Shown piece after piece: positions 1 to 64,000 of a stretch of DNA of 64,000 bases. The notes under the pieces were generated by a model. It worked only from the letters and a program-made list of their open reading frames with translations, made no database searches and was not told where the DNA came from. The translations under genes were made by a program, and so were the position numbers. This DNA comes from a bacterium (GTDB lineage: Bacteria; Sysuimicrobiota; Sysuimicrobiia; Sysuimicrobiales; Segetimicrobiaceae), in assembly GCA_035307765.1 (NCBI GenBank), contig DATGHU010000012.1:1-64000 (forward strand). The letters are read 5' to 3'. The first letter of the stretch is position 1, and the number at the start of each line of letters is the position of its first letter.

Positions 1-1
1 C

Positions 2-82
2 AACCGGGAGCGCCCGCATCAAGGCTATCGACTGCAAGGCCGGACGCCGGCGACGTTGTTCGCCGGCAGGAAGGTCAGCTAA
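2..82 (+). mobile_element. C-terminal end of an IS transposase (rve/DDE integrase type), cut by window edge
   Basis: The reading frame open from base 2 ends at TAA (80-82) and encodes 26 residues containing ERPHQGYRLQGRTPATLF. An RPHQGY...GRTPAE-like tail is typical of the last residues of IS3/IS481-type transposases with an integrase core. Only this tail is inside the window. It implies an insertion sequence abutting the left side of the phage-like element. The exact IS family and its terminal inverted repeat are not resolved. Confidence 0.6.
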
Positions 83-446
83 CCAATGCCGGAACGTTCG
101 GTTGGAGTGCAAAGGTGTCAACACCTCATCCACACTGGACAATCTAGGGGTTACTAGTGGAGATCCCGCTTCAGTCCACTCGGTATACCAAAGTCCATTC
201 CGTTACCCGAAGTGTAGAAATCCTCTGGGGGAATGGTAGACCACGCTCCCCTACTCGGTACATGATTGGACTCATGTTTGGGCACAGGTCAACAAACAAA
301 CCCTTGAAAAACAAGCCCTAGAAATAGTGGCGGCGGGAATCGAACCTGCAACCTCTCACCCAAGAATGTAGTTGTTCGGCAAGAAAGACGAATCAGCGGG
401 AGTCTTCCAGAATCCCTCGAATCAATGGTGTTGGAGGGGATCCCGA
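83..446. other. Gene-free stretch between IS tail and terminase genes
   Basis: I see no convincing gene in this stretch, which is less GC-rich than the chromosome to the right. It contains a short perfect palindrome (GGTGTCAACACC, near 113-124) that could belong to the IS end, and the tRNA-like fragment listed separately. Confidence 0.5.
326..357 (-). other. tRNA/tmRNA 3'-end-like fragment (candidate attachment-site half)
   Basis: Read on the - strand this contains a T-arm-like segment, GGTTCGATTCCCGCCGCC, resembling the 3' end of a tRNA or tmRNA. No matching 5' acceptor strand or complete cloverleaf lies upstream, so it is not an intact tRNA. Mobile elements that integrate into tRNA or tmRNA genes often carry such a 3' copy. 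It does not match the tRNA-Thr at 11714-11788, so it is not that gene's att duplicate. Confidence 0.4.
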
Positions 447-980
447 ATGCCACCGACGACCGCCGCGGGAAAGCGCCGTGCGCTGGCCAATCTACGCCAA
501 CATCGCTCTCTCACGCCTAGCAAGGCCTTCGCACGGGTCCCGTCCGACGCCATCGCGGCCAAGCGCCAAGAGGTCGAAGCAATCCTGCAGGGGGACGCCG
601 CAGGGTGGCTGCAGCCGTCCGACTCCGTCACGGTCGACCTCCTGGCTCGGGTGCTTGTTCGCCTCGATGCCATCGACGGGACAGAAGCAATTGACCGCTG
701 GCTCCGTCAGCAGGCGCATGCGGCCAAGCCGGTGATGGGGATGCCAGGCTTCGTGCAAATTTATCTGCGCCTGCTCGAACGCGCGCATAGGTTGAGCGAG
801 TCACTCGGGCTTACGCCCGTCTCTCGAAACCGCCTCGGGATCGTTGCCGGAGCGGGACTGGACCTCGCGGCGGCCTTGGCGGCAATGTCCAAAGGGGAGA
901 AAAGCTGTCCCCCCGCCTTCCGATCTGACGGACCGGCCCCGCCCGAGGAGAAATCATCGAACGACGAGGTCGAGGAATAG
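447..980 (+). CDS. terS: Phage terminase small subunit, P27-like
   Basis: A 177-residue basic protein. Its C-terminal half carries a helical stretch followed by SESLGLTPVSRNRLG, which resembles the LGLTP.SR.RL signature of P27-type small terminases. Small terminase recognises phage DNA and feeds it to the large subunit for packaging. I chose the ATG at 447 because GGAGGGGA lies 7 bases upstream; an in-frame ATG at 372 lacks a ribosome site. The stop codon overlaps the GTG of the large terminase by one base, the usual arrangement of terminase pairs. The family call rests on this motif plus the neighbour. Confidence 0.7.
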   Translation: MPPTTAAGKRRALANLRQHRSLTPSKAFARVPSDAIAAKRQEVEAILQGDAAGWLQPSDSVTVDLLARVLVRLDAIDGTEAIDRWLRQQAHAAKPVMGMPGFVQIYLRLLERAHRLSESLGLTPVSRNRLGIVAGAGLDLAAALAAMSKGEKSCPPAFRSDGPAPPEEKSSNDEVEE

Positions 981-2338
981 TGGCGATCCAGAGGGTAGAT
1001 CGGCAAACGCGGGACTTGGTAGACCAGTTGAGTCGGTGGCGCCGCGACCGCATGGCCTTCCGTCGCGAGGCGATTCTGCTGGAGGACGGGACACCTTGGG
1101 GCGAGGTGGCAGAGCCGTGGCAGCTCGAGGACTTCGCCGCCCTCGACAGCGGTCAGCATCGGCACGCCTATCTTGAACGACCTCGGGGCCATGCCAAAAC
1201 TTTCGATCTGGGTACGGAGGCGGTGACGGAACTGATCCTGGGTCGGCCGGGGCAGCAGCTCTTCTGCGCTGCCGCCGACGAGGATCAAGCGAGACTCCTC
1301 TTCGAGGATGTGGCGGGCAAGTTCCGGCGCAATCCCCTGCTCAGCGCCAGCGTACGGATCACGCAGCGGGAGATCACGGTAAGAGCCACCGGGAGCCGGC
1401 TGCGCGTCCTCGCCTCCGACGCCCCGACCTCCTGGGGCCTGCGCCCAGACTGGATCGCCGTGGACGAGCTCGCGGAATGGCGCCGACGAGAGCTGTGGGA
1501 CAGCCTGTGGAGCGCCACCGGCAAGCGCAGACGGTGCAGGATGTTGGTCATCAGCACTGCAGGCTGGGATTTCACTTCGATCGCCTCTGAAGTCCGTCAG
1601 AATGCCGCGCGTGAGGTCGACTGGTATTTCACCACTCGAGGCCAATGCGCGTCATGGATCGACGCTTCGTGGTTGGACCAGCAACGGCGGACCCTGCCGC
1701 CGCACGTCTTCGCCCGCCTGCACGAAAGCAAGTGGGTCGAGGGTGCGGGTGCGTTCCTGACCCGCGAGGAGGTTGAGCGTATCTTTGCGGGTCCACCACC
1801 GGTGAACGAGGCTGGGCCCCGGCACATAATCGGCCTGGACATTGGACTCGTACAGGACCGCACCGTCGCTTGCTTGGCCTACAGGTCCGGTGCGGACGTT
1901 ATCGCGAAGCTGTTCCGAACCTGGGCTGGTCGAGCCGGGGCACCAGTTCAACTGGGCGAGGTTGAGGCAGAGGTAACGCAGCTTGCCCGCACGTTCAGCG
2001 CGCCTGTCATCCTCGATCCATATCAGGGTGTACTGCTCGGGCAGCGGCTTCGGGACCAGGGGGTCGAGGTGTACGAGCATCCGTTCACACTAGAGAGTCG
2101 CAGGCGCTTATTCAGCGTAGTCCTACAGCTCGTCCGAGATGGCCGTCTTAGGTGCGCTCCCCACGAAGCTCTGCGCCAGGAGTTACTGACCCTCGAGGTA
2201 AGCGAGACCACTTCTGGATGGCGGGTGGACCATCGTCCCGGTAGACACGATGATCATGTGGTCGCCCTCGCGCTGGCGGCGCACCAGCTTACATCGCAGC
2301 GACCAAAGCGATACGGGATAGATTATGGTATTGCTTGA
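980..2338 (+). CDS. terL: Phage terminase large subunit
   Basis: A 452-residue packaging motor. The N-terminal ATPase shows the Walker A-like PRGHAKT (about residue 70) and a Walker B acid pair in WIAVDELAEW (about 160), followed by a coupling STAG segment. The C-terminal nuclease shows the expected three acidic sites: GLDIGLVQDRT (about 285), DPYQG (about 346) and HDDHVVALALA (about 424). Length and motif order fit an intact large terminase that cuts and translocates DNA into a prohead. GTG start, one-base overlap with the small subunit. No capsid, head maturation or tail genes follow, so its partners are missing here. Confidence 0.9.
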   Translation: MAIQRVDRQTRDLVDQLSRWRRDRMAFRREAILLEDGTPWGEVAEPWQLEDFAALDSGQHRHAYLERPRGHAKTFDLGTEAVTELILGRPGQQLFCAAADEDQARLLFEDVAGKFRRNPLLSASVRITQREITVRATGSRLRVLASDAPTSWGLRPDWIAVDELAEWRRRELWDSLWSATGKRRRCRMLVISTAGWDFTSIASEVRQNAAREVDWYFTTRGQCASWIDASWLDQQRRTLPPHVFARLHESKWVEGAGAFLTREEVERIFAGPPPVNEAGPRHIIGLDIGLVQDRTVACLAYRSGADVIAKLFRTWAGRAGAPVQLGEVEAEVTQLARTFSAPVILDPYQGVLLGQRLRDQGVEVYEHPFTLESRRRLFSVVLQLVRDGRLRCAPHEALRQELLTLEVSETTSGWRVDHRPGRHDDHVVALALAAHQLTSQRPKRYGIDYGIA

Positions 2339-2489
2339 CAAACTGCTCCGTTCGTCTCCGACGACACGCGAAGACTTCCTGCTAACTGCCTCGAGCATCA
2401 GCCAGGCTAGAACGACTCAAGGCTGGACCCATTCGGTCCACCCGCAAAGAAAATCTGCAGATCGCACAGATCCATCGACCACGTATTAG
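2325..2489 (+). pseudogene. Truncated portal-protein-like stub
   Basis: ATG at 2325 overlaps the end of the large terminase gene by 14 bases and opens a 54-codon frame beginning MVLLDKLLRSSPTTREDFLL. A portal gene normally starts at exactly this place, and MGLLDRL-type openings are common among portal proteins. The frame stops at 2487-2489, far short of the roughly 400 residues expected. I read it as the beginning of a portal gene whose remainder was lost together with the head and tail module. The resemblance is short, so the call rests largely on position. Confidence 0.4.
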
Positions 2490-2626
2490 CGAGTCCGCGC
2501 TGCAGGAGTGCCCAGAATTTCTTCGCCTTCAATCGGCCCCGCGACCCCACGCTTTGTCTGGTTGCATCTTTGACGTCACCGCACTATGTTTGACTTAGTT
2601 TGAGTTTTGATTTCTGACTCGAACCC

Positions 2627-3586
2627 GTGGCATTTCATATTCGGCAAACAGGGGGGAGCCAGTTGTTCCCTATGTTACCAAGGGCTTCGGGTGGTAACTA
2701 TCAACGGAGCGAACATACAGCGGTTTCTGAGGCACGAGTCCTGTTCCTGCAGGCTGTGCAAAGAAGGGCTGTCGGGGCCCTGGAGGCTCTACGTGAATCG
2801 GTCCTCCCACTCATATCAATACCCAGTGCGCCTTTTCCTCTGGCCCGCGTTGAGTGGATCAACCGTCCTGATGGAACATGGACGCTCATCTTCCTAAGCG
2901 CCCAGAACGAGCAGGTGGTGATTGAGGACAGCCGACGTTGGGTCCCTTTTGACGTTTCGCGTACAGATGATCCCCCCGGAGTAGCGCGCGTGAGGAAGGG
3001 TCTGACAAGTTGGGCGGATCAGTTCCACCTACGTCACACCTGGGTACTGAATGCGGCACTCGGCACACTACGACTATGGCAGATCGCCCCCCAATCCCTG
3101 AAACGGACTGACTGGGACCTGAGCTTTTCTTGGGGAATATCAAAGCGAGCGTTAGAAATCGATCCCCCCGGCTCAGAGTGGCATTGGGACCCCATCGCGG
3201 TCTGGTCCGGACTCCCCGTGGAACCATACATATTCCAAGACGCGTGGCTCATTGACCGGGAAACGCGACCTGAGGCCACGCGTCGTATCATGGAGTCCTG
3301 TGCCACGAACCTGAAAGTGTACCTAAATCGCGTAGAATCTCTCGCTCGGGAGCGAGGCCTTAAGCGGGCGAAGCAGAAGCGCAATCCCGAGCACTTCGAA
3401 TGGTTGGTTGACTACCAGACAAACGAATGGAATCACCGGAAGATTGCTGATCACTACAGCAAAAACGGGAAAATCCTCACCGAAGATGCAGTAGGCAAGG
3501 CTCTGCGGGGGACGGCCGCTCTGATCGGCCTCATCCTGCGCCCTCCCGGGAGAGGCGGCAAACCGACCTCGAAACCCCCGACTTAG
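2627..3586 (+). CDS. Unknown protein in phage-derived element
   Basis: A 319-residue protein I do not recognise. It is rich in Trp and Arg, lacks a signal peptide or membrane segment, and has a C-terminal region (about 262-312) whose alternating helices (WNHRKIADHYS, then AVGKALRGTAALIGLIL) look like a helix-turn-helix. Base composition is less GC-rich than the chromosomal genes, consistent with foreign origin. The start is uncertain: GTG at 2627 has no SD, and an in-frame ATG at 2672 has a GGGGGGAG sequence but too far upstream. It replaces the position where phage structural genes would lie. Confidence 0.5.
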   Translation: MAFHIRQTGGSQLFPMLPRASGGNYQRSEHTAVSEARVLFLQAVQRRAVGALEALRESVLPLISIPSAPFPLARVEWINRPDGTWTLIFLSAQNEQVVIEDSRRWVPFDVSRTDDPPGVARVRKGLTSWADQFHLRHTWVLNAALGTLRLWQIAPQSLKRTDWDLSFSWGISKRALEIDPPGSEWHWDPIAVWSGLPVEPYIFQDAWLIDRETRPEATRRIMESCATNLKVYLNRVESLARERGLKRAKQKRNPEHFEWLVDYQTNEWNHRKIADHYSKNGKILTEDAVGKALRGTAALIGLILRPPGRGGKPTSKPPT

Positions 3587-3654
3587 CCGTCCCCCCTCCA
3601 GCTCCTGTGCTGAAAGTCCGGCACCTCCGATAATGGTGTCGGAGGTGATGCGCT

Positions 3655-3861
3655 GTGCTCCTACGTGTTCCACGTGTAGCTAGGGTGCTGGATGTTCACG
3701 ATCACCGCGTTTACAAACTGATCCGAAACGGAGTACTCCCTTCTGTTCGCCTGGGCCGTCAGGTTCGAGTTGACGAAGATGCCCTCCGCGACTGGATTCG
3801 ACGCGGTGGCCAGTCACTTCCCGGTGGTTGGCGACGCGAGCCCAACGCTAAGACCCTCTAA
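3655..3861 (+). CDS. Small excisionase/MerR-type helix-turn-helix protein
   Basis: A 68-residue DNA-binding protein of the HTH_17/excisionase type. Residues 3-50 follow the family pattern: a helix entry (VPRVARVLDVHDHRVYKLI), then NGVLPSVRLGRQVRVDEDALRDWI, where the glycine-arginine wing and the terminal D..W/I helix are diagnostic. Such proteins direct excision or regulate early genes of mobile elements. GTG start at 3655 with GGAGGTGAT six bases upstream. A second protein of the same type lies next to the integrase (10111-10398). Confidence 0.75.
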   Translation: MLLRVPRVARVLDVHDHRVYKLIRNGVLPSVRLGRQVRVDEDALRDWIRRGGQSLPGGWRREPNAKTL

Positions 3862-4244
3862 AAATCGCTGACCACCCGCCCCGGCTTGGGGGTCTGAGCG
3901 GTTGGCCGATGGAGGCAGGCGATGCTGATGACTTCCTCCGTTTTCATTCATAGCACACCTCGGCGGCGCCACGCCAACGATAGCCTTCCGCTCGAGGCGC
4001 GAGAAAGCAATATCCTGTTCAACGATGCGAGCGCGATCGCCACGATTTACACGGCTCAACTTCCTCTCATGGCACGGCCCCGGAAACACCCGGAAGCCGA
4101 GCTCAAGCGTGAGAGACGCATCCCCGCGTAATCCGCCTCGGGCGGCGGATTCTCATATCCCGCGTGGCTGTAGAGCGCTGGCTCGCTTCCGGAGACGTGC
4201 AACAAGAGGATGCCTACGCAAAATGGGCCACTTAAAAGCGAGAA

Positions 4245-4264
4245 GCCCGGCTGACGGGCCGGGC
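4245..4264 (+). other. GC-rich hairpin upstream of the early gene block
   Basis: GCCCGGC, a six-base loop TGACGG, then GCCGGGC form a perfect seven-pair hairpin. There is no T-tract after it, so it is not a classical intrinsic terminator; AAAGGAGG follows three bases later. It may act as a transcription attenuator or an RNA-stability element ahead of the early genes. Confidence 0.45.
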
Positions 4265-4281
4265 GGAAAGGAGGCGATCTA

Positions 4282-4317
4282 ATGCGCCCCCATTTTACCA
4301 CGAAAGCGCCGTTTTGA
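4282..4317 (+). CDS. Possible 11-residue leader peptide
   Basis: ATG at 4282 is preceded at seven bases by a near-perfect SD, AAAGGAGG (4267-4274), and opens an 11-codon frame, MRPHFTTKAPF, ending in TGA. The strong SD is otherwise unexplained. It sits between a hairpin and the next gene at 4373, the layout of a regulatory leader. Nothing proves that it is translated. Confidence 0.3.
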   Translation: MRPHFTTKAPF

Positions 4318-4372
4318 GGCAAGCCTTCCCTTGAACCGGAACGATCCACAAAACCTTTGAGGAGGCCCACTG

Positions 4373-4735
4373 ATGGACATGAACAAGAATCCTCTCACGA
4401 AGAAACCTACCTTCATGTACATGGGCCCTAATGCGATCACCGAAGGTGTGCTGATTGACATCCGCGCGCTCGGCTGCATCACGCCGGACGGGAAACCAGT
4501 CGCCTACGTGAGCCGCGCGGTGTGGGACGCGTTCACGAGCGTCGCACAACCGCCGCTCCAGCCAGATACAGACGTCGCTGTCCTACGAGACGTGGTGAAG
4601 TCTCTCGCCCGGACGGGCAACTTCGACGGCGAGATGTACATCGACGAGTACTCCGGGCATGAGCTGTGGTTGATGCCGAATGGAGACGGTCAGGGCGGTG
4701 TGGTGTTCACGTTGCTGGAACCAGAAGATTACTAA
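4373..4735 (+). CDS. Small phage-type protein, DUF6573-like
   Basis: A 120-residue acidic protein. Residues 18-54 (PNAITEGVLIDIRALG...PVAYVSRAVWDAF) resemble the aIa.GvLiDv...PVavtraVW pattern I associate with the DUF6573 family of phage and plasmid proteins, whose function is unknown. GAGGAGG sits seven to nine bases before the ATG. It is the first gene of the early block (4373-5559) that runs into the primase gene, suggesting an accessory replication or host-takeover role. The family assignment is from memory of the pattern only. Confidence 0.55.
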   Translation: MDMNKNPLTKKPTFMYMGPNAITEGVLIDIRALGCITPDGKPVAYVSRAVWDAFTSVAQPPLQPDTDVAVLRDVVKSLARTGNFDGEMYIDEYSGHELWLMPNGDGQGGVVFTLLEPEDY

Positions 4736-4801
4736 ATGGAGGCGACTCCTCATTGAAACGAGTGAAAAAATCCAGTTTCGCAACAATCTAAGGAGGGGTC
4801 A

Positions 4802-5203
4802 ATGATGCCAGAAAATCGGGAATGGGAAGAGCGCAAAGGCGACGCAGACGAAGTGGTGTGGGGCTCTCCCGGCAAAACCGTTAATTTCGATTCTTACCTC
4901 GGCCGAGAGGTGAAGACAGCATCCTATGGGCCAATGACGCGGCATTGGTTTGAACTAGATGGCCAGCGCGTTTGGTGTCGTGGATACTCAGTGCTCAATA
5001 GACGGCTGAGCGATCGTGACATCGGACGACCGGTTCAGATCGAGTACACCGGCACCCGCATTTCGGCCAACGGCCACCCGAACCCTACGAAACTCTTCAA
5101 GATCTCGTTCCCCAAAGAGAAAGCTGCTCCGAGCGCCGAGATGACCTCCCTGTTCGATCTACCTGATCGGGCAAACGCGGGGGACGAAGTGGTGCCGTTC
5201 TAG
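4802..5203 (+). CDS. Small early protein with SSB-like acidic C-terminal tip
   Basis: A 133-residue protein with an AAGGAGG-type ribosome site. The body (about 20-100) is rich in beta-prone segments and includes VQIEYTGTRISANGHPNPTKLFKISF, compatible with an OB-like barrel, though I cannot confirm the fold. It ends in a linker and then LFDLPDRANAGDEVVPF. Acidic residues followed by a hydrophobic residue and terminal Pro-Phe are the hallmark of single-strand-binding proteins (DDDIPF in bacterial SSB), which dock replication proteins. Placed just before the primase-helicase and polymerase, an SSB-like role is a reasonable inference. Confidence 0.5.
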   Translation: MMPENREWEERKGDADEVVWGSPGKTVNFDSYLGREVKTASYGPMTRHWFELDGQRVWCRGYSVLNRRLSDRDIGRPVQIEYTGTRISANGHPNPTKLFKISFPKEKAAPSAEMTSLFDLPDRANAGDEVVPF

Positions 5204-5262
5204 CGGAGAGCCAGGGGAGGCGAGCGGCATCGCCTCCCCTCTCCTTCAAAGTGAGGCGTCTC

Positions 5263-5559
5263 ATGGACACCTTTTCTCCTACGGACGATTCGCACAACGG
5301 TGGGATCCGCGCCACATCGACGCCAACAGGGCAAGACACCGACGTGTCGATGGTCCGCGCGGCGCTCAGCGACCTCGTAGTGCTCGTGGCGGTCACGCGG
5401 ACGGTGTGCTGTTGCCTATGGGGGGCGAACGACACGCTCACCCTCCAGTACTCGGAGGCGGAGCGGCATGTCCTTCTCAAGGGGTACCCCGATCCGCTCC
5501 ATGCGTGGCACTGCGATGAGCGCTACGAGACATGGCGCACAGACGAGCCGCAGCTATGA
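5263..5559 (+). CDS. Unknown small early protein
   Basis: A 98-residue protein that I do not recognise. The middle (about 30-60) is hydrophobic and contains a run of three cysteines in TVCCCLW; the rest is polar. ATG at 5263 is chosen over the in-frame GTG at 5251. Its TGA overlaps the ATG of the primase-helicase gene (ATGA at 5556-5559), so the two are probably translationally coupled. Confidence 0.5.
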   Translation: MDTFSPTDDSHNGGIRATSTPTGQDTDVSMVRAALSDLVVLVAVTRTVCCCLWGANDTLTLQYSEAERHVLLKGYPDPLHAWHCDERYETWRTDEPQL

Positions 5560-7991
5560 CCTTCTCCTCGCCGCACGAGCAGTTTGTGGCGATCGTTCAC
5601 GCCCTGCAATGTAAGAACCCGGGGTGCGCCTGCCAGCAGGATTTGGAGATGATCCGGAGTGTCGACGTTCACTGCCCCGTCCACGACGATGCGCATCCCT
5701 CGTTCACGGTCACGGAAGCCGCCGACCGCGTGCTGACTCATTGTAAAGCGGGCTGCGGTTTCGACGTTGTGAGCCAGGCGCTCAGGGTCATCGGGCTCTG
5801 GACCCTGCCAGCGCCGTGCGGACTCACCCTCGACCAACTCGCCGAGGCGAAACGGTTGTCTGTCGATTTCATCAAGTCGTTTGGCGTTTACCAACTGAAC
5901 GAACGGCAATCTCCCGCGGTCGCGATCCCCTTCCACGGCCGTGACGGCGACGAACGGACGATTCAAATTCGTCAATCGCTGGATGGCGACCGTTTCCGCT
6001 GGTTGCGAGGGGGTCCGGACGTGCCCTATGGCCTCCCCAAGCTCTCCACGATTCTCGCCACCGGCTACGTGATCATCGGGGAAGGCGTCAGTGATGTCTG
6101 GACGGGCTGGTACCATTCTCTGCCCATGATCGGCGTCCCGAGCGCGTCGACTTGGGACGCCTCCTGGGCGGCGTTCTTCCCCGAAAACCTTAAGAAGTAC
6201 ATATGGTGCGAGGACGCTGCAGGCTGGGGCCTCGTCGACAAGATCGTCCGAGACCTGCCCGATGCGCTCGTGCTCCTGCCGCCCGAGGGCGTCAAGGATC
6301 TCAGCGCGCTGCACATCGCGGATCCCGAGACGGTGAAGACGATCGTGGCGCGGATGATTGCCGCGGCGAAGCCGGCATCGGAATTGACCGAGGAACGGAA
6401 ACGCGCCGAGGCCGCAAAGCAGGCCGCGGCGGCGCTCGAGCAGAGCACGGGATTGCTGGACGACCCGGAACTTATGGATCGGATTGGTTATGTGTTACAG
6501 GCCAGGGGCTTGGTCGGGGACCTCTCTGGTGTGAAGTTATTGTACTTAATGCTGACGTCGCGGTTCTTGAGCCGTCCGGTGAACGGGTATGTCGAAGGAC
6601 CGCCCTCGGTCGGCAAAAACTACTGCATCGATTGCACGAAATCGCTCTTTCCCGACGACGCCTACTATGAGCTGACATCGTCGTCCGATCGGGCCGCCGT
6701 CTTTTCCAAAGAAACGTTCGCCAACAAAATGGTGATCATTAGCGAGGTGACGGGCCTGAGCCAGGACGGCGTCGGCGCCTCGATCATCCGCGAACTGGCC
6801 TGGCGTGGGCAGCTCAGGTACGAGATCACTGAAAAGACCAAGAGCGGAACCTTCGAGACCCGGCTCATCATCAAACCCGGGCCGACAGGATTCATTACGA
6901 CGACGACGGACGGGGTGGAGCCGCAACTCGAGACGCGCATGTTTCCGCTGACCGTTTCGGATACGCCCGAGCAAACGCGGCTCATCGTCAATGAGCTATC
7001 CAGGCAGGCGGAAGAGGGCGAGCCCGAGGTTGACGTCTCCGCGTTGGTCGCGGTGCAGCGCTGGCTGGCGTTGGCCGGTCAGTATACTGTGATCATACCG
7101 TTCGCGAAAGCGCTGGCGACGCTCGTGAACGTGCGCGCGATCCGGATGCGTCGGGACTTCTCGCAACTGCTTAACTTGATCCGGTCCTCCGCCATCCTTC
7201 ACCAGCGGCAGCGACCACGAGACTCCCGTGGCCGAATTCTGGCAACTCTGCGGGACTATGCGATCGTGTACGATCTCGTGGCCGGCTTCCTCGGGGAGGA
7301 GGGGGGCGGGTTGGCTCCAGGGCAGCGCGAAGCGGTCGAGGCGATCAGGACGCTCCAGGACGGGGATGACCGGAGGCCTGTCTCGGTCTCTGAGGTCGCG
7401 AAACAGCTCCGGATCGACCCGAGATCTGTTACTCACCGAATCCAGAAGCCGCTGCGCCTGGGGTACCTGGTCAACGATGCCGAAAGGCACCGGCCCTGCA
7501 AGCTCCGACTGGCCGAGGACCCCTCCGTCGCGGCCAGCTCGGTTCCGACGCTGCGGGTGCTGGAAGCTGCGCTAAGCCGCCCCATCACCAGCGGACCAGC
7601 GCCATCTGCCAAGCCCCCAGAAACTGACAGCACCGCAGCACTTGCTTCTGCGGCCGTTGAAAATCAAGCGTTCCAGGTGCCGGTGCCCCTAAAACGTGTA
7701 AACGGCACGCCAGGCGTATCCGACCCTTCCGCCGTCACGGGAAACGGTGGAGCCGGTGCCCAGGTGCCGTCGGTGCCGTCTACCTCCAAAACCTACGTTG
7801 GCATCTCAAGCGGGCCTGCATCAAGGCCGGGCGAGTCAAGTGCCGTGGAGTCGTCCATCTTGGGGGGGATCGCGGATGGTGGAGACGGAGACGGAATCCG
7901 CCTCCCCCCCGAACAGACCTCCCTTCCGGCGGACGGGGACGGGGACCCGGACGAACTTGTCAGCCTCCTCGAGCCTCCCGGGGCCGGGTAA
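5556..7991 (+). CDS. Phage-type primase-helicase (CHC2 zinc finger, TOPRIM-like, P-loop helicase)
   Basis: An 811-residue replication protein. Domains in order: a CHC2-type zinc finger with CPVHDD..PSF (Cys40, His43) and CKAGC (Cys63, Cys67); a TOPRIM-like segment with IIGEGVSDVWTG (about 175) and a later acidic cluster; a linker helix rich in Ala/Glu; and a P-loop ATPase with GPPSVGKN (about 350) and IISEVTGLS as the probable Walker B region. A helix-turn-helix-like stretch (VSVSEVAKQLRIDPRSVTHR) is near 610, then a long low-complexity tail. It should prime and unwind DNA for replication of the element. The ATG at 5556 forms an ATGA overlap with the preceding gene. The DNA polymerase gene follows directly. 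Confidence 0.8.
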   Translation: MTFSSPHEQFVAIVHALQCKNPGCACQQDLEMIRSVDVHCPVHDDAHPSFTVTEAADRVLTHCKAGCGFDVVSQALRVIGLWTLPAPCGLTLDQLAEAKRLSVDFIKSFGVYQLNERQSPAVAIPFHGRDGDERTIQIRQSLDGDRFRWLRGGPDVPYGLPKLSTILATGYVIIGEGVSDVWTGWYHSLPMIGVPSASTWDASWAAFFPENLKKYIWCEDAAGWGLVDKIVRDLPDALVLLPPEGVKDLSALHIADPETVKTIVARMIAAAKPASELTEERKRAEAAKQAAAALEQSTGLLDDPELMDRIGYVLQARGLVGDLSGVKLLYLMLTSRFLSRPVNGYVEGPPSVGKNYCIDCTKSLFPDDAYYELTSSSDRAAVFSKETFANKMVIISEVTGLSQDGVGASIIRELAWRGQLRYEITEKTKSGTFETRLIIKPGPTGFITTTTDGVEPQLETRMFPLTVSDTPEQTRLIVNELSRQAEEGEPEVDVSALVAVQRWLALAGQYTVIIPFAKALATLVNVRAIRMRRDFSQLLNLIRSSAILHQRQRPRDSRGRILATLRDYAIVYDLVAGFLGEEGGGLAPGQREAVEAIRTLQDGDDRRPVSVSEVAKQLRIDPRSVTHRIQKPLRLGYLVNDAERHRPCKLRLAEDPSVAASSVPTLRVLEAALSRPITSGPAPSAKPPETDSTAALASAAVENQAFQVPVPLKRVNGTPGVSDPSAVTGNGGAGAQVPSVPSTSKTYVGISSGPASRPGESSAVESSILGGIADGGDGDGIRLPPEQTSLPADGDGDPDELVSLLEPPGAG

Positions 7992-7998
7992 CCAGTCC

Positions 7999-9969
7999 GT
8001 GTCGAGCCAGAAACCGACCGCATACCCGGTGGCGCGGCTCCTGTTGGACCTCCGTCGGCAGGGTGTCCAGACGATTCAGAGGACGAGCGGGGTAGCGCTT
8101 GTATGCCCCCGGCATGTCCGCACACTCGAGCTCCAGAGCCGCGTGCAGGTCAACGCGCTGGCGCTCGCGGACCTCCTCCAGGGTCTTCACGTCACTCTCC
8201 ACCTTGGCATCCCGGAGGATGCCTGGTGGCGGCACCTTGAGCAGGTAGCGGGGACCGGGACGAAACCGACCGCCGCCCGTGCGGCCGTGGCAACGGTGCT
8301 GGCCGGGAAGCCGATGCTCCCTGACACTTTGGACGAGCCCCCGGCCATGATTCCGGAGACCGAGCCGGTCGCCGTGGACGTGGAAACGATCGGCGGCGTC
8401 GCCAGCGATCATCGGGTGCCGCTACCGTGGGTCGATCCGTCCGAACTCGTCTGCGTCGGGTTCTCGATTGCCAACTGCCGGTTCGCGTTCCCAGCATCGG
8501 ACCGAGCGAACATCCAGCGGTTTCTAGGAACCTCAAACCCCAAGGTTTTCCATAATGCCATCTACGACCTCGTATGGTTGCTCGACGCGGCGTTCGAGAT
8601 CCGCGGGTCCGTCCATGACACCCTGTGGTCGCGGGCGTTCGAGAATGGTGCTGGCGTGCACGGGCTGAAGGTCACCGGCACCTTCACGTATGCGGTGCAC
8701 CTCCCGGAGAAGACGCCAGACCTGGCAAAGGTGCTGACCTACTGCGCGAACGACGCGAGGAACACCTTGAGCCTCTTCAACCCGACCTCGCCGTGGTGTT
8801 CGCATCCGTTGTACCGGCTCTATCAACGCATGGCACCGCGGGTCGCCGCCATCTCCAGAACCGGCCTGCCGTTTTTCCGGGACCGAGTTGAGGCCCGATA
8901 CGCGGAGGCCGTGGCGCGGGTAGCGTGGCTCGACGCCGCCCTGGGGCAGATCGCGCGGATCAATTGGCGGAGCGCCGACCAGGTGGCGCATGTTCTGGAG
9001 GAGGCACTGCCCAACCGTTGGACGCCGGGCGGACAGCGCGTGGTGGACGACGCGGCCCTCCGCGAGTGCGAACATCCAGCGGCCGCCGTCCTGCTCGAGA
9101 AGCGCGAGGTGGACAAGGTCGTTGGCACATACCTCAGGCCGTTCCTCCAGCGGGATCGCGTCTGCGGCCTGATCACCCTCAACGCAGCGCGGACCGGCCG
9201 GACCTCGTCCCGCTACACCAACCTGCAAAACATTCCGCGGTCGCTGCGTACGCTGTTCGGGAAAGCGGGCCACGATTGGGTCAAACTCGACTTCGCGGCC
9301 GCCGAGCTCGTGGTCGCGGCTGTCGTCGCGGAGTGCTCGTCACTGCTCGCCTGGTTCCGGGAGGGCAAAGACCCACATGCGGAAACCGCGGCCCGTATCT
9401 TCCACAAGCCGTCCCTATCCGTCACCGCCGAGGAACGTGCGGTCGGCAAGACCCTGAACTTCTCCCTGTGCTATGGCGGCACGGCGCGGACGATCGTCCA
9501 ACGGGCGACGAGCTACGGCTTGGCGTTCTCCCTCCCCGAGGCCGCGACGTTTCGAACGGCGTGGTTCGCCGCGTTCCCCGAGATGACCGCCTGGCAGGCG
9601 GAGACGATGCGCCAGCTTGAGGACGGCGAGCCGATTCGCAGTCCGTTCGGCCGCATGTGGACGATCCCGCCGCACTCGAGCCACGAGCGGAACATGGCGC
9701 TCAACGCCCCCATCCAAAGTACCGCCTCCGACCTGCTCCTGCTTGCGGCGGACGCAATCTGGGATGTCCTCCCCGGGCCGGTGGTCAACCTGGTGCACGA
9801 TGAGGTTGATGTGCTGATTCCCAAAGGGACGTGGGACGAGGCACAGTGGCGGGACATCGCCAGGCGGATGGCCGGCGTCGACGCGCGGTTCCCCATGCGG
9901 GTGGAAGTCGCCGTCGGCCCCGACTGGGGGGCGACGGTAGAGCAGTTTGTCGAGGGCGTATCGGTGTGA
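7999..9969 (+). CDS. Family A DNA polymerase with 3'-5' exonuclease domain
   Basis: About 656 residues. The exonuclease domain has PVAVDVETI (about 125), VFHNAIYDLVWLL and YCANDARNTL. The polymerase domain has motif A LDFAAAELVV (about 430), motif B GKTLNFSLCYGG (about 483) and motif C VHDEVDV (about 600). There is no 5' nuclease domain, as usual in phage enzymes. The first 60 residues (LLLDLRRQGVQ...LALADLL) resemble a small TubC-like docking module. The start is uncertain: GTG at 7999 follows the primase stop, while an in-frame ATG at 7876 would overlap the primase gene. With the primase-helicase it forms a nearly self-sufficient replication module. Confidence 0.88.
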   Translation: MSSQKPTAYPVARLLLDLRRQGVQTIQRTSGVALVCPRHVRTLELQSRVQVNALALADLLQGLHVTLHLGIPEDAWWRHLEQVAGTGTKPTAARAAVATVLAGKPMLPDTLDEPPAMIPETEPVAVDVETIGGVASDHRVPLPWVDPSELVCVGFSIANCRFAFPASDRANIQRFLGTSNPKVFHNAIYDLVWLLDAAFEIRGSVHDTLWSRAFENGAGVHGLKVTGTFTYAVHLPEKTPDLAKVLTYCANDARNTLSLFNPTSPWCSHPLYRLYQRMAPRVAAISRTGLPFFRDRVEARYAEAVARVAWLDAALGQIARINWRSADQVAHVLEEALPNRWTPGGQRVVDDAALRECEHPAAAVLLEKREVDKVVGTYLRPFLQRDRVCGLITLNAARTGRTSSRYTNLQNIPRSLRTLFGKAGHDWVKLDFAAAELVVAAVVAECSSLLAWFREGKDPHAETAARIFHKPSLSVTAEERAVGKTLNFSLCYGGTARTIVQRATSYGLAFSLPEAATFRTAWFAAFPEMTAWQAETMRQLEDGEPIRSPFGRMWTIPPHSSHERNMALNAPIQSTASDLLLLAADAIWDVLPGPVVNLVHDEVDVLIPKGTWDEAQWRDIARRMAGVDARFPMRVEVAVGPDWGATVEQFVEGVSV

Positions 9970-10139
9970 ACACTGCTAAGCGCGGAGTGCCAGCGAATTG
10001 CCCCGGCATGCCCGCGCTGTGGTGCACGGGCCTAACGTCTGCGGCGCATGAGATCGCAGTGATGGAGCGTGTGGAGGAACGTCAGCGATGGATCGGCAGA
10101 GAAGAGACCGATGGGAAGCGAAAACCCAATGAGCGGTGA
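9966..10139 (+). CDS. Possible 57-residue protein after DNA polymerase
   Basis: GTG at 9966 overlaps the polymerase stop (GTGTGA) and opens a 57-codon frame beginning VNTAKRGVPANCPGMPALWC and ending in a charged, helical stretch (ERVEERQRWIGREETDGKRK). Two Cys residues lie near the N-terminus. The overlap suggests translational coupling, but there is no recognisable family, and its end overlaps the next gene's start. It could be spurious. Confidence 0.3.
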   Translation: MNTAKRGVPANCPGMPALWCTGLTSAAHEIAVMERVEERQRWIGREETDGKRKPNER

Positions 10140-10398
10140 GCGGCAGCTCTTACTGACTGTTCGCGAGGCGAGCCGGCTGCTTGGCCTGTCAGAACGGCGG
10201 CTCTATGCTCTCATAGCTGAAGGAAGACTTCCAGGAGACATCATGATTCGGCTCGGTCGAGCTATTCGACTCAGCGCGCCACGGCTTCGGCGATGGCTTG
10301 GCGCTGATCCCACCGGAGAGCTGGGTATGGACGATAACCAGAGTCGGCCGACCATCGCACAAACACTTCGACGCTCTGCCTCTGACGACGGTGATTGA
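10111..10398 (+). CDS. Excisionase-like helix-turn-helix protein next to the integrase
   Basis: About 95 residues of the HTH_17/excisionase type. The core TVREASRLLGLSERRLYALIAEGRLPG is followed by IRLGRAIRLSAPRLRRWLG, matching the helix-turn-helix plus wing plus W-containing helix pattern. Placed 96 bases before the integrase, it is the best candidate for the element's recombination directionality factor. ATG at 10111 is chosen; GTG at 10069 or ATG at 10129 are alternatives. The first inverted repeat (10414-10433) lies between it and the integrase, a possible binding site. Confidence 0.7.
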   Translation: MGSENPMSGERQLLLTVREASRLLGLSERRLYALIAEGRLPGDIMIRLGRAIRLSAPRLRRWLGADPTGELGMDDNQSRPTIAQTLRRSASDDGD

Positions 10399-10413
10399 GG
10401 GATTCGTGCACGC

Positions 10414-10433
10414 CTGCTACCGGGTTGCTACCG
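10414..10433 (+). repeat. 20-bp repeat, left copy (inverted relative to 11646-11665)
   Basis: CTGCTACCGGGTTGCTACCG lies just upstream of the integrase gene. It has two copies of a GCTACCG half-site, and its reverse complement recurs at 11646-11665 with a one-base length difference. Paired short repeats beside an integrase gene are typical of arm-type integrase or excisionase binding sites. Confidence 0.6.
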
Positions 10434-10494
10434 AACTGGGGAGGACGTGAATGCGGTAAGCCAGAAGCCGCAGGATGCCAAAGGAGGTGCGGCT

Positions 10495-11652
10495 GTGCGC
10501 GGATATGTGGTAAAGCGTGGTCCCCATTCATTTGCAGCCGTAGTCTACATCGGGCGCGATGCTGATACCGGCAGGGAGCGGCGGAAATGGTTCAGCTTCA
10601 AGACGCGTCGCGAGGCTGAAGCCCACGTTACTTATCTTGTCTCCCAGATCCAAGGGGGTGGAACGCTCCCGGCCACCAAGCAACGGGTCGGGGAGTACCT
10701 GGAGCAGTGGCTGAAAGACTATGCGGAGGGCTCCCTCGGACCGATCACCATCGTGCGCTATCAAGGGATCATCCGCAAATACCTCATCCCTACCCTGGGG
10801 CACGTTCCGCTAGCACGTCTGTCCCCGCAGACCATTCAGGGCTACCTCACTGGTCTTCAGCAGAAGGGTCTTTCCACAACCACAGTGCGCTATCACGCAG
10901 TGATTCTGCACGAGTCCTTCGGTCATGCTGTTAAGTGGGGGTTGGTCGCCCGTAACCCCGTTGATCACGTGCAGGTCCCGCGTAAGCAATACGTCGAGAT
11001 GCGTATTTGGGACGAGGAACAAGTCAAGCTCTTCCTCGCCGAGGGGAAGCGGTCGAGCCCCTACTACCCACTCTACCTCGCCGCCCTCACAACCGGCATG
11101 CGACAGGGGGAACTTTTGGGATTGCGGTGGCAGGATGTTGACTTTCTGCTCGGTGAGGTCCGGGTCACGCAGACGTTCTACCGCCTCGGGGGGCGGGCGA
11201 TCTTCAAAGCGCCAAAAACGGATAAGGCCCGACGCACGGTCGCGGTCCCTCCAGTTCTGTTGGAGGCTCTGAAGAGCCTAGGCGAGGTACGGAACCGGCG
11301 GAAACGGGAGGCTGGCGACGCGTATGAGGACTTGGACCTCGTATTCTGCCAAACCCTGGGTAAACCGCTACATGCCCACAACGTCGTCCGGCGCGATTTC
11401 CGGGACGTCATGAAGCGTGCAAAAGTTCCCCGTATCCGGTTCCATGATCTGCGGCATTGTCACGCCACGCTGCTCCTCCAGCAGGGCGTCCACCCGAAGA
11501 TCGTGCAAGAGCGACTTGGGCACGCCACACCGGCATTCACGCTTCACATTTACAGCCATGTGCTACCGGGGATGCAGCATGAAGCAGTTGCCCGGTTGCA
11601 GGACCGCCTGTTCAGTAGCCATAGTGGTGAGAATGAATCTAGCAGCCGGTAG
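10495..11652 (+). CDS. int: Tyrosine recombinase / phage integrase
   Basis: About 385 residues. The N-terminal 50 form an AP2-like arm-binding region (VVYIGRDADTGRERRKWFSF), followed by a SAM-like core-binding domain (about 58-150) and the catalytic domain. Catalytic residues in this numbering: Arg203 (TGMRQGELLGLRW), the H317-D-L-R-H321 box, His343 (RLGHAT) and nucleophile Tyr353 (HIYSHV). All are present, so the enzyme looks active. GTG at 10495 has a perfect AAGGAGG seven bases upstream; GTG at 10447 is a longer alternative. It integrates and excises the element, most likely at the adjacent tRNA-Thr 3' end, 61 bases downstream. Confidence 0.93.
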   Translation: MRGYVVKRGPHSFAAVVYIGRDADTGRERRKWFSFKTRREAEAHVTYLVSQIQGGGTLPATKQRVGEYLEQWLKDYAEGSLGPITIVRYQGIIRKYLIPTLGHVPLARLSPQTIQGYLTGLQQKGLSTTTVRYHAVILHESFGHAVKWGLVARNPVDHVQVPRKQYVEMRIWDEEQVKLFLAEGKRSSPYYPLYLAALTTGMRQGELLGLRWQDVDFLLGEVRVTQTFYRLGGRAIFKAPKTDKARRTVAVPPVLLEALKSLGEVRNRRKREAGDAYEDLDLVFCQTLGKPLHAHNVVRRDFRDVMKRAKVPRIRFHDLRHCHATLLLQQGVHPKIVQERLGHATPAFTLHIYSHVLPGMQHEAVARLQDRLFSSHSGENESSSR

Positions 11653-11665
11653 CAACCGGTAGCAG
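11646..11665 (-). repeat. 20-bp repeat, right copy
   Basis: CCGGTAGCAACCGGTAGCAG is the near-exact reverse complement of 10414-10433 and overlaps the integrase stop codon (11650-11652). Together the copies bracket the integrase gene. They probably mark integrase arm sites near the attachment core. Confidence 0.6.
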
Positions 11666-11713
11666 ATTTGAAGATCTCGGGTGGAGCCGTCATGCGGAAA
11701 CCGTTGATAAATA

Positions 11714-11788
11714 TGGAGCCGGCGAACGGATTTGAACCGTTGACCTGCGCATTACGAGTGCGCTGCTCTACCACTGAGCTACGCCGGC
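11714..11788 (-). tRNA. tRNA-Thr (anticodon CGU)
   Basis: Read on the - strand the sequence folds as a complete cloverleaf: acceptor GCCGGCG pairs with CGCCGGC, the D-arm is AGCTCAGTGGTAGAGC, the anticodon loop CTCGTAA gives CGU, and the T-arm has GGTTCAAATCC. The 3' CCA is encoded. Its 3' end faces the integrase gene, the classical geometry for an integrase that uses a tRNA 3' end as attB. Confidence 0.95.
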
Positions 11789-11896
11789 CCGGTTGGCACC
11801 GCCAAGTATACCCCAGGGGGGCCAGCGCCACAACCTCCCTCACGATCGCCTGCGGAACGCTCGTGAGATGCCGGCCTTCGGTAAGCCGGTCGCCGT

Positions 11897-12067
11897 CTAG
11901 TGCTGCCCGCGCGAATGTTCCATGATGATCAGGATGCCAGCGACTAGGGCGATTATGTATATCAACTGGTAAAAACCTGCGAGGAAACCGAGGATGCCGA
12001 GCGAGCTCAACCCCGCGAGCACCAGGTACACTCCGAGCAGAAACATTCCCCAGTTCGTCACTCGCAT
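11897..12067 (-). CDS. Small two-helix membrane protein
   Basis: A 56-residue protein starting at 12067 with AAGGGAGGG about seven bases upstream. It is almost entirely hydrophobic: MFLLGVYLVLAGLSSLGIL, then LIYIIALVAGILIIMEH, forming two probable membrane helices with a short polar C-terminus. No family recognised. It lies between the tRNA-Thr gene and the gamma-glutamyltranspeptidase gene, on the same strand as the latter. Confidence 0.65.
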   Translation of the reverse strand: MRVTNWGMFLLGVYLVLAGLSSLGILGFLAGFYQLIYIIALVAGILIIMEHSRGQH

Positions 12068-12115
12068 CGGTGCCCTCCCTTCACATATGGCGCGGACAAT
12101 CTGACGGCCGCGCCC

Positions 12116-13876
12116 TCACCATCCCATCGCATAGCCGTTGCGCCGAGGGTCCGCGCCCCCCATCATCCAGCGGTCGTCCCGAAAGACGATCCCCTGTCCC
12201 CCTCCGACCCGCGCCGACCAATCCTCGAGGATCTCGAGCCGGTACCCGCGGGCGGCAAGGGCCTTGCGAACCGCGGGCGGGAACCGCCCTTCCAGGAGGA
12301 GGACCTTGGGCGGCAGCGGGTCCCCGACATCGTCCTTCCACCGGAACCGCGGCGCCGCGATCGCGTCCTGAATGTTCTTGTCGAAGTCGATCAGGTTGAT
12401 GATCATCTGAGCGGTCGTCTGTGGAATGCCATAGGATCCGGGGGTGCCGATCATGAACGCGAGCCGCCCCCCTTTCGAGACGTGCGCGGGTCCGAGTGGG
12501 TCAATCCCAAACGATTGGGTCGGCCCTACCGGCACCTCGTTCAGCCCGAAGACGTGCATCGGCGACGAGGGTGATTCACGCCGCTTCCCGGGGGCGAGTT
12601 CCTTGGGATCCCCCGGGATCAGCGTGCACCAGTGGTGCCCGTTGTTCATCGCGATACCGGTCCGGCCGATGACGACGCCTGATCCGTACGAGGAGCCTAG
12701 TGTTTGCGTGATGTTGACCGCGAGCCCGCTCGCATCGGCGGCGGCCAGGTGGGTGGTCGAGCGCTCGGGCGCGGACCGAGCCCGGCGAATCCGCTCCGCC
12801 GTCCGGCGGCGGCCGCCGTTGCGGGTCGCCCGCGCGACACGCCGCCGCGAACGGCCCCCCATCGCGTCCATGCGGCGGCTCACCTCCGCCCGGAGCTCGC
12901 GGATGCGCTCGTCGCTCAGCATCCACGCCAGCGGCACCTCGACGAACAGGGGATCGGCGACGTGGGCCGCCGCGTCCATTCGAGCGAGCCGGATCGCCTC
13001 GGCGACCACGGCCACGTGCGCCGGGCCGAGATGTTCTAGGTCGGCGAGGTTGAACGCCTCGAGGATGCGCAGCGTTTGAAGGATCTGCACCGCGCTGCTG
13101 GGAGGCGGGGTCGTGCGAAGCTCGTACCCCCGATACATCGCGGTGACCGGCGCCTCCCAGTGCAACGAATCGGGATAGCGCTGTAGGTCCTCTTCTGAAA
13201 TCAACCCGCCGTGCTCGACCATGTAGGTGGCGATCGTCTGGGCGATGCGTCCTTCGTAGAAGGTCATCCACCCTTCTTGAGCGATCGTCCGGAGCGTCAG
13301 GGCGAGGCCCGGCTGGCGAAGCAACTCGCCCACCGCGTATGGACGGCCGTCGTTGAGGTAGGTGCGGGCGGCGTCGGGGTGCGGGGTCAGACGGTCCACC
13401 GCCAGGGCCGTCCGCTCGAAGTCGAAGCGCGTGACCGGGATGCCGCCGTCCGCGAGCTCAATCGCCGGCTCCAACACCTGCGCGATCGGCAGCGAACCGA
13501 ACTCGCCGTGCAGGCGCGCCCACCCGGCAACGTTCCCGGGGACCATGGGAGCGAGCGGGCCGAGGTCCTGCGTGCGCGCCGTGAACATCTCGGGGCGCGC
13601 CCGTGCCGGGCTGCGGCCCAGGAAGTTCAGCGTCCGGGTCTCCCCGGTCGGGAGCGTCAGCACGGCGATGCCGATGCCCCCTACCGCCGAAAAGTACGGC
13701 TCCACCACCGTGATGGCCGCCGCGGTCGCCACGGCCGCATCGACGGCGTTCCCGCCCGCGGCCAACATCCGAAGACCGGCCTGCGTGGCGAGCGTGTTGG
13801 CCGAGGCGACCATCCCGCGCCGGCCCAGAGCCGTGGGCCTGACGCCAAACTCCGATGCGCCTCCTGCGTACGCCAC
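12116..13876 (-). CDS. ggt: Gamma-glutamyltranspeptidase-like Ntn hydrolase
   Basis: A 586-residue proenzyme. N-terminal landmarks are RRGMVASANTLATQAGLRML and the Gly-rich GGNAVDAAVATAAAITVVEP. The autocleavage site with nucleophile Thr374 lies in ERSTTHLAAADASGLAVNIT, followed by the SSYGSGVVI and TPGSYGIPQTTAQMIINL segments. The family transfers or hydrolyses gamma-glutamyl groups of glutathione and related amides. No signal peptide is visible, so a cytoplasmic location is likely. An unusual Arg-rich run (about 335-370) precedes the cleavage site. GTG start at 13876 with GGAGGTG upstream. Confidence 0.88.
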   Translation of the reverse strand: MAYAGGASEFGVRPTALGRRGMVASANTLATQAGLRMLAAGGNAVDAAVATAAAITVVEPYFSAVGGIGIAVLTLPTGETRTLNFLGRSPARARPEMFTARTQDLGPLAPMVPGNVAGWARLHGEFGSLPIAQVLEPAIELADGGIPVTRFDFERTALAVDRLTPHPDAARTYLNDGRPYAVGELLRQPGLALTLRTIAQEGWMTFYEGRIAQTIATYMVEHGGLISEEDLQRYPDSLHWEAPVTAMYRGYELRTTPPPSSAVQILQTLRILEAFNLADLEHLGPAHVAVVAEAIRLARMDAAAHVADPLFVEVPLAWMLSDERIRELRAEVSRRMDAMGGRSRRRVARATRNGGRRRTAERIRRARSAPERSTTHLAAADASGLAVNITQTLGSSYGSGVVIGRTGIAMNNGHHWCTLIPGDPKELAPGKRRESPSSPMHVFGLNEVPVGPTQSFGIDPLGPAHVSKGGRLAFMIGTPGSYGIPQTTAQMIINLIDFDKNIQDAIAAPRFRWKDDVGDPLPPKVLLLEGRFPPAVRKALAARGYRLEILEDWSARVGGGQGIVFRDDRWMMGGADPRRNGYAMGW

Positions 13877-14004
13877 GATGCACCTCCACGAAATGCGCGC
13901 GCCGGAGACTGATGGCGCACCGCCGACCCTGCGGGCTTTCTACGCCACCGGATCGATTCCTCCGGACTCGTCCGACGGCGTGTTGATGAGATTTTCGGCG
14001 AAAA

Positions 14005-14033
14005 TTGACACGCCCAAACATTCACGCCATAAT
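14005..14033 (+). promoter_or_regulatory. Sigma-70-type promoter of the lipid kinase operon
   Basis: TTGACA (14005-14010), a 17-base spacer and CATAAT (14028-14033) match the housekeeping consensus at 11 of 12 positions. The start codon of the lipid kinase gene is 75 bases downstream, and no other gene intervenes. Confidence 0.75.
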
Positions 14034-14107
14034 AAGACGTCAGATACGGCACGATATCAGTCCACGCCGCCCACGTACTAGGGCGCGGACCGTTGAGGAG
14101 TGATGGT

Positions 14108-15061
14108 ATGCCGGCCACACTGATTGTGGCGAACCTTCGCTCCGGCGGCGGGCGTGCGCGTGATGCCCTCCCCCTCGTCACCAACGCGCTCCGGCGTCAC
14201 GGCCGGGAGTACGAGCTGATCGTCACCCCGTCCGGGGAGGCGACCGCCCCCCTGCTCGCCGAGTTCCTCGGCGCCGGGCGGCCGGAGTTCGATCAAGTGG
14301 CCGTGGTAGGGGGCGACGGCACGCTCAACGGCGCCGTCAACGGCATCCTGACGAGCGGGCTGAGCCTTCCGGTCGGCATCATCCCCTGCGGCACCGGGAA
14401 CGAAACGATCCGCGCGCTGGGGATCCCGAAGGATCCAGAGAGGGCAGTCGAGGTCCTCCTCCGCGGGCAGGTCTGCCCCATCGACGTCGGCCGGGTAAAC
14501 AACCGCTACTTCCTCAACATCTTCGGCCTCGGCTACGACGTCCAGGTCGTCAAGATGGTCAACATGCTCCGGTCGCGGTACCGGCTCGCCCGCAACCGCT
14601 CGATCTACTATCTGGCCGCGCTCCTCCTGCTCTCTTCCGGGTTCGATCCGTTCGAGGTGCGCGTGCAGGTCGGGGAACGGGTGTTCAACGGCCGCGCGGT
14701 CTTGGTGGCCGCGGCCAACGGCCGGATGTACGGCGAGAAGCTGCTGGCACTGCCCGCCCCCAGCCTCTCCGACGGGTTGCTGGACCTCTACCTGCTCCAG
14801 GAGCTGCGCTCCAAGTCGTTCCGCAAGACCACCCGCCTCCTCCGGCACCTGCCGGTCCCCGAGCTGAGCGTGCAGCGGGCCCCCTCGGTCCGCATCCAGC
14901 TCGACCAGCGCCGCGAGGCGCAGGTCGACGGCAGCCTCCTCGGCCCGTCCCTGACCTACGACCTCTCGCTGCTGCCGCGCGCCATCGGGGTGATCCACCC
15001 TGCTCCGCCGGCTCTGGCCGGCCAGCCGCGCCGGCCCGAACTGGGCGCGGAGCGCCGGTAG
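14108..15061 (+). CDS. Diacylglycerol/sphingosine-type lipid kinase (DagK/YegS family)
   Basis: A 317-residue cytosolic or membrane-associated kinase. The N-terminus has NLRSGGGRARDAL, then the nucleotide-binding VVGGDGTLNGAVNG (about 75) and IIPCGTGNETIRAL (about 97), the three hallmarks of the DAGK catalytic domain; the C-terminal half is the beta-rich lipid-binding lobe. It phosphorylates diacylglycerol or another lipid. ATG at 14108 has TTGAGGAG six bases upstream. It heads a four-gene operon with a GT28 glycosyltransferase, an MFS carrier and a deacetylase, pointing to glycolipid or envelope-lipid metabolism. Confidence 0.87.
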   Translation: MPATLIVANLRSGGGRARDALPLVTNALRRHGREYELIVTPSGEATAPLLAEFLGAGRPEFDQVAVVGGDGTLNGAVNGILTSGLSLPVGIIPCGTGNETIRALGIPKDPERAVEVLLRGQVCPIDVGRVNNRYFLNIFGLGYDVQVVKMVNMLRSRYRLARNRSIYYLAALLLLSSGFDPFEVRVQVGERVFNGRAVLVAAANGRMYGEKLLALPAPSLSDGLLDLYLLQELRSKSFRKTTRLLRHLPVPELSVQRAPSVRIQLDQRREAQVDGSLLGPSLTYDLSLLPRAIGVIHPAPPALAGQPRRPELGAERR

Positions 15062-15066
15062 GCGGA

Positions 15067-16239
15067 ATGCTGCTCACGATTCTCTCCTGCAACTACGGCG
15101 GCGGGCACCGCCGGGTGGGCGAAGCGATCGCGGCGGAGTGGGAGGCCCGAACCGGGGGACGCGCGGACCTCGTCGATTACTTCGCCCGGTTCGTACACCC
15201 CGTGTTCGACGCGGTGACGAAGTTTTCGTACATCCAGAGCGTGCGGCGGGCGCCGGGGATGTACGGGATGTTCTACAAGGCGACCGGGGAGATCCGGCCC
15301 GACTCGCTGGTTCAGCGGGCGATCAACCGGATGGGGATGGAGCGCCTGGACCGGTACCTGAAGGCGGAGGAACCCGACGCCGTCTGCTGCGTCCACTGCA
15401 CCCCCGCCGGCACGATGTCCGACCTCAAGATTGCCGACCGCACGCAGATCCCCTGTCTCACCGTCATCACCGACTACGTCACCCACAGCCAGTGGATCCA
15501 TCCGCGCGTCGATGAATACTCGGTGCCGGCGGCGGAAGTGCGCGACGGACTCGTGTCCCGCGGCGTCCCCGCCGAGCGGATCGCGGTCACGGGGCTGCCG
15601 ATCGAGCGGAAGTTTCTCCGGACGCTGGACCGCGAGGCGCTGGCGAGACAGTTCGGGCTTGCACCCGGCCGGCCGGTCGTGCTGGTAATGGCGGGGGCGT
15701 ACGCGATGCTCGGCGGGGTCGGCGACGTCGCCCGCGTGCTGGCTCGCTTCCCGCGTCCGCTCACCGCCCTGATCGTCTGCGGGCACGACCGCCGGCTACA
15801 GGACCAGGTGCGCGCCCGCATGGCCGGCTCGCCCCACCCCTTCCAGGTCTTCGGCTACATCAATAACGTCGAGGAGCTGATGGCGGCGAGCGACCTGCTG
15901 ATCACGAAGGCGGGCGGGGTAACGGTGAGCGAGGCGCTGGTGCTGGGACTACCGATGCTCATCTACCGGCCGATCCCCGGTCAGGAAGAAGGGAACACCC
16001 GGTACCTGCTGGAGCACGGCGCCGCGCTGGCGCCCAAGACCCCCACGATGCTCCACGAGATGCTGGAAGGGCTGTTCGCCGATCCCGCGCGCCTCGCGGC
16101 GATGAAGCGGGCGGCGTCTGGGCTGGCCCGGCCCGCCGCCACGCCGCAGGTGGTCGCGCGCCTGATCGCGCTCGCGGCCGGGACCGCCGGCAGCCCCACC
16201 CCACAAAGGACGCTCGCCACCTCCGCCTCCCGGACTTGA
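15067..16239 (+). CDS. MGDG-synthase / processive diacylglycerol glycosyltransferase-like enzyme (GT28)
   Basis: A 390-residue GT-B glycosyltransferase. The N-terminus MLLTILSCNYGGGHRRVGEAI matches the MGDG-synthase/UgtP opening with its GGGH loop; TVITDYVTHSQWIHPRVDEY follows in the acceptor half. The C-terminal UDP-sugar site has VVLVMAGAYAMLGGVGDV, then AASDLLITKAGGVTVSEAL and the EEGNTRYL segment. It probably transfers a hexose from UDP-sugar to diacylglycerol. It starts five bases after the lipid kinase stop. Its TGA overlaps the TTG start of the next gene. Confidence 0.85.
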   Translation: MLLTILSCNYGGGHRRVGEAIAAEWEARTGGRADLVDYFARFVHPVFDAVTKFSYIQSVRRAPGMYGMFYKATGEIRPDSLVQRAINRMGMERLDRYLKAEEPDAVCCVHCTPAGTMSDLKIADRTQIPCLTVITDYVTHSQWIHPRVDEYSVPAAEVRDGLVSRGVPAERIAVTGLPIERKFLRTLDREALARQFGLAPGRPVVLVMAGAYAMLGGVGDVARVLARFPRPLTALIVCGHDRRLQDQVRARMAGSPHPFQVFGYINNVEELMAASDLLITKAGGVTVSEALVLGLPMLIYRPIPGQEEGNTRYLLEHGAALAPKTPTMLHEMLEGLFADPARLAAMKRAASGLARPAATPQVVARLIALAAGTAGSPTPQRTLATSASRT

Positions 16240-17393
16240 AATCCCCGAACGACACTGCGCTCCTCGCCACAACCGTGGGCCTGGTGGAATTCGTCCACGG
16301 CGCGCTGCTGTTCGTCCTCCTGCCGACCCTTGTGGCGCAGCGGCTGGGCTGGCCGATGGGCACGACGGGCGCGGCGGTCTCCGCCTACTTCTTCACCGAA
16401 GTGGCCGCGAAGCTTCTTTCCGGATGGCTGGTGGACCGCGTGGGCCCGCGGCAGATGCTGCTGTGGGGGTTTTGGATCTACGCGGCCGCGTTCACCGGGC
16501 TGGTGGTGTCCACGGCCACCTGGCAGGTGTTCCTCGCCCTGGCGGCGATGGGCGCGGGCGCCTCTCCACTCTGGCCCGCCGCGCTGACCCGGCTGACGCG
16601 GAGCGCGGGGGCCGAAGTCGGCGGCGCGCTCGGCCATGTGTTCTCGATGTGGTTCTTCGGCGCCGGACTCGGCATCGGTGTCGCCACCCTCCTCAGCCGG
16701 ACCAACCATCCCGTGTCGCTGATCGTGTTCGTGTTCCCGCTGCTCGCCGCCGGGGTCCTCGGGCTCTTGGTCCGCGGCGACCCGGCGGGGACCGGGGCCG
16801 GCACCGGCCCGTCCGTCGGCCACCTGCTGCGCATGGTGGGCCGGTCGCTCGTGCAGCTGGCGACGAGCCTCATCCCACAGATCCTCGCGGCCGGGGTGCT
16901 CATCCCGATCGTCGTCCCCTACCTGGAAGTCGTCCGCGGTCTCAACGAACGGGAGCTGCTCGTACTGATGGTGCTCGGGATGGGCGCCGGCCTCCTCCTG
17001 CTCGCCCCCGCGGGGCGGATGGGAGACCGGCTGGGCCGGCGCAGGACCTACGGGCTCGGCCTGGGTGCCGTCGCGCTGCTGCTGATCGCGGTGCCGTTCT
17101 GCCACTCGCTGTGGCTGCTCGCGCTGGACTTCATCGGGATGGGAGTCGGGTACGCGTTCGTCCTGCCGGCGTGGAACAGCATCCTCCTCCGGCTCCTCCC
17201 CGAGGACGTCCGAGGCGCCGGCCTTGGGATCTTGATGACCGTCGAAGGCATGGGCGGGGTGATCGGCCCGCTGGTCGGCGGGCTCCTCTGGCAGTGGGCG
17301 AACCCCGCCTCGCCGTTCTACCTCAGCGGCGGCCTGCTGCTCCTCGCCTCGGGCGCCGCCACCCAATGGCGCACGGAGGCCGTGGAAGGCTAG
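16236..17393 (+). CDS. MFS transporter
   Basis: A 385-residue major facilitator with about 11-12 hydrophobic helices in two halves. RMGDRLGRRRTYGLG (about 253-267) is a classic MFS loop motif, and VGPRQMLLWGF is its first-half counterpart. TTG start at 16236 overlaps the preceding stop, so it is co-translated with the glycosyltransferase. Substrate unknown; the context suggests export of a lipid, sugar or drug-like compound. Its stop overlaps the possible GTG of the deacetylase gene. Confidence 0.85.
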   Translation: MKSPNDTALLATTVGLVEFVHGALLFVLLPTLVAQRLGWPMGTTGAAVSAYFFTEVAAKLLSGWLVDRVGPRQMLLWGFWIYAAAFTGLVVSTATWQVFLALAAMGAGASPLWPAALTRLTRSAGAEVGGALGHVFSMWFFGAGLGIGVATLLSRTNHPVSLIVFVFPLLAAGVLGLLVRGDPAGTGAGTGPSVGHLLRMVGRSLVQLATSLIPQILAAGVLIPIVVPYLEVVRGLNERELLVLMVLGMGAGLLLLAPAGRMGDRLGRRRTYGLGLGAVALLLIAVPFCHSLWLLALDFIGMGVGYAFVLPAWNSILLRLLPEDVRGAGLGILMTVEGMGGVIGPLVGGLLWQWANPASPFYLSGGLLLLASGAATQWRTEAVEG

Positions 17394-17401
17394 TGGGACG
17401 G

Positions 17402-18142
17402 ATGCCGACCGGCCTGCGTACCGGCCTCACCGCCGTGGCGGGCGCGCTGGGAGGCGCCGCGGCCTACACGCTCGGCACCCAGATGGTGGCGGGGGCGATC
17501 CGGGTCGGCGTGATCAAGCGCGGTCCGGCCCGTCCGATGGTGGCGCTGACGTTTGACGACGGCCCGGACCCGGAGCACACCCCGCGGCTCCTGGAGGCGC
17601 TGGCCCGGGCCGGGATCCGGGCGGCGTTCTTCATGGTGGGCCGCCAGGCCGAAGCCCTTCCCGGGGTGGCGCGGGCGGTGGCGGATGCGGGACACGACCT
17701 CGGCAACCACACCTACGGACACCGGCACCTTTGGACCCTCCCGCCGCGGGCGGCGGCGGAGGAGGTCGAGCGCGGAGCGGCGGCGATCGCCGAGGTGACC
17801 GGGATTTTTCCCCGGTACTTCCGGCCGCCCTGGGGAATGTTTAACTGGGCCGCCTACATCCGCGCGGGCCAGCTCGGCGAGATGCGCATCCTCTGGTCGG
17901 TCCGTCCCGAGGGGTGGCTGAGCCCGGTGAACGCGGGCGAGATGGCCGCGCGGGTGATCCGCTGGGCGCACCCCGGCGCCATCATCGACCTGCACGACCG
18001 CGGCGGCCACCCGACGACGCCGCGGGCCACCTGGACCGCGCTCCCGGGGATGATCGCCGGGCTGCGCGCCCGCGGCTACGCCGTCGTGCCGCTGAGCAGC
18101 CTCCTCCGCCCGGCGGCGGAAGACAACGCCCGGTGCGGCTGA
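17402..18142 (+). CDS. Polysaccharide deacetylase (NodB-homology) family protein
   Basis: A 246-residue protein with an N-terminal hydrophobic anchor (about 8-30). The NodB domain has motif 1 ALTFDDGPDPEHTP (catalytic Asp and metal Asp), motif 2 DLGNHTYGHRHLW (H..xH metal site), motif 3 YFRPPWG and a late IIDLHDRGGH. All catalytic elements are present. It may N-deacetylate an envelope glycan or glycolipid. ATG at 17402 is chosen; GTG at 17393, overlapping the MFS stop, is an alternative. Last gene of the lipid kinase operon; convergent with the next gene. Confidence 0.87.
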   Translation: MPTGLRTGLTAVAGALGGAAAYTLGTQMVAGAIRVGVIKRGPARPMVALTFDDGPDPEHTPRLLEALARAGIRAAFFMVGRQAEALPGVARAVADAGHDLGNHTYGHRHLWTLPPRAAAEEVERGAAAIAEVTGIFPRYFRPPWGMFNWAAYIRAGQLGEMRILWSVRPEGWLSPVNAGEMAARVIRWAHPGAIIDLHDRGGHPTTPRATWTALPGMIAGLRARGYAVVPLSSLLRPAAEDNARCG

Positions 18143-18634
18143 TCAGCGGGGCGGGTACTCGGCCTCCGGCGGGACCCTTTCCCTCGGAATCTCGATGAGC
18201 TCGAGGATCACCCCGAAGAGGGCCTCGGTGTCGAGGTAGGCGAAGCCGCCGTCCCCGAGCCGGCCGTATCCCCGCCCGCTCTGCAGCACGGCGAATCCCC
18301 GCCGCTGCGCGTCGGCGACGGCCTCATCGAGAGCCGGAACGAATACGCCGAGGTGGTGGAGTCCCTCCCCCTTGCGGTCCAGGTGATCGGCGTAGATGTT
18401 CGGCGGCGACAGCGGCTGAATCAGTTCGATCGTCTGCGCGCCCGCCTGCGCCAGCGCGAGCCGCATCCGATAGTCCTGGCGCCGCCCGTGATAGGTCATC
18501 TCGCGCACCAGCGGCGGGCCGTAAGTATACACCTTCCAGGGGCCGACCCCGAGCGTCTCCCAGTACCGCCGCATCACGGCGTCGAGGTCGCGAACGACGA
18601 GCGCGATCTGATCGACCCGCGACAGTGGAAACAT
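18143..18634 (-). CDS. VOC-fold (glyoxalase/dioxygenase superfamily) protein
   Basis: A 163-residue protein with two VOC modules: VDQIALVVRDLDAVMRRYWETLGVGPW at the start and EGLHHLGVFVPALDEAVADAQRRGF in the middle, ending FGVILELIEIP. The pattern is like methylmalonyl-CoA epimerase or lactoylglutathione lyase, with candidate metal ligands His (GLHHLG) and the Glu residues of IELIQP and LELIE. Specific reaction unknown. ATG at 18634 with GGGGGAC upstream. Convergent with the deacetylase gene. Confidence 0.82.
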   Translation of the reverse strand: MFPLSRVDQIALVVRDLDAVMRRYWETLGVGPWKVYTYGPPLVREMTYHGRRQDYRMRLALAQAGAQTIELIQPLSPPNIYADHLDRKGEGLHHLGVFVPALDEAVADAQRRGFAVLQSGRGYGRLGDGGFAYLDTEALFGVILELIEIPRERVPPEAEYPPR

Positions 18635-18756
18635 GCGGTCCCCCCGCGTCATGACGTGCTCTGGCGATGTGCCGACTGAAGCGTACTCCAGCGGCGGCGG
18701 AAAGGGAACCGGGAGAAACGGTGGGGAGGAACGCGCGGGCAGGCGGCCCCGGCGTC

Positions 18757-20346
18757 TCAGACCCTTCGTCCCACCTTCGCCGTGCCCCGCAGCTGCGGGG
18801 GGCGGAGGCGATTGATGTCGTACCGGTGCTTCTTCATCTCGTAGAGCCGCCGGTCGGCGGTCCGCAAGAGCTGCTCGGGGGTGGCCCCGTCCTCGGGCCA
18901 GGCGGCGATGCCCCACGAGAGTGTGAGCTGAAGCTCGCCGCCGCCCGCGGCGGAGATCGACGTCTTCATGGTGCCCATCCGGGTGAGGATCCGCGCCACG
19001 TCGGGAGCGGCGGTCTCGGGAAACAGCAGCACAAACTCGTCCCCGCCGAAACGGGCCACCAGGTCGGACCCGCGCATGCCGGCGACGAGCACCTGCGCCA
19101 CCCGCACCAGCGCCGCGTCCCCGACGATGTGCCCGTGGCCGTCGTTGATGGCCTTGAACCCGTTGAGGTCCACGAGCGCGACGCTGAGCGACCGCCCCAG
19201 ACGGTGGCCGCGCGCCATCTCGGCCGTGATGCGGTCGAAAAAGCTCCGCCGGTTGGCGAGGCCCGTCAGCGAATCGGTGGCCGCCAGCTCCCGGACCTTC
19301 TCGTGCAGCCGGGCCGCCTCCAGGGCGGACACCCCCTGAATGGCCAGCCGGTGCAGGCGGCGGCGGACCGGATCGGGGAGGGCGATGGGCGGCCGGGCCA
19401 CCCCGCAGATCCACATCCGCACGCGATCGCCGTGGACCAGGGGCACGCACGCCATGGCTTCATCCGGCTGGCCGTCCTGCGCCGGGCAGGACCGCAGGAT
19501 GACCTCGCCGCCCCCCGTGCCGGTAAACGCCTCCGGCAACGGAAGGTGGGCCGGGCTCAGCCCTCCGTTCTCCCAGTCGAACCCCTCCGCCGCGATCAGC
19601 GTGTGGGGCTTTCCCTCTTCGCGTCGATCCCCGCACAGGAACGCCGCCCCCTTGTGGAGCCCGGTGATCTCGAGGAAGGCCTGCAGGAGGATCCCGGCCA
19701 GACCCTCTACGCGAAGCTCGCCGGAGACCCTGGAGGCAAGGTCGCTCTCAAACTCCAGCTCGTGCACGCGCTCCTGGGCGGCCCGGTACTCCTGGACCAA
19801 GATCCCCAGCAGCAGGGCCAGGAAGAAGCCGCTGGCGATGAAGGCGCCGAGCCGGAATCCCGTCGTCTCCAGGGCCTCGGGGCCGGCGCCGCGCATCCAC
19901 AGGAGGATGATCATCGCGGCCATCGCCACGGAGGCCGCGAGCGCCTGCCGCAGGTTCATCCGGATGGCCGCCTCGAGAATCGTGAGGTAGTAGAGGTAGA
20001 GGAACGGGCTGGATACCCCGCGTGAGATGTACACGACGAGCGTCACGACGAGCAGGTCGAGGGCAATGACCAGATCGGTCCGCCGGAGCAGGGAGAGCCA
20101 GCGCGAGCCGAGTGCCAGGACGATCACGTAGGCCCCCAGGACCACGATGATGATGTTGACGGCCGGCTGGGGGATGGCGATGATCCCGAACCACAGCGCC
20201 GGGATCAGCGTCAGCAGCAGCACGACCCGGGCGAGGCTGATCCACTCCTCGGTTCGGGCAACGCCGGGCCCGCCTGCCCACCAGGAACGGCGGCGCAGGC
20301 CCCTCGTCGGGCCCGGCGTTGTGTGTGCGATCGTTGCCTCTGCCAT
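18757..20346 (-). CDS. Membrane diguanylate cyclase with GAF-like sensor (GGDEF)
   Basis: A 529-residue signalling protein. Residues about 35-195 contain five or six membrane helices (VVLLLTLIPALWFGIIAI, NIIIVVLGAYVIVLAL and others). A soluble GAF-like region (about 205-360) follows, then a GGDEF domain with ATDSLTGLANRRSFF, DLNGFKAINDGHGHIVGD and the intact catalytic RFGGDEFVLLF (about 430). It makes cyclic di-GMP. No RxxD product-inhibition site is obvious upstream of the GGDEF. ATG at 20346 with AGGAGCGA upstream, directly beside a strong stem-loop in the leader. Confidence 0.92.
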   Translation of the reverse strand: MAEATIAHTTPGPTRGLRRRSWWAGGPGVARTEEWISLARVVLLLTLIPALWFGIIAIPQPAVNIIIVVLGAYVIVLALGSRWLSLLRRTDLVIALDLLVVTLVVYISRGVSSPFLYLYYLTILEAAIRMNLRQALAASVAMAAMIILLWMRGAGPEALETTGFRLGAFIASGFFLALLLGILVQEYRAAQERVHELEFESDLASRVSGELRVEGLAGILLQAFLEITGLHKGAAFLCGDRREEGKPHTLIAAEGFDWENGGLSPAHLPLPEAFTGTGGGEVILRSCPAQDGQPDEAMACVPLVHGDRVRMWICGVARPPIALPDPVRRRLHRLAIQGVSALEAARLHEKVRELAATDSLTGLANRRSFFDRITAEMARGHRLGRSLSVALVDLNGFKAINDGHGHIVGDAALVRVAQVLVAGMRGSDLVARFGGDEFVLLFPETAAPDVARILTRMGTMKTSISAAGGGELQLTLSWGIAAWPEDGATPEQLLRTADRRLYEMKKHRYDINRLRPPQLRGTAKVGRRV

Positions 20347-20357
20347 GAAGTCGCTCC

Positions 20358-20412
20358 TGGGACGACGCGTCCGGAGGCGCTCCGCGCTTCCTCGAGACCA
20401 CACGTCGTCCCA
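20358..20412 (-). promoter_or_regulatory. Stem-loop in the leader of the GGDEF gene
   Basis: TGGGACGACG (20358-20367) and CGTCGTCCCA (20403-20412) are perfect ten-base inverted arms. The 35-base loop holds a second GC-rich pairing (GGAGGCGC with GCGCTTCC, one mismatch). The stem ends at the ribosome site of the cyclase gene (20351-20358), so folding could limit translation initiation. From 20413 to 20684 I see no gene. Confidence 0.45.
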
Positions 20413-20684
20413 CTCTAGGTGAATGCCCCTGTCCGCAGCGGATCGGTCTCGTCCATTCTGACGGCTTCCACGTATCGTTCGAGTTGCCGACCCGGAGGCC
20501 CGAGACAGGCTGGGCGGAAGATCGACGGAGGTTCCCCCGAACGCGGAGCGGCCCCCCAGGCGGCGAGTGGTCCGCTGAGGGCGCGACGCCTTTTCGCGGG
20601 TTTTCGTGTGGGGCACGGCACGCCGGGGGGACCGGATGGCCTAGGGGCAGCACCTCTTCGATCGGGCGGGCGACGTTGTGTGTC

Positions 20685-21077
20685 TTACGATTTCTCCAGC
20701 ATCGCCTTCATCGGCCGCCAGTAGTGGGTGATCCAGCCCGACTTCTTGTCCCGGTAGTCTCGATCCGGCACTCCCACCTGAACGAAGGTGAGGCGGGTCC
20801 CGCCCCGCACCGGCCTGAGGTCGAACGTGACCGTGGAGTAGTGGAACTTCGGCCAATTGTTGGACCGCCAGAATTGCACGATTCGCCGGCCCGGCACGAG
20901 CTCGAGGTTGACCCCGCTGAGGTAGGAGCCGTAGGCGGTAAAGCTCCCGCCCGGCTTGCGGCTGATGCGGGCCGGCGCCCCGGTAAACTTCGCGTGCCGG
21001 CGCGAGTCCACCAGCGCCTCGTAGACGGCGCGCGGGCTGGCCTTGAACGTCACGGACTGTCGGATGGTCTTGGGCAT
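20685..21077 (-). CDS. SRPBCC / AHSA1-like START-fold protein
   Basis: A 130-residue protein that begins IRQSVTFKASPRAVYEALVDSRRHAKFTG and contains GGSFTAYGSYLSGVNLELVPGRRIVQFWR, the strand pattern of the AHSA1/SRPBCC ligand-binding family, ending with a C-terminal helix (WITHYWRPMKAMLEK). Members usually form an operon behind an ArsR-family repressor; here only the repressor's promoter, operator and first codons remain upstream. GGGGAGGGAGC lies just before the ATG. Ligand unknown. Confidence 0.85.
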   Translation of the reverse strand: MPKTIRQSVTFKASPRAVYEALVDSRRHAKFTGAPARISRKPGGSFTAYGSYLSGVNLELVPGRRIVQFWRSNNWPKFHYSTVTFDLRPVRGGTRLTFVQVGVPDRDYRDKKSGWITHYWRPMKAMLEKS

Positions 21078-21149
21078 TGCTCCCTCCCCTGCGTTAGGCT
21101 GTCCGGCGCGGACCGGTCGGTTCCCTTTAAGAATCCTTCAAGCGAAACA

Positions 21150-21227
21150 TCAATGATCCCCACTTCGAGTTGCAGGAGGCGAGGAGCGGCGCGCGCGCGC
21201 ACCACCTCGCAGTCGGTATTCAACCAT
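21150..21227 (-). pseudogene. Remnant start of a deleted ArsR-family regulator gene
   Basis: Within a perfect palindromic operator, ATG at 21227 opens MVEYRLRGG..., which stops after 25 codons. ArsR regulators paired with SRPBCC genes commonly begin with MVEY because the operator overlaps the start codon. Nothing after the fourth codon resembles an HTH, and only 149 bases separate the start from the SRPBCC gene. I infer an internal deletion of the repressor gene that preserved the control region. Confidence 0.45.
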
Positions 21228-21264
21228 ATGGTTGAATTATAAGAATGCCGGGGCGGGATGTCAA
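21218..21264 (-). promoter_or_regulatory. Consensus promoter with 20-bp palindromic ArsR-type operator
   Basis: On the - strand TTGACA (21264-21259), a 17-base spacer and TATAAT (21241-21236) form a perfect sigma-70 promoter. The palindrome ATTCAACCATATGGTTGAAT (21218-21237) overlaps the last two bases of the -10 box and covers the expected start site. Transcription would begin within a few bases of the ATG at 21227, so the original ArsR message was probably leaderless. It now drives only the SRPBCC gene. Confidence 0.75.
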
Positions 21265-21483
21265 GCGACGTGCGGGAGGCACCGCAGGTCAGGAAGCGGG
21301 CGGCAGCAGCAGCACCAACGGGATGAGCGCGAGGCGGAGGACCGCGCGCACCAAGTTCGTGACCGCAAAAGCCTCGATGAACGGGGCCGGGGTCCGTTCG
21401 CCCAACGCGGTGACGTGGCCGCCCGCATGGGCAAAGAAGAGCAGCCCAAGCGGGAGGAGGGCATGCCGATTATTGCGCGGCGG

Positions 21484-22371
21484 TTACGAGTTCTTGCGGG
21501 ACCGCCGGTACCGCATCGGGGACACGCCGGCGTGCGCGCCGAACGTGGTGATGAAGTGGCTCAGGTTCCGGAATCCCACCTCGTAGCAGATCTCCGTCAC
21601 CGGGAGCGTCGAAGTCTCGAGGAGCCGCATCGCCTCCGCGATCCGCAGGCGGGTCAGATACCGGTAGGGAGAGACCCCGACGTGGGCCTTGAACATCCGG
21701 CTGAAGTAGTAGGGGCTCAATCCCGCCGCGCGGGCGAGCGAGGCGAGATCGATCTCGCCCGCAAGGTGCGCGGCGGCGTACGCTCGGGCCGCCTCGATAC
21801 CGTCCCGATGGCGCCGGGTCGAGGGCAGCGCGTGCCGCGGCTCCGCCGGCGCTTCTTCCCGGCCGGAGGCCCTCAGCAGCTCCACGAGCACCGCCGCCGC
21901 TAGCAGATCGATCTTCAGGAGATAGCTCGGGCGCTTGCGCTGCGCTTCGGAGAAGAGCGCCTGCCGGAGACCGGCGAGTGCGGGGGTCTGCGGCACCACG
22001 GTGCGCGGGAACAGCGGACGTTCCTTTGTTCCCCACCGCGGTGCGGCGCCGTAGCGGGAAAACAGATCCTCGAGCGCGGCCGTGTTCAGGCGCAGGACAA
22101 GATGCCGGTCGGTCGGGATCGCTTCCAGGTGGCGGCAGCGATAGTGCTGCCCCGCGCACCCCAGCACGACGGCATCCGGGCCCACCGCCACGTCGGTATC
22201 CAGAGATCGATACTGCCACGCCCCCTCAAGCGTGAAGATCACCGTGGGCTCGTGGAAAATCTCGTCGTCCGGATCGCGGTGCGGACGGTTGTGGTGGCGA
22301 AAGGACAGCAGAGTCGCCAAGGATCCTCGGGCCAGCGTCTTCCGCGCCCCGACGTCGGCCTCGACCGTCAC
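21484..22371 (-). CDS. AraC-family transcriptional regulator
   Basis: A 295-residue regulator. The N-terminal half is a cupin-like sensor (TVIFTLEGAWQYRSLDTDVAVGPDAVVLG). The C-terminal AraC domain has helix-turn-helix one, LAGEIDLASLARAAGLSPYYFSRMFKAHVGVSPYRYL, and the second, TEICYEVGFRNLSHFITTFGAHAGVSPMRYR, the most conserved part of the family. It has its own consensus promoter. It is divergent from the D-2-hydroxyacid dehydrogenase gene, a possible target. Confidence 0.9.
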   Translation of the reverse strand: MTVEADVGARKTLARGSLATLLSFRHHNRPHRDPDDEIFHEPTVIFTLEGAWQYRSLDTDVAVGPDAVVLGCAGQHYRCRHLEAIPTDRHLVLRLNTAALEDLFSRYGAAPRWGTKERPLFPRTVVPQTPALAGLRQALFSEAQRKRPSYLLKIDLLAAAVLVELLRASGREEAPAEPRHALPSTRRHRDGIEAARAYAAAHLAGEIDLASLARAAGLSPYYFSRMFKAHVGVSPYRYLTRLRIAEAMRLLETSTLPVTEICYEVGFRNLSHFITTFGAHAGVSPMRYRRSRKNS

Positions 22372-22392
22372 AAGCCGTCCTCCATGGGGGGG

Positions 22393-22421
22393 ACTATAGC
22401 AGGGGAATTATAACTTGTCAA
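22393..22421 (-). promoter_or_regulatory. Sigma-70 promoter of the AraC gene
   Basis: On the - strand TTGACA (22421-22416), 17 bases, TATAGT (22398-22393). The start codon lies 22 bases beyond the -10 box. Inverted TATAAC/GTTATA elements (about 22409-22440) surround the -35 region and could be an operator shared with the divergent dehydrogenase gene. Confidence 0.7.
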
Positions 22422-22605
22422 ACATGATTTACAGGTTATACAGGTCGCCCGGCGAACGCGCGTCGAAAATCGGATCGCGCGGATCCGGGATCATTGGCCG
22501 AGAAGATCCCGATGCCCCCGTTCGGGCCCGCGAGAGAAGGTCCAAGACGGCCGCTGCGGGCCGCGCCGCGCTGCGCTGATGCCACATCTCATGGAGACGT
22601 CGTCC

Positions 22606-23616
22606 ATGCCACGGAAGCGCCCCACGGTCGTCCTGATCGAGGCGATGTATCACCGAGCCGGCGAAGATCTGCTGCGGGAGCAGGCCGACGTCCGGGTGCT
22701 GACCGGCGCGACCCCCGAGATGATCCGCGAGGCGCTCGGCACGGCGGCGGCCGCGTGGGTCCGCTATCCGACCCGCCTCCACGGAGAGGCCATCCGGAAC
22801 GGAGCGGCGCTCCTCGTGATCAGCACCTCGGGGCGCGGGACCGACGCCATCGACATCGCCGCGGCGACCGAGCGAGGCGTTGCCGTGGTCAACAACCCGG
22901 GGTTGGGGGCCGCCCCGGTGTCCGAACACGCGGTCGCGTTGATGCTGGACCTCGCGAAGCAGATCACCCGCTCCGATGCCCGGGCCAGGCAGCCCGACGC
23001 GTGGGCCGACCGGAATCGGTCGCCGCGAATCGAGCTGGAGGGACGCACGCTCGGGCTGATCGGCCTGGGCAGCATCGGCTCGGAGGTGGCCCGGAAGTGC
23101 ATCGCCGCGTTCCGGATGCAGGTGCTCGCGTACGACCCGTACGTCCCGGCCGCCAACGCGGAAGCGATGGGGGTCAGGTGGGTCGAGGAGCTGGCGGACG
23201 TCCTGCGCCAGTCCGACGTCGTTTCCGTGCACGCCGAGCTGAACGACGAGACCCGCGGCATGCTCGGCGAGCCCGAGCTGCGGTTGATGCGGCGGGAGGC
23301 GTTTCTCGTGAACACGGCCCGGGGGCCGATCGTCCAGCAAGGGGCGCTGATCCGGGCGCTTCGCGAGGGCTGGATCCAGGGAGCGGCGATCGACGTGTTC
23401 GACCCGGAGCCGCCGCCCTCGGGCAGCCCGCTGTTCGACCTGGACAATCTCATCCTCACCCCGCACGTGGCGGGGCTGACGGCCGAGGCGGTTCGCGCCC
23501 TCGCCGTCTCGGCCGCGACCCAGATCCTGCAGGTCCTCCGGGGAGAGCGGCCGCCGCACCTGCTCAATCCCGAGGTGTGGGAGCGGGTGGCCCGGCGGCT
23601 GGGCAGGGACGGCTGA
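22606..23616 (+). CDS. D-2-hydroxyacid dehydrogenase (NAD-dependent, SerA/GyaR type)
   Basis: About 336 residues. The NAD-binding Rossmann motif is GLIGLGSIGSEVARK. The catalytic set is Arg in VNTARGPIVQQGAL, Glu in DVFDPEPPPS and His in LTPHVAGLT; all are present. The first domain has STSGRGTDAIDIAAATERGVAVVNNPGLG. It interconverts a 2-hydroxyacid and a 2-oxoacid; substrate undetermined. ATG at 22606 follows GGAG by nine bases; ATGs at 22579 and 22591 are in frame but without ribosome sites. Divergent from the AraC gene. Confidence 0.88.
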   Translation: MPRKRPTVVLIEAMYHRAGEDLLREQADVRVLTGATPEMIREALGTAAAAWVRYPTRLHGEAIRNGAALLVISTSGRGTDAIDIAAATERGVAVVNNPGLGAAPVSEHAVALMLDLAKQITRSDARARQPDAWADRNRSPRIELEGRTLGLIGLGSIGSEVARKCIAAFRMQVLAYDPYVPAANAEAMGVRWVEELADVLRQSDVVSVHAELNDETRGMLGEPELRLMRREAFLVNTARGPIVQQGALIRALREGWIQGAAIDVFDPEPPPSGSPLFDLDNLILTPHVAGLTAEAVRALAVSAATQILQVLRGERPPHLLNPEVWERVARRLGRDG

Positions 23617-23738
23617 AGGGCGGATGATGGATCGCTCGGGGCAAGGGTGCCGCCCTTGAACCCGGCGGCGCGCATCACCCGCGCCGCGATCCGCTTCGAC
23701 GCGGGCCCCTCCGGCGCGGTCTGACGCCCGGGAGCGCC

Positions 23739-24290
23739 TCAGCCGTCGCCGCGCCCTGCCCTCCCCCCGCCGTACCGTTCCAGCAGCGTCGCGCGGGTCA
23801 TCCAGATCTGCCGGATCTCCCTGCGGTTGCCCTGCGCGAGGCGCCGCCGGCCGGCGGGGTGGTAGCGGGCGAGCAGGAAGCGCTCCCACGCCGCCAGCCA
23901 CCATCGGCCGAACGCGGAAATCGGCCAGTGTTCGAATCCCACCAGCCTGGCTTCGTCCCAGAACAGGCTGGGGCCGCCCACCATCTCGATCTCCCGGTAC
24001 TCGGGGCGCGCGCGGAGCTCGCCGGCCAGCACCGGAAGGGCGCGAAAGACTTCCCGGCGGTACCGCAGGGCCCCCTTTCCCCCCTCGTGCAGGGAGGCGG
24101 CGAGCCGGTTGTCGACGTGGACCTCCCCCACGAGCGCGCCGCGCCGGACGACCGTGCCGTCCTTGAAGATCAGCGTTCGTCCGCGGTACCGGATCAGTCC
24201 GAGGCGGATGATGTACCCGCCGCCTCCGATCGGCCGGATGTGATACCGCCGATCGAACCATTCCTCGAGCCGGTCGGACAGACGGGTCAC
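23739..24290 (-). CDS. YkoP-like protein
   Basis: A 183-residue protein matching the layout I recall for Bacillus YkoP: YIIRLGLIRYRGRTLIFKDGT, VGEVHVDNRL, the middle helical FRALPVLAGELRARPEYREI, then VGFEHWPISAFGRWW. Length is as expected. Function in the family is not established; it occurs near envelope carbohydrate genes. GTG start at 24290 overlaps the stop of the upstream permease (GTGA), so it is the last gene of a five-gene ABC operon. That company is unexpected. Confidence 0.65.
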   Translation of the reverse strand: MTRLSDRLEEWFDRRYHIRPIGGGGYIIRLGLIRYRGRTLIFKDGTVVRRGALVGEVHVDNRLAASLHEGGKGALRYRREVFRALPVLAGELRARPEYREIEMVGGPSLFWDEARLVGFEHWPISAFGRWWLAAWERFLLARYHPAGRRRLAQGNRREIRQIWMTRATLLERYGGGRAGRGDG

Positions 24291-25129
24291 AGCGCCGGCT
24301 CCCGTCCCGCCACGCGCCGGAGTTGGGGATCCAGCGCGTCGCGGAGGCCGTCCCCCAGCAGGTTGACCCCCAGCACCATGATCCCGAGGGCGATCCCGGG
24401 GAACACCGCCATCCACGGCGCGATCCCGAGCGCGCGCGTCGCCTCCAACAGCATGCGGCCCCACGACGGCACCGGGGGTTGGGTGCCGACGCCGAGAAAG
24501 CTGAGCGACGCCTCGCTCAGCACCGCCCCGCTGAACGTCGTCGTCGCTTGGATCGCCAAAAGCGGGGCGACCTGGGGCATGACGTGCCGCCAGAGGATGC
24601 GCCCCTCGGTCGCGCCGAGGCCGCGCGCGGCCTCCACGAACTCGCGGCCGGCGACGACGAGCACCTGCGCCCGGGTCTGCCGCCAGAACACCGGCACGAG
24701 GACGATCCCGATCGCGATCATCGCCTGCACGTAGCCGGTGCCGAGCACCGCCACGATCGCCAGCGCCAGCAGGATCGCCGGGAACGCCATCAGCCCGTTC
24801 ATCAGCTGGGCCAGGATCGCCGCCGGCCACCCCGCCCACCGCAAGCCCACCAGCGCCAGCGAGACCCCCGCGGCGAGGCCGATCCCCACGGCGACGGCCC
24901 CTACCTCGAACGCCACGGCGCCGCCGCCGAGCACCCGGGCGAGGAGATCGCGGCCGAGATCGTCGGTGCCGAAGACGTGGGCCCCGGTCGGCGGCTGAAG
25001 CCGCTCCTCGATCGCGATCCGGGTCGTCGCGTTTCCCCCCCACATCGCCTCGTACAGGACGCCGGCGAGGACGAATGCTACCAGCGCGAAGCCGACGATG
25101 AAATGGGGCGAGGCGCGCCGAGGGGTCAT
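24287..25129 (-). CDS. ABC transporter permease, DppC/OppC type
   Basis: A 280-residue inner-membrane permease. N-terminal helix, then the DppC hallmark HVFGTDDLGRDLLARVLGG, five further helices, the EAA loop EFVEAARGLGATEGRILWRHVMPQ that contacts the ATPase, and SFLGVGTQPPVPSWGRML near the end. ATGA overlap with the DppB-type gene. Together they form the channel for the solute-binding protein at 26070. No ATPase gene is nearby. Confidence 0.9.
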   Translation of the reverse strand: MTPRRASPHFIVGFALVAFVLAGVLYEAMWGGNATTRIAIEERLQPPTGAHVFGTDDLGRDLLARVLGGGAVAFEVGAVAVGIGLAAGVSLALVGLRWAGWPAAILAQLMNGLMAFPAILLALAIVAVLGTGYVQAMIAIGIVLVPVFWRQTRAQVLVVAGREFVEAARGLGATEGRILWRHVMPQVAPLLAIQATTTFSGAVLSEASLSFLGVGTQPPVPSWGRMLLEATRALGIAPWMAVFPGIALGIMVLGVNLLGDGLRDALDPQLRRVAGREPAL

Positions 25130-26061
25130 CCCGCCCCCACCCGCGGATCGACGGCGCCGTAGAGCAGGTCCACCAGCGTGTTGAGGACACAGACCAGCAC
25201 CGCGAGCACGACCACCGCTCCCTGGACCACGGGGAGGTCGCGGGCGAAGATCCCCTGCAGCACCAGCCGGCCCATCCCGGGGAGCCCAAAGACCTGTTCC
25301 ACGACGACCGCGCCGCCGAGGAGAAACCCGAACTGCAATCCGGCGATCGTCAGCACCGGGATGAGCGCGTTCCGCAGGACGTGGCGGAGCAGCACCGATC
25401 GCTCGCCGAGCCCCTTCCCCCGCGCCGTCCGGACGTAGTCGCGGCCCAACTCCTCGAGCACCGAGCCGCGGATGAACCGCATCAGCTGCGCGGCGCGGGC
25501 CACCCCCAGCGTGACGGCGGGGAGCACCAGATGCCCCACCCACGCCCCGGCGCCGCCGCGGATCGGCGCGTAGCCCTGCAGGGGCAGCCACCTCAGCGTG
25601 ACGCTGAAGCCCAGCAGCAGCAGGATCCCCACCCAGAAGTTCGGGACGGCGAGCCCGGCCTGGGTGGCGGCCGCGAGGCCGAGGTCGAGCGGCGACCGGG
25701 CGCGCACCGCGGCGAGCAGGCCGAGCGGGAGGGCGACGGCGACGGTCACCGCTATCGCCGCGGCGGCAAGCGAGAGCGTCACCGGCAGCCGCTCCGCGAT
25801 CAGCGCCGCGACCGGCGCACGGAAGCGGATCGACTCGCCGAGCCGTCCGGTCGCCAGCCCGCCGACCCAGGCGGCGTACTGCTCCCAGATCGGCCGGTCC
25901 TCCCCCAGCTGGTGCCGGAGCTGACGGAGCTCCTCGGGCGGGGCCTCCAGCCCGAGCATCAGGGCGGCGGGATCGCCCGGGATCACGCGCAGCAGGACAA
26001 AGGCGATCGTGGCGGTCACGACGACGGTGGGGACGACGGTCAGGGCGCGGAGGGCGCGCAT
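25126..26061 (-). CDS. ABC transporter permease, DppB/OppB type
   Basis: A 311-residue permease with six helices. Family landmarks: FVLLRVIPGDPAALMLG at the start, LGEDRPIWEQYAAWVGGLATGRLGESI, the EAA loop DYVRTARGKGLGERSVLLRHVLRNALIP, and VEQVFGLPGMGRLVLQGIFARDLPVVQG. Coding is tight: the start is nine bases from the solute-binding protein gene, and the stop overlaps the DppC start. Confidence 0.92.
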   Translation of the reverse strand: MRALRALTVVPTVVVTATIAFVLLRVIPGDPAALMLGLEAPPEELRQLRHQLGEDRPIWEQYAAWVGGLATGRLGESIRFRAPVAALIAERLPVTLSLAAAAIAVTVAVALPLGLLAAVRARSPLDLGLAAATQAGLAVPNFWVGILLLLGFSVTLRWLPLQGYAPIRGGAGAWVGHLVLPAVTLGVARAAQLMRFIRGSVLEELGRDYVRTARGKGLGERSVLLRHVLRNALIPVLTIAGLQFGFLLGGAVVVEQVFGLPGMGRLVLQGIFARDLPVVQGAVVVLAVLVCVLNTLVDLLYGAVDPRVGAG

Positions 26062-26069
26062 GCCGCGCG

Positions 26070-27578
26070 CTACTTGGCGGCGGTCCGGAGGTCGTACGTG
26101 TCGATCGCGTACATCTCCTTCACGCCGCGGACGCCGCGTCGCATCGCCAGCAGGTCCTCGGGCTCGCCGAGGTACACCATCGCCGCGTCCTGGGTCATCC
26201 GCCGGAGGGCGTCGGCGTAGGTCCGCCTCCGCAGGTCGGCCCGCAGGGTGAACCGTCCGGCGTCGATCAGGGCGGCGACCTGGGGGTTACTGTACTGCAC
26301 GTAGCTGCGGGCCGGGTCGCCGTACCCGGCCAGCCGCCCGTCCGGATCGAGCTTCCCGGTGTGGCCGATGATCGTCAGATCGTAATCGTGCGGGCCGCCG
26401 AAAATCCTCGACAGCCAAAATCCGAACTCCACCACCCGGATCTTGGCCTGGATGCCCACCGACCCCAGCATCGCCTGGACGAGCTCGCCGGCCTTGATGT
26501 GCGTCGCGTAGGGCTGGGGGAGCGCGAGGTCGGTGGAGAACCCCGACGGGTATCCCGCCTCGGCCAGCAGCAGCTTGGCTTTCGCCGGGTTGTAGGGATA
26601 CGGATCCCCGAGGTCCACGTAGTACGGGCTCAGGGCGTCCATGAACTCCGCCACGGGGGAGGAGCCCGGGCCGTAGGCGGTCTTGAGCACGGCCGCCCGG
26701 TCGATGGCGTACCAGAGCGCCCGGCGCACCCGGACGTCGGTGTAGGGCTTGCGGGCGTTGTTGATCGCGACGACGTTTACGGTCGAGCTCTGCCGCCTGA
26801 CGATCGTGACCCTGGTGTCGCGTTCGAGCTTCGGCAGTTCCAGCGGATCGACCGCGTCCACGACGTCGTACTCGCCGGTGAGGAGCCCGGCGGTCTTCAC
26901 CGGGCCCTCCGAGACGAACCGGAAGGTCACCCCGTCCAGCTCGGGTTCGCCCTTGGCGAAGTACCCGTCGAACTTTCCCAGGCGCAGGTAGCTGTCTCGC
27001 GACCACTCCATGATCCGGAACGGCCCGGTGCCGACCGGCCGGCTGCCGAGGTCGTCTCCAGAGGCGATCGCGTCTTTGGGGAGGATCGCGCCCCACCCCT
27101 GCCCCAGGGCCGCCAGGAACGGGGCGAAGGCCTGGGTGAGCACGAACCGGACGGTGAGCGGATCGACCGCCTCGACCCGCTCGATGGCCGCGTAGTCGCC
27201 CCGCTTCGGCGACGCCGTCTTGGGATCGAGGATCCGGGTGAAGGTCGCCACCACATCCTGGGCGTCGAGCGCCTTTCCGCTGTGGAAGTGGACGCCCGGC
27301 CTGAGTGCGAAGGTCCACTGTTGGCCGTCCGGCGACATCGCCCACGACCGGGCGAGATCGGGCACCAGGACCCCATGGTCGTCCGGCTCGACCAGCGTGT
27401 CGTAGAGGCTCTTCATCATCTGGAATGCGAGGGTCGCCGCCGTGCGCTGGGGATCGAGGGTATCGGGCCCCCCGGAAATCGCGAAGTTGAGGGTGCCGCC
27501 CCGGCTCTCGGCCGGGTGGGGGGCGAGCGCCGCCAGGCAGACCGCGGCCAGCAGGACGAGGGCACGGCGGCCGGTCAT
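26070..27578 (-). CDS. Solute-binding protein, family 5 (peptide/nickel/opine type)
   Basis: A 502-residue extracytoplasmic receptor with a Sec signal peptide (residues 1-25, RRALVLLAAVCLAALAPHPAES). Family 5 landmarks: GGPDTLDPQRTAATLAFQMMKSLYDTLVEPD, WTFALRPGVHFHSGKALDAQDVV, SRPVGTGPFRIMEW and PYTDVRVRRALWYAIDRAAV. Captures a peptide-like or other solute for the adjacent permeases. Its ATG overlaps the stop of the upstream thiamine-binding-family gene (ATGA). Confidence 0.92.
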   Translation of the reverse strand: MTGRRALVLLAAVCLAALAPHPAESRGGTLNFAISGGPDTLDPQRTAATLAFQMMKSLYDTLVEPDDHGVLVPDLARSWAMSPDGQQWTFALRPGVHFHSGKALDAQDVVATFTRILDPKTASPKRGDYAAIERVEAVDPLTVRFVLTQAFAPFLAALGQGWGAILPKDAIASGDDLGSRPVGTGPFRIMEWSRDSYLRLGKFDGYFAKGEPELDGVTFRFVSEGPVKTAGLLTGEYDVVDAVDPLELPKLERDTRVTIVRRQSSTVNVVAINNARKPYTDVRVRRALWYAIDRAAVLKTAYGPGSSPVAEFMDALSPYYVDLGDPYPYNPAKAKLLLAEAGYPSGFSTDLALPQPYATHIKAGELVQAMLGSVGIQAKIRVVEFGFWLSRIFGGPHDYDLTIIGHTGKLDPDGRLAGYGDPARSYVQYSNPQVAALIDAGRFTLRADLRRRTYADALRRMTQDAAMVYLGEPEDLLAMRRGVRGVKEMYAIDTYDLRTAAK

Positions 27579-27880
27579 GGCTGGGGTATTCGATCCACGA
27601 CCGAACGCACCTTCCCTTCTATAGAAGAGGGCGCGTCCCGGCGATCGTCGATCTTGATGACGGTGGAGAGCCGCAGCGCTCCGCGGGCGAAGCAGGCCCG
27701 GTGGATCGCCGGCACGAGCGCCAGCAGTTCCTCGAGCCCGCCCTCCACCTCGGTGTGCATCGCCCGGAGCTGGTAGCGCAGGCCGCTCCGCTTGATCACC
27801 CCGAGCGCGTCGGCGACGTACGCCCCCACGCTCGGGGATCCCGTCCCAATCGGGGTCACGCTGATCGCCAGAATCGCCAC
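27575..27880 (-). CDS. Thiamine-binding / MTH1187 (DUF77, YqgV) family protein
   Basis: A 101-residue protein of the small ferredoxin-like MTH1187 family: AILAISVTPIGTGSPSVGAYVADAL, then YQLRAMHTEVEGGLEELLALV, and RLSTVIKIDDRRD. Characterised relatives bind thiamine or a related pyrimidine. GTG start at 27880 with GGGGAGAG upstream. It is the first gene of the operon leading into the ABC uptake system, so it may sense or chaperone the transported compound. Confidence 0.78.
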   Translation of the reverse strand: MAILAISVTPIGTGSPSVGAYVADALGVIKRSGLRYQLRAMHTEVEGGLEELLALVPAIHRACFARGALRLSTVIKIDDRRDAPSSIEGKVRSVVDRIPQP

Positions 27881-28035
27881 CGCTCTCCCCTCCCCCCGAA
27901 TCGGCGCACCCCTCCGCCCGGACGATCTGCTACGATGGGCTTCGGCGGCGGGCACGCCCCCCCGAGTCTAGCACACAGCCCGCCGGCGCCCGGCGTGTGA
28001 CGGGAATGCCTGAGGGGGAATACAGGAGGTCGCGC

Positions 28036-28083
28036 ATGCCGCAGGATCTCGCATCCGCGTCGCGGACCGGAGAGGGAGGCTGA
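28036..28083 (+). CDS. Possible 15-residue leader peptide before pyruvate kinase
   Basis: ATG at 28036 has a perfect AGGAGG upstream and encodes MPQDLASASRTGEGG, stopping three bases before the pyruvate kinase ATG. The pyruvate kinase SD (GAGGGAGG) lies inside this mini-frame, an arrangement that would couple the two. No other use for the strong SD is apparent. Confidence 0.35.
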   Translation: MPQDLASASRTGEGG

Positions 28084-28086
28084 CCG

Positions 28087-29550
28087 ATGCCCAGCGATGT
28101 GCCGGCCGCCCTCTCCCCCGGGCTGCTCGCCAGGCGGACGAAGATCGTGGCGACGATCGGCCCCGCCAGCAAAGACGCCAGGGTCCTCCGGCGGCTCCTC
28201 GCCGCGGGGATGGACGTGGCGCGGCTGAATTTCTCGCACGGCACGCGCGAGGAGCACGGGCGCACGATCCGGCTCCTCAGGAAGATCGCCGCCGAGGCCG
28301 GCCTCCCCCTGGCGATCCTCCAAGATCTCCAAGGCCCCAAGATCCGGGTGGGGCGGCTCGCCGCGCCGGTGCGGCTCGTGGAGGGTGCCGAAGTCGTCCT
28401 CACGACCCGCCGTGTCGTGGGGAGGGGGAGCCAGATTCCCGTCCCGTTCCCCGGGCTGGTGCGGATCGTCAGGCCCGGCGGGCACATCCTGCTGCGGGAC
28501 GGCACCCTGGAACTTCAGGTGCTGGCCAGACGCGGACGCGACGTCCGCTGCCGGGTGGTGCGGGGCGGCGTGCTCAAGGAGCGCCAGGGGATCAACCTCC
28601 CCGGTGCCCGGCTGCGGGGGCCGTCGCTCACGCCCAAGGACGCGATCGACCTCCGGTTCGGGCTGCGCCACGGGGTCGACTACGTCGCGCTGAGCTTCGT
28701 CCGCAGCGCCGCCGACCTCAGGCACGCGCGGCGGGCGCTGCGCCGGTTGGGGCGGACGGTGCCGATCGTCGCCAAACTCGAGAAAGCGGAGGCGGTCCGC
28801 AACCTCGACGAGATCGTCGCGGAGGCGGACGCGGTGATGGTGGCGCGGGGCGACCTCGGCGTGGAGCTGCCTCCGGAGGAAGTCCCGCTCATCCAGAAGC
28901 GGATCATCACCCGGGCGAACGAGCGGGGGATCCCCGTGATCACCGCGACCCAGATGCTCGAGTCCATGGTCCGCCAGGCGCGGCCGACCCGGGCCGAGAC
29001 CTCGGATGTCGCGAACGCCATCCTGGACGGCAGCGACGCGGTGATGCTCTCCGAGGAGACGGCGGCCGGCCGGTTCCCGGTCGAAGCGGTGCAGGCGATG
29101 GCCCGCATCGCCCGGGCGGTGGAATCCGGGACCGAATTCTCGTCGGGAAGCCGCCGCCCCGCGCGGCCGAGCTTCCTGCACGCGATCGCCACCGCCGCCC
29201 GGGCGCTGGCGGCGGACCTCGCCATGGACATGGTGGTCGCGCTCACCACGACCGGCCGCACCGCGCGCCTGCTCTCGCAGATGCGGCCGCCGGTGCCGGT
29301 GCTCGCCTGCACGGAGGACGAGCGCGTCGCGCGCCTGCTGAGCCTCTACTGGGGCGTGCGCCCGCTGCTGACCCGGTTTCAGCCGACGTTGCGGGCGATG
29401 GTGCGGGTGCTCGACCGGGAGCTCATCCGCCGCGGCGTCGCCAGTGCCGGGGATGCTCTGGTCGTGGTCGGGTCGGTCCCGATCGTCGCCCGAGGGCGGA
29501 CGAACTTCATCCAGCTCCACCGCGTCGGCCGGAGCGGCACGGAGGCCTGA
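28087..29550 (+). CDS. pyk: Pyruvate kinase
   Basis: A 487-residue glycolytic enzyme that converts phosphoenolpyruvate and ADP to pyruvate and ATP. Landmarks: TKIVATIGPASKD, AAGMDVARLNFSHGTREEH, ILQDLQGPKIRVG, the active-site lysine in VPIVAKLEKAEAVRNLDEIV, MVARGDLGVELPPEEVPLIQK and ITATQMLESMVRQARPTRAE. The C-terminal regulatory domain (about 365-480) is complete and of usual length. It may have a short translated leader. Confidence 0.96.
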   Translation: MPSDVPAALSPGLLARRTKIVATIGPASKDARVLRRLLAAGMDVARLNFSHGTREEHGRTIRLLRKIAAEAGLPLAILQDLQGPKIRVGRLAAPVRLVEGAEVVLTTRRVVGRGSQIPVPFPGLVRIVRPGGHILLRDGTLELQVLARRGRDVRCRVVRGGVLKERQGINLPGARLRGPSLTPKDAIDLRFGLRHGVDYVALSFVRSAADLRHARRALRRLGRTVPIVAKLEKAEAVRNLDEIVAEADAVMVARGDLGVELPPEEVPLIQKRIITRANERGIPVITATQMLESMVRQARPTRAETSDVANAILDGSDAVMLSEETAAGRFPVEAVQAMARIARAVESGTEFSSGSRRPARPSFLHAIATAARALAADLAMDMVVALTTTGRTARLLSQMRPPVPVLACTEDERVARLLSLYWGVRPLLTRFQPTLRAMVRVLDRELIRRGVASAGDALVVVGSVPIVARGRTNFIQLHRVGRSGTEA

Positions 29551-29621
29551 GCGGGCGGCCGCGGGAAGAATATCGGGCGGGCGGGCGTTCCATTGGAAAG
29601 ATCCCACGGGAGGGCGGCGTG

Positions 29622-30542
29622 ATGGCAGACACCCGGAAGGTGATCATCATCGGCTCGGGGTCGGCGGGGCTGACCGCCGCGATCTACGCGGCGCGGGCAC
29701 AGCTCCGGCCGATCGTCATCGCCGGAAGCCAGCGCGGCGGCCAGCTGACGCTCACTACCGACGTGGAGAACTTCCCCGGCTTCCCGGAGGGGATCCAAGG
29801 CCCCGAACTGATGGAGATCATGCGCAAGCAGGCGGAGCGGTTCGAGGTCGACTTCATCGACGCCGACGCCACCACCGTGAACTTCCGGAAACGGCCGTTC
29901 GAGGTCACATCAGCCGGGGAGACGCTGGCCGCCGAGTCGGTGATCATCGCCACCGGGGCCGGCACCAACTGGCTCGGCGTGCCGAACGAGCATCGCCTGA
30001 TCGGCCACGGGGTGTCCTCGTGCGCGCCATGCGACGCCTTCTTCTTCCGAAACAAAGAGGTCGCGGTCATCGGGGGCGGCGATTCGGCGATGGAGGAGGC
30101 GCTGGTCCTCACCAAGTTCGCCACCAAGGTGACGATCATCCACCGCCGGGATCAGTTTCGGGCCAGCAAGATCATGGCCGAGCGCGCGCTCCGGCACGGG
30201 AAGATCGAGGTGATCTGGAACACCACGGTCGCCGATGTCCTGGGGGACGGGTCGGTCCAGGGCCTGCGGCTCCAAGATGTCAAGACGGGGAAGCAGCGGG
30301 ACTTTCGGGTGGACGGGGTGTTCGTCGCGATCGGGCACCACCCGAACACGGAGCTGTTCAAGGGGCAGGTCGAGCTCGACGACCAGGAGTACGTCGTCCT
30401 CAAGAAGCACACGATGACCAGCGTGGAGGGGGTGTTCGCCGCCGGGGACGTGCACGACCACCGCTACCGCCAGGCCGTGACCGCGGCGGCGTGGGGGTGC
30501 ATGGCGGCGATGGACGTAGAACGGCACCTGGAGGGGCACTAG
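29622..30542 (+). CDS. trxB: Thioredoxin-disulfide reductase
   Basis: A 306-residue flavoprotein that reduces thioredoxin with NADPH. FAD site IIGSGSAGLTAAIYAARA; redox-active disulfide Cys134-Ala-Pro-Cys137 in SSCAPCDAFF; NADPH site VIGGGDSAMEEALVL followed by HRRDQFRASKIM; C-terminal FAD motif VEGVFAAGDVHDHRYRQAVTAA. All functional elements are intact. ATG at 29622 with GGGAGGG upstream (an in-frame GTG at 29619 also fits). Its stop overlaps that of the convergent NUDIX gene. Confidence 0.95.
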   Translation: MADTRKVIIIGSGSAGLTAAIYAARAQLRPIVIAGSQRGGQLTLTTDVENFPGFPEGIQGPELMEIMRKQAERFEVDFIDADATTVNFRKRPFEVTSAGETLAAESVIIATGAGTNWLGVPNEHRLIGHGVSSCAPCDAFFFRNKEVAVIGGGDSAMEEALVLTKFATKVTIIHRRDQFRASKIMAERALRHGKIEVIWNTTVADVLGDGSVQGLRLQDVKTGKQRDFRVDGVFVAIGHHPNTELFKGQVELDDQEYVVLKKHTMTSVEGVFAAGDVHDHRYRQAVTAAAWGCMAAMDVERHLEGH

Positions 30543-31057
30543 CCGCGGCCCAGCTCCCGACGCAGCTGCCGCAGGGCGACGCGGCCGTTTGTGAAGGCGA
30601 GCCGTCGGGGCAGCCTGCCGAGGGGGAACCAGGCGCAGGCCGCGGCGTCGTCGCCCGCGCGCACCGCGGACGCATCGCCCTTCAGCCGCCCCAAATAGTG
30701 GATGTTGAGCGAAGGCAGCCGGCCCACGCCGTAGACGTCGGGGTAGATGCCGATCACCCGCTCCAGGGTCACGTCGACCCCGAGCTCCTCGCGCGCCTCG
30801 CGCCGGGCGGCCTGCTCGGCGGTCTCCCCCGCTTCGATGAATCCCCCCGGAGTGTCCCAGGCGCCGCGCGCCGGCGCGACCGCCCTCCGGACCAGCAGCA
30901 CCCGGCCTCGACGCACGATCAGGATCGAGGCGGTGGGGGCGGGGTTGTTCCAGTCGATCCACCCGCAGCGCGGGCACTCGCCGATCCGGCGGGTCCACCC
31001 CGCCTTGCGGGCGCGGCGGAGGCGGGCGCCGCAGCGGATGCAAAAACGTCTCGGCAT
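30539..31057 (-). CDS. NUDIX hydrolase with N-terminal zinc ribbon
   Basis: A 172-residue protein. Residues 6-33 form a four-Cys zinc ribbon (CIRCG...CPRCGW). The NUDIX box is GGFIEAGETAEQAARREAREELG (residues about 73-95) with all catalytic glutamates. The zinc ribbon followed by NUDIX is the layout of NudC/YfcD-like enzymes that hydrolyse NADH or other nucleoside diphosphate conjugates. AAGGAGCG precedes the ATG. Tail-to-tail with trxB, overlapping by four bases. Confidence 0.88.
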   Translation of the reverse strand: MPRRFCIRCGARLRRARKAGWTRRIGECPRCGWIDWNNPAPTASILIVRRGRVLLVRRAVAPARGAWDTPGGFIEAGETAEQAARREAREELGVDVTLERVIGIYPDVYGVGRLPSLNIHYLGRLKGDASAVRAGDDAAACAWFPLGRLPRRLAFTNGRVALRQLRRELGRG

Positions 31058-31150
31058 TGGACAGCGCTCCTTGTGTGGGGAGTCCGGCCGGCGGAATCGG
31101 AAGAGGACCGCCGCCGGGCGTCCATAGTATATCCCCAGGGGGGGTGGCGC

Positions 31151-31447
31151 GTGAGCGAGCAGTTGTGGGAGCTCTACCAAACGGTGTGCCAGGACGAGAT
31201 GCGGCCGCTCGGCGAATTCATCGACCGGGTGCTGGCCCGGGAGTGGGGCGCGTTCCCCCGCGAGGAGATCCTCGACCTGCTGCGCGAGATCGAGGGGCAG
31301 ATGCTCTCCAACATCCAGATCAAGACGATGGAGGGGTCGCGGTTTGCCGAGATGGCCGACGAGGTCAGCGAGGAGACCCAGAAACAGTTCGAGGCGCTGA
31401 TCGGCCGGGTGGAGCAGGCCTTTGCCGGCGAGGGCGGCCCGCCTTAG
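31151..31447 (+). CDS. Unknown small helical protein
   Basis: A 98-residue, acidic, all-helical protein (SEQLWELYQTVCQDEMRPLG at the start, then EETQKQFEALIGRVEQAF near the end). No recognised family, no membrane segment. GTG start at 31151 with a G-rich sequence upstream. Its end overlaps the end of the convergent aminopeptidase gene by four bases. The codon usage looks like that of the neighbouring chromosomal genes, supporting a real gene. Confidence 0.55.
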   Translation: MSEQLWELYQTVCQDEMRPLGEFIDRVLAREWGAFPREEILDLLREIEGQMLSNIQIKTMEGSRFAEMADEVSEETQKQFEALIGRVEQAFAGEGGPP

Positions 31448-32547
31448 ACGAGGAACCGACCGTTGCGGTAGATCACCTCGCCGTCCCCGAAGACCTCCGC
31501 CCCGTTCCTGAGCTCGAGGATCATGTCCCAGTGGAGCCCCGAGACGTTCCGCCCGCCGGTCTCGGGATACGCCGCCCCCAGGGCCATGTGCAGCGTCCCG
31601 CCGATCTTCTCGTCGAATAGGATATTGCGGGTGAACTGCTGGATGTCGTAATTCAGCCCGAACGCGAACTCCCCGAGCGTCCGGGCCCCCCCGTCGAGGT
31701 CGAGCATCGCCCGGAGGAAGTCCTGGCCTTTCGCCGCCGTCGCCTCGGTCACCCGCCCCCCGTCGAACACGAGCCGGACGTCGGTCACCTCCCTGCCGCC
31801 GTAGATCGCGGGGAACGAGAACCGCACCGACCCTCGGGTCGCATCCTCCACCGGACCGGTGAAGACCTCCCCGTCCGGGAAGTTGTGCTCCCCGGAGGCG
31901 CTGATCCACGTCCGGGCTGCGGCGGAGATCGTGAGATCGGTGTCGGGGCCGACCACCCGCAACGTTTTGATCGAGTTGAGCCGGGAGACGAAAGCGGCCT
32001 GCTGGTGCGCCACGGCCTCCCAGGCCGCGACCGGATCCTCGCGGTCCAGGTGGCCGGCGGTATAGACGAAGTCTTCGTACTCGCCGAGGGCCATCTCCGC
32101 TTCCTGAGCGTCGGCCTGGGTGGGAGCCTGTGTGAGGCACCACCGGAGCTCCCCCCGGCTCGTCCGCTCCATGAAGGTCTTCATGAGCTCGCGGGTTGCC
32201 TCCCGGCGCGCCGCGATCCGCTCCGGCGGGACGCGGGTGAGGGCCCGGGTGTTGAACGAGCCCAGGTACCTGAGGTCGGCGTCGAACCGCTGGGCCTCTA
32301 TCCGGTCGAGGTCCGAGATGAACCGGAGCTGCTCGTCGCTGGCGGTCTTGAAGTACAGTTCCTCGAGCCCTTCCAGCCCGACGCGGACCGATGGGTAGGC
32401 GCCGGCGGCCAGCGCCTCGCGGTAGGCCGCGGCGATGTGCGGGGCGGCGAGTGACGTCCCGCTGATCCTGACGAGTTGGCCCCGCTTGAGCTTGAGCGAG
32501 TAGTGGACGAGCACGCGTGCGAGCTTTTCAATTCTGGGATCGACCAT
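31444..32547 (-). CDS. Aminopeptidase of family M29 (AmpS/PepS type)
   Basis: A 367-residue metallopeptidase that removes N-terminal residues from peptides. Family landmarks: ARVLVHYSLKLKRGQLVRISG at the start, SGEHNFPDGEVFTGPVEDATRGSVRFS (a metal-site region) and LGEFAFGLNYDIQQFTRNILFDEKIGGTLHMALG, with GLHWDMIL near the end containing further metal ligands. Length fits the family. Probably processes peptides taken up by the dipeptide-type transporters. Confidence 0.9.
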   Translation of the reverse strand: MVDPRIEKLARVLVHYSLKLKRGQLVRISGTSLAAPHIAAAYREALAAGAYPSVRVGLEGLEELYFKTASDEQLRFISDLDRIEAQRFDADLRYLGSFNTRALTRVPPERIAARREATRELMKTFMERTSRGELRWCLTQAPTQADAQEAEMALGEYEDFVYTAGHLDREDPVAAWEAVAHQQAAFVSRLNSIKTLRVVGPDTDLTISAAARTWISASGEHNFPDGEVFTGPVEDATRGSVRFSFPAIYGGREVTDVRLVFDGGRVTEATAAKGQDFLRAMLDLDGGARTLGEFAFGLNYDIQQFTRNILFDEKIGGTLHMALGAAYPETGGRNVSGLHWDMILELRNGAEVFGDGEVIYRNGRFLV

Positions 32548-32627
32548 GCCCTGTCAGTTCAGCCAGGGCCGAGGGACCTCCTGCGGCCCTGGCGCCGAGG
32601 CCATCCCCTCCCGGGTAACGCAGCGGA

Positions 32628-32655
32628 GGGGCACTGCCCATCCGAGCAGTGCCCC
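32628..32655 (-). terminator. Strong hairpin between M29 gene and upstream mini-gene
   Basis: GGGGCACTGC (32628-32637) and GCAGTGCCCC (32646-32655) form a ten-pair stem with an eight-base loop. No T-tract follows on either strand, so it may be a Rho-type, stabilising or attenuating structure rather than a textbook terminator. It lies 29 bases beyond the mini-gene at 32684-32725 on the same strand. Confidence 0.45.
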
Positions 32656-32683
32656 CCCGTTTCGAGCGGAATCAATTTCGAGG

Positions 32684-32725
32684 TTAGCGCTTTTTGCTCT
32701 TCTTGGCTGCCTTCTTCTTCGCCAC
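32684..32725 (-). CDS. 13-residue Lys-rich mini-protein
   Basis: GTG at 32725, nine bases after an AAAGGAGG SD, encodes VAKKKAAKKSKKR and stop. Eight of 13 residues are Lys or Arg, a nucleic-acid-binding composition like histone H1-type or ribosomal tails. A ten-pair hairpin follows. A longer competing frame (32559-32798) starts at GTG 32798 with GGAGGAG but gives an implausible protein. Apart from these I see no gene between 32548 and 33184. Confidence 0.35.
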   Translation of the reverse strand: MAKKKAAKKSKKR

Positions 32726-33113
32726 GGAAGGGGCCCTCCTTTCGATTTAGGTATCGCAGGGGGCCTGTTCTTGCCCCTCGGATCCTCATATACGACACTC
32801 TTTACTTTTCTCCTCCTGGGAATTGGAGGAAATTTCAAGAATCGTGAGAGAATCCGAGGGGCCGTGGGGTGAGCCCAGGATTCCCCCAGAATTTCGATGT
32901 CTCGGCCTCCCTCCCTTAGTTGCAAGCGTGCGTAAACCCGGTACTCAGAACACCCGTCCCCCTTCGATCGATCATGCCGCCCGCGCAGACATTGAGATGA
33001 GGTTCTCATCCTGGCGCCCCCGGAGACGTCCGGACCCAGCATCTGCGCGGCCGCCCTGCTTCGCGGGCAAAGGTTCCGGATCGACGGGCCCCGGCGCCCG
33101 TTCGATTCGGTGT

Positions 33114-33141
33114 AATATACGTTGCAGGTATTCGCAATCAA
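33114..33141 (-). promoter_or_regulatory. Promoter-like element pointing left
   Basis: On the - strand TTGATT (33141-33136), 16 bases, TATATT (33119-33114). It would transcribe the mini-gene at 32684-32725 and possibly the M29 aminopeptidase. It is in a locally AT-richer patch, which adds some weight. Confidence 0.4.
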
Positions 33142-33184
33142 TGATACGCAAGCCACGGCCCGACGGTGGGGATGCGGCCGGTGT

Positions 33185-34459
33185 TCAATTGTGCAGGGAA
33201 CCCATCGGCCCGGCATCCGGTGAGTCCCCGACCTGCGGCGCCTCGCCCAGCCGGTGGAGGGGGTGGAGCGCGGGCAGCATTCCGAGGGTCCCCGCGGCCA
33301 CGATCGACCCGCTCAGCGCCAGGGCGGCGGGCATGCCGAGGACCGTGGCGGCCGCCCCGACGCCGAGCCATCCCAGGGCGCTGACCCCCATCGTGGAATA
33401 GTAGAGGCCGAGCACGCGCCCGCGGGTCTCGTCGGACGATGTCGTCATCAGGACCGTCGACATGGAGGTGTCGTAGGACGAGCCCAGCGCCCCCACGATC
33501 GTGACGATCACCAGCGACACCGAGAACCACGGGGACAATCCGAACAACGCGATGAACGCGCCGAACCCGGTCGCGGCAACCGCGAGCAGCGTGCCCTTGT
33601 TGCGCGGGTCTCCCCGCGACGCCACGGCCAGCGTCGCGCACAACTGCCCGACCCCCACCATCGCCGCGAGCGACCCCAATCCGATCGCCCCCACCCGCAG
33701 CACGTCGCGCGCCATGACGGGCATCATCGCCTGATAGCCGAACCCGAACGCCTCCACGATCAGGCTCAGCAGCAGGAGCGCGCGAATCTCGCGCACGCGC
33801 AGGGCGTACCCCAACCCCGCCGCGACGGCGCGGACAAACGGCCCCGCTGCCCCCCGGGCGGTGGTGGGGCTGCGGAGCACGAGCAGGGCGGCGACCCCTC
33901 CACCGTACGCGGCGGCGATGAGCAGATAGTTCTGCCCCACGCCCAGCCGATCGATGACGATGCCTCCGGCGAGCGCGCCGATGATCCTGACCACGCTGGC
34001 CGCCATGAACTGGAACGCGCTGGCGTTCAGCAGGCGCCGAGGGCCCACCACATCGTACATCAGGCCGCTCGCCGACGGCTTGCTGATCGCGAGCACGATC
34101 CCGTTCAGCACGAGGTAGCAGAGGACGTGCCCGAGCCGGGCGGTGTGGGTGAGCAGCAGCGCCGCGAGCGCCAGCGCGCCGAGCGCGGCCGCGAGTTGGG
34201 CGGTGAGGAGCATCCGGCGGCGGTCGGCGCGGTCGACGACGGGGCCGCCGAGCACGCTGAAGAGAGCCTGGGTGCCCCCCCGCACCCCCGCCGCCAAGCC
34301 CACCCAGAATGGGGAGTTGGTGAGCTGCAGGACCACCCACCCTTGGGTGAGCAGTTCGAGCGTGAACGCGCCCGAGCCGAACAGCGAGTACATCCACAGA
34401 CAGCGATACCCGGGAGCCTCAAACGCGAGCGAAAAACGCTGGGGTCTGCCTCCGGGCAC
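33185..34459 (-). CDS. MFS transporter
   Basis: A 424-residue carrier with about 12 helices. GGPVVDRADRRRMLLTAQL (about 71-90) is the loop 2-3 MFS motif; TTSSDETRGRVLGLYYSTMG is the equivalent segment in the second half, typical of the EntS/MFS_3-type exporters. It probably effluxes a small molecule. It starts 58 bases after the oxidoreductase stop, and same-strand spacing suggests co-transcription with the upstream FAD enzyme. Confidence 0.85.
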   Translation of the reverse strand: MPGGRPQRFSLAFEAPGYRCLWMYSLFGSGAFTLELLTQGWVVLQLTNSPFWVGLAAGVRGGTQALFSVLGGPVVDRADRRRMLLTAQLAAALGALALAALLLTHTARLGHVLCYLVLNGIVLAISKPSASGLMYDVVGPRRLLNASAFQFMAASVVRIIGALAGGIVIDRLGVGQNYLLIAAAYGGGVAALLVLRSPTTARGAAGPFVRAVAAGLGYALRVREIRALLLLSLIVEAFGFGYQAMMPVMARDVLRVGAIGLGSLAAMVGVGQLCATLAVASRGDPRNKGTLLAVAATGFGAFIALFGLSPWFSVSLVIVTIVGALGSSYDTSMSTVLMTTSSDETRGRVLGLYYSTMGVSALGWLGVGAAATVLGMPAALALSGSIVAAGTLGMLPALHPLHRLGEAPQVGDSPDAGPMGSLHN

Positions 34460-34517
34460 AGGCAGGAGTTTCGCGCCTCCGGCGGGTCCTCCCCTGCCCC
34501 TCCCCGTCGGCCTCGCG

Positions 34518-35768
34518 CTAGCGCCGCCGCGCGAAGCGGCCGGGATCGAAGGCGGAAAGCGAGACGCTCGACCGGCCGGTCGTGACGAGCTCCGCCAGCG
34601 CGGATGCGGTCGCGGGAGCCAGGGTCACCCCGAGCATCCCGTGTCCCGTGGCGATGTAGAGTCCCTCCACGCCGGGGACGGAACCAATCACCGGCAGCCC
34701 GTCGGGAGTGAGGGGGCGCATCCCGGCCCACGCCACCTCCCGCTCGCCCCGCCCCCACCCCAGGAGATACCGGTCGGCCCCGCGGCGGATCGCCTCGATC
34801 CGACGCATGTCGAGCGCGGGATCCAGGCCGGAGAGCTCCATCGTGCCGCCGAGGCGGAGCGCGCCGTCGAAGTTGCTCACGGCGATCCTCGCCTCGTCGA
34901 GGTAGAGGGGCCGCCTCACCGACGCGCTCGGGCGGGTGAGCGTAATGCTGTACCCCTTCCCGGCTTGGATCGGAAGGCGATACCCGACCCGGCTGGCGAG
35001 GACCCCCGACCACGCCCCCGCCGCGATGACGACGCGGTCGGCCTCGAGGACTCCCTCGGCGGTCTCCACCGCGGCGACGGCGCGGCCTCGGCGCCGCAGG
35101 CCGCTCACCTCGACTCCCGTTCGGATCTCGGCGCCGCCTTCGCGCACGCGCCGCAGGAGACCGGCGGTCAGCGTTTCCGGGCGAACGTGCCGCTCCCCCT
35201 CGGCCAGGATGCCCCCGACGACCGACGGACCGAGCAGCGGCTCGACCTCGCGGACCTCGCGGGCGGTGAGCCGAACCGGCTCCGCACAGCCGAACGCCCG
35301 CATCCGCTCCAGGTCTCTCGCGATATGATCCAGGGCGGACCGCCCGAGGAAGGCGAGGAGGACCCCCTGGCGGTGCATCTCGATCTGCACCCCGTCCTTC
35401 TCCAGGGCGTCGTAGAGCTCCATCGTCCGGGCGTTGAGGGCGGCCACCGCTTCCAGCCCGGCGCGGTGGGCCGGCGCGGTGCAGTGCCGTCGGAAGTCCC
35501 ACAGCCACCCCAGGAACTGGAGGTCCGCGCGCGGTCTGATGTAGAGCGGGCTGTCCGCCTTCAGCAGCCACCGCAGCGACGTCCCGAGCAGGCCGGGCGC
35601 CGGCACCGGACCGGACAGGGCCGGGACGATCCATCCGGAATTGCCGGATGAGCACCCGGCGCCCGGCTCGCCCCGGTCCAGAATGGTGACGCGCTCGCCG
35701 CGCCGCTGGAGCTCGTAGGCGCAGGCGAGGCCGATGACTCCGGCGCCGATGACGACGGTGCGGCTCAT
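34518..35768 (-). CDS. FAD-dependent D-amino-acid dehydrogenase / glycine-oxidase-like enzyme (DAO family)
   Basis: A 416-residue flavoenzyme. Rossmann FAD motif VVIGAGVIGLACAYELQRRGERVTILDRG at the N-terminus, then GCSSGNSGWIVPALSGP as in DadA, GKGYSITLTRPSASVRRPLYL, and the C-terminal PLTPDGLPVIGSVPGVEGLYIATGHGMLGVTLAPAT. It oxidises an amine of a D-amino acid, glycine or an opine. ATG at 35768 overlaps the stop of the fumarylacetoacetase remnant (ATGA); a GTG about 18 bases earlier is an alternative. Confidence 0.87.
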   Translation of the reverse strand: MSRTVVIGAGVIGLACAYELQRRGERVTILDRGEPGAGCSSGNSGWIVPALSGPVPAPGLLGTSLRWLLKADSPLYIRPRADLQFLGWLWDFRRHCTAPAHRAGLEAVAALNARTMELYDALEKDGVQIEMHRQGVLLAFLGRSALDHIARDLERMRAFGCAEPVRLTAREVREVEPLLGPSVVGGILAEGERHVRPETLTAGLLRRVREGGAEIRTGVEVSGLRRRGRAVAAVETAEGVLEADRVVIAAGAWSGVLASRVGYRLPIQAGKGYSITLTRPSASVRRPLYLDEARIAVSNFDGALRLGGTMELSGLDPALDMRRIEAIRRGADRYLLGWGRGEREVAWAGMRPLTPDGLPVIGSVPGVEGLYIATGHGMLGVTLAPATASALAELVTTGRSSVSLSAFDPGRFARRR

Positions 35769-36022
35769 CCTTCCGGCGGTGGCCACGCCTCCTTCCGGCG
35801 CAGAGGTCCCGGGGGGCGCGACCGCCGGCGGCTCACCTCCACGGCACGATCGCCCCACGCATCGTGCGGGGCCGAGACCACCGCGTTTTGAAGAACGCCC
35901 ACTTTTTCGATCTCAACTTCGACGGGATCCCCGGGCTCCAGCCAAAAAGGCCCGGGATCGGGCCTGCGCCCCACGGCGGCCCCGTTATCCCGAGTACGGG
36001 GCGGAACCGTCACCGTGGTCAT
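35765..36022 (-). pseudogene. C-terminal remnant of a fumarylacetoacetate hydrolase family gene
   Basis: An 85-codon frame contains FWLEPGDPVEVEIEKVGVLQ followed by NAVV, which corresponds to the last strands of FAH-family hydrolases (GDvveveieGiGvLrNpVv). The remaining about 75 percent of a normal FAH protein, including the metal-binding EXE site, is absent because the upstream isochorismatase-like gene ends only 41 bases away. Its stop overlaps the DAO gene start. Presumably a deletion scar. Confidence 0.55.
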
Positions 36023-36062
36023 CGCGCGCACCTCGGAAGCTCCTCGGCGACCGCCGCGGGGC

Positions 36063-36752
36063 TCAGCGGAACGTGATGAGATCGCTGCGGCTGAGCGTGA
36101 CCTTCGCCTCGGCCAGCGGCAAATTCTTCGGATTGGCGAAGCCCGGAGCGTTCAGCATCTGGTACTGCGTGTAGAGCAGGGGAAACGGATCGGCGGAGAT
36201 GCCGTCGGCCGCCACGACAACCGTATACCCGCGCAAGTTCGCGCCGAACGCGGTGTAGAGCACCGAGCCGTTCGCGGCGGTTCCGACGATGATGCAGGTC
36301 TTGATCCCCTTGGACTTCAGGATCTCGTCGAGCGTCGTCCCGTAAAATTTGTCGGCGCGCGTGGTGACCTTTAGGTCCCCCGCCGCCGGCGCGACCTCGG
36401 CCAAAATAGTCGACCCCGCCGTCGGCGTCTCCGAGTACACGACGAGCGCGCCGGCGCCCCGCGCCTTCGCGAGCAACGCCGCAGCCGCCGGCAGCGTGGC
36501 CCGGCACGACGGCCGGGGGGCACAGACGATCGACGTGAGATCGAGCACCAGGTAGGCCGTGGTCTTCGCATCGACCGCGACCGGCACGGGCTGCGGAAGC
36601 GCGGGCACCTCGACTTGGGCCGTCGCCCCCGGAACCACCGCCATCCCCAGGGCCACCAACGCGGGGACAGCGAGCCAGCGCGCCGCGGTTCCAATCGCCG
36701 TGCGGGGCCGGGGCGTCGAAAGGCGGGTGGGTGTCGGGCGTGCCGCGCCCAT
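36063..36752 (-). CDS. Exported isochorismatase-like protein lacking the catalytic Cys
   Basis: A 229-residue protein. Residues 24-46 look like a signal peptide or anchor (RWLAVPALVALGMAVVPGATAQ), unusual for this cytoplasmic family. The fold motifs are YLVLDLTSIVC (Asp71), TRADKFYGTTLDEIL (Lys135) and IIVGTAANGSVLYTAFGANLRGYTVVVAADG. Isochorismatase-like hydrolases use an Asp-Lys-Cys triad; at the Cys position (GVATN.CV) this protein has Ser163. It may be inactive, use Ser, or belong to a divergent subfamily. Confidence 0.78.
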   Translation of the reverse strand: MGAARPTPTRLSTPRPRTAIGTAARWLAVPALVALGMAVVPGATAQVEVPALPQPVPVAVDAKTTAYLVLDLTSIVCAPRPSCRATLPAAAALLAKARGAGALVVYSETPTAGSTILAEVAPAAGDLKVTTRADKFYGTTLDEILKSKGIKTCIIVGTAANGSVLYTAFGANLRGYTVVVAADGISADPFPLLYTQYQMLNAPGFANPKNLPLAEAKVTLSRSDLITFR

Positions 36753-37159
36753 TCATCTTCCCTCCATGATCCACAACGTCTGACGACGCCTTCGCCGAGT
36801 GAAAAGCCCTCCCCTTCAGCCGCGGGCCCGCGTCCACCGCCTCTCCGCGGGCGTCCGGGTGGACCAGCCACCACCGTGCCCGTTCCACCGGACGGACTGG
36901 CGAGATGAAGCGGACCTCTGGTGAGAGCGGTGGGGATCTTGCCCGGTGCGGTCTCTCTGGCGCAAGCCGCCTTTCCTCGGAAGAATCCCCGATTCTCGGC
37001 CCGGCCGCGCCGACGGCCGCCCAGGCAGGGTTGCATGAACCTCGCGGCAAATGCGATAGCGACTTCTGGAGTGCCCCCACTCCGCCGCCGTCCACGCATC
37101 CCGCTGGCCCGCGGAGCGATCACCGCGGGGCATGCACTTGCTCGCCGGGAGGGTCGTCC
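36753..37159. other. Intergenic region between divergent genes
   Basis: About 400 bases between the isochorismatase-like gene (- strand) and the molybdopterin subunit (+ strand). Several open frames exist because of the high GC, but none has a ribosome site or a recognisable protein. I see no consensus promoter; the promoters of both genes should lie here. Confidence 0.5.
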
Positions 37160-39580
37160 GTGCGTGAGCAGCCTGGGCGGGGGTACGTCGGCCGCAGCAT
37201 TCCGCGCAGAGAAGATCAGCGGATGCTGAGAGGCCGCACCTCGTTTGTCGCCGATGTCCGGCTTCCCGGCATGCTGAGCGCGGCCTTCCTCCGCAGCCCG
37301 CACGCCCACGCCCGGCTCGTCTCCGTGGATGTGGCGCCCGCGCTGCGGGTCCCGGGCGTCGTCGCCGCGTTCAGCGGCCGCGACCTGGCGGACGTGCTCC
37401 CGCCCCTCCCCGATCCCCAGGTGTCCTTCCCCGAGCGGTGGCGGCAGGGGGTCGTCCACCGCGTGAACATCCCCCAACCCCGGATCCTCGCCGTGGACAA
37501 GGTGCGCCACGTGGGGGAGGCCGTCGCCGTCGTCGTCGCGCTGGATCGTTATGCGGCGGAAGATGCCGTCGAGAAGATTGCCGTGGTGTTCGACCCCCAG
37601 CCGGCGGTGATCGATCCCGAGGACGCGCTCCTCCCCGATGCGCCGCTCATCCACCAAACCCTCGGCACCAACCTGATGGGGGAGTTTCGCATCGAGAAGG
37701 GCGATGTGGACGGGGCGTTCCGCGACGCGCCGCAGGTGCTCCGCTCGCGCTTCACGCACCATCGCTACACCGCCGTGCCGATGGAGGGCCGCGGGGCGGT
37801 CTCCGCGTACGACGCGCGGACAGGCACCCTGACGACGTGGTGCTCCACCCAGATGGTCCACGCCGTCCGCCGGGCGACCTCGGCACTGCTGGGCATGCCC
37901 GAGGCACGGGTCCGCTGCATCGCCCCGGATGTCGGCGGCGGGTTCGGCGCAAAAGGAATGGTCTACCCCGAGGACGTCCTGGTCGCCTACCTGACGCGGA
38001 CCCTCGGCCGCTCGGTGCAGTGGCTGGAGGACCGCCGCGAGCATTTCGTCAGCACGATCCACGCCCGAGACCAGATCCACGACGCGGAAGTGGCCTTCGA
38101 GCGCGACGGCCGCATTCTCGCCGTCCGCGACCGGATGATCCAGGATGCCGGCGCCTGGAATCCGCTGGGACTCGTCACCGCGTACAACACCGCGGCGCAT
38201 CTGCTGGGACCGTACGCGGTGCCCCACTACCGCCTCGAGGCCAAGGTCGCCGCCACGAACAAGGTGGCCAACGCCCCCTACCGGGGAGCCGGCCGGCCCG
38301 AAGGCGTGTTCGTGATGGAGCGGTTGGTCGACCTGATCGCCCATCACCTCGGCCGCGATCCCGCCGAGATCAGGGCGCGCAACATGATCCCGCCCGAGGC
38401 GATGCCGTACGCGGTGGGCATCCCGTACCGGGACGGCTCGCCGGTCGTGTACGACAGCGGAGACTTCCCGCGGGCTCTCCAGCTCGCCCTCGACGCCCTG
38501 GGCGGCCTCGACGACATCCGCCGCCGCCAGCGCGAGGCGCGGCGGGAGCGCCGGTATCTTGGGCTCGGGCTGGCCTGTTATACGGAGGGGACCGGAGTCG
38601 GCCCCTTCGAAGGGGCAACCGTGCGGGTCGATTCGACCGGGGCGATCTCGGTGGCGAGCGGAACCTGCTCGCAGGGGCAAGGGCACGAGACCGCGTTTGC
38701 CCAGGTCGCGGCCGACCTCTGGCGGGTCCCTCTCGACGGCGTCGTGATCACGACCGGTGACACCGCCGCGATCCCGGCCGGCCTCGGCACCATCGCCAGC
38801 CGCAGTGCCGTCGTCGTCTCGGCGGCGATCCACGAGGCCAGCCGGCGCGTTCAACAGAAAGCCTTCGAACTCGCCGCTCAGGCGCTCGAGTGCGCCCCGG
38901 AGGACCTGGAGCTCCGAGAGGGGCGGGTGGGCGTGCGGGGGGTGCCGGGTCGATCGCTCACGCTCGCCCAGCTGGCCCGAGCCGCCCATCCGGGCTGGGA
39001 CCACCGCCGGCCCCAGGGGATGGAGCCGCTGCTCGAGGCGACGTCGTACTATGAGCCGCCGACGGTGACCTGGGCGTACGCGGCGCACGCGGCGATGGTG
39101 GAGGTTCACCCCGAAACCGGAGAGATCACGATCCATCGATACGTGGTCGCCCACGACGCGGGCACGGTGATCAATCCGCGCATTGCCGAAGGGCAGATCC
39201 ACGGAGGCGTCGCCCAGGGGCTCGGCGCGGCCACGCTGGAGGAACTGGTCTACGACGAGGGAGGCCAGCTGCTCACGACCACGCTGATGGACTACGTCCT
39301 GCCGTCGGCGGTGGAGGTGCCCACGATGGAGGTCATCCACCTGGAACATCCCTCGCCGCTCAACCCCCTCGGCGTCAAAGGCCTCGGGGAAGGCGGGGCG
39401 ATCGCCCCTCCCGCCGCGATCGCCAATGCCGTCTCCGATGCCCTGCGCCCGTTCGGGATCGAGTGCAACCGCCTGCCGATCCGCCCGGACCGGATCGTCG
39501 ACGCGCTCAGGTCGGCACCGAGCGGGGCACCGAACCCGCCGGACGGCGGGGAGACGTTGTCCCGATCATCCGGGACGTGA
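37160..39580 (+). CDS. Xanthine-dehydrogenase-family molybdopterin-binding subunit
   Basis: An 806-residue large subunit of a molybdenum hydroxylase (CoxL/XdhA/aldehyde oxidase type). It opens YVGRSIPRREDQRMLRGRTSFVADV, the family start, which fixes the GTG at 37160 (GGGAGG six bases before). Further landmarks: PDVGGGFGAKGMVYPEDV, NAPYRGAGRPEGVFVMERLVD, SGTCSQGQGHETAFAQVAAD and the catalytic Glu loop GVKGLGEGGAIAPP. Usually partnered by FAD and 2Fe-2S subunits; neither is adjacent. Substrate unknown. An LLM enzyme follows 12 bases later. Confidence 0.9.
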   Translation: MREQPGRGYVGRSIPRREDQRMLRGRTSFVADVRLPGMLSAAFLRSPHAHARLVSVDVAPALRVPGVVAAFSGRDLADVLPPLPDPQVSFPERWRQGVVHRVNIPQPRILAVDKVRHVGEAVAVVVALDRYAAEDAVEKIAVVFDPQPAVIDPEDALLPDAPLIHQTLGTNLMGEFRIEKGDVDGAFRDAPQVLRSRFTHHRYTAVPMEGRGAVSAYDARTGTLTTWCSTQMVHAVRRATSALLGMPEARVRCIAPDVGGGFGAKGMVYPEDVLVAYLTRTLGRSVQWLEDRREHFVSTIHARDQIHDAEVAFERDGRILAVRDRMIQDAGAWNPLGLVTAYNTAAHLLGPYAVPHYRLEAKVAATNKVANAPYRGAGRPEGVFVMERLVDLIAHHLGRDPAEIRARNMIPPEAMPYAVGIPYRDGSPVVYDSGDFPRALQLALDALGGLDDIRRRQREARRERRYLGLGLACYTEGTGVGPFEGATVRVDSTGAISVASGTCSQGQGHETAFAQVAADLWRVPLDGVVITTGDTAAIPAGLGTIASRSAVVVSAAIHEASRRVQQKAFELAAQALECAPEDLELREGRVGVRGVPGRSLTLAQLARAAHPGWDHRRPQGMEPLLEATSYYEPPTVTWAYAAHAAMVEVHPETGEITIHRYVVAHDAGTVINPRIAEGQIHGGVAQGLGAATLEELVYDEGGQLLTTTLMDYVLPSAVEVPTMEVIHLEHPSPLNPLGVKGLGEGGAIAPPAAIANAVSDALRPFGIECNRLPIRPDRIVDALRSAPSGAPNPPDGGETLSRSSGT

Positions 39581-39592
39581 AAAGGAGGATCC

Positions 39593-40597
39593 ATGGCCAG
39601 GGTCGGGATGGCGCTGGGGTACGGCAAGTTCACGAACAGCCGGGAGACGGCGGACTTGATGCGCCGCGCCGAGGAGCGCGGGTTCGAGATGGGCTTCTTC
39701 TCGGAGACGATCGAGTTGATGCGCGATTCGGTCACCGTGCTGGCGGCGATCGGGCTGGCCACCAGCCGGCTCACCCTGGGGACCACGCAGATCGTCCGCC
39801 TCCGCAGCCCGGTCGTCATGGCCCAAACCCTGGCCAGCCTCGACGAGCTCACGGGCGGGCGGATGACGCTCGCGCCCGGAGCGTGCACCGGCAGCCACGC
39901 CAGGGCGCATTCCCTGGAGCCTTTGGACCCGGCGCTCACGCTCAAGGAATGGATCGAAAGCATCCGGCTCATCCTCACCGGAAAGAAGGTCTCCTACGAT
40001 GGCACGGTCGTGAAGTTGAAGGACGTCGGGCTGGGATGGACGCCGGCCCGCACGACCGTGCCCCTGTACGTGCCCGCGACGAGCCGGACGGGACTGCGCC
40101 TGGCGGGAGAGCTGGGCGACGGGGTGGTGCTCAACGCGGTGTGCTCCCCCGAGTACACGGTCAACGCCCTGAAGATCATCCGGGAGGCGGCCGCGGCGGC
40201 GGGCAGGGATTGGGCGGGGTTCGAGGTGGCCCAGATCATCAACTGCTCCGTGGAGGACGACCACAAAAAGGCGTTCGACGCGATCCGGTGGGAGGTGGCG
40301 ACGAAGTTTGATCCGGCGCAGATCTCCTTCATCGCCGGCCCGAAGATGCGCGTGGGCGAGCCCTACATCCGCAAAGAAGACATCCCGAAGTTCGAAGAAG
40401 CGCACGCCAAAGGGGGGATCGAGGGCCTGATTCGGGCGGTCCCGGACTCGTACGTGGCGGGGATGACGGCCAGCGGCACCCCGGATGAGGTGCGAGCCCG
40501 GGTGCAGCAGTACCGCGACGCCGGGGTGAGCCTGCCTCTGCTTCGCCCGGCGGCCGCCCACCAGACCCAGCGGCTGCTGGACCTCTTCGCCCGGTAA
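39593..40597 (+). CDS. LLM-class flavin-dependent oxidoreductase (F420/FMN, MER-like)
   Basis: A 334-residue TIM-barrel of the luciferase-like family: MALGYGKFTNSRETADLMRRAEERGFEMGFFSET, TSRLTLGTTQIVRLRSPVVMAQTLASLDELTGGRMTL, and VPLYVPATSRTGLRLAGELGDGVVL, like methylenetetrahydromethanopterin reductase and other F420-dependent enzymes. Perfect AAAAGGAGG ribosome site. It is probably co-transcribed with the molybdopterin subunit, suggesting joint oxidation of one substrate. Confidence 0.87.
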   Translation: MARVGMALGYGKFTNSRETADLMRRAEERGFEMGFFSETIELMRDSVTVLAAIGLATSRLTLGTTQIVRLRSPVVMAQTLASLDELTGGRMTLAPGACTGSHARAHSLEPLDPALTLKEWIESIRLILTGKKVSYDGTVVKLKDVGLGWTPARTTVPLYVPATSRTGLRLAGELGDGVVLNAVCSPEYTVNALKIIREAAAAAGRDWAGFEVAQIINCSVEDDHKKAFDAIRWEVATKFDPAQISFIAGPKMRVGEPYIRKEDIPKFEEAHAKGGIEGLIRAVPDSYVAGMTASGTPDEVRARVQQYRDAGVSLPLLRPAAAHQTQRLLDLFAR

Positions 40598-40660
40598 CGG
40601 CACAAAGGGGCTGACCCGGCCGGGCCGTTCCCGCAGGGACGGCCCCCGCGCCGCCGTCCG

Positions 40661-41551
40661 CTACCGCGACCGGGGGTCGAGCACCTCGCGCAATCCCTCC
40701 CCCAGCGTGTTGAACCCGAGGACCGAGAGAAATATGGTGAGGCCGGGGACGGTGGCGACGTGCGACGCGACCGTGATGAACCCGCGCCCGTCGGCGAGCA
40801 TCGTGCCCCAATCCGGCGTGGGCGGCTGCGCGCCGAGCCCGAGAAAGCTCAGCCCGGCGGTCTCCGTGATCATCCAGCCGATGTTGAGCGAAACGAAGAC
40901 GAGCATGGCGGCGACGACGTTCGGCAGGAGATGGCGGATGATGATCCGGGTGTGCGTGGCGCCGGCGGCCCGGGCGGATTCGACGAACTCCGTCGAACGG
41001 AGCAGGAGGATCGCGCCGCGCATCCCCCGCGCGTAGAACGGTACGTTGGACACGGTGACGGCCAGCATGGCGTGGGTGAGGCCGGGGCCGAGGGCGGCGA
41101 CGATCGCGATCGCGAGGAGAATCTCCGGGAAGCCCATCAGGATGTCGATGCCGCGCATGAGCAGGTTGTCGAGGCGGCCGCCGTAGTACGCGGCAAGAAT
41201 GCCCAGCGCCGACCCGAGGCTGAGGGCGAGGAAGGCGGCGGAGACGCCGATCGTCAAGGAGGTCCGCGTCCCCCAGAGAAGGCGGCTCAGGATGTCCCGA
41301 CCGAGCTGGTCCGATCCGAGCAGGTAACCCGATGTCAGCGGGGCCGCCAACCGGTGGCCGAGGTGGGGGATGGTGGGGGGATCGAGGGGGAGGACCGGCG
41401 CCAGCACCCCGAGGCCCGCGATGACGGCGACGATGATCGCCCCTCCCATCGCGGACCGGTTGCGCCGAACGCGGGCAAGGACCCCGGCGGCGGGCCGGCG
41501 GGTGGTGCGCACGGGGAATTCGGCGGACGAGGCGACCTGTTCGGCCATCAC
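40661..41551 (-). CDS. ABC transporter permease, DppC/OppC type
   Basis: A 296-residue permease: N-terminal VRRNRSAMGGAIIVAVIAGLGVLAP, the LLGSDQLGRDILSRLLWGTRTSLTIG hallmark, the EAA loop TEFVESARAAGATHTRIIIRHLLPN, and TAGLSFLGLGAQPPTPDWGTML. ATGA overlap with the DppB-type gene. It belongs to the operon headed by the FCD regulator and serves the divergently encoded solute-binding protein. Confidence 0.9.
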   Translation of the reverse strand: MMAEQVASSAEFPVRTTRRPAAGVLARVRRNRSAMGGAIIVAVIAGLGVLAPVLPLDPPTIPHLGHRLAAPLTSGYLLGSDQLGRDILSRLLWGTRTSLTIGVSAAFLALSLGSALGILAAYYGGRLDNLLMRGIDILMGFPEILLAIAIVAALGPGLTHAMLAVTVSNVPFYARGMRGAILLLRSTEFVESARAAGATHTRIIIRHLLPNVVAAMLVFVSLNIGWMITETAGLSFLGLGAQPPTPDWGTMLADGRGFITVASHVATVPGLTIFLSVLGFNTLGEGLREVLDPRSR

Positions 41552-42498
41552 TCAAACCGGATCCGAGGGTCGAGGTACGCGTAGAAGAGGTCGGTGACGA
41601 GGTTGATGATCACATAGGTCGTCGCCACGAGGAGCACCGCGCCCTGGACGAGCGGGAAGTCTCGGGTGAGAATCGCGTTCACGAGCATCAGCCCCACCCC
41701 CGGCCAGTCGAAGACGGTTTCCACGTACACCGCACCCGCCAGGAGAAATCCCATCTCCAGCCCCACGACGGTGACGATGCCGACGAGCGTATTGCGGAAG
41801 GCGTGCCTCATCGTGACCGCCGCCTCCCCCAGCCCTTTTGCCCGCGCCGTGCGCACGTAGTCGCCGCGGAGGGCCTCGATCATGCCGGTCCGGGCCACGC
41901 GCGTGATGATCGCCAGGGGCAGCGCGCCGAGCGTGAACGCGGGGAGGATGAGGTGCGTCAGCACATCCCCCACCGTCGCCGCCCCCGACGGTGAGGACAT
42001 CCCCGTTCCCGGGAGCCAGCCCAACCGCAGCGAGAAGAGGATGATCAGGATCATGCCGAGCCAGAAGGGGGGGATGCTCGCCCCGCCCACGGTCACGATC
42101 ATGGAGAGGCGGTCCACCAGCTGCCCCGGGCGCCTCGCGGCGAGGACGCCCAGGGCGATGCCGGGCCCGAACGCCACGATGACGGCGCCCGCGGCCAGGA
42201 TGATCGTCCCCCGGAAGCGCAGGAGGAGCTCTCCGAGAACCGGCCGGTGCAGCGTGATCGATCGTCCCAGATCCCCCTGCGCCACGTGCGCGAGCCAGAG
42301 CACGTACTGGGTCGCGAGCGGCCGGTCCAACCCCAGCTCTCGGTGCAGCCGGGCCAGCTCCTGAGGGGTGGCGATCGGGCCGAGGAGGATTTGCGCGGGA
42401 TCGCCGGGGGTGAGGTGGAGCAGAGCAAACGTGAACACCGAGATCCCGATCAGGACGACGGCGACCCAGGCGGACCGCTGAACGATGTACCGCGACAT
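41548..42498 (-). CDS. ABC transporter permease, DppB/OppB type
   Basis: A 316-residue permease with six helices. Landmarks: FTFALLHLTPGDPAQILLG, LGLDRPLATQYVLWLAHVAQGDLGRSI, the EAA loop DYVRTARAKGLGEAAVTMRHAFRNTL, and VETVFDWPGVGLMLVNAILTRDFPLVQG. Starts three bases after the regulator gene stop, so it is co-transcribed with it. Confidence 0.92.
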   Translation of the reverse strand: MSRYIVQRSAWVAVVLIGISVFTFALLHLTPGDPAQILLGPIATPQELARLHRELGLDRPLATQYVLWLAHVAQGDLGRSITLHRPVLGELLLRFRGTIILAAGAVIVAFGPGIALGVLAARRPGQLVDRLSMIVTVGGASIPPFWLGMILIILFSLRLGWLPGTGMSSPSGAATVGDVLTHLILPAFTLGALPLAIITRVARTGMIEALRGDYVRTARAKGLGEAAVTMRHAFRNTLVGIVTVVGLEMGFLLAGAVYVETVFDWPGVGLMLVNAILTRDFPLVQGAVLLVATTYVIINLVTDLFYAYLDPRIRFE

Positions 42499-42501
42499 CC
42501 G

Positions 42502-43302
42502 CTACCCCCGTCGACGTTGGGACGATGCCCGGCTCGGCCGCACCGCCAGGATGCCGCGGGCCCGGGGCACCACGCGCCCGGCCGTCCCTGGCCCTAGCGC
42601 GAGGCGTTCGACCGTCAGGAGGTGCGCCCGCATCAACTGCTCCGCCGCGCGGGGATCGCGCCGCTGGATCGCACGGAGGATCCGCCGGTGCTCCTGGATC
42701 GCCCGTTGGGGCCCTCCCGGCACGCGCGCGGACGCCTCGCGGCTGGGCATCAGCGCGTCGGTGATCACCTCGACCATCTTCAGGAGGAGAGGATTTTTCG
42801 CCGCTTCCGCGATGGTGGTGTGAAACTGTGCGTCACCGCGCAGCCCCAGCTCCGGGGTCGGGATGCCGCGGGCCTGGCCCTCGAGGGCCGCGGCGAGCGC
42901 TCGAAGGTCCGCCCGCGTAGCGCGCTGCGCGGCGAGCGCCGCGGCGCGCGGTTCAACGATCAAGCGAACCTCCATCTGCGCCCGGGTGAGATCGCGGCCG
43001 CCGGTCAACGCGGCGGCGACCGCCAAGACCCCTCCGCGTGCCGTCCGGGCGGCGAAGACTCCCCCGCCGGAGCGGATCTGGATGAGGCCCATGGCGTGGA
43101 GGACCGCGAGCGCCTGCCGGACCGAAACCCGGCTGACCCCGAACCGTCCGACGAGCTCGCGCTCGGAGGGCAGTCGGTCGCCGGGCCGCAGCGGACCGTG
43201 CAAGATGAGCTCCTGGAGCTGCGCGACGATCGCCTCGTAGACGCGCGCCCGCTCGATCGGTCGGAGCTCGACTGGACGATGCGAGGATCGACGCGTTGAC
43301 AC
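42502..43302 (-). CDS. GntR-family regulator, FCD (FadR-like) subfamily
   Basis: A 266-residue repressor. The winged HTH is VYEAIVAQLQELILHGPLRPGDRLPSERELVGRFGVSRVSVRQALAVLHAMGLI, and the C-terminal FCD ligand domain (about 110-235) contains MEVRLIVEPRAAALAAQRAT, DAQFHTTIAEAAKNPLLLKM and EHRRILRAIQRRDPRAAEQLMRAHL, with the metal-coordinating Asp/His set. GTG at 43302. It is the first gene of the permease operon, and the divergent promoter and palindrome beside it make it the likely local regulator of uptake. Confidence 0.9.
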   Translation of the reverse strand: MSTRRSSHRPVELRPIERARVYEAIVAQLQELILHGPLRPGDRLPSERELVGRFGVSRVSVRQALAVLHAMGLIQIRSGGGVFAARTARGGVLAVAAALTGGRDLTRAQMEVRLIVEPRAAALAAQRATRADLRALAAALEGQARGIPTPELGLRGDAQFHTTIAEAAKNPLLLKMVEVITDALMPSREASARVPGGPQRAIQEHRRILRAIQRRDPRAAEQLMRAHLLTVERLALGPGTAGRVVPRARGILAVRPSRASSQRRRG

Positions 43303-43325
43303 CGGTTCCTCAGGTTCCGTATAAT
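43296..43325 (+). promoter_or_regulatory. Perfect sigma-70 promoter for the solute-binding protein gene
   Basis: TTGACA (43296-43301), 18 bases, TATAAT (43320-43325). The -35 box overlaps the start codon of the divergent regulator gene. The operator palindrome lies 12 bases past the -10 box, over the first transcribed bases. Confidence 0.8.
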
Positions 43326-43337
43326 CGGTTGTGGACT

Positions 43338-43352
43338 ACTGGACAGTCCAGT
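43338..43352. promoter_or_regulatory. Palindromic operator, probable FCD-regulator binding site
   Basis: ACTGGACAGTCCAGT is a perfect 15-base palindrome around a central A. Its TGGAC.GTCCA form resembles the TGGTC.GACCA class of FadR-type FCD operators. Bound here, a repressor would block the promoter at 43296-43325. Confidence 0.65.
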
Positions 43353-43415
43353 GGTTCTCCTGCAGCATAACGCACCCGCGGTATCCGCTCAAGGCGACAG
43401 CATCATAAAGGGGGA

Positions 43416-44996
43416 ATGAGTGTGCGGCGACGTCTGGCGTGCGTGGCGCTTATCGTCGGGATGATCCTTGTTGGGCTGTGGGCGTCGTCCCCAGGGATGG
43501 CGACGACCCCTGGCACGCTTGTCGTCGGGCTCGTCGCGGAGCCCACCTCGATGGATCCGGGGCAGCTCAACGACATCAACTCGATGCGGGTGCTGGCGAA
43601 CATCTACGATACCCTCGTGCGGTTCGCGCCCGGCACTTTCGAGTTGAGGCCGGGCCTGGCCACGTCGTGGACCATCTCCCCGGATGGGCTGACGTACACG
43701 TTCAAACTGCGGAAGGGCGTGACGTTCCAAGATGGGACTCCCGTCGACGCGGCGGCGATCAAGTTCGTGTACGATCGCCTGCTCGATCCCGCGCACCCGT
43801 ACCACAACACGGGACCGTTTCCGTTCGCCACGTTTTACTACGGGGCGATCAAGGAGACCCGCGTCGTGGACCCGTCCACGGTGCGATTCGTGCTCAAGCA
43901 GCCGTTCTCTCCATTCCTGCACAACCTGACGCTCAACACCGGCCGGATCGTCAGCCCCGCCGCGGTCAAGAAGTGGGGCAAGGAGTTTGCCAGCCATCCG
44001 GTAGGGCCGGGACCGTTCAAGTTCGTGAGCTGGGAGAAAGGCGTCCGCATCATCCTCGACAAGAACCCGGCGTACTGGGACGGCGCCCCCAAGCTGAATC
44101 GGCTGGTGTTTCGCCCGCTGGTCGAGGAGCAGACCCGCGTGACGGAGCTGCTGTCCGGCGGAGTGGATTTCATCGTCGATGTACCGCCGGATAACCTTGC
44201 GCAGCTCAAGAACGACAGCCGGTTCCAGCTCTACGAGCAGCCGGGGCCGCACATTTGGTGGGTGACGCTGAACACGAAGAAGAAGCCCTTCAGCGACCCT
44301 CGGGTGCGGCAGGCGGTCAACTACGCCATCAACAAGGAAGGGATCTGTCGGGACGTGCTGAAGGGGACGTGCACCCCCGCCGCCGGCCCAATTCCTCCGG
44401 CCATCACCTGGGCGTTCTCGCAGCAGATCAAGCGGTACACGTACAGCCCGGAAAAAGCGAAGGCGTTGCTGCGCGAAGCGGGATATCCCAACGGGTTCAG
44501 CGCAAGCTTTTGGATCCCCGAGTCGGGGTCCGGCATGCAGTCTCCAAAAACGATGGCCGAAGCGATTCAGGCGGACCTCGCCGCGGTCGGGATCAAAGCC
44601 TCCATCCAGACGTACGAGTGGGGCGCCTATCTCAGCCAGTACAGCAAGGGGCTCGCCTCCGCCGACATGGGCGCGATGTCCTTTATGCTCGATCCGGGAG
44701 ACCCCGCCCCGATGCTGAGCCTCGTCATCGATGGGCACGCCAGCTCACCCAACGGGTTCAACAGCGGGTACTATGACAACCCGAAAGTCAACCAGTTGCT
44801 GCTGCAGGCGACGGAAACGGTCGACCAGGCAAAGCGCGGCGCCCTGTACCGTCAGGTCGCCTCGGTCGTGGCGGACGACGCCCCGTGGATTTTCATCGAC
44901 AATGCGGTGCAGACGGCCGCGGCCGTGAAACGGGTGAAGGGATTCGTGCTGTCGCCAACGTTTTACCTATTCTTCCACGACACCTGGGTGCAGTGA
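43416..44996 (+). CDS. Solute-binding protein, family 5
   Basis: A 526-residue lipid-free exported receptor. Signal peptide about 1-29 (RRRLACVALIVGMILVGLWA). Family 5 landmarks: AEPTSMDPGQLNDINSMRVLANIYDTLVRF, YTFKLRKGVTFQDGTPVDAAAIKFVYDRLLD, HPVGPGPFKFVSWEKG and KKPFSDPRVRQAVNYAINKEGI. Divergent from its permeases and regulator, with its own promoter and operator, so it can be induced more strongly than the permeases. GGGGGAATG gives a close G-rich ribosome site. Confidence 0.93.
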   Translation: MSVRRRLACVALIVGMILVGLWASSPGMATTPGTLVVGLVAEPTSMDPGQLNDINSMRVLANIYDTLVRFAPGTFELRPGLATSWTISPDGLTYTFKLRKGVTFQDGTPVDAAAIKFVYDRLLDPAHPYHNTGPFPFATFYYGAIKETRVVDPSTVRFVLKQPFSPFLHNLTLNTGRIVSPAAVKKWGKEFASHPVGPGPFKFVSWEKGVRIILDKNPAYWDGAPKLNRLVFRPLVEEQTRVTELLSGGVDFIVDVPPDNLAQLKNDSRFQLYEQPGPHIWWVTLNTKKKPFSDPRVRQAVNYAINKEGICRDVLKGTCTPAAGPIPPAITWAFSQQIKRYTYSPEKAKALLREAGYPNGFSASFWIPESGSGMQSPKTMAEAIQADLAAVGIKASIQTYEWGAYLSQYSKGLASADMGAMSFMLDPGDPAPMLSLVIDGHASSPNGFNSGYYDNPKVNQLLLQATETVDQAKRGALYRQVASVVADDAPWIFIDNAVQTAAAVKRVKGFVLSPTFYLFFHDTWVQ

Positions 44997-45012
44997 GCGC
45001 GGAGGCTTAAAA

Positions 45013-45090
45013 CCCCCTCGCACCGGGGGGAGAGAGAAGAGCAGCAGGGGCACAGAGACCCGCCCGCGGCGCGTCAACACTGCGGGCGGG
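45013..45090 (+). terminator. Two GC hairpins downstream of the solute-binding protein gene
   Basis: First hairpin CCCCC/GGGGG (45013-45029, short loop); second and stronger CCCGCCCGC (45059-45067) with GCGGGCGGG (45082-45090), loop of 14. Neither is followed by a T-tract. They end a highly expressed receptor gene and may act as 3' stabilisers or Rho-assisted termination points. Confidence 0.45.
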
Positions 45091-45604
45091 GGCGACCCGT
45101 CATCGCGGAATGGTCCGGCGCTTGGTCGGAGACGGCCGTCGAGACACGGCCGGTTTCCGCCGGGGCCCTATTCCGTTGTCCGCGCGCAAACCTCCCTCCC
45201 CTGGAGGGTCGTTATGACCGGAGGGCGGGCCCGTTCCGGTGCACGTGAGGGCCTGGTTTTGACCCCGGCCGCAAGGCGGTGCGGCCAGCGTGCGGGAGAC
45301 GCACGGCGCACCGGCCACTGTTTGGACTGGTGACCTCGTCCGCAGACAAACCCCCTCCGCGGGTGCGCATCGGCGAAGCCGGCAAAAAGGGCAGGCCCAG
45401 AACCCCGCCACGCCGGGGGGGAAGCCTGCCGCTGAGGCGCGACCCCGACCCCGCTTCGGAGAATCCCCGGCGGGAGCCGGCAACGCTTCCGGGGAACACC
45501 GGCGAAGCGGACGAACCATACCGTTCAGGGCAGGCGACAACGCCGGTGCGTCTCTGGTAGAGTTGATTCGCTCGGCGGCTCTCGCCTGGAGATTGTGCGG
45601 AGTA
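45091..45604. other. Long GC-rich leader or spacer before the ABC exporter
   Basis: About 500 bases without a convincing gene. Open frames on both strands are low complexity and lack ribosome sites. Several GC-rich complementary segments are present (for example CCGCCACGCCGG near 45405), so a structured leader RNA is possible, but I matched it to no known riboswitch or RNA class. Confidence 0.4.
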
Positions 45605-46633
45605 ATGGGAACGGTGGGCAGCATGGACAACCCGACGCGCTCGAACGGTCTGGCGCTTCCCCCGGCCGAGACCATCGCTCGTAGGTCAGGCCGGGACACG
45701 CCGTCGACCGGTCCGCTGCTGGAAGTGCACCATCTCACAAAAGATTTTGGCCGGTTCAGGGCCGTCGACGACATTTCCTTTGCGATCCCCAGGGGCAGGG
45801 TCATTGGCCTCCTCGGCCCCAATGGGGCGGGAAAGACCACCACGATCCAAATGCTCCTCGGCATTACCACTCCCACGTTCGGACGAATCACCTATTTTGG
45901 AAAAGAGTTCTTCGCGCACCGGCAGGAGTGCCTGCAGCGCATCAACTATGCTTCATCGTTCAACACCCTGCAGGGCCGGATCTCGGTGTGGGAAAACCTC
46001 TTGGTCTACGGGCATCTCTACGGCATGAGGAAGCCCGAAGGACGAATCCGGGAGCTGACCGCCTACTTCGAAATCACCGGCCTCCTCAATACTCGGTATT
46101 GGGACCTTTCAGCCGGGCAGAAAACGCGGGTGAACCTCATCAAAGCGCTGTTGAACGACCCTGAGCTGATTTTGATGGACGAGCCCACCGCCTCCCTGGA
46201 TCCCGACATCGCGGACAAAACGCTCTCGCTGATCGAGGCGGCGAGGCAAGCCCTGTCCGTGTCGATTCTGTACACCAGCCATGACATGGAAGAAGTGACC
46301 CGGATCTGCGACGAGGTCATCTTCCTCGACCACGGGCGGATCGTCGCCCAGGATACCCCGCTTGGGCTCACCAAGCGCATCCGCACGGCCCATCTGAAGG
46401 TCACGTTCGAAGGCGAGCGTCAGGCCGTCGAAGCTTTCCTTGCGCAGCAACAGCAGCCGTATCAATTCACCCAAGAGTACGCCGTATCGATCGACACCAC
46501 GGAGAAGATGATCCCGGCGCTGATCTTCGGGATCAGCAAGGTGGGCGTCTGGATCACCGACATCGAGGTGAAGAAGCCAACGCTCGAGGACGTGTTCCTG
46601 CGGATCGCCCGGGGAGAAGACGATGTCGATTGA
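45605..46633 (+). CDS. ABC transporter ATPase, ABC-2 exporter type
   Basis: A 342-residue ATPase. Walker A LLGPNGAGKTTTIQMLLG (about 74), Q-loop region INYASSFNTLQGRISVWENL, signature YWDLSAGQKTRVNLIKALLND, Walker B LILMDEPTASLD and switch His in SILYTSHDMEEV. The C-terminal 70 residues are the extra regulatory region of NatA/drug-exporter ATPases. It powers the permease whose gene overlaps its end. ATG at 45605 chosen; ATG at 45623 also possible. Confidence 0.92.
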   Translation: MGTVGSMDNPTRSNGLALPPAETIARRSGRDTPSTGPLLEVHHLTKDFGRFRAVDDISFAIPRGRVIGLLGPNGAGKTTTIQMLLGITTPTFGRITYFGKEFFAHRQECLQRINYASSFNTLQGRISVWENLLVYGHLYGMRKPEGRIRELTAYFEITGLLNTRYWDLSAGQKTRVNLIKALLNDPELILMDEPTASLDPDIADKTLSLIEAARQALSVSILYTSHDMEEVTRICDEVIFLDHGRIVAQDTPLGLTKRIRTAHLKVTFEGERQAVEAFLAQQQQPYQFTQEYAVSIDTTEKMIPALIFGISKVGVWITDIEVKKPTLEDVFLRIARGEDDVD

Positions 46634-47411
46634 GCGGATCGGCGCGGTGATGCTGCAGGAACTCTATATCACCAAGCGATCGCTCGAGGTCATCGTGGAT
46701 CTCTTCTTCACGTCGCTGATGACGGTGATCGTCTTCGGGTTTGTGACGCGATTTCTGGTTGGGGCGCTCAGCTCCTCCACCGGAGCATACTTGATCCTCG
46801 GCCTGCTGCTGTGGGAGGTCATCCGGGTGAACCAGTATTCCCTGTCGGTGGGGAGCCTGTGGAACATCTGGGCGCGCAACCTCAGCAACATGTTTATCGC
46901 CCCATTGTCGGCCGCGGAGTATCTCGTGGCGCACATGCTGTCCGGGCTGGCGAAAACGTTCTGCATCTTCGTGATGATCTCCGCGATCGCCGCGTACGGC
47001 TTCCACTTCAATATCTTGCGCCTCGGACTCACCAATCTCGCGCTGTTCTTTGCGAACCTGACGGTGTTCGCCTGGTCGGTCGGGCTGATCTTGCTCGGAG
47101 TGATCTTCGTCTTTGGAACGAGGATCCAGGCGCTGGCCTGGGGACTCATTTTCCTCTTCCAACCGCTGACCGCGGCGTTCTTTCCGCTGAGCGTGCTGCC
47201 GCCGGTCCTCCGTCAGGTCGCCTACGGACTTCCCCCGACGTTTGTCTTCGAAGCGGCTCGAAGGGCCCTGAGCCGCGCAGACGTGGATTGGACGTCCGCC
47301 GCCAGGGCGTCCGGTGAGAACCTCGTGTACTTTATGCTCGCGCTCTTCGTGTTCAATCGCTTGTTTGCGCATTCGCGGAAGACCGGGCAGTTTGCGCGCA
47401 GTGAAGGTTGA
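46623..47411 (+). CDS. ABC-2 type exporter permease
   Basis: A 262-residue membrane protein with six helices (LFFTSLMTVIVFGFVTRFLVG, AYLILGLLLWEVI, FCIFVMISAIAAYGF and others). The motif PLSVLPPVLRQVAYGLPPTFVFEAARRAL is the conserved PP.......LP loop of ABC-2 permeases. Its start overlaps the ATPase gene by 11 bases. The pair exports an unknown substrate (drug, lipid or glycan). Confidence 0.87.
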   Translation: MSIERIGAVMLQELYITKRSLEVIVDLFFTSLMTVIVFGFVTRFLVGALSSSTGAYLILGLLLWEVIRVNQYSLSVGSLWNIWARNLSNMFIAPLSAAEYLVAHMLSGLAKTFCIFVMISAIAAYGFHFNILRLGLTNLALFFANLTVFAWSVGLILLGVIFVFGTRIQALAWGLIFLFQPLTAAFFPLSVLPPVLRQVAYGLPPTFVFEAARRALSRADVDWTSAARASGENLVYFMLALFVFNRLFAHSRKTGQFARSEG

Positions 47412-47629
47412 GGAGCGTCCGGCCCGGGCGTCGGGATCAGGCCGGCAACATTCCCAAGGCCGTCCGGGGCATCGGGGGCCGCCGGCCGTGTGCGTCGATG
47501 GCTCCCCCCGCCAATCTCAGGGGGGGTGGGCGTGTTGGTCCGATTCTTGAGCGCAGGAATGGGTGCAGCAAAGGCTTGGCGTGAAGTGGGTTCCCAACGG
47601 CCGGACCGCCGCACGGAAGGAGACAAGGC

Positions 47630-48667
47630 TTGAAGCTCTCGATCGTTGATCAGTCCCCGGTTCCGGCGGGCGCGACACCCGCAGATGCGCTGCGCAATAC
47701 AATCAACCTGGCCCGGCTGGCCGACCGACTCGGCTACGAGCGGTACTGGATCGCCGAGCACCACGCCACCCCCGGCTTCGCCAGCCCGGCGCCCGAAGTC
47801 CTCATCGCGCGGGTGGGGAGCGAGACGGCCGGCATCCGCATCGGCTCCGGCGGGGTCCTGCTGCCGCATTACAGTCCGCTCAAAGTCGCGGAGACGTTCC
47901 GCGTCCTCCACGCCCTCTACCCCGGCCGGATCGACCTTGGCATCGGACGTGCCCCGGGGAGCAGCCCGCTGGAGGCCTACGCCCTGCGCCGCGACCGTGA
48001 TCGGCAGGCCTTGACCGACGACTTCCCGGAGCAGCTCGTGGAACTCCTGGCGTTTCTGCGCCACACGTTTCCGCCGGACCATCCGTTTAGCCGGATCAAA
48101 GTTTCCCCGGAGATGCCCGGATGCCCGGAGGTCTGGCTCCTCGGATCGAGTATGTGGAGCGCGACCGCGGCCGCGCAGCTGGGGTTGCCCTACGCGTTCG
48201 CCCACTTCATCAATCCCGAACCCACCCGCGCGGCGCTCGAGTACTATCACTCGCACGTCACCGCTGCGGGCGGATCGGCTCCGGGAACGATCCTGGCCCT
48301 CGGGGTGATCTGTGCCGACACCGAGACCGAAGCCCAGCGCCTCCATGCCAGCGTCCGCGTGCGCCACGTCCTGCGGGAGCTGGGGATCGATCCGGGCCCG
48401 ATTCCCACCCCCCAAGACGCGCTCACCAGGTTGGGCGCCGGGGCCGCCCGGACATCCACGGACGAAAGCGAGTGGCCCCGGTACGTCGTGGGCGCGCCCG
48501 AGCAGGTGCACGCTCAGCTCGTCCGCATCGCCACGGAGCTCAAAGTTGAAGAGCTCATGGTCGTGACCGTGGTCCATGATCATGAGGCACGCCGCCGCTC
48601 CCACCTTCTTCTAGCCGAGGTCTTTGGTCTCGAATCACGCGCGCAGGGGGCGCCCCCTCCCCGCTAG
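47630..48667 (+). CDS. LLM-class flavin-dependent monooxygenase (MsnO8/LuxAB-like)
   Basis: A 345-residue bacterial-luciferase-like enzyme. Landmarks: LSIVDQSPVPAGATPADALRNTINLARLADRLGYERYWIAEHHATPGFASPAPEVLIARV, IRIGSGGVLLPHYSPLKVAETFRVLHALYPGRIDLGIGRAPG. These are specific for the MsnO8-type group. FMN-dependent oxidation of an unknown organic substrate. TTG start at 47630 with GGAGAC upstream. Stands alone between the exporter and the next - strand gene. Confidence 0.88.
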   Translation: MKLSIVDQSPVPAGATPADALRNTINLARLADRLGYERYWIAEHHATPGFASPAPEVLIARVGSETAGIRIGSGGVLLPHYSPLKVAETFRVLHALYPGRIDLGIGRAPGSSPLEAYALRRDRDRQALTDDFPEQLVELLAFLRHTFPPDHPFSRIKVSPEMPGCPEVWLLGSSMWSATAAAQLGLPYAFAHFINPEPTRAALEYYHSHVTAAGGSAPGTILALGVICADTETEAQRLHASVRVRHVLRELGIDPGPIPTPQDALTRLGAGAARTSTDESEWPRYVVGAPEQVHAQLVRIATELKVEELMVVTVVHDHEARRRSHLLLAEVFGLESRAQGAPPPR

Positions 48668-48799
48668 TGGAAATCCTAAGAACAAGACTCCCCGCAGCCG
48701 AGGGATTGGAGCGTGGACGGAGGGTTCATCCGCGCCGCTGATCCAAGGGCGCGGGAATACCCTGCGCAGGTGGAGGGAAAGGCCGAGCCTACCCGGTCT

Positions 48800-49342
48800 T
48801 CATCGATTCGCAAAGTTCCATTCCACATTCCAGCTTGCGATGGCGTCGTAGGTTTGCACCGTCATCGGGATTTGCCCCCAGGCTTCGAGTCCCGATACTT
48901 GTCCCTTATCGTCCGTCGTCCGGATCATGTGGCTCAGCAGGACATCGGCCTTGACGAGGGGGAAGCGGTCCGCGTCCTGAAAAATAATGGTGTAGGAAGA
49001 GAGCGCCTGATTGCTGCGGGCGCTCTCTACGGTCTTGGTCGCGGGCTCGACCGAGAGATGATAGGATAGCCTTCCATCCTGCCACTTCGTCCCCAACGCC
49101 AAACTGACATCACCATGCACCGGCAACTCGATCTTGTCCCAACTGTGCAGGGCCCGACGGGGCAGAGAATGCGGCACGGGCGGCGGAAGTATATCGCTGA
49201 GCCTCACGATCGTCCCCGAAAGCCGATCCAACCGATACACACGGCCGGCGCTGTCCTCGTGAAGCACAAATCGAAACTCCCAGAGCCCGGCCACCCCGAT
49301 GAACACCACAAGAAAAAAGGCCAGAAGGTCGCGACGATTCAC
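48800..49342 (-). CDS. Membrane-anchored protein of unknown function
   Basis: A 180-residue protein with one N-terminal membrane helix (LLAFFLVVFIGVAGLWEFRFVL, about 6-27) and an extracytoplasmic beta-rich domain without Cys residues. VSLALGTKWQDGRLSYHLSVEP and SYTIIFQDADRFPLVKADVLL suggest a small beta-sandwich. I do not recognise the family. GTG at 49342 chosen because residues before it are low complexity. Its promoter region faces that of the Tat-exported receptor gene. Confidence 0.6.
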   Translation of the reverse strand: MNRRDLLAFFLVVFIGVAGLWEFRFVLHEDSAGRVYRLDRLSGTIVRLSDILPPPVPHSLPRRALHSWDKIELPVHGDVSLALGTKWQDGRLSYHLSVEPATKTVESARSNQALSSYTIIFQDADRFPLVKADVLLSHMIRTTDDKGQVSGLEAWGQIPMTVQTYDAIASWNVEWNFANR

Positions 49343-49559
49343 CCCGCACCCCCCGCTGCCGGCCGTCACTCCTTCAAGAACTCGATCCCCCGGTTGCCAT
49401 TCAAGTTCGTCCTGCGACACCGTCTCTCCCGCCACACCATTCGGCACGGGGTGCGCCGATGGTAGGGAGACAAGCGACGCGAATGAGAGCCCAGGGTCCA
49501 GGCACGGGGGGCGTCGAATGCTTGGAGTCGGTGTAACCGTTGTGGGAGGAGGGAACAGC

Positions 49560-51245
49560 ATGAACATCTCCACGGCACAGTCACCCCACGGGCAGGATCG
49601 TCACCGTCGCCAAAGTCGGGTGGCCGCTCGCCTGTCTCGGCGGGAGGTCCTGCAAGTGGCGGGAGCCGCCGGTGTGGCGGCCTCCCTGGGGAAAGCCCTC
49701 GCCGCGGTCGAACGGGCATCTGCGGCGGGAGCGCAGGGCGGCGAGCTGTTCTACGGTCTGACCAACAAGTTCGATACCCTCGACCCGAACGTCACGACGT
49801 TCTCCGACGTCGCGCGAATGGCGTATCACATGTTCGATCCCCTGCTGTGGGAGTCAAAAGCCGGCGTGTTCGTACCCGGGCTGGCGGAGAAGTGGGAGGT
49901 GAACGCGGACGCCACTCAGTACACGTTCCACCTCCGTCGGGATGTCAAGTTCCACGACGGCACGCCGTTCAACGCCGAGGCGGTGAAATTCACGTTCGAC
50001 CGCATCGTGGATCCGGCGCTGAAGTCGCAGTCGGCGTTTTCCGCAATCGGGCCGTACGACAGCAGCGCGGTCGCGGACCCCTACACGGTCGTGGTCAAAT
50101 TCAAGGACCCCTACGCGCCGTTCTTGAGCTCGGTGGCGCAGTCGCTCCTCTCGCCGGTGTCGCCGGACGCGGTGAAGAAGTACGGCAAGGATTTCGGTAC
50201 GCATCCGGTGGGGACGGGGCCGTTCAAGTTCGCCTCGTACACGACCGACAGCGTCGTCCGGATGGTGAGAAACCCCGACTACCGATGGGCGCCGTCGATC
50301 TTTAAGAACCACGGCCCCGCGTCGCTCGACGCGATCAGCTACCGGATCATCCCGGAGTCCTCGACGCGGCTCGCGGCGCTCAAATCGGGCCAGATGCAGG
50401 TGATCCAGGATGTGCCGACGCAGGACTACGAGAACCTGCGGCGCGACAATACCATCCAACTGCTGCAGGGCCTGATGACCGGATCGGGCTGGACGATGAT
50501 GATCAACGTGACCAACCCCCCGATGGACGACGTGCGCGTCCGCCAGGCGCTGCAATGGGGCGTGGACAAGAGCGCGATGATCAAGGCGGTATGGCAGGGG
50601 GTGTACAAACCGGCCACCAGCATCCTGACCGCGGCGACGTTCGGGTACGATCCGGCGACCCGGAACGTGTATCCCTACGATCCCAAGAAGGCCGGCGCCG
50701 CGCTCGACGAGGCCGGGTGGAAGCTGGGGTCGGGCGACGTCCGCCAGAAGGGCGGCCAGGACCTCACGCTCGGGCTCTACTATCGCGCCGACAACTCCGA
50801 TTTCGTAGCGATGGCGACGTTCCTCCAAAGCATGTACGCGCAGATCGGCATCAAGATCGATCTCCACGGGCTATCGCAGGGCGGGTACTTCTCCGCGGTG
50901 CGAGCCGGCCAGCATCACCTGCAGTTCTGGTGGGAGCCCGACACCGATCCGGACGTGGTGCGGATTCTGCTGTACTCCAAGAACGCCGACGGAGGGACGA
51001 ACCGCAACCGCTACAAGAACGCCGAGATGGACAAACTGATCGACGCGGCCGCGGCGACCGCCGACTCGGCCAAACGGAAACAGCTCTACTCCCAGATTCA
51101 GATGAAGGCGCTGCGCGAGTCGGTGATGGTGGCGTTTTCCGATCCACTCGACCTCTTCGCCTACCAGAAAGGGAAGGTGGTCGGCGTGGTGCTCGACTGG
51201 TCGGCGACGAACGTCCTGCTCCACGACGCATCGTTGCGGAAGTGA
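49560..51245 (+). CDS. Solute-binding protein, family 5, with Tat signal
   Basis: A 561-residue receptor. The leader carries SRREVLQVAG plus a hydrophobic stretch (about 25-50), a twin-arginine signal, unlike the two other receptors in this window. Body landmarks: TNKFDTLDPNVTTFSDVARMAYHMFDPLLWE, YTFHLRRDVKFHDGTPFNAEAVKFTFDRIVDP, HPVGTGPFKF and PPMDDVRVRQALQWGVDKSAM. GGGAGGAGGG ribosome site. First gene of a six-gene uptake and catabolism cluster. Confidence 0.93.
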   Translation: MNISTAQSPHGQDRHRRQSRVAARLSRREVLQVAGAAGVAASLGKALAAVERASAAGAQGGELFYGLTNKFDTLDPNVTTFSDVARMAYHMFDPLLWESKAGVFVPGLAEKWEVNADATQYTFHLRRDVKFHDGTPFNAEAVKFTFDRIVDPALKSQSAFSAIGPYDSSAVADPYTVVVKFKDPYAPFLSSVAQSLLSPVSPDAVKKYGKDFGTHPVGTGPFKFASYTTDSVVRMVRNPDYRWAPSIFKNHGPASLDAISYRIIPESSTRLAALKSGQMQVIQDVPTQDYENLRRDNTIQLLQGLMTGSGWTMMINVTNPPMDDVRVRQALQWGVDKSAMIKAVWQGVYKPATSILTAATFGYDPATRNVYPYDPKKAGAALDEAGWKLGSGDVRQKGGQDLTLGLYYRADNSDFVAMATFLQSMYAQIGIKIDLHGLSQGGYFSAVRAGQHHLQFWWEPDTDPDVVRILLYSKNADGGTNRNRYKNAEMDKLIDAAAATADSAKRKQLYSQIQMKALRESVMVAFSDPLDLFAYQKGKVVGVVLDWSATNVLLHDASLRK

Positions 51246-51283
51246 GGCGTCCTGCCCGCCGCGAACATGGTGAGGCGTAGCGA

Positions 51284-51310
51284 AGGGCCCGGTCGGATAG
51301 ACCGGGCCCT
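51284..51310 (+). promoter_or_regulatory. Strong hairpin between receptor and permease genes
   Basis: GGGCCCGGTC (51285-51294), loop GGATA, GACCGGGCCC (51300-51309); an outer A-T pair extends it to 11. No T-tract follows. Such hairpins after the receptor gene are typical mRNA-stabilising or attenuating elements that let the receptor be made in excess over the permeases. Confidence 0.6.
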
Positions 51311-51408
51311 CGCCTCGCGATGCCGGCGTGGGGTGCGGCCTCGCCCGCGCCGTGATGACGTGAGGCCGAAGGCGGGGGTCCCGTCACCGGCGTGACGGAT
51401 GGCGGCGA

Positions 51409-52332
51409 ATGCTGAAATACGCCCAACGGCGCGTGATGCTGGCGGTCCCGACGATCGTGTTGACATCGGTGGTCGTGTTCCTGATGCTGTTCTTCATCCC
51501 CGGCGACCCGGCGTCGATTTACATCGGCGAGCAGACGGCAACGCCGGAGCGGATGGCCCAGATCCGGCACGTCATGGGCCTCGATCGGCCGATCTACGTC
51601 CAGTACGGCGAGTTCGCCTGGCGCGGGGTGCACGGCGATCTGGGGCGGTCCCTGCAGACCAGCCGGCCGGTGACCGCGGAGATCATGAGCCGGCTCCCCG
51701 ACACCGTGGAGCTGGCGGTCGCGGCGATGGTGGTCGCGGTCGTTCTCGGGGCGGGGCTCGGGTTGCTCTCGGCGCTGCGGCGGAACAGCGTGGTCGACAC
51801 GCTCTCGATGATGGTCGCGCTGTTCGGCGTCTCCGTGCCGGTGTTCTGGCTGGCGCTGCTCTTGATCATGCTGTTCTCGCTTCGCCTGGGGTGGCTCCCG
51901 GCGACCAGCGAACCGGGAGTGCGCGGGCTGCTCCTCCCCGCCGTGTCGCTGGCGCTGCTGTCGGCGGCGACGCTCGCGCGCCTGATGCGGTCGAGCATGC
52001 TCGAGGTGCTGCAGCTGGACTACCTGACGACCGCCCGCGCCAAAGGCGTGCGCGGCGCGGGCGTGGTGTTCCGGCATGCGCTGCCGAACGCGATCATTCC
52101 CGTGATCACGGCGATGGGGCTGCAGTTCGGGAGCCTGCTCAGCGGCGCCGTCATCACGGAGACGGTGTTCGCCCGGCCCGGCCTCGGGAAGCTCGTCGTG
52201 GACTCGATCCAGAACAAGGACCTGCCGACCGTCCAGGGGGTGATCCTGGTCCTCGCGTTGATCTACACGGCGATGAACCTCATCGTCGATCTCTCCTACG
52301 CGTTCATCGACCCGAGGATCCGCTTCGAATGA
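51409..52332 (+). CDS. ABC transporter permease, DppB/OppB type
   Basis: A 307-residue permease: VFLMLFFIPGDPASIYIGEQTATPERM, LGRSLQTSRPV, the EAA loop DYLTTARAKGVRGAGVVFRHALPNAIIP, and TETVFARPGLGKLVVDSIQNKDLPTVQG. Six membrane helices. ATGA overlap with the DppC-type gene. Works with the receptor at 49560. Confidence 0.92.
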   Translation: MLKYAQRRVMLAVPTIVLTSVVVFLMLFFIPGDPASIYIGEQTATPERMAQIRHVMGLDRPIYVQYGEFAWRGVHGDLGRSLQTSRPVTAEIMSRLPDTVELAVAAMVVAVVLGAGLGLLSALRRNSVVDTLSMMVALFGVSVPVFWLALLLIMLFSLRLGWLPATSEPGVRGLLLPAVSLALLSAATLARLMRSSMLEVLQLDYLTTARAKGVRGAGVVFRHALPNAIIPVITAMGLQFGSLLSGAVITETVFARPGLGKLVVDSIQNKDLPTVQGVILVLALIYTAMNLIVDLSYAFIDPRIRFE

Positions 52333-53201
52333 GCGCCCGGCAACCGGCGATGCGGCGTCGGCGCGGCCTGTGGGGCGACGCGCTCGGCCGCATCGCGCAG
52401 AACCCTGGGGCAACCGCCGGCGGGATCGTCTTCCTGCTCATCGTGCTGGCCGCGGCGGCGGCGCCGCAGCTGGCCCCCGACAACCCGATCCGGCTCAACG
52501 TCTCCGAGTCGCTCGCCTCTCCGAGCGCGCGCCACTGGCTGGGAACCGATCAGTTCGGCCGCGACATCCTCACCCGGATCATCTACGGCGCCCGCGTGTC
52601 GGTGGCGATGGGCCTGGTCGCGGTGGCGATCTCGGTCGCGGGCGGCTCGGTGCTGGGGTTGTTGTCGGGGTACTATCGGGGAACGGTCGATCTCGTGATC
52701 ATGCGGGTCGTGGACGTCATGCTCGCGTTCCCGGGCATTTTGCTCGCCCTCGTCATCATCGCCGTGCTGGGGCCCAACCTGACCAGCGCGATGATCGCCG
52801 TCGGAGTGTCGGGAATGCCCGTGTTCATCCGTGTCGTTCGCGGCTCAACGCTCGCCGTGCGCGAGTTCCAGTACATCGAGGCGGCGCGGGTGGCCGGGTG
52901 CGGCGACCTGCGCATCGTCTTCCGCCACGTGCTGCCGAACGTGTCGGCGCCGGTGATCGTCCTCGTGACGCTCGGCATCCCGAGCGCGATCATCGCCGGA
53001 GCCGCGCTCAGCTTCCTCGGCCTGGGCATCCGACCCCCCACCCCCGACTGGGGAGAGATGCTCAGCAACGGGCGGTCGTTCATGAGCACCGCGTGGTGGC
53101 TGTCCACGTTTCCGGGTCTCGCCATCGTCCTGATCGTCATGGCGATCAACCTGTTCGGGGACGGCCTGCGGGATGCGCTCGATCCCCGCTTGAAACTCTG
53201 A
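52329..53201 (+). CDS. ABC transporter permease, DppC/OppC type
   Basis: A 290-residue permease: N-terminal helix IVFLLIVLAAAAAPQLAP, the HWLGTDQFGRDILTRIIYGARVS hallmark, the EAA loop QYIEAARVAGCGDLRIVFRHVLPN, and ALSFLGLGIRPPTPDWGEMLSNGRSF. Completes the membrane channel; no ATPase gene follows, and an amidohydrolase gene begins 33 bases downstream. Confidence 0.92.
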   Translation: MSARQPAMRRRRGLWGDALGRIAQNPGATAGGIVFLLIVLAAAAAPQLAPDNPIRLNVSESLASPSARHWLGTDQFGRDILTRIIYGARVSVAMGLVAVAISVAGGSVLGLLSGYYRGTVDLVIMRVVDVMLAFPGILLALVIIAVLGPNLTSAMIAVGVSGMPVFIRVVRGSTLAVREFQYIEAARVAGCGDLRIVFRHVLPNVSAPVIVLVTLGIPSAIIAGAALSFLGLGIRPPTPDWGEMLSNGRSFMSTAWWLSTFPGLAIVLIVMAINLFGDGLRDALDPRLKL

Positions 53202-53234
53202 CCCCCCGCCCCAGAGACGAAGGGAGGCCGATCG

Positions 53235-54476
53235 ATGGGATCGACCGCGACGCACGTGATCCGCTGCGGCACGCTGCTTGACGGAATGGGAGGCGTGCGC
53301 CGCGATGCCGCCGTGACCGTGGCGGACGGCCGCATCGCCGACATCGGCGCGTGGAGCGACGCGAGGCGGCCGCCCGGCGTGGCTGTCGTCGACGCCGGCA
53401 GACTCGTGGTCTTGCCCGGATTGTCCGACTGCCACGACCACCTGGCGGCTCCCGGGAGGGGTCTGGCGGAACGCAGCGCGACGCCGCCCTCCCTTCACGT
53501 CTTGCGGGTGGCGGAGACGATGCGCGGCATGCTGCAGGCAGGATTCACCACCGTGCGGGACCTCGGCGGCCTGGACCTCGGGATGAAGCAGGCGGTAGAC
53601 GAAGGCCTCCTGGCGGGGCCGCGCGTGATCATCTGCCTCGCCATCATCACCCAGACGGCGGGATTGAGCGACGCCACGAACGCCGTCGGGTTCAACGCCG
53701 ACGTCCTCCGGCTCCCGGGAGCCCCCGACGGCGTCTGCGATGGGGCGGATCGGCTCCGCCAGTTGACGCGGCGGCTCATCCGCGCCGGCGCCGATTTCAT
53801 CAAGATCGCCACGACCGGCGGGGTGAGCTCGAGGATCAGCAGCGTGCTGACCCGTGAATTCACCTTCGAAGAAGTTCGCGCGGTCGTCGATGAGGCGCGG
53901 GCGTTCGGCCGCCCCGTCGCCGCCCACGCCTACGGGGGGGAGGGGCTGAAGAATGCGCTGCGCGCCGGCGTGCACTCGGTGGAACACCTCGGCCCCCTCG
54001 ATGACGAGGACATCGCGACGATGGTCCGGCAGGGCACCTTCCTCGTGCCCACACTGCTGAATATGCGAGTCCGTCAGGAAATGGCCGGGGAGCCGGGCGC
54101 CCTGTCGGCGTACAGCATCCAAAAAGCCGCAGAGCTGGCCCCGCTGCAGAAGGCGGTCTTCGCCCGCGCGCACCGCGCGGGGGTGCGCATCGCGGCCGGG
54201 ACGGACTCGCGCGGATTGCGTTCCGGCGGCAACGGCAGGGAGTTGAGCCTCCTGGTGGAGCACGGGATGAGCCCGATGGAGGCGATCTGCGCCGCCACGT
54301 CCGTTGCCGCCGCGTGCTGCGGCGTGCCGGACGCCGGATGCCTGCGGGCGGGGATGCGTGCCGACCTGATCGCGGTGGATGGGAATCCGCTGGACGACAT
54401 CGGCGTGCTCGCGGACGCCGACCGGATCGCCCTGGTGATGCGCGACGGTGACGTCTTCAGGAACCGAGTTGCATAA
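53235..54476 (+). CDS. Metal-dependent amidohydrolase (imidazolonepropionase/prolidase-like)
   Basis: A 413-residue TIM-barrel hydrolase. Metal site one DCHDHLA; FIKIATTGGVSS (candidate carboxylated Lys); then AAHAYGGEG, GVHSVEHLGPL and the catalytic Asp in RIAAGTDSRGL; the C-terminus returns to the beta domain (AGMRADLIAVDGNPLDD). It cleaves an amide, possibly of the transported compound. AGGGAGG precedes the ATG. Fourth gene of the receptor cluster. Confidence 0.88.
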   Translation: MGSTATHVIRCGTLLDGMGGVRRDAAVTVADGRIADIGAWSDARRPPGVAVVDAGRLVVLPGLSDCHDHLAAPGRGLAERSATPPSLHVLRVAETMRGMLQAGFTTVRDLGGLDLGMKQAVDEGLLAGPRVIICLAIITQTAGLSDATNAVGFNADVLRLPGAPDGVCDGADRLRQLTRRLIRAGADFIKIATTGGVSSRISSVLTREFTFEEVRAVVDEARAFGRPVAAHAYGGEGLKNALRAGVHSVEHLGPLDDEDIATMVRQGTFLVPTLLNMRVRQEMAGEPGALSAYSIQKAAELAPLQKAVFARAHRAGVRIAAGTDSRGLRSGGNGRELSLLVEHGMSPMEAICAATSVAAACCGVPDAGCLRAGMRADLIAVDGNPLDDIGVLADADRIALVMRDGDVFRNRVA

Positions 54477-54489
54477 CGGGGAGGCAGCC

Positions 54490-55308
54490 ATGACGGGAGA
54501 GTTTGCCGGGAAGGTCGTGATCGTCTCCGGTGGGGCACAGGGGGTCAGCAGCGTGATCCTGCGGCGGTTCGCGCAGGCGGGGGCTCGGGCCGTGATCGCC
54601 GACATCGACGACGAGCGCGCCGCCGCCGGCATGCGAGAGCTCACGGCGCAGGGCTGCGACGTCCGCTTCGTCCATACCGACGTCCGCGACAGCGCACAGG
54701 TGAACGCGATGGTCGACCGCGTCGTCCGGGAGACGGGACGGGTCGACGTCGCGGTCCACGGCGCCGGCGTGGGGGTGCACAAAGAGATCGTCGACCTCAC
54801 CGACGACGAGTGGGACCTGCAGATCGATGTGCAGCTGCGGGGTGCGTTTCTGCTGAGCCGGGCGGTGGGCCGTCGGCTGATCGCGCAGGGGAACGGGGGC
54901 CGAATTATCCTGATCGGTTCGACCTCGGGGAACAACGCCCGCGTGCGTGGGGGGCCCCACGCCGCCTCCAAGGCCGGAGAGATCCAACTGGCCCATGTGA
55001 TGGCGATGGAGATGGGGCGTCACGGCGTCACGGTCAACGTCGTCTCTCCGGGGCTGACCGACATCGCGGGGATTTCGCGTTCGACGCAGACGCCAGAGTA
55101 CCAGCGCGCCTTTATCGCGCAGGTGCCGCTCGGACGTCTCGCGGTGCCCGACGAGATCGCGGATGCGGTTCTATTCTTCGCCTCGGACCGCGCGCGGTTC
55201 ATCACCGGGCAGGTACTCTGCGTGGACGGCGGGTACTCCGCGGGGAAGCTCGCGGTGCAAGGACCCAGCGTCGCGGCCCATTACGGGCAGGTCGGCGCCG
55301 GCCGGTAG
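54490..55308 (+). CDS. Short-chain dehydrogenase/reductase with altered active site
   Basis: A 272-residue SDR fold: N-terminal VVIVSGGAQGVSSVILRRFAQAGARAVIADID, middle VHGAGVGVHKEIVDLTDDEWDLQIDVQLRGAF, and C-terminal ASDRARFITGQVLCVDGGYSAG. Compared with the family, the third Gly of TGxxxGxG is Ser, NNAG reads VHGAG, and the catalytic Tyr of YxxxK is His157 (PHAASKAG, Lys161); Ser144 is retained. Whether it oxidises or reduces anything is doubtful. Placed in the receptor-amidohydrolase cluster. Confidence 0.85.
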   Translation: MTGEFAGKVVIVSGGAQGVSSVILRRFAQAGARAVIADIDDERAAAGMRELTAQGCDVRFVHTDVRDSAQVNAMVDRVVRETGRVDVAVHGAGVGVHKEIVDLTDDEWDLQIDVQLRGAFLLSRAVGRRLIAQGNGGRIILIGSTSGNNARVRGGPHAASKAGEIQLAHVMAMEMGRHGVTVNVVSPGLTDIAGISRSTQTPEYQRAFIAQVPLGRLAVPDEIADAVLFFASDRARFITGQVLCVDGGYSAGKLAVQGPSVAAHYGQVGAGR

Positions 55309-55404
55309 GCATCAGCCTCCCTGGTTCGCACGGAGGTTCAGTCTCGCCGGCACGTCGAGATCGGAAAGCGGTAGGGCGCACGGCACCTCATCAGGGAGGC
55401 GGGC

Positions 55405-56481
55405 ATGGCGAAAATTGCGATCGTGGGCTGTGGGGGAATCGGTGGTTTAGCGGGGTTCTACATGGCCCGCGAGGGAGAGCGCGTGCTGTTCATCGATCAA
55501 AATGCCGAACACGTGCGGGCGATCCGTGAGCGCGGGATTTCTGTGAACGGGGTCTACGGGCCGATGGCAATCCCCCCGCAGCACGCATGCACGCCCGGCG
55601 AGATCGGTGAGCCGCTGGAGGGCCTGGTATTCCTGGCGTGCAAGTCGCAGGCGACCGATGCGGCGGTACGCGGCATCGCCCCGCACTTGACGCCCTCGGC
55701 CTGCGTGGTCTCGCTGCAAAACGGCATGAACGAGGAAGGGATCGCGGGCGTCGTCGGACGCGAACGCACGATGGGGGCCCTCCCCGACTACGGCGGCGCG
55801 TATTTGGACCCGGGCCTCCTGGAGGCGGTGCACGAGGGGACGGTCTACGTCGGTGAGCTCGACGGCCGCGTGACCCCGCGCCTCCGCGAGGCGGCCCGGC
55901 TGCTCGGGATCGGGCGCAACGTGTGCGAAGTGCTCACCGACATCGTGGGACGACTGTGGACCAAGCACGTGTACAATTCGCAGATTGTCGTGACCGCGCT
56001 CGTCAACGGCACGGTCGTCGAGGTCCTCGGCAACAACGACGTCCAGCGTCTCGCCGGAGCGGCTGTACGCGAGGCGATCCGGGTGTCCGACGCCGCCGGC
56101 GTCCGCCTGCACGCCGACCGGTGGTTTGACCCCGCACTGTACAATCCAGCCACCCCCGCGGAGACGGCGCGGCTTCTTGCGACGTACGATCAGCTGGTGA
56201 GGCACCTCGGCGGCCACCAGGTCCACGACGGGCCGGGCGGGTACACGTACGTCAAGAAGGCGAGCGGCATTCACTGGGACCTCGTCTACCGCCGGCGCAA
56301 GAGCGAGGCGTCGTATCTGACCGTCTGCACCCACGCCGCCCGGTACGGGGTCGCCGTCCCGCTGAACGCCAAGATCGTCACGATGATCGAAGAGGTCGAG
56401 GGCGGGACGCGCGAGCTCGGCTGGCACAACATCGCCGAAGGCAGCGCCTGCGCGGCGCAGCTCGGGGCCGCCCTTCCCTGA
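55405..56481 (+). CDS. Ketopantoate-reductase-like dehydrogenase (ApbA/PanE family)
   Basis: A 358-residue NAD(P)-dependent reductase, longer than typical PanE (about 300). N-terminal IAIVGCGGIGGLAGFYMAREGERVLFIDQN; LVFLACKSQATDAAVRGIAPHL with the catalytic-site Lys; SLQNGMNEEGIAGVVG; and WTKHVYNSQIVVTALVNGTV with the family Lys. It likely reduces a 2-oxo acid other than ketopantoate, given its place at the end of the uptake and catabolism cluster. Confidence 0.85.
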   Translation: MAKIAIVGCGGIGGLAGFYMAREGERVLFIDQNAEHVRAIRERGISVNGVYGPMAIPPQHACTPGEIGEPLEGLVFLACKSQATDAAVRGIAPHLTPSACVVSLQNGMNEEGIAGVVGRERTMGALPDYGGAYLDPGLLEAVHEGTVYVGELDGRVTPRLREAARLLGIGRNVCEVLTDIVGRLWTKHVYNSQIVVTALVNGTVVEVLGNNDVQRLAGAAVREAIRVSDAAGVRLHADRWFDPALYNPATPAETARLLATYDQLVRHLGGHQVHDGPGGYTYVKKASGIHWDLVYRRRKSEASYLTVCTHAARYGVAVPLNAKIVTMIEEVEGGTRELGWHNIAEGSACAAQLGAALP

Positions 56482-56719
56482 CACGCCAGCCCCCCGTAGC
56501 GTTCATCGACGGGAAGGAGTCCCGCGGCGGCCCGGAGGGGCGCACCCCGGCGCTTCCGCAGGCGTTCGACCCGAACGGATCCCACGGGGAGCCTCACCCG
56601 CGAACGCGCGGTCCGCGTCCGATCCGTGGCCGTCCGGAATCTGATCATCGCGGCGGCCCGTGTTGGGTATTGTAAGGTCATGGTCGGGTGATGTCGGACG
56701 GCGGGGGACGGCGACGACA

Positions 56720-57397
56720 ATGCGACGGACGAATGCCGTGGACCGCCGGCCGATCGCGGCACGCGGTTGGCCGGCGGCCCGGTGGGTCTCCTCCCGGCTC
56801 AACGGGCATGGGGTCCTCCCGAACACGATTTCCATTGCCGGGATGGTGTGCGGGATTGGCGCCGGAGTGGCGCTGGCGGCGACGGGACCCGCTCCCCGCG
56901 GCAACCAGCTGGCCTGGCTGATCGCGGGGGCGCTCATCCTCCTGCGGGCCGCCGCAAACATGCTCGACGGGATGGTGGCCGTCGAATTCGACCGTGCCTC
57001 TCCGCTGGGCGATCTGTACAACGAACTGCCCGACCGCATCTCCGATATGGCCATGCTGATCGGGCTGGGCTACGCCGCGGGGGGAAACGTCACGCTTGGC
57101 TACGCGGCCGCGGGGGCCGCGCTGCTGGTGGCGTACATCCGCACCCTGGGGAAGGCGGCGGGGGCCCGTCACGAGTTTGGCGGACCGATGGCCAAGCAGC
57201 GGCGGATGTTCACCGTGGTCGGCCTGTCGGCCTACATGGGCCTCTCCCCGCACGCGTGGCAGCCCCTGTGGGGATCGCCGCCGCGAATCGGCCTGGCCGC
57301 GGCATGCCTGGGTGTCGTCATCGTGGGGTGCGTGTGGACGGGCATCTTGCGGCTGAGGCGGATTGCGGCATCACTGCGAGCGGCGGCTGGGGGATGA
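56720..57397 (+). CDS. CDP-alcohol phosphatidyltransferase family protein (YnbA-like)
   Basis: A 225-residue membrane enzyme with five or six helices. The signature DG..AR........G...D...D is present as DGMVAVEFDRASPLGDLYNELPD (residues 83-105), but Arg is Val88 and the third Asp is Asn101; Asp83, Gly84, Ala87, Gly97 and Asp105 fit. The enzyme class joins a CDP-lipid to an alcohol. Overlaps the following CdsA-like gene (ATGA). Start chosen at ATG 56720; upstream in-frame starts exist. Confidence 0.8.
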   Translation: MRRTNAVDRRPIAARGWPAARWVSSRLNGHGVLPNTISIAGMVCGIGAGVALAATGPAPRGNQLAWLIAGALILLRAAANMLDGMVAVEFDRASPLGDLYNELPDRISDMAMLIGLGYAAGGNVTLGYAAAGAALLVAYIRTLGKAAGARHEFGGPMAKQRRMFTVVGLSAYMGLSPHAWQPLWGSPPRIGLAAACLGVVIVGCVWTGILRLRRIAASLRAAAGG

Positions 57398-58344
57398 ACG
57401 CGACACGCGCAACGTGGATGGCCCTCTCCCCGATCGCCCAGATAGGGTTGATCGTGCTCGGGATGCTGCTGGTGGCGTCGGGGGCGGTCTGGGCGCTCCG
57501 CCGGAGATACCCGGAGCGCGATTTCAGCGAGCTGGCATCCCGCACGCGTTCCTGGTGGTGGATGGCGGCGGTGTTCATCGGCGCCGTCGCCGCGAACGCC
57601 ACGCTCGCCCTCGTCCTGTTCGCGCTTCTCAGCTTCTGGGCGCTCAAGGAGTACGTCACCTTGCTGAGGACGCGCCCGGCCGATCACCGTGCCCTGTTCT
57701 GGGCCTTCCTCGCGATCCCCATCCAGTACGTGTGGATCGCCCGCCGCGCGTACGTCATGTTTCTGATCTTCATCCCGGTGTATATGTTCCTTTGGCTACC
57801 GGTCCGCCTCGTATTGGCCGGGGAGATCGCCGGCTTCGTCGCCTCAGCCTCCATGATTCAATGGGGCCTCATGGCCTTCGTCTTCGGCCTGAGCCACCTC
57901 GGCTACCTATCGACCCTCCCATCCTTTCCCGGCACGCTGGCCGATGGGCGCACGCTGGTGCTCTTCCTCGCCTTCGTCACCGAGAGCAGCGACGTCTTCC
58001 AGTACGTTTGGGGGAAACTCCTCGGACGCCACAAGATCTTGCCGACGATCAGCCCGAACAAGACCTGGGAAGGGTTCCTGGCTGGGATCCTCAGTGCGAC
58101 CCTGCTCAGCCTGCTCGTGCGATTCCTTACCCCGTTTAGCCCGGGCGAGACCCTCGTCGCCGCACTGCTCATCGCCGTCGCAGGCTTCGCCGGGGGCGCC
58201 GTGATGTCGGCCGTGAAGCGCGATGTCGGCGTGAAAGACTTCGGTGCGCTTATTCCCGGGCACGGCGGCATGCTCGACCGCATCGACTCCCTCTGCTATG
58301 CGGCCCCGGTGTTCTTTCACTATGTTCGCTACTTCCACTCCTAA
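57394..58344 (+). CDS. Phosphatidate cytidylyltransferase (CdsA/YnbB-like)
   Basis: A 316-residue membrane enzyme with about eight helices. The family signature near the C-terminus reads VKRDVGVKDFGALIPGHGGMLDRIDSL, essentially a perfect S.(K)R..G.KD....P.HGG..DR.D.. match; ISPNKTWEGFLAG is also characteristic. It makes CDP-diacylglycerol from phosphatidate and CTP, the substrate of the preceding CDP-alcohol enzyme. ATGA overlap with that gene. Confidence 0.92.
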   Translation: MNATRATWMALSPIAQIGLIVLGMLLVASGAVWALRRRYPERDFSELASRTRSWWWMAAVFIGAVAANATLALVLFALLSFWALKEYVTLLRTRPADHRALFWAFLAIPIQYVWIARRAYVMFLIFIPVYMFLWLPVRLVLAGEIAGFVASASMIQWGLMAFVFGLSHLGYLSTLPSFPGTLADGRTLVLFLAFVTESSDVFQYVWGKLLGRHKILPTISPNKTWEGFLAGILSATLLSLLVRFLTPFSPGETLVAALLIAVAGFAGGAVMSAVKRDVGVKDFGALIPGHGGMLDRIDSLCYAAPVFFHYVRYFHS

Positions 58345-58981
58345 GCTCCGCCACCTGGCTCAGATGCTCCTCTTCCTCCTCGTCATCCGTCCGCTGCTGG
58401 GCCTGCTGATCGGCGTCCGGGTGCATGGACGCGGCAACCTGCCGGCACGGGATCCCTTCATCCTCATCGCCAATCATTCCAGCCACTTGGACACCGTCTC
58501 GCTGCTGAGCCTGTTCCCGCTGAGCCGGCTGCGACGCATTCGCCCCTGCGCCGCGGCGGATACGTTCGAGCGAACGCCGCTGATCGCGTTCTTGTCACGC
58601 ACGTTTTTCAACATCCTCCCCATCGCGCGACGAAACATCACGCCGGAGAACCATCCCGTTCGGCGCATGCGGAAGGCACTGGAACGCGGAGAATCGCTCC
58701 TCCTCTATCCCGAGGGGACGCGGGGCACCGGCGGCGTCATGGGGGAGTTCAAGACCGGCATCGCGCACCTGCTGGAGGAAACCCCCGACGTCCCCGTGGT
58801 CCCCGCCTATCTGGTGAACATGGGTCGGAGCCTGCCCAAAGGCGAGTTTCTCATCGTGCCGTTTATTTGCGAGATCAGAATCGGAACCCCTCGGGTAGTG
58901 CGGGGCTCGCGCAGGGAGCTGGTAGAGGCTCTGGAGCGCGCCGTGCTCGAGCTGAAGGACCTCGCCTGGCCACACCAATAA
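58322..58981 (+). CDS. 1-acyl-sn-glycerol-3-phosphate acyltransferase-like (PlsC family)
   Basis: A 219-residue acyltransferase. Catalytic motif NHSSHLDT (H....D), substrate motif FFNILPIARRN and YPEGTRGTGG (EGTR), followed by VPVVPAYL. An N-terminal hydrophobic segment anchors it. ATG at 58322 overlaps the CdsA-like gene by 23 bases. It supplies phosphatidate for the cassette. Confidence 0.9.
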   Translation: MFATSTPKLRHLAQMLLFLLVIRPLLGLLIGVRVHGRGNLPARDPFILIANHSSHLDTVSLLSLFPLSRLRRIRPCAAADTFERTPLIAFLSRTFFNILPIARRNITPENHPVRRMRKALERGESLLLYPEGTRGTGGVMGEFKTGIAHLLEETPDVPVVPAYLVNMGRSLPKGEFLIVPFICEIRIGTPRVVRGSRRELVEALERAVLELKDLAWPHQ

Positions 58982-59041
58982 TCACCCGTCGCCAGGAGCG
59001 CGTACTTCCTCCCCTGACGCCGCCTCGCCTCCGCGGGACGA

Positions 59042-59470
59042 TCACCGCTTCTTACGCTCCTTGGCTCGAGATTGCATCTCGGAAAACCCTGATGCCGCCT
59101 GCTGGACGTCTGCGGGGAAATCCGCCATCTCCTGCACCTGACGCACCTCGATTGTTTCGTTATCCGAGGCGGGGCAGCGCGACGCCCACTCGATGGCCTC
59201 TGCCTTCGACTTCACCTGGATCATCCAATACCCGCCCAGGACCTCGCGCGTCTCGACGAAAGGACCATCGGTCACGATCGGTTTTCCCCCCGGGAACGAC
59301 ACGCGCGCGCCCATCGACACCGGGTGGAGGCCTTGGAGGTCGAGCAACACCCCGGCCTTCTGCAGCGACTCATTGTACTTCATCATCGCGGCCACGGCTT
59401 CCGCGCTCGGCATGACGCCGGGCGCCGCCTTCTCGTACCCCTTCGGGATCATCAGCAACATGAATCGCAT
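59042..59470 (-). CDS. DGPF-domain (YCII-related) protein
   Basis: A 142-residue ferredoxin-fold protein. MRFMLLMIPKGYE at the start; the signature GKPIVTDGPFVETREVLGGYWMIQVKSKAEAIEWASRCP in the middle carries the family name motif DGPF. Function unknown, but these proteins are commonly encoded with ECF sigma factors. AGGAGGG upstream; ATG at 59470 chosen over two earlier ATGs because of spacing. A TGTCGA-N17-CGAC element lies about 215 bases upstream. Confidence 0.87.
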   Translation of the reverse strand: MRFMLLMIPKGYEKAAPGVMPSAEAVAAMMKYNESLQKAGVLLDLQGLHPVSMGARVSFPGGKPIVTDGPFVETREVLGGYWMIQVKSKAEAIEWASRCPASDNETIEVRQVQEMADFPADVQQAASGFSEMQSRAKERKKR

Positions 59471-59685
59471 CATCATCCCTCCTGCACGACGTGAGACTGC
59501 CCGCAACGCATCGAAAGGGTCCGCCTCAAGGCTTGAACCGTGAGGCGGAGAACTTCGTGGCTAGCGGCGCCCGCGCCTGCCGACGGTGGGCAGGCGCGCA
59601 CCACCTCCCCTGCTTCCCGTCGCACGCACGCGCCGTATGCGCACGTCCTGGGGCCTGCTCACCCTTGGCCTCCTTCCGCTCCGTA

Positions 59686-59712
59686 GTCGATCGTGGGGTC
59701 CAAAAATCGACA
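59686..59712 (-). promoter_or_regulatory. ECF-type promoter-like element upstream of the DGPF gene
   Basis: On the - strand TGTCGA (59712-59707), 17 bases, CGAC (59689-59686). The element at 60379-60405 has the same two boxes and spacing, and flanking bases also match (about 37 of 46). TGTCGA and CGAC-like boxes are, as I recall, the promoter signature described for ECF42 sigma factors that control DGPF genes. Confidence 0.6.
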
Positions 59713-59915
59713 CCGCTTGACCATAAACCATGATCGGTCCACCTTCCGGCCACCGAGGAGTCGGCAGGATGCTCGGACAGTATGCCTGCGGGTCAGCGTT
59801 TGCCGGATTCCCGGTACGTCATAAGTGGCAAGGGTGTCCGAATGTGCAAACCAGGACTCATAGCCCCGCTATGGCCGGCGTGAACGTGAACAGGTGAAGC
59901 TGATCGAGGAGTACC

Positions 59916-60263
59916 TTGTCCACGCGCGGTAGTTTGGGAACTCTGGCGGAGCCGAAGGACACTGCCCTCCTTTTTGCAGCCCTGGGTGACAAAACCCGCC
60001 TGAGGCTTCTCTTCCGCCTTTGCGATGACAGGCCAATGTTCATCACCAAACTCACCGCTGGCTCCAACGTCACCCGCCAAGCGATCACCAAACACCTGCG
60101 CGTATTGGAGGACGCGGGTCTCCTTCGTAACGCACGGCACGGACGCGAGAGCGTGTGGCAGTTGAACCAGCAGCGGCTCAAAGACGCGCGACGTCACCTC
60201 GACCTGATTTCAAGGCAATGGGACGATGCTCATGGGAGGCTGCGCGATCTCGTCGAGGGCTGA
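59916..60263 (+). CDS. ArsR-family transcriptional regulator
   Basis: A 115-residue winged-helix protein: LLFAALGDKTRLRLLFRLCDDRPMFITKLTAGSNVTRQAITKHLRVLEDAGLLRNARHGRESVWQLN covers the ArsR fold. No Cys metal-site (ELCVCDL) is present, so it is not a metal sensor; it resembles the ArsR group linked to SRPBCC, DGPF and VOC proteins. TTG start at 59916 with GAGGAG. Lies between the DGPF and VOC genes. Confidence 0.88.
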   Translation: MSTRGSLGTLAEPKDTALLFAALGDKTRLRLLFRLCDDRPMFITKLTAGSNVTRQAITKHLRVLEDAGLLRNARHGRESVWQLNQQRLKDARRHLDLISRQWDDAHGRLRDLVEG

Positions 60264-60378
60264 CACACCGCAGGATCCCCTCCCTCCCGGCATTCGAACC
60301 TGGCCCACTTCCTCAAAGGTCTTCGCCCGTTTGTCCCCCCCTTGCTGGACCCGAGTGGGCGGGGGTGTTTGCCGATGG

Positions 60379-60405
60379 TGTCGATTTTAGGATCCGTCGG
60401 TCGAC
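60379..60405 (+). promoter_or_regulatory. ECF-type promoter-like element upstream of the VOC gene
   Basis: TGTCGA (60379-60384), 17 bases, CGAC (60402-60405), followed by a 5' untranslated region of about 85 bases to the VOC start. It is in the same orientation to its gene as the copy at 59686-59712, suggesting one sigma factor controls both. Confidence 0.6.
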
Positions 60406-60491
60406 TATGCAGCGGCGGGAGAATCCAGAAACGGGCAGGCGCCCAAGAACGGATCTTGCGGCCGGGCCCGAAATCAGAGGGAGGGACGACG

Positions 60492-60902
60492 ATGCAGGTT
60501 CAACCTTACGTGTGCTACGATGGTCGGTGTGAGGAGGCGCTCGAGTTCAACCGCCGCGCACTCGGCGCGGAGGTGACGGCGCTCATCCGTTTCAAGGACG
60601 CCCCCGAACCCCGGGAACGCGACCGGGTGGCGGCGGAAGGCGGGGACAAGGTCTTGCATGCGGCGTTTCGCGTGGGTGAGACGCAGATCCTCGCGTCCGA
60701 CGGGCAGTGTCTAGGGCATCCCACATTTCAGGGCTTCGGTCTGTCGCTAACGGTGCCCAAGGACGCGGAAACCGATCGGGTGTTTGCCGCGCTGGGCGAC
60801 GGTGGGCGGGTGCAGGCGCCGTTGACCAAGACGTTCTTCTCCTCGCGGTTCGGGATGGTGGCGGACCGCTTCGGTGTGCTGTGGATGGTTTACGTCGCGT
60901 AG
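60492..60902 (+). CDS. PhnB-type VOC protein (glyoxalase/3-demethylubiquinone superfamily)
   Basis: A 136-residue protein: VQPYVCYDGRCEEALEFNRRALGAEVTALIRFKD at the start, then VLHAAFRVGETQILASDGQ, and TFFSSRFGMVADRFGVLWMVYV at the end, the PhnB pattern. Function of the group is poorly defined. GGGAGGG precedes the ATG. Probably co-regulated with the DGPF gene by the shared element. Confidence 0.87.
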   Translation: MQVQPYVCYDGRCEEALEFNRRALGAEVTALIRFKDAPEPRERDRVAAEGGDKVLHAAFRVGETQILASDGQCLGHPTFQGFGLSLTVPKDAETDRVFAALGDGGRVQAPLTKTFFSSRFGMVADRFGVLWMVYVA

Positions 60903-61214
60903 ACGGATCACGATGCGATGCAAACGGCTGACGATCCCGAGTGACAGCTGACCAGCGCCCATGAGATTGGTTATGGCCCGTCGATGTCATTATCTGCGAG
61001 TGCGGGTGCGGCCACTCCGGCCGCACCCGCACTTGGTGCTGTTATAACGAACACGGAAAATTGGAGGGTCCGGTAACCCGGCACCTCCCGCACCGCAACC
61101 TCCGCAGTCACATTCCGACTCCCGACACGCAGAATGCCAAGAGCGGGATCAGCCCGCAGCCGATAGTTCCTCACTCCGCGATATCAACAAATCTCCGTCC
61201 GTGGCGTCCACGCC
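60903..61214. other. Gap with only weak open frames
   Basis: A 67-codon frame on the - strand (60971-61174) has no usable ribosome site and no recognisable protein. I see no RNA gene or strong hairpin here. Confidence 0.5.
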
Positions 61215-64000
61215 TCATCCCAGGGCCAAGTGATTGACCGCGGCGACCTCGGTTGCGATAAGCTGCTCGACTTTGCCGATCTCGGCATCGACGCGCGCCA
61301 TGACCTCCTTCGAGACGGCCGCCGCCTGCTTCGTCGGCGCGGCATCGGCCACAGATACGGTGTTGATCAGGTCGACAAGAGTATCATTGAGGCCTGCGGG
61401 GTTGCGCAGCACGTCGCGGTCCGACTCGCGATGGACGTCCACGAGCACGGTTTCGACCGCCGACAGCCGTTCCGCTACGGCCGCGGTCCGTGCGCCGAGA
61501 TCGCGTGCGGGGGTCTCCGATCCCGCCAGCACCGCAAGCCGTTGCTTCAGCCGACGGATGCGATTCACCGTCGCGTGGACCTTGCCGAGTGATGCCGTCA
61601 ATTCCCGCAGGAGTTCGAACTGCGCGCGGTACGCCTCCGGCGTCGTCGAGAGGCGCGGATCCTTCACGACAGAGAATTCGACGGCCATGGTCTCCGACCC
61701 CAGCGACATCTCCACACGATACCGATTCGGCGCCACCGTGGGCCCGGTCGGTGGATCGGCCGGCTCCGCGAGCGGCTTGTTGCGCGGCGGAGCGAGGCTC
61801 GTATCGAGCGTCTGGGGCCCCGGATATTTGAGATCCCACACGAACCGGTTGAGCCCGGGGCGGGCCGAGGGGCGTTTCGCGGCCAGCAGAGTACTGTCGT
61901 CGCTGCGGAAGCTCCCGATCACGGCCCCCGAGGCGTCGCGGAATGTGAGAGCAACCGGGCCGGAAACGCCGTCGTCCAGCCAATAATAGATGATCGCACC
62001 GTTCGGCGGGTTCTCTCCGACGTCGAGATATTCGCGCCCACTCGTCCCGTCCGGTCTGCGAAAAGTTCGGATACCGCCGCCCACTCCGGGGGCGATCGCG
62101 AACGCGACGCCGCTCGGCCGGAGATTTCGCAGGGCTCCGAAATGCAGCTTGGTACGAACCGTCGTGCGCGGCTCAAAGAGGCGACTTCCCCCTTTGCCCT
62201 CGACGAAGCTCCTGAGCGGCGTGATATCGTCCAAGATCCAGAAAGAGCGGCCGTGGGTTCCGACCACCAGGTCCGCCCCCTTGATCTTCAGATCATAGAC
62301 CGGTGCGACCGGCAGGCCTCCGCCCATGCGCGTCCAGCTGCGCCCGTCGTTCAGGGTAAAATAGATGCCGGTCTCGGTGCCGGCGAACAACAGTCCCTTG
62401 CGCACCGGGTCCGCTCGCACGACGCGGGTGATCTCGTTCTCCGGGTAATCGCCGTTGATCGATTCGAAATGTCGCCCGCCGTCGGTGCTGCGGAACAGGT
62501 AGGGATGGTAATCCGCGAGCTTGTAGCGCGTCGCCGCAAGATAGATGGTGTCCGGGTCGTGCGGAGAGATCTCGACGCACCCGACATACGCGAGCGCCGG
62601 CATCTTGGGCGGCGTGACGTTCTGCCAGTTCTTGCCGCCGTCACGCGTCACGTGAACGAGCCCGTCGTCGGTCGAGGCCCACAACTCCTCCGGCCGGTGC
62701 GGCGATGGGGCGAGCGACGCGCACGTCGCGTGTACCTCCGCCCCGGCGCTTTCATGCGTGATGTCGCCGCCGGAAGGTCCCTGACGGCTCTTGTCGTTGA
62801 GGCTCAAATCCGGTGAAATTTCCTCCCAGCTCATGCCCTGGTCGCGACTGCGAAACACGTGGTTCCCGGCCGCGTAGAGCGTGCCACTGTCGTGCGGTGA
62901 AAAGACGATCGGGAACGTCCAGGCGAAGCGGTATCGCATGTCCTTGGGTGCGATGCCGGTCGATTCCTCGGGCCAGACATTGACCAGCTGGATCTGCCGG
63001 GTGCGGTGATCGTACCGCTGCAGTGCCCCGGCGCCGCCGGGGCTCGAGCCGATCGCACCGCAAAAGACAATGTTCGGCTCATCGGGATTGACCGCAATGA
63101 AGCCACTTTCCCCCGTACCGGGATAGGTGCAGTCGTCCAGGGTGATCGCACCCCAGACGGCGGCGCTCGGCACTGAGATCGAGGTGTTGTCCTGCTGCGT
63201 GCCGTATACACGATAGGGATACTGGTTGTCGATGTCGATCCGATAGAACTGCGCCGTCGGCTGGTTGTAGATCGACGACCATGTCTCACCGCCGTTGTAG
63301 CTGACGCAGGCGCCGCCGTCGTTTCCCTCGATCATCCGGTTCGGGTCGGCAGGATCGATCCAGAGATCGTGGTTGTCGCCGTGCGGTGTCTGGATCTCCG
63401 TGAAGCCGCTCCCGCCGTCGGTCGATTTCCAGAGCTGAAAATTGGCGACGTAGACCGTTTCGCCGTGGCAGGGATCGGCGAAGACATGCGTGTAGTACCA
63501 GGGCCGATGCATGAGGTCGCGATTGGACGAGACGAGCGCCCAGTTCTCTCCGTAATCCTCCGATCGGTAGAGCCCCGTCTTCTCGGCTTCCGTCTCCACC
63601 AGCGCCCAGACGCGGCCCGCGTGGGCGGGCGACACCGCGACGCCGATCTTGCCGAGAGGGCCGGCCGGCAGACCCGGAGACCGCGAGATCTCCGTCCAGC
63701 TCTCGCCGCCATCGGTCGAGCGAAAAAGGCCGCTTCCCGGCCCTCCGCTCGACAGGTTCCAGAAGTTCCGGCGCGCCTGCCAGAAGGCCGCAAAGAGGAT
63801 GCGGGGATTGTTCGGATCCATCGATAGATCAACGGCGCCCGAATTGACGTCTCGATAGAGCACCTTGCGCCAGGTCTTTCCGCCGTCCGCCGATCGGAAT
63901 ACGCCGCGTTCCTCGTTCGCGCCGAACGCGTCGCCGAGCGCGGCGACATAGACGAGATTGGGGTCTCGCGGATGGATGCGGATGCGCCCGATGAACCGGG
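61215..64000 (-). CDS. BNR/VPS10-type beta-propeller repeat protein, N-terminus outside the window
   Basis: At least 928 residues, open to the right edge. Many BNR repeats of the SxDGGxxW type: SADGGKTWRKVL, STDGGESWTEI, STDGGSGFTEI, SYNGGETWSSI, SRDQGMSWEEI, TRDGGKNWQNV, STDGGRHFESI, with intervening DPNNPRILFAAF and DPDTIYLAA segments. The C-terminal 250 residues are a separate domain (RNKPLAEPADPPTGPTVAPNRYRVEMS, then a helical bundle with RIRRLKQRLAVLAG). Large secreted or cell-surface proteins of this class (sialidase or sortilin-like) bind or cleave glycans or proteins. The start is not visible. Confidence 0.85.
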   Translation of the reverse strand, partial: RFIGRIRIHPRDPNLVYVAALGDAFGANEERGVFRSADGGKTWRKVLYRDVNSGAVDLSMDPNNPRILFAAFWQARRNFWNLSSGGPGSGLFRSTDGGESWTEISRSPGLPAGPLGKIGVAVSPAHAGRVWALVETEAEKTGLYRSEDYGENWALVSSNRDLMHRPWYYTHVFADPCHGETVYVANFQLWKSTDGGSGFTEIQTPHGDNHDLWIDPADPNRMIEGNDGGACVSYNGGETWSSIYNQPTAQFYRIDIDNQYPYRVYGTQQDNTSISVPSAAVWGAITLDDCTYPGTGESGFIAVNPDEPNIVFCGAIGSSPGGAGALQRYDHRTRQIQLVNVWPEESTGIAPKDMRYRFAWTFPIVFSPHDSGTLYAAGNHVFRSRDQGMSWEEISPDLSLNDKSRQGPSGGDITHESAGAEVHATCASLAPSPHRPEELWASTDDGLVHVTRDGGKNWQNVTPPKMPALAYVGCVEISPHDPDTIYLAATRYKLADYHPYLFRSTDGGRHFESINGDYPENEITRVVRADPVRKGLLFAGTETGIYFTLNDGRSWTRMGGGLPVAPVYDLKIKGADLVVGTHGRSFWILDDITPLRSFVEGKGGSRLFEPRTTVRTKLHFGALRNLRPSGVAFAIAPGVGGGIRTFRRPDGTSGREYLDVGENPPNGAIIYYWLDDGVSGPVALTFRDASGAVIGSFRSDDSTLLAAKRPSARPGLNRFVWDLKYPGPQTLDTSLAPPRNKPLAEPADPPTGPTVAPNRYRVEMSLGSETMAVEFSVVKDPRLSTTPEAYRAQFELLRELTASLGKVHATVNRIRRLKQRLAVLAGSETPARDLGARTAAVAERLSAVETVLVDVHRESDRDVLRNPAGLNDTLVDLINTVSVADAAPTKQAAAVSKEVMARVDAEIGKVEQLIATEVAAVNHLALG

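Follow-up and report, generated by a model that had tools for sequence, protein, structure and literature searches.

Genes of the block beside tRNA-Thr(CGT)

The analyzed window is a stretch of 64,000 nucleotides that corresponds to G000:C12:1-64000 in the assembly of its own genome (G000), and its first base is the contig end (C12:1). A block of phage-type genes occupies positions 326-11,788, and all genes named in a preliminary description of the window were found there on the + strand. The block begins with a gene for a TerS-like protein (372..980, +; the start lies possibly as late as 447), which directly precedes the gene for the large terminase subunit TerL (452 amino acids [aa], 980..2338, +); the terS stop overlaps the terL start. 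TerL matched PF03354 (E 6e-17) and phrog_9 (E 1e-36), and its profile matched the HK97-type ATPase domain of PDB entry 6z6d and the phage nuclease domains of 5tge and 5m1f. The matches of the TerS-like protein were weak (Terminase_6, E 0.003, and Terminase_4, E 0.012, both below the curated cut-off; phrog_83, E 0.03). Of the two terminase subunits that had been proposed for the block, the large one is present and the small one is a sub-cut-off candidate. terL is followed by a 319-aa open reading frame (ORF) with no assigned function (2627..3586, +). This ORF and two smaller ones, of 120 aa (4373..4735, +) and 133 aa (4802..5203, +), had no Pfam, PHROG or PADLOC match. Predicted structures of the TerS-like protein (pLDDT 47) and of the 319-aa ORF (pLDDT 36) were too poor for use.

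The replication genes comprise a primase-helicase (819 aa, 5532..7991, +) and a family A DNA polymerase (7999..9969, +; PF00476, E 8e-48; phrog_17, E 9e-82), whose start is uncertain because the ORF is open from 7747. Pfam named nothing in the primase-helicase ORF, and its PHROG primase matches were weak; its identity was assigned on the basis of a 28.7% identical relative, the primase/helicase of Thermoanaerobacterium phage THSA-485A (residues 46-266, E 3e-15), and of the Walker A motif GPPSVGKN. The protein also contains zinc-binding-like cysteines. Two excisionase-like proteins of the HTH_17 type are encoded, one of 68 aa (3655..3861, +; PF12728, E 1e-12; phrog_66, E 6e-8) and one of 109 aa (10069..10398, +; PF12728, E 1.5e-8; phrog_66, E 5e-6). 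The latter adjoins the gene of a tyrosine integrase (401 aa, 10447..11652, +; PF00589, E 2e-26; PF14659, E 2e-10; phrog_1, E 2e-75). The integration target, a tRNA-Thr(CGT) gene (11714..11788, -), was identified by ARAGORN. Pfam, PHROGs and a portal HMM gave no match to portal, capsid, protease or tail proteins in the visible block. The earlier view of the block as a set of packaging, replication and integration genes without structural genes was thereby confirmed by Pfam, PHROGs and ARAGORN; divergent structural proteins that match no family are possible within it.

The active sites had been described as apparently intact, and inspection of the catalytic motifs bore this out for all three enzymes concerned. 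TerL carries PRGHAKT, VDELAEW, D287, D346 and HDD at 423-425, and its catalytic Asp residues were kept in an alignment with the ATPase and nuclease structures. Motifs A, B and C of the polymerase (KLDFAAAEL, RAVGKTLNFSLCYG and HDE) are intact, and the integrase contains its catalytic residues (R..HDLRH..GH..Y).

Borders and candidate left neighbors

The right attachment core (11694..11759, +) consists of the 3' part of tRNA-Thr plus 20 bp. On the left, the right end of an IS481-family insertion sequence (1..147, +) lies outside the element and cuts its left side; because the contig starts inside this repeat, the left border of the element is unreadable from C12. The genome assembly (51 contigs, 96% complete) contains eight copies of IS481, several of which are located at contig ends, and the copy on C26 is complete, its transposase scoring above the NCBI cut-off for IS481 (NF033577, 243 bits; cut-off, 224). 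We attempted to pair contigs by the target duplication, which proved uninformative since CTAG was found at all IS481 ends examined. The IS481 right ends at C12:1 and C40:1 are 99% identical, as are the left ends at C6:1 and C51:1. Because of these matching left ends, the left neighbor of C12 is probably C6 or C51. Synteny of the left flank of C40, compared in six relatives, fitted neither C6 nor C51. An unassembled contig between two IS481 copies is also possible.

According to the best 25 family matches, C6 encodes transporters, catabolic enzymes, a serine resolvase and a restriction-modification set between the insertion sequence and base 38010, and the C51 genes within 13 kb of its start are metabolic as well. 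The portal HMM had no match on C6:1-38100 or on the whole of C51, and no phage head genes were detected on either candidate neighbor. Structural genes immediately to the left, which the preliminary description had named as evidence that would refute it, were thus not detected on C6 or C51, with the proviso that the contig itself starts inside a repeat. Furthermore, HK97 capsid and portal families had no match in the entire 96%-complete assembly, while control genomes were positive. The restriction-modification-like set lies in the low-GC region of C6 (G000:C6:29390-32156; L005 9390-12156) and is made up of genes for a cytosine methyltransferase, an HNH endonuclease and a protein that matches models of type II nicking endonucleases.

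Directly before terS we found a tRNA/tmRNA-type acceptor and T-arm fragment (326..357, -), a possible integration scar. The fragment shares an 18-nt exact match with the 3' end of the genome's own tmRNA on C1 and had no Rfam match; the chance expectation for its 26-mer was 0.00. It differs from the tRNA-Thr core and therefore does not represent a simple attL of the block's integrase. On C1 (L179/L180), tmRNA 3'-end-like fragments occur at 1554, 6341 and 9857, upstream of the tmRNA gene (c[20449-20799]), suggesting from their sequence that this region could be a second integration hotspot.

Relatives of the terminase and the polymerase

The search for TerL relatives covered 43 genomes of the phylum and 386 genomes overall. 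The preliminary description had proposed a search of related genomes for the same gene order without structural genes, and two elements with a similar arrangement were found. In G029, a member of the same order but of another family, a TerL 72% identical to that of the window lies in an element flanked on both sides by repeats of the 3' end of tRNA-Pro (81 nt, 91%), with a start-to-start spacing of 10,727 bp. This element encodes a DnaB-like helicase, an HTH_17 protein, an Hjc nuclease, TerL, several small ORFs and a tyrosine integrase. The second element, in G161 from another phylum, is bounded by perfect 39-nt repeats of the 5' half of tRNA-Arg (spacing, 11,215 bp) and encodes a RepO-like initiator, a DnaC-like loader, TerS, TerL and a tyrosine integrase. 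Searches for portal, capsid and tail families gave no match in either element. Both are flanked by att repeats on the two sides; the block of the window has an integrase and the right att core. A 166-aa ORF of the G029 element (G029:C5 [L114] 7822-8322) matched a head maturation protease family with its N-terminal 33 residues only (E 6e-4); judged by sequence, it may be left over from a head module that was lost, or it may be scaffold-like. In G177, a complete 6.4-Mb genome from another phylum, genes for a ParB-like protein, a P-loop ATPase, a possible TerS and TerL occur together (G177:C1 [L197] 9338-13405). This cluster sits among cellular-looking genes, and the portal HMM had no match at the TerL locus. 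G026 retains only a TerL remnant.

Substitution rates in terL and the polymerase gene, a check likewise proposed beforehand, gave a dN/dS of 0.16 for TerL (compared with G029, with synonymous sites nearly saturated) and of 0.23 for the polymerase between lineages. These ratios show purifying selection on both proteins between lineages; they speak for past selection and say nothing about present activity.

Viral sequences served as controls. Peptide-pattern searches for TerL found no relatives in GTDB contigs or IMG/VR, and IMG/VR TerLs were reached only by a four-sequence profile. In all six phages taken from those nearest by TerL, terL is directly followed by the portal gene (five phages) or the capsid gene (one phage). 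The portal HMM was positive in 62 of the 68 viral contigs that encode a related TerL and extend for 1.8 kb or more downstream of it; the same HMM had no match in the window block or in the G029 and G161 elements. In a midpoint-rooted tree of ten sequences, the TerLs of the window, G029, G177 and G161 clustered apart from the six phages with a support of 100/100. We also considered whether this TerL lineage is confined to capsid-less elements, which was ruled out by a 9.2-kb IMG/VR contig (L207 3582-6890) that encodes, in this order, a head protease, a TerL of the window's lineage (32% identical to that of the window) and an HK97 capsid; the portal HMM had no match on this contig.

The polymerase was found in other surroundings as well. 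A 9.4-kb contig, G010:C19 (L027), encodes a polymerase 72% identical to that of the window together with a large serine recombinase/integrase and a different, 944-aa primase-like protein (22-6777) beside tRNA-Leu(GAG); no TerL was detected on it. G005 contains a 19-aa polymerase remnant near tRNA-Leu. These two occurrences indicate that such polymerases circulate in integrative elements of the window's bacterial family. IMG/VR matches to the polymerase reached only 21-28% identity, and family A polymerases of this kind in actinobacteriophages are about 25% identical.

Interpretation as a candidate satellite and alternatives

The preliminary description had left open whether the block is a decayed prophage or a satellite-like element. 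The two att-bounded elements now lend better support to the second possibility, and with moderate confidence we regard the block as a satellite-type integrative element that would bring its own packaging motor and replication genes and borrow its particles. The mechanism that we infer would start when a helper phage enters the cell or is induced, upon which Int and an HTH factor would excise the element. Its own primase-helicase and PolA would then copy the element DNA, and TerS-TerL would pick this DNA, dock on the portal of the helper and fill helper proheads. The helper-made particle would carry the element to a new cell, where Int would integrate it at tRNA-Thr.

The strongest evidence for the satellite interpretation is comparative and comes from sequences: no structural genes were detected in the two att-bounded elements, which measure about 11 kb and encode a related TerL; a portal match was obtained in 62 of 68 viral contigs but in neither of these elements; and the TerLs of the window, G029, G177 and G161 group apart from the six phages (100/100). 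It is further favored by the intact genes and active sites, by the purifying selection on TerL and the polymerase and by the assembly without an HK97 capsid or portal match. Own replication genes and the lack of a full virion structural set in the visible block agree with what is generally expected of satellites. However, the left border lies at an assembly break in the IS481 repeat, the TerS match is weak, L207 combines a protease and a capsid with a TerL of this lineage, and the weak head-protease match in G029 fits a descent from a phage by loss, all of which argue against it.

Alternatively, the block could be a decayed or interrupted prophage whose structural genes were lost, e.g., in a deletion mediated by IS481, or are located between IS copies on a contig missing from the assembly, the early and packaging genes being left still intact. 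We consider this unlikely but possible. The contig is broken by IS481 right next to the block, further integration scars at this tRNA-Thr show degradation, and G026 holds nothing but a TerL remnant. However, two att-bounded elements of near-equal size keep terminase, replication and integrase genes without structural genes, no phage genes were detected on either candidate left neighbor, and the assembly lacks an HK97 capsid or portal match. A complete prophage is at odds with the gene order: no portal or capsid gene was detected downstream of terL or on C6 and C51. In temperate HK97-type siphophages, whose TerL is homologous to that of the element, terL is followed by a portal or capsid gene, whereas here it is followed by the 319-aa ORF and later by the replication genes.

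It is rather improbable, but conceivable, that the block and C6:1-38010 belong together in a single tRNA-Thr island measuring about 51 kb, with transporters, catabolic enzymes and a restriction-modification set as cargo and with the phage-derived genes serving to integrate, replicate and perhaps package it. The tRNA-Thr core has just one close copy (97%), located at G000:C6:38010-38074, 38 kb from the IS end of C6, and C6:1 is one of the two matching IS481 left ends. The part of C6 that lies outside the core copy shows conservation in four relatives; the inner part, C6:26000-38010, shows none in the family except for paralogues and a 330-bp match in G002. The GC content is 58.8% for C6:149-38000 and 61.8% for the block versus 67-70% for the other contigs compared. 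The core copy, the conservation pattern and the GC content favor a join of C6 and C12, which we infer from these features, and C6:1-38010 is possibly a cargo island. On the other hand, C51 is an alternative neighbor and synteny did not decide between the two, the related bounded elements measure about 11 kb and lack such cargo, and the inner end of C6 resembles a different element: over the 283 bp just inside the core it matches the beginning of a G002 element (80%), so that C6 may be an older neighbor. We rejected C6:38010 as the left end of a single 50-kb prophage, given that C6:1-38010 consists of transporters, enzymes and the restriction-modification set. That TerL is a domesticated DNA-processing nuclease acting in maintenance or defense without packaging is very unlikely: the related TerL gene of G177 does neighbor genes for ParB-like and ATPase proteins in a region that otherwise looks cellular, and the polymerase does occur in an element without a detected TerL (G010:C19), but the residues of the motor and of the nuclease are all retained in TerL, and both in the window and in G161 its gene comes after one for a TerS-like protein.

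Compared with known satellites, the proposed satellite shares traits with several types. Phage-inducible chromosomal islands (PICIs), including the staphylococcal pathogenicity islands, possess an integrase, an excision factor and their own replication without virion structural genes; some encode a TerS that redirects packaging, and they use the TerL of the helper (PMC10690885). The element likewise has an integrase, excisionase-like proteins and its own replication, with no structural genes detected, but in contrast to PICIs it encodes its own TerL and a family A polymerase. Capsid-forming PICIs (cf-PICIs) encode TerS and TerL, lack tails and encode capsid, portal, protease and connectors; a PICI thus brings TerS or an adaptor, and a cf-PICI brings the whole head plus TerS and TerL (PMC10690885). 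The element resembles the latter in encoding TerS and TerL without tails and differs from them in that no capsid, portal, protease or connectors were detected. P4-like satellites have no terminase and encode a capsid-size protein, Sid. P4 DNA is packaged by the terminase of the helper (PMC10690885), and no terminase was identifiable in the Pseudomonas satellite AH14b (PMC4936722). Like the element, P4-like satellites and AH14b are integrated and replicate autonomously with a primase, and they borrow capsids; the terminase of the element sets it apart from them. PICMIs are small and contain an integrase, an HTH (AlpA) regulator and a primase without capsid genes; homologues of terS or of other genes for redirecting packaging were not found in them (PMC10803314). 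They integrate next to fis, whereas the element lies at tRNA-Thr and has a terminase. Tycheposons are tRNA bordered, carry a tyrosine recombinase and may hold 4-200 kb of metabolic cargo (as described in PMC10872708). The element is similar in its tRNA border and tyrosine integrase, and a link to the cargo on C6:1-38010 is only putative. The open-access literature that was searched, with the original VEIME and tycheposon reports outside it, yielded no description of a satellite with TerL but without a portal.

Tentatively, and at somewhat less than even confidence, these elements could represent an undescribed class of satellites of about 11 kb that combine a terminase motor with self-sufficient replication, lack head and tail genes and occur in at least two bacterial phyla. 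If so, the class would close a gap, as PICIs bring only TerS and capsid-forming PICIs bring a whole head module. A satellite motor could then dock on a foreign portal, implying that motor-portal docking can be hijacked, and the movement of tRNA islands in poorly studied phyla could be explained. A searchable signature is an att-bounded segment of about 11 kb that contains terL but no portal gene.

Upstream of the same tRNA-Thr(CGT) locus, 3'-end scars of 44-52 bp were observed in several genomes of the family (G002:C68 [L138] 746-3957; G005:C9 [L137] 4161-8485; G006:C135 18924-28669; G009:C28 18176-19924). Judging from these repeats, the locus is a recurrent integration hotspot with putative tandem remnants.
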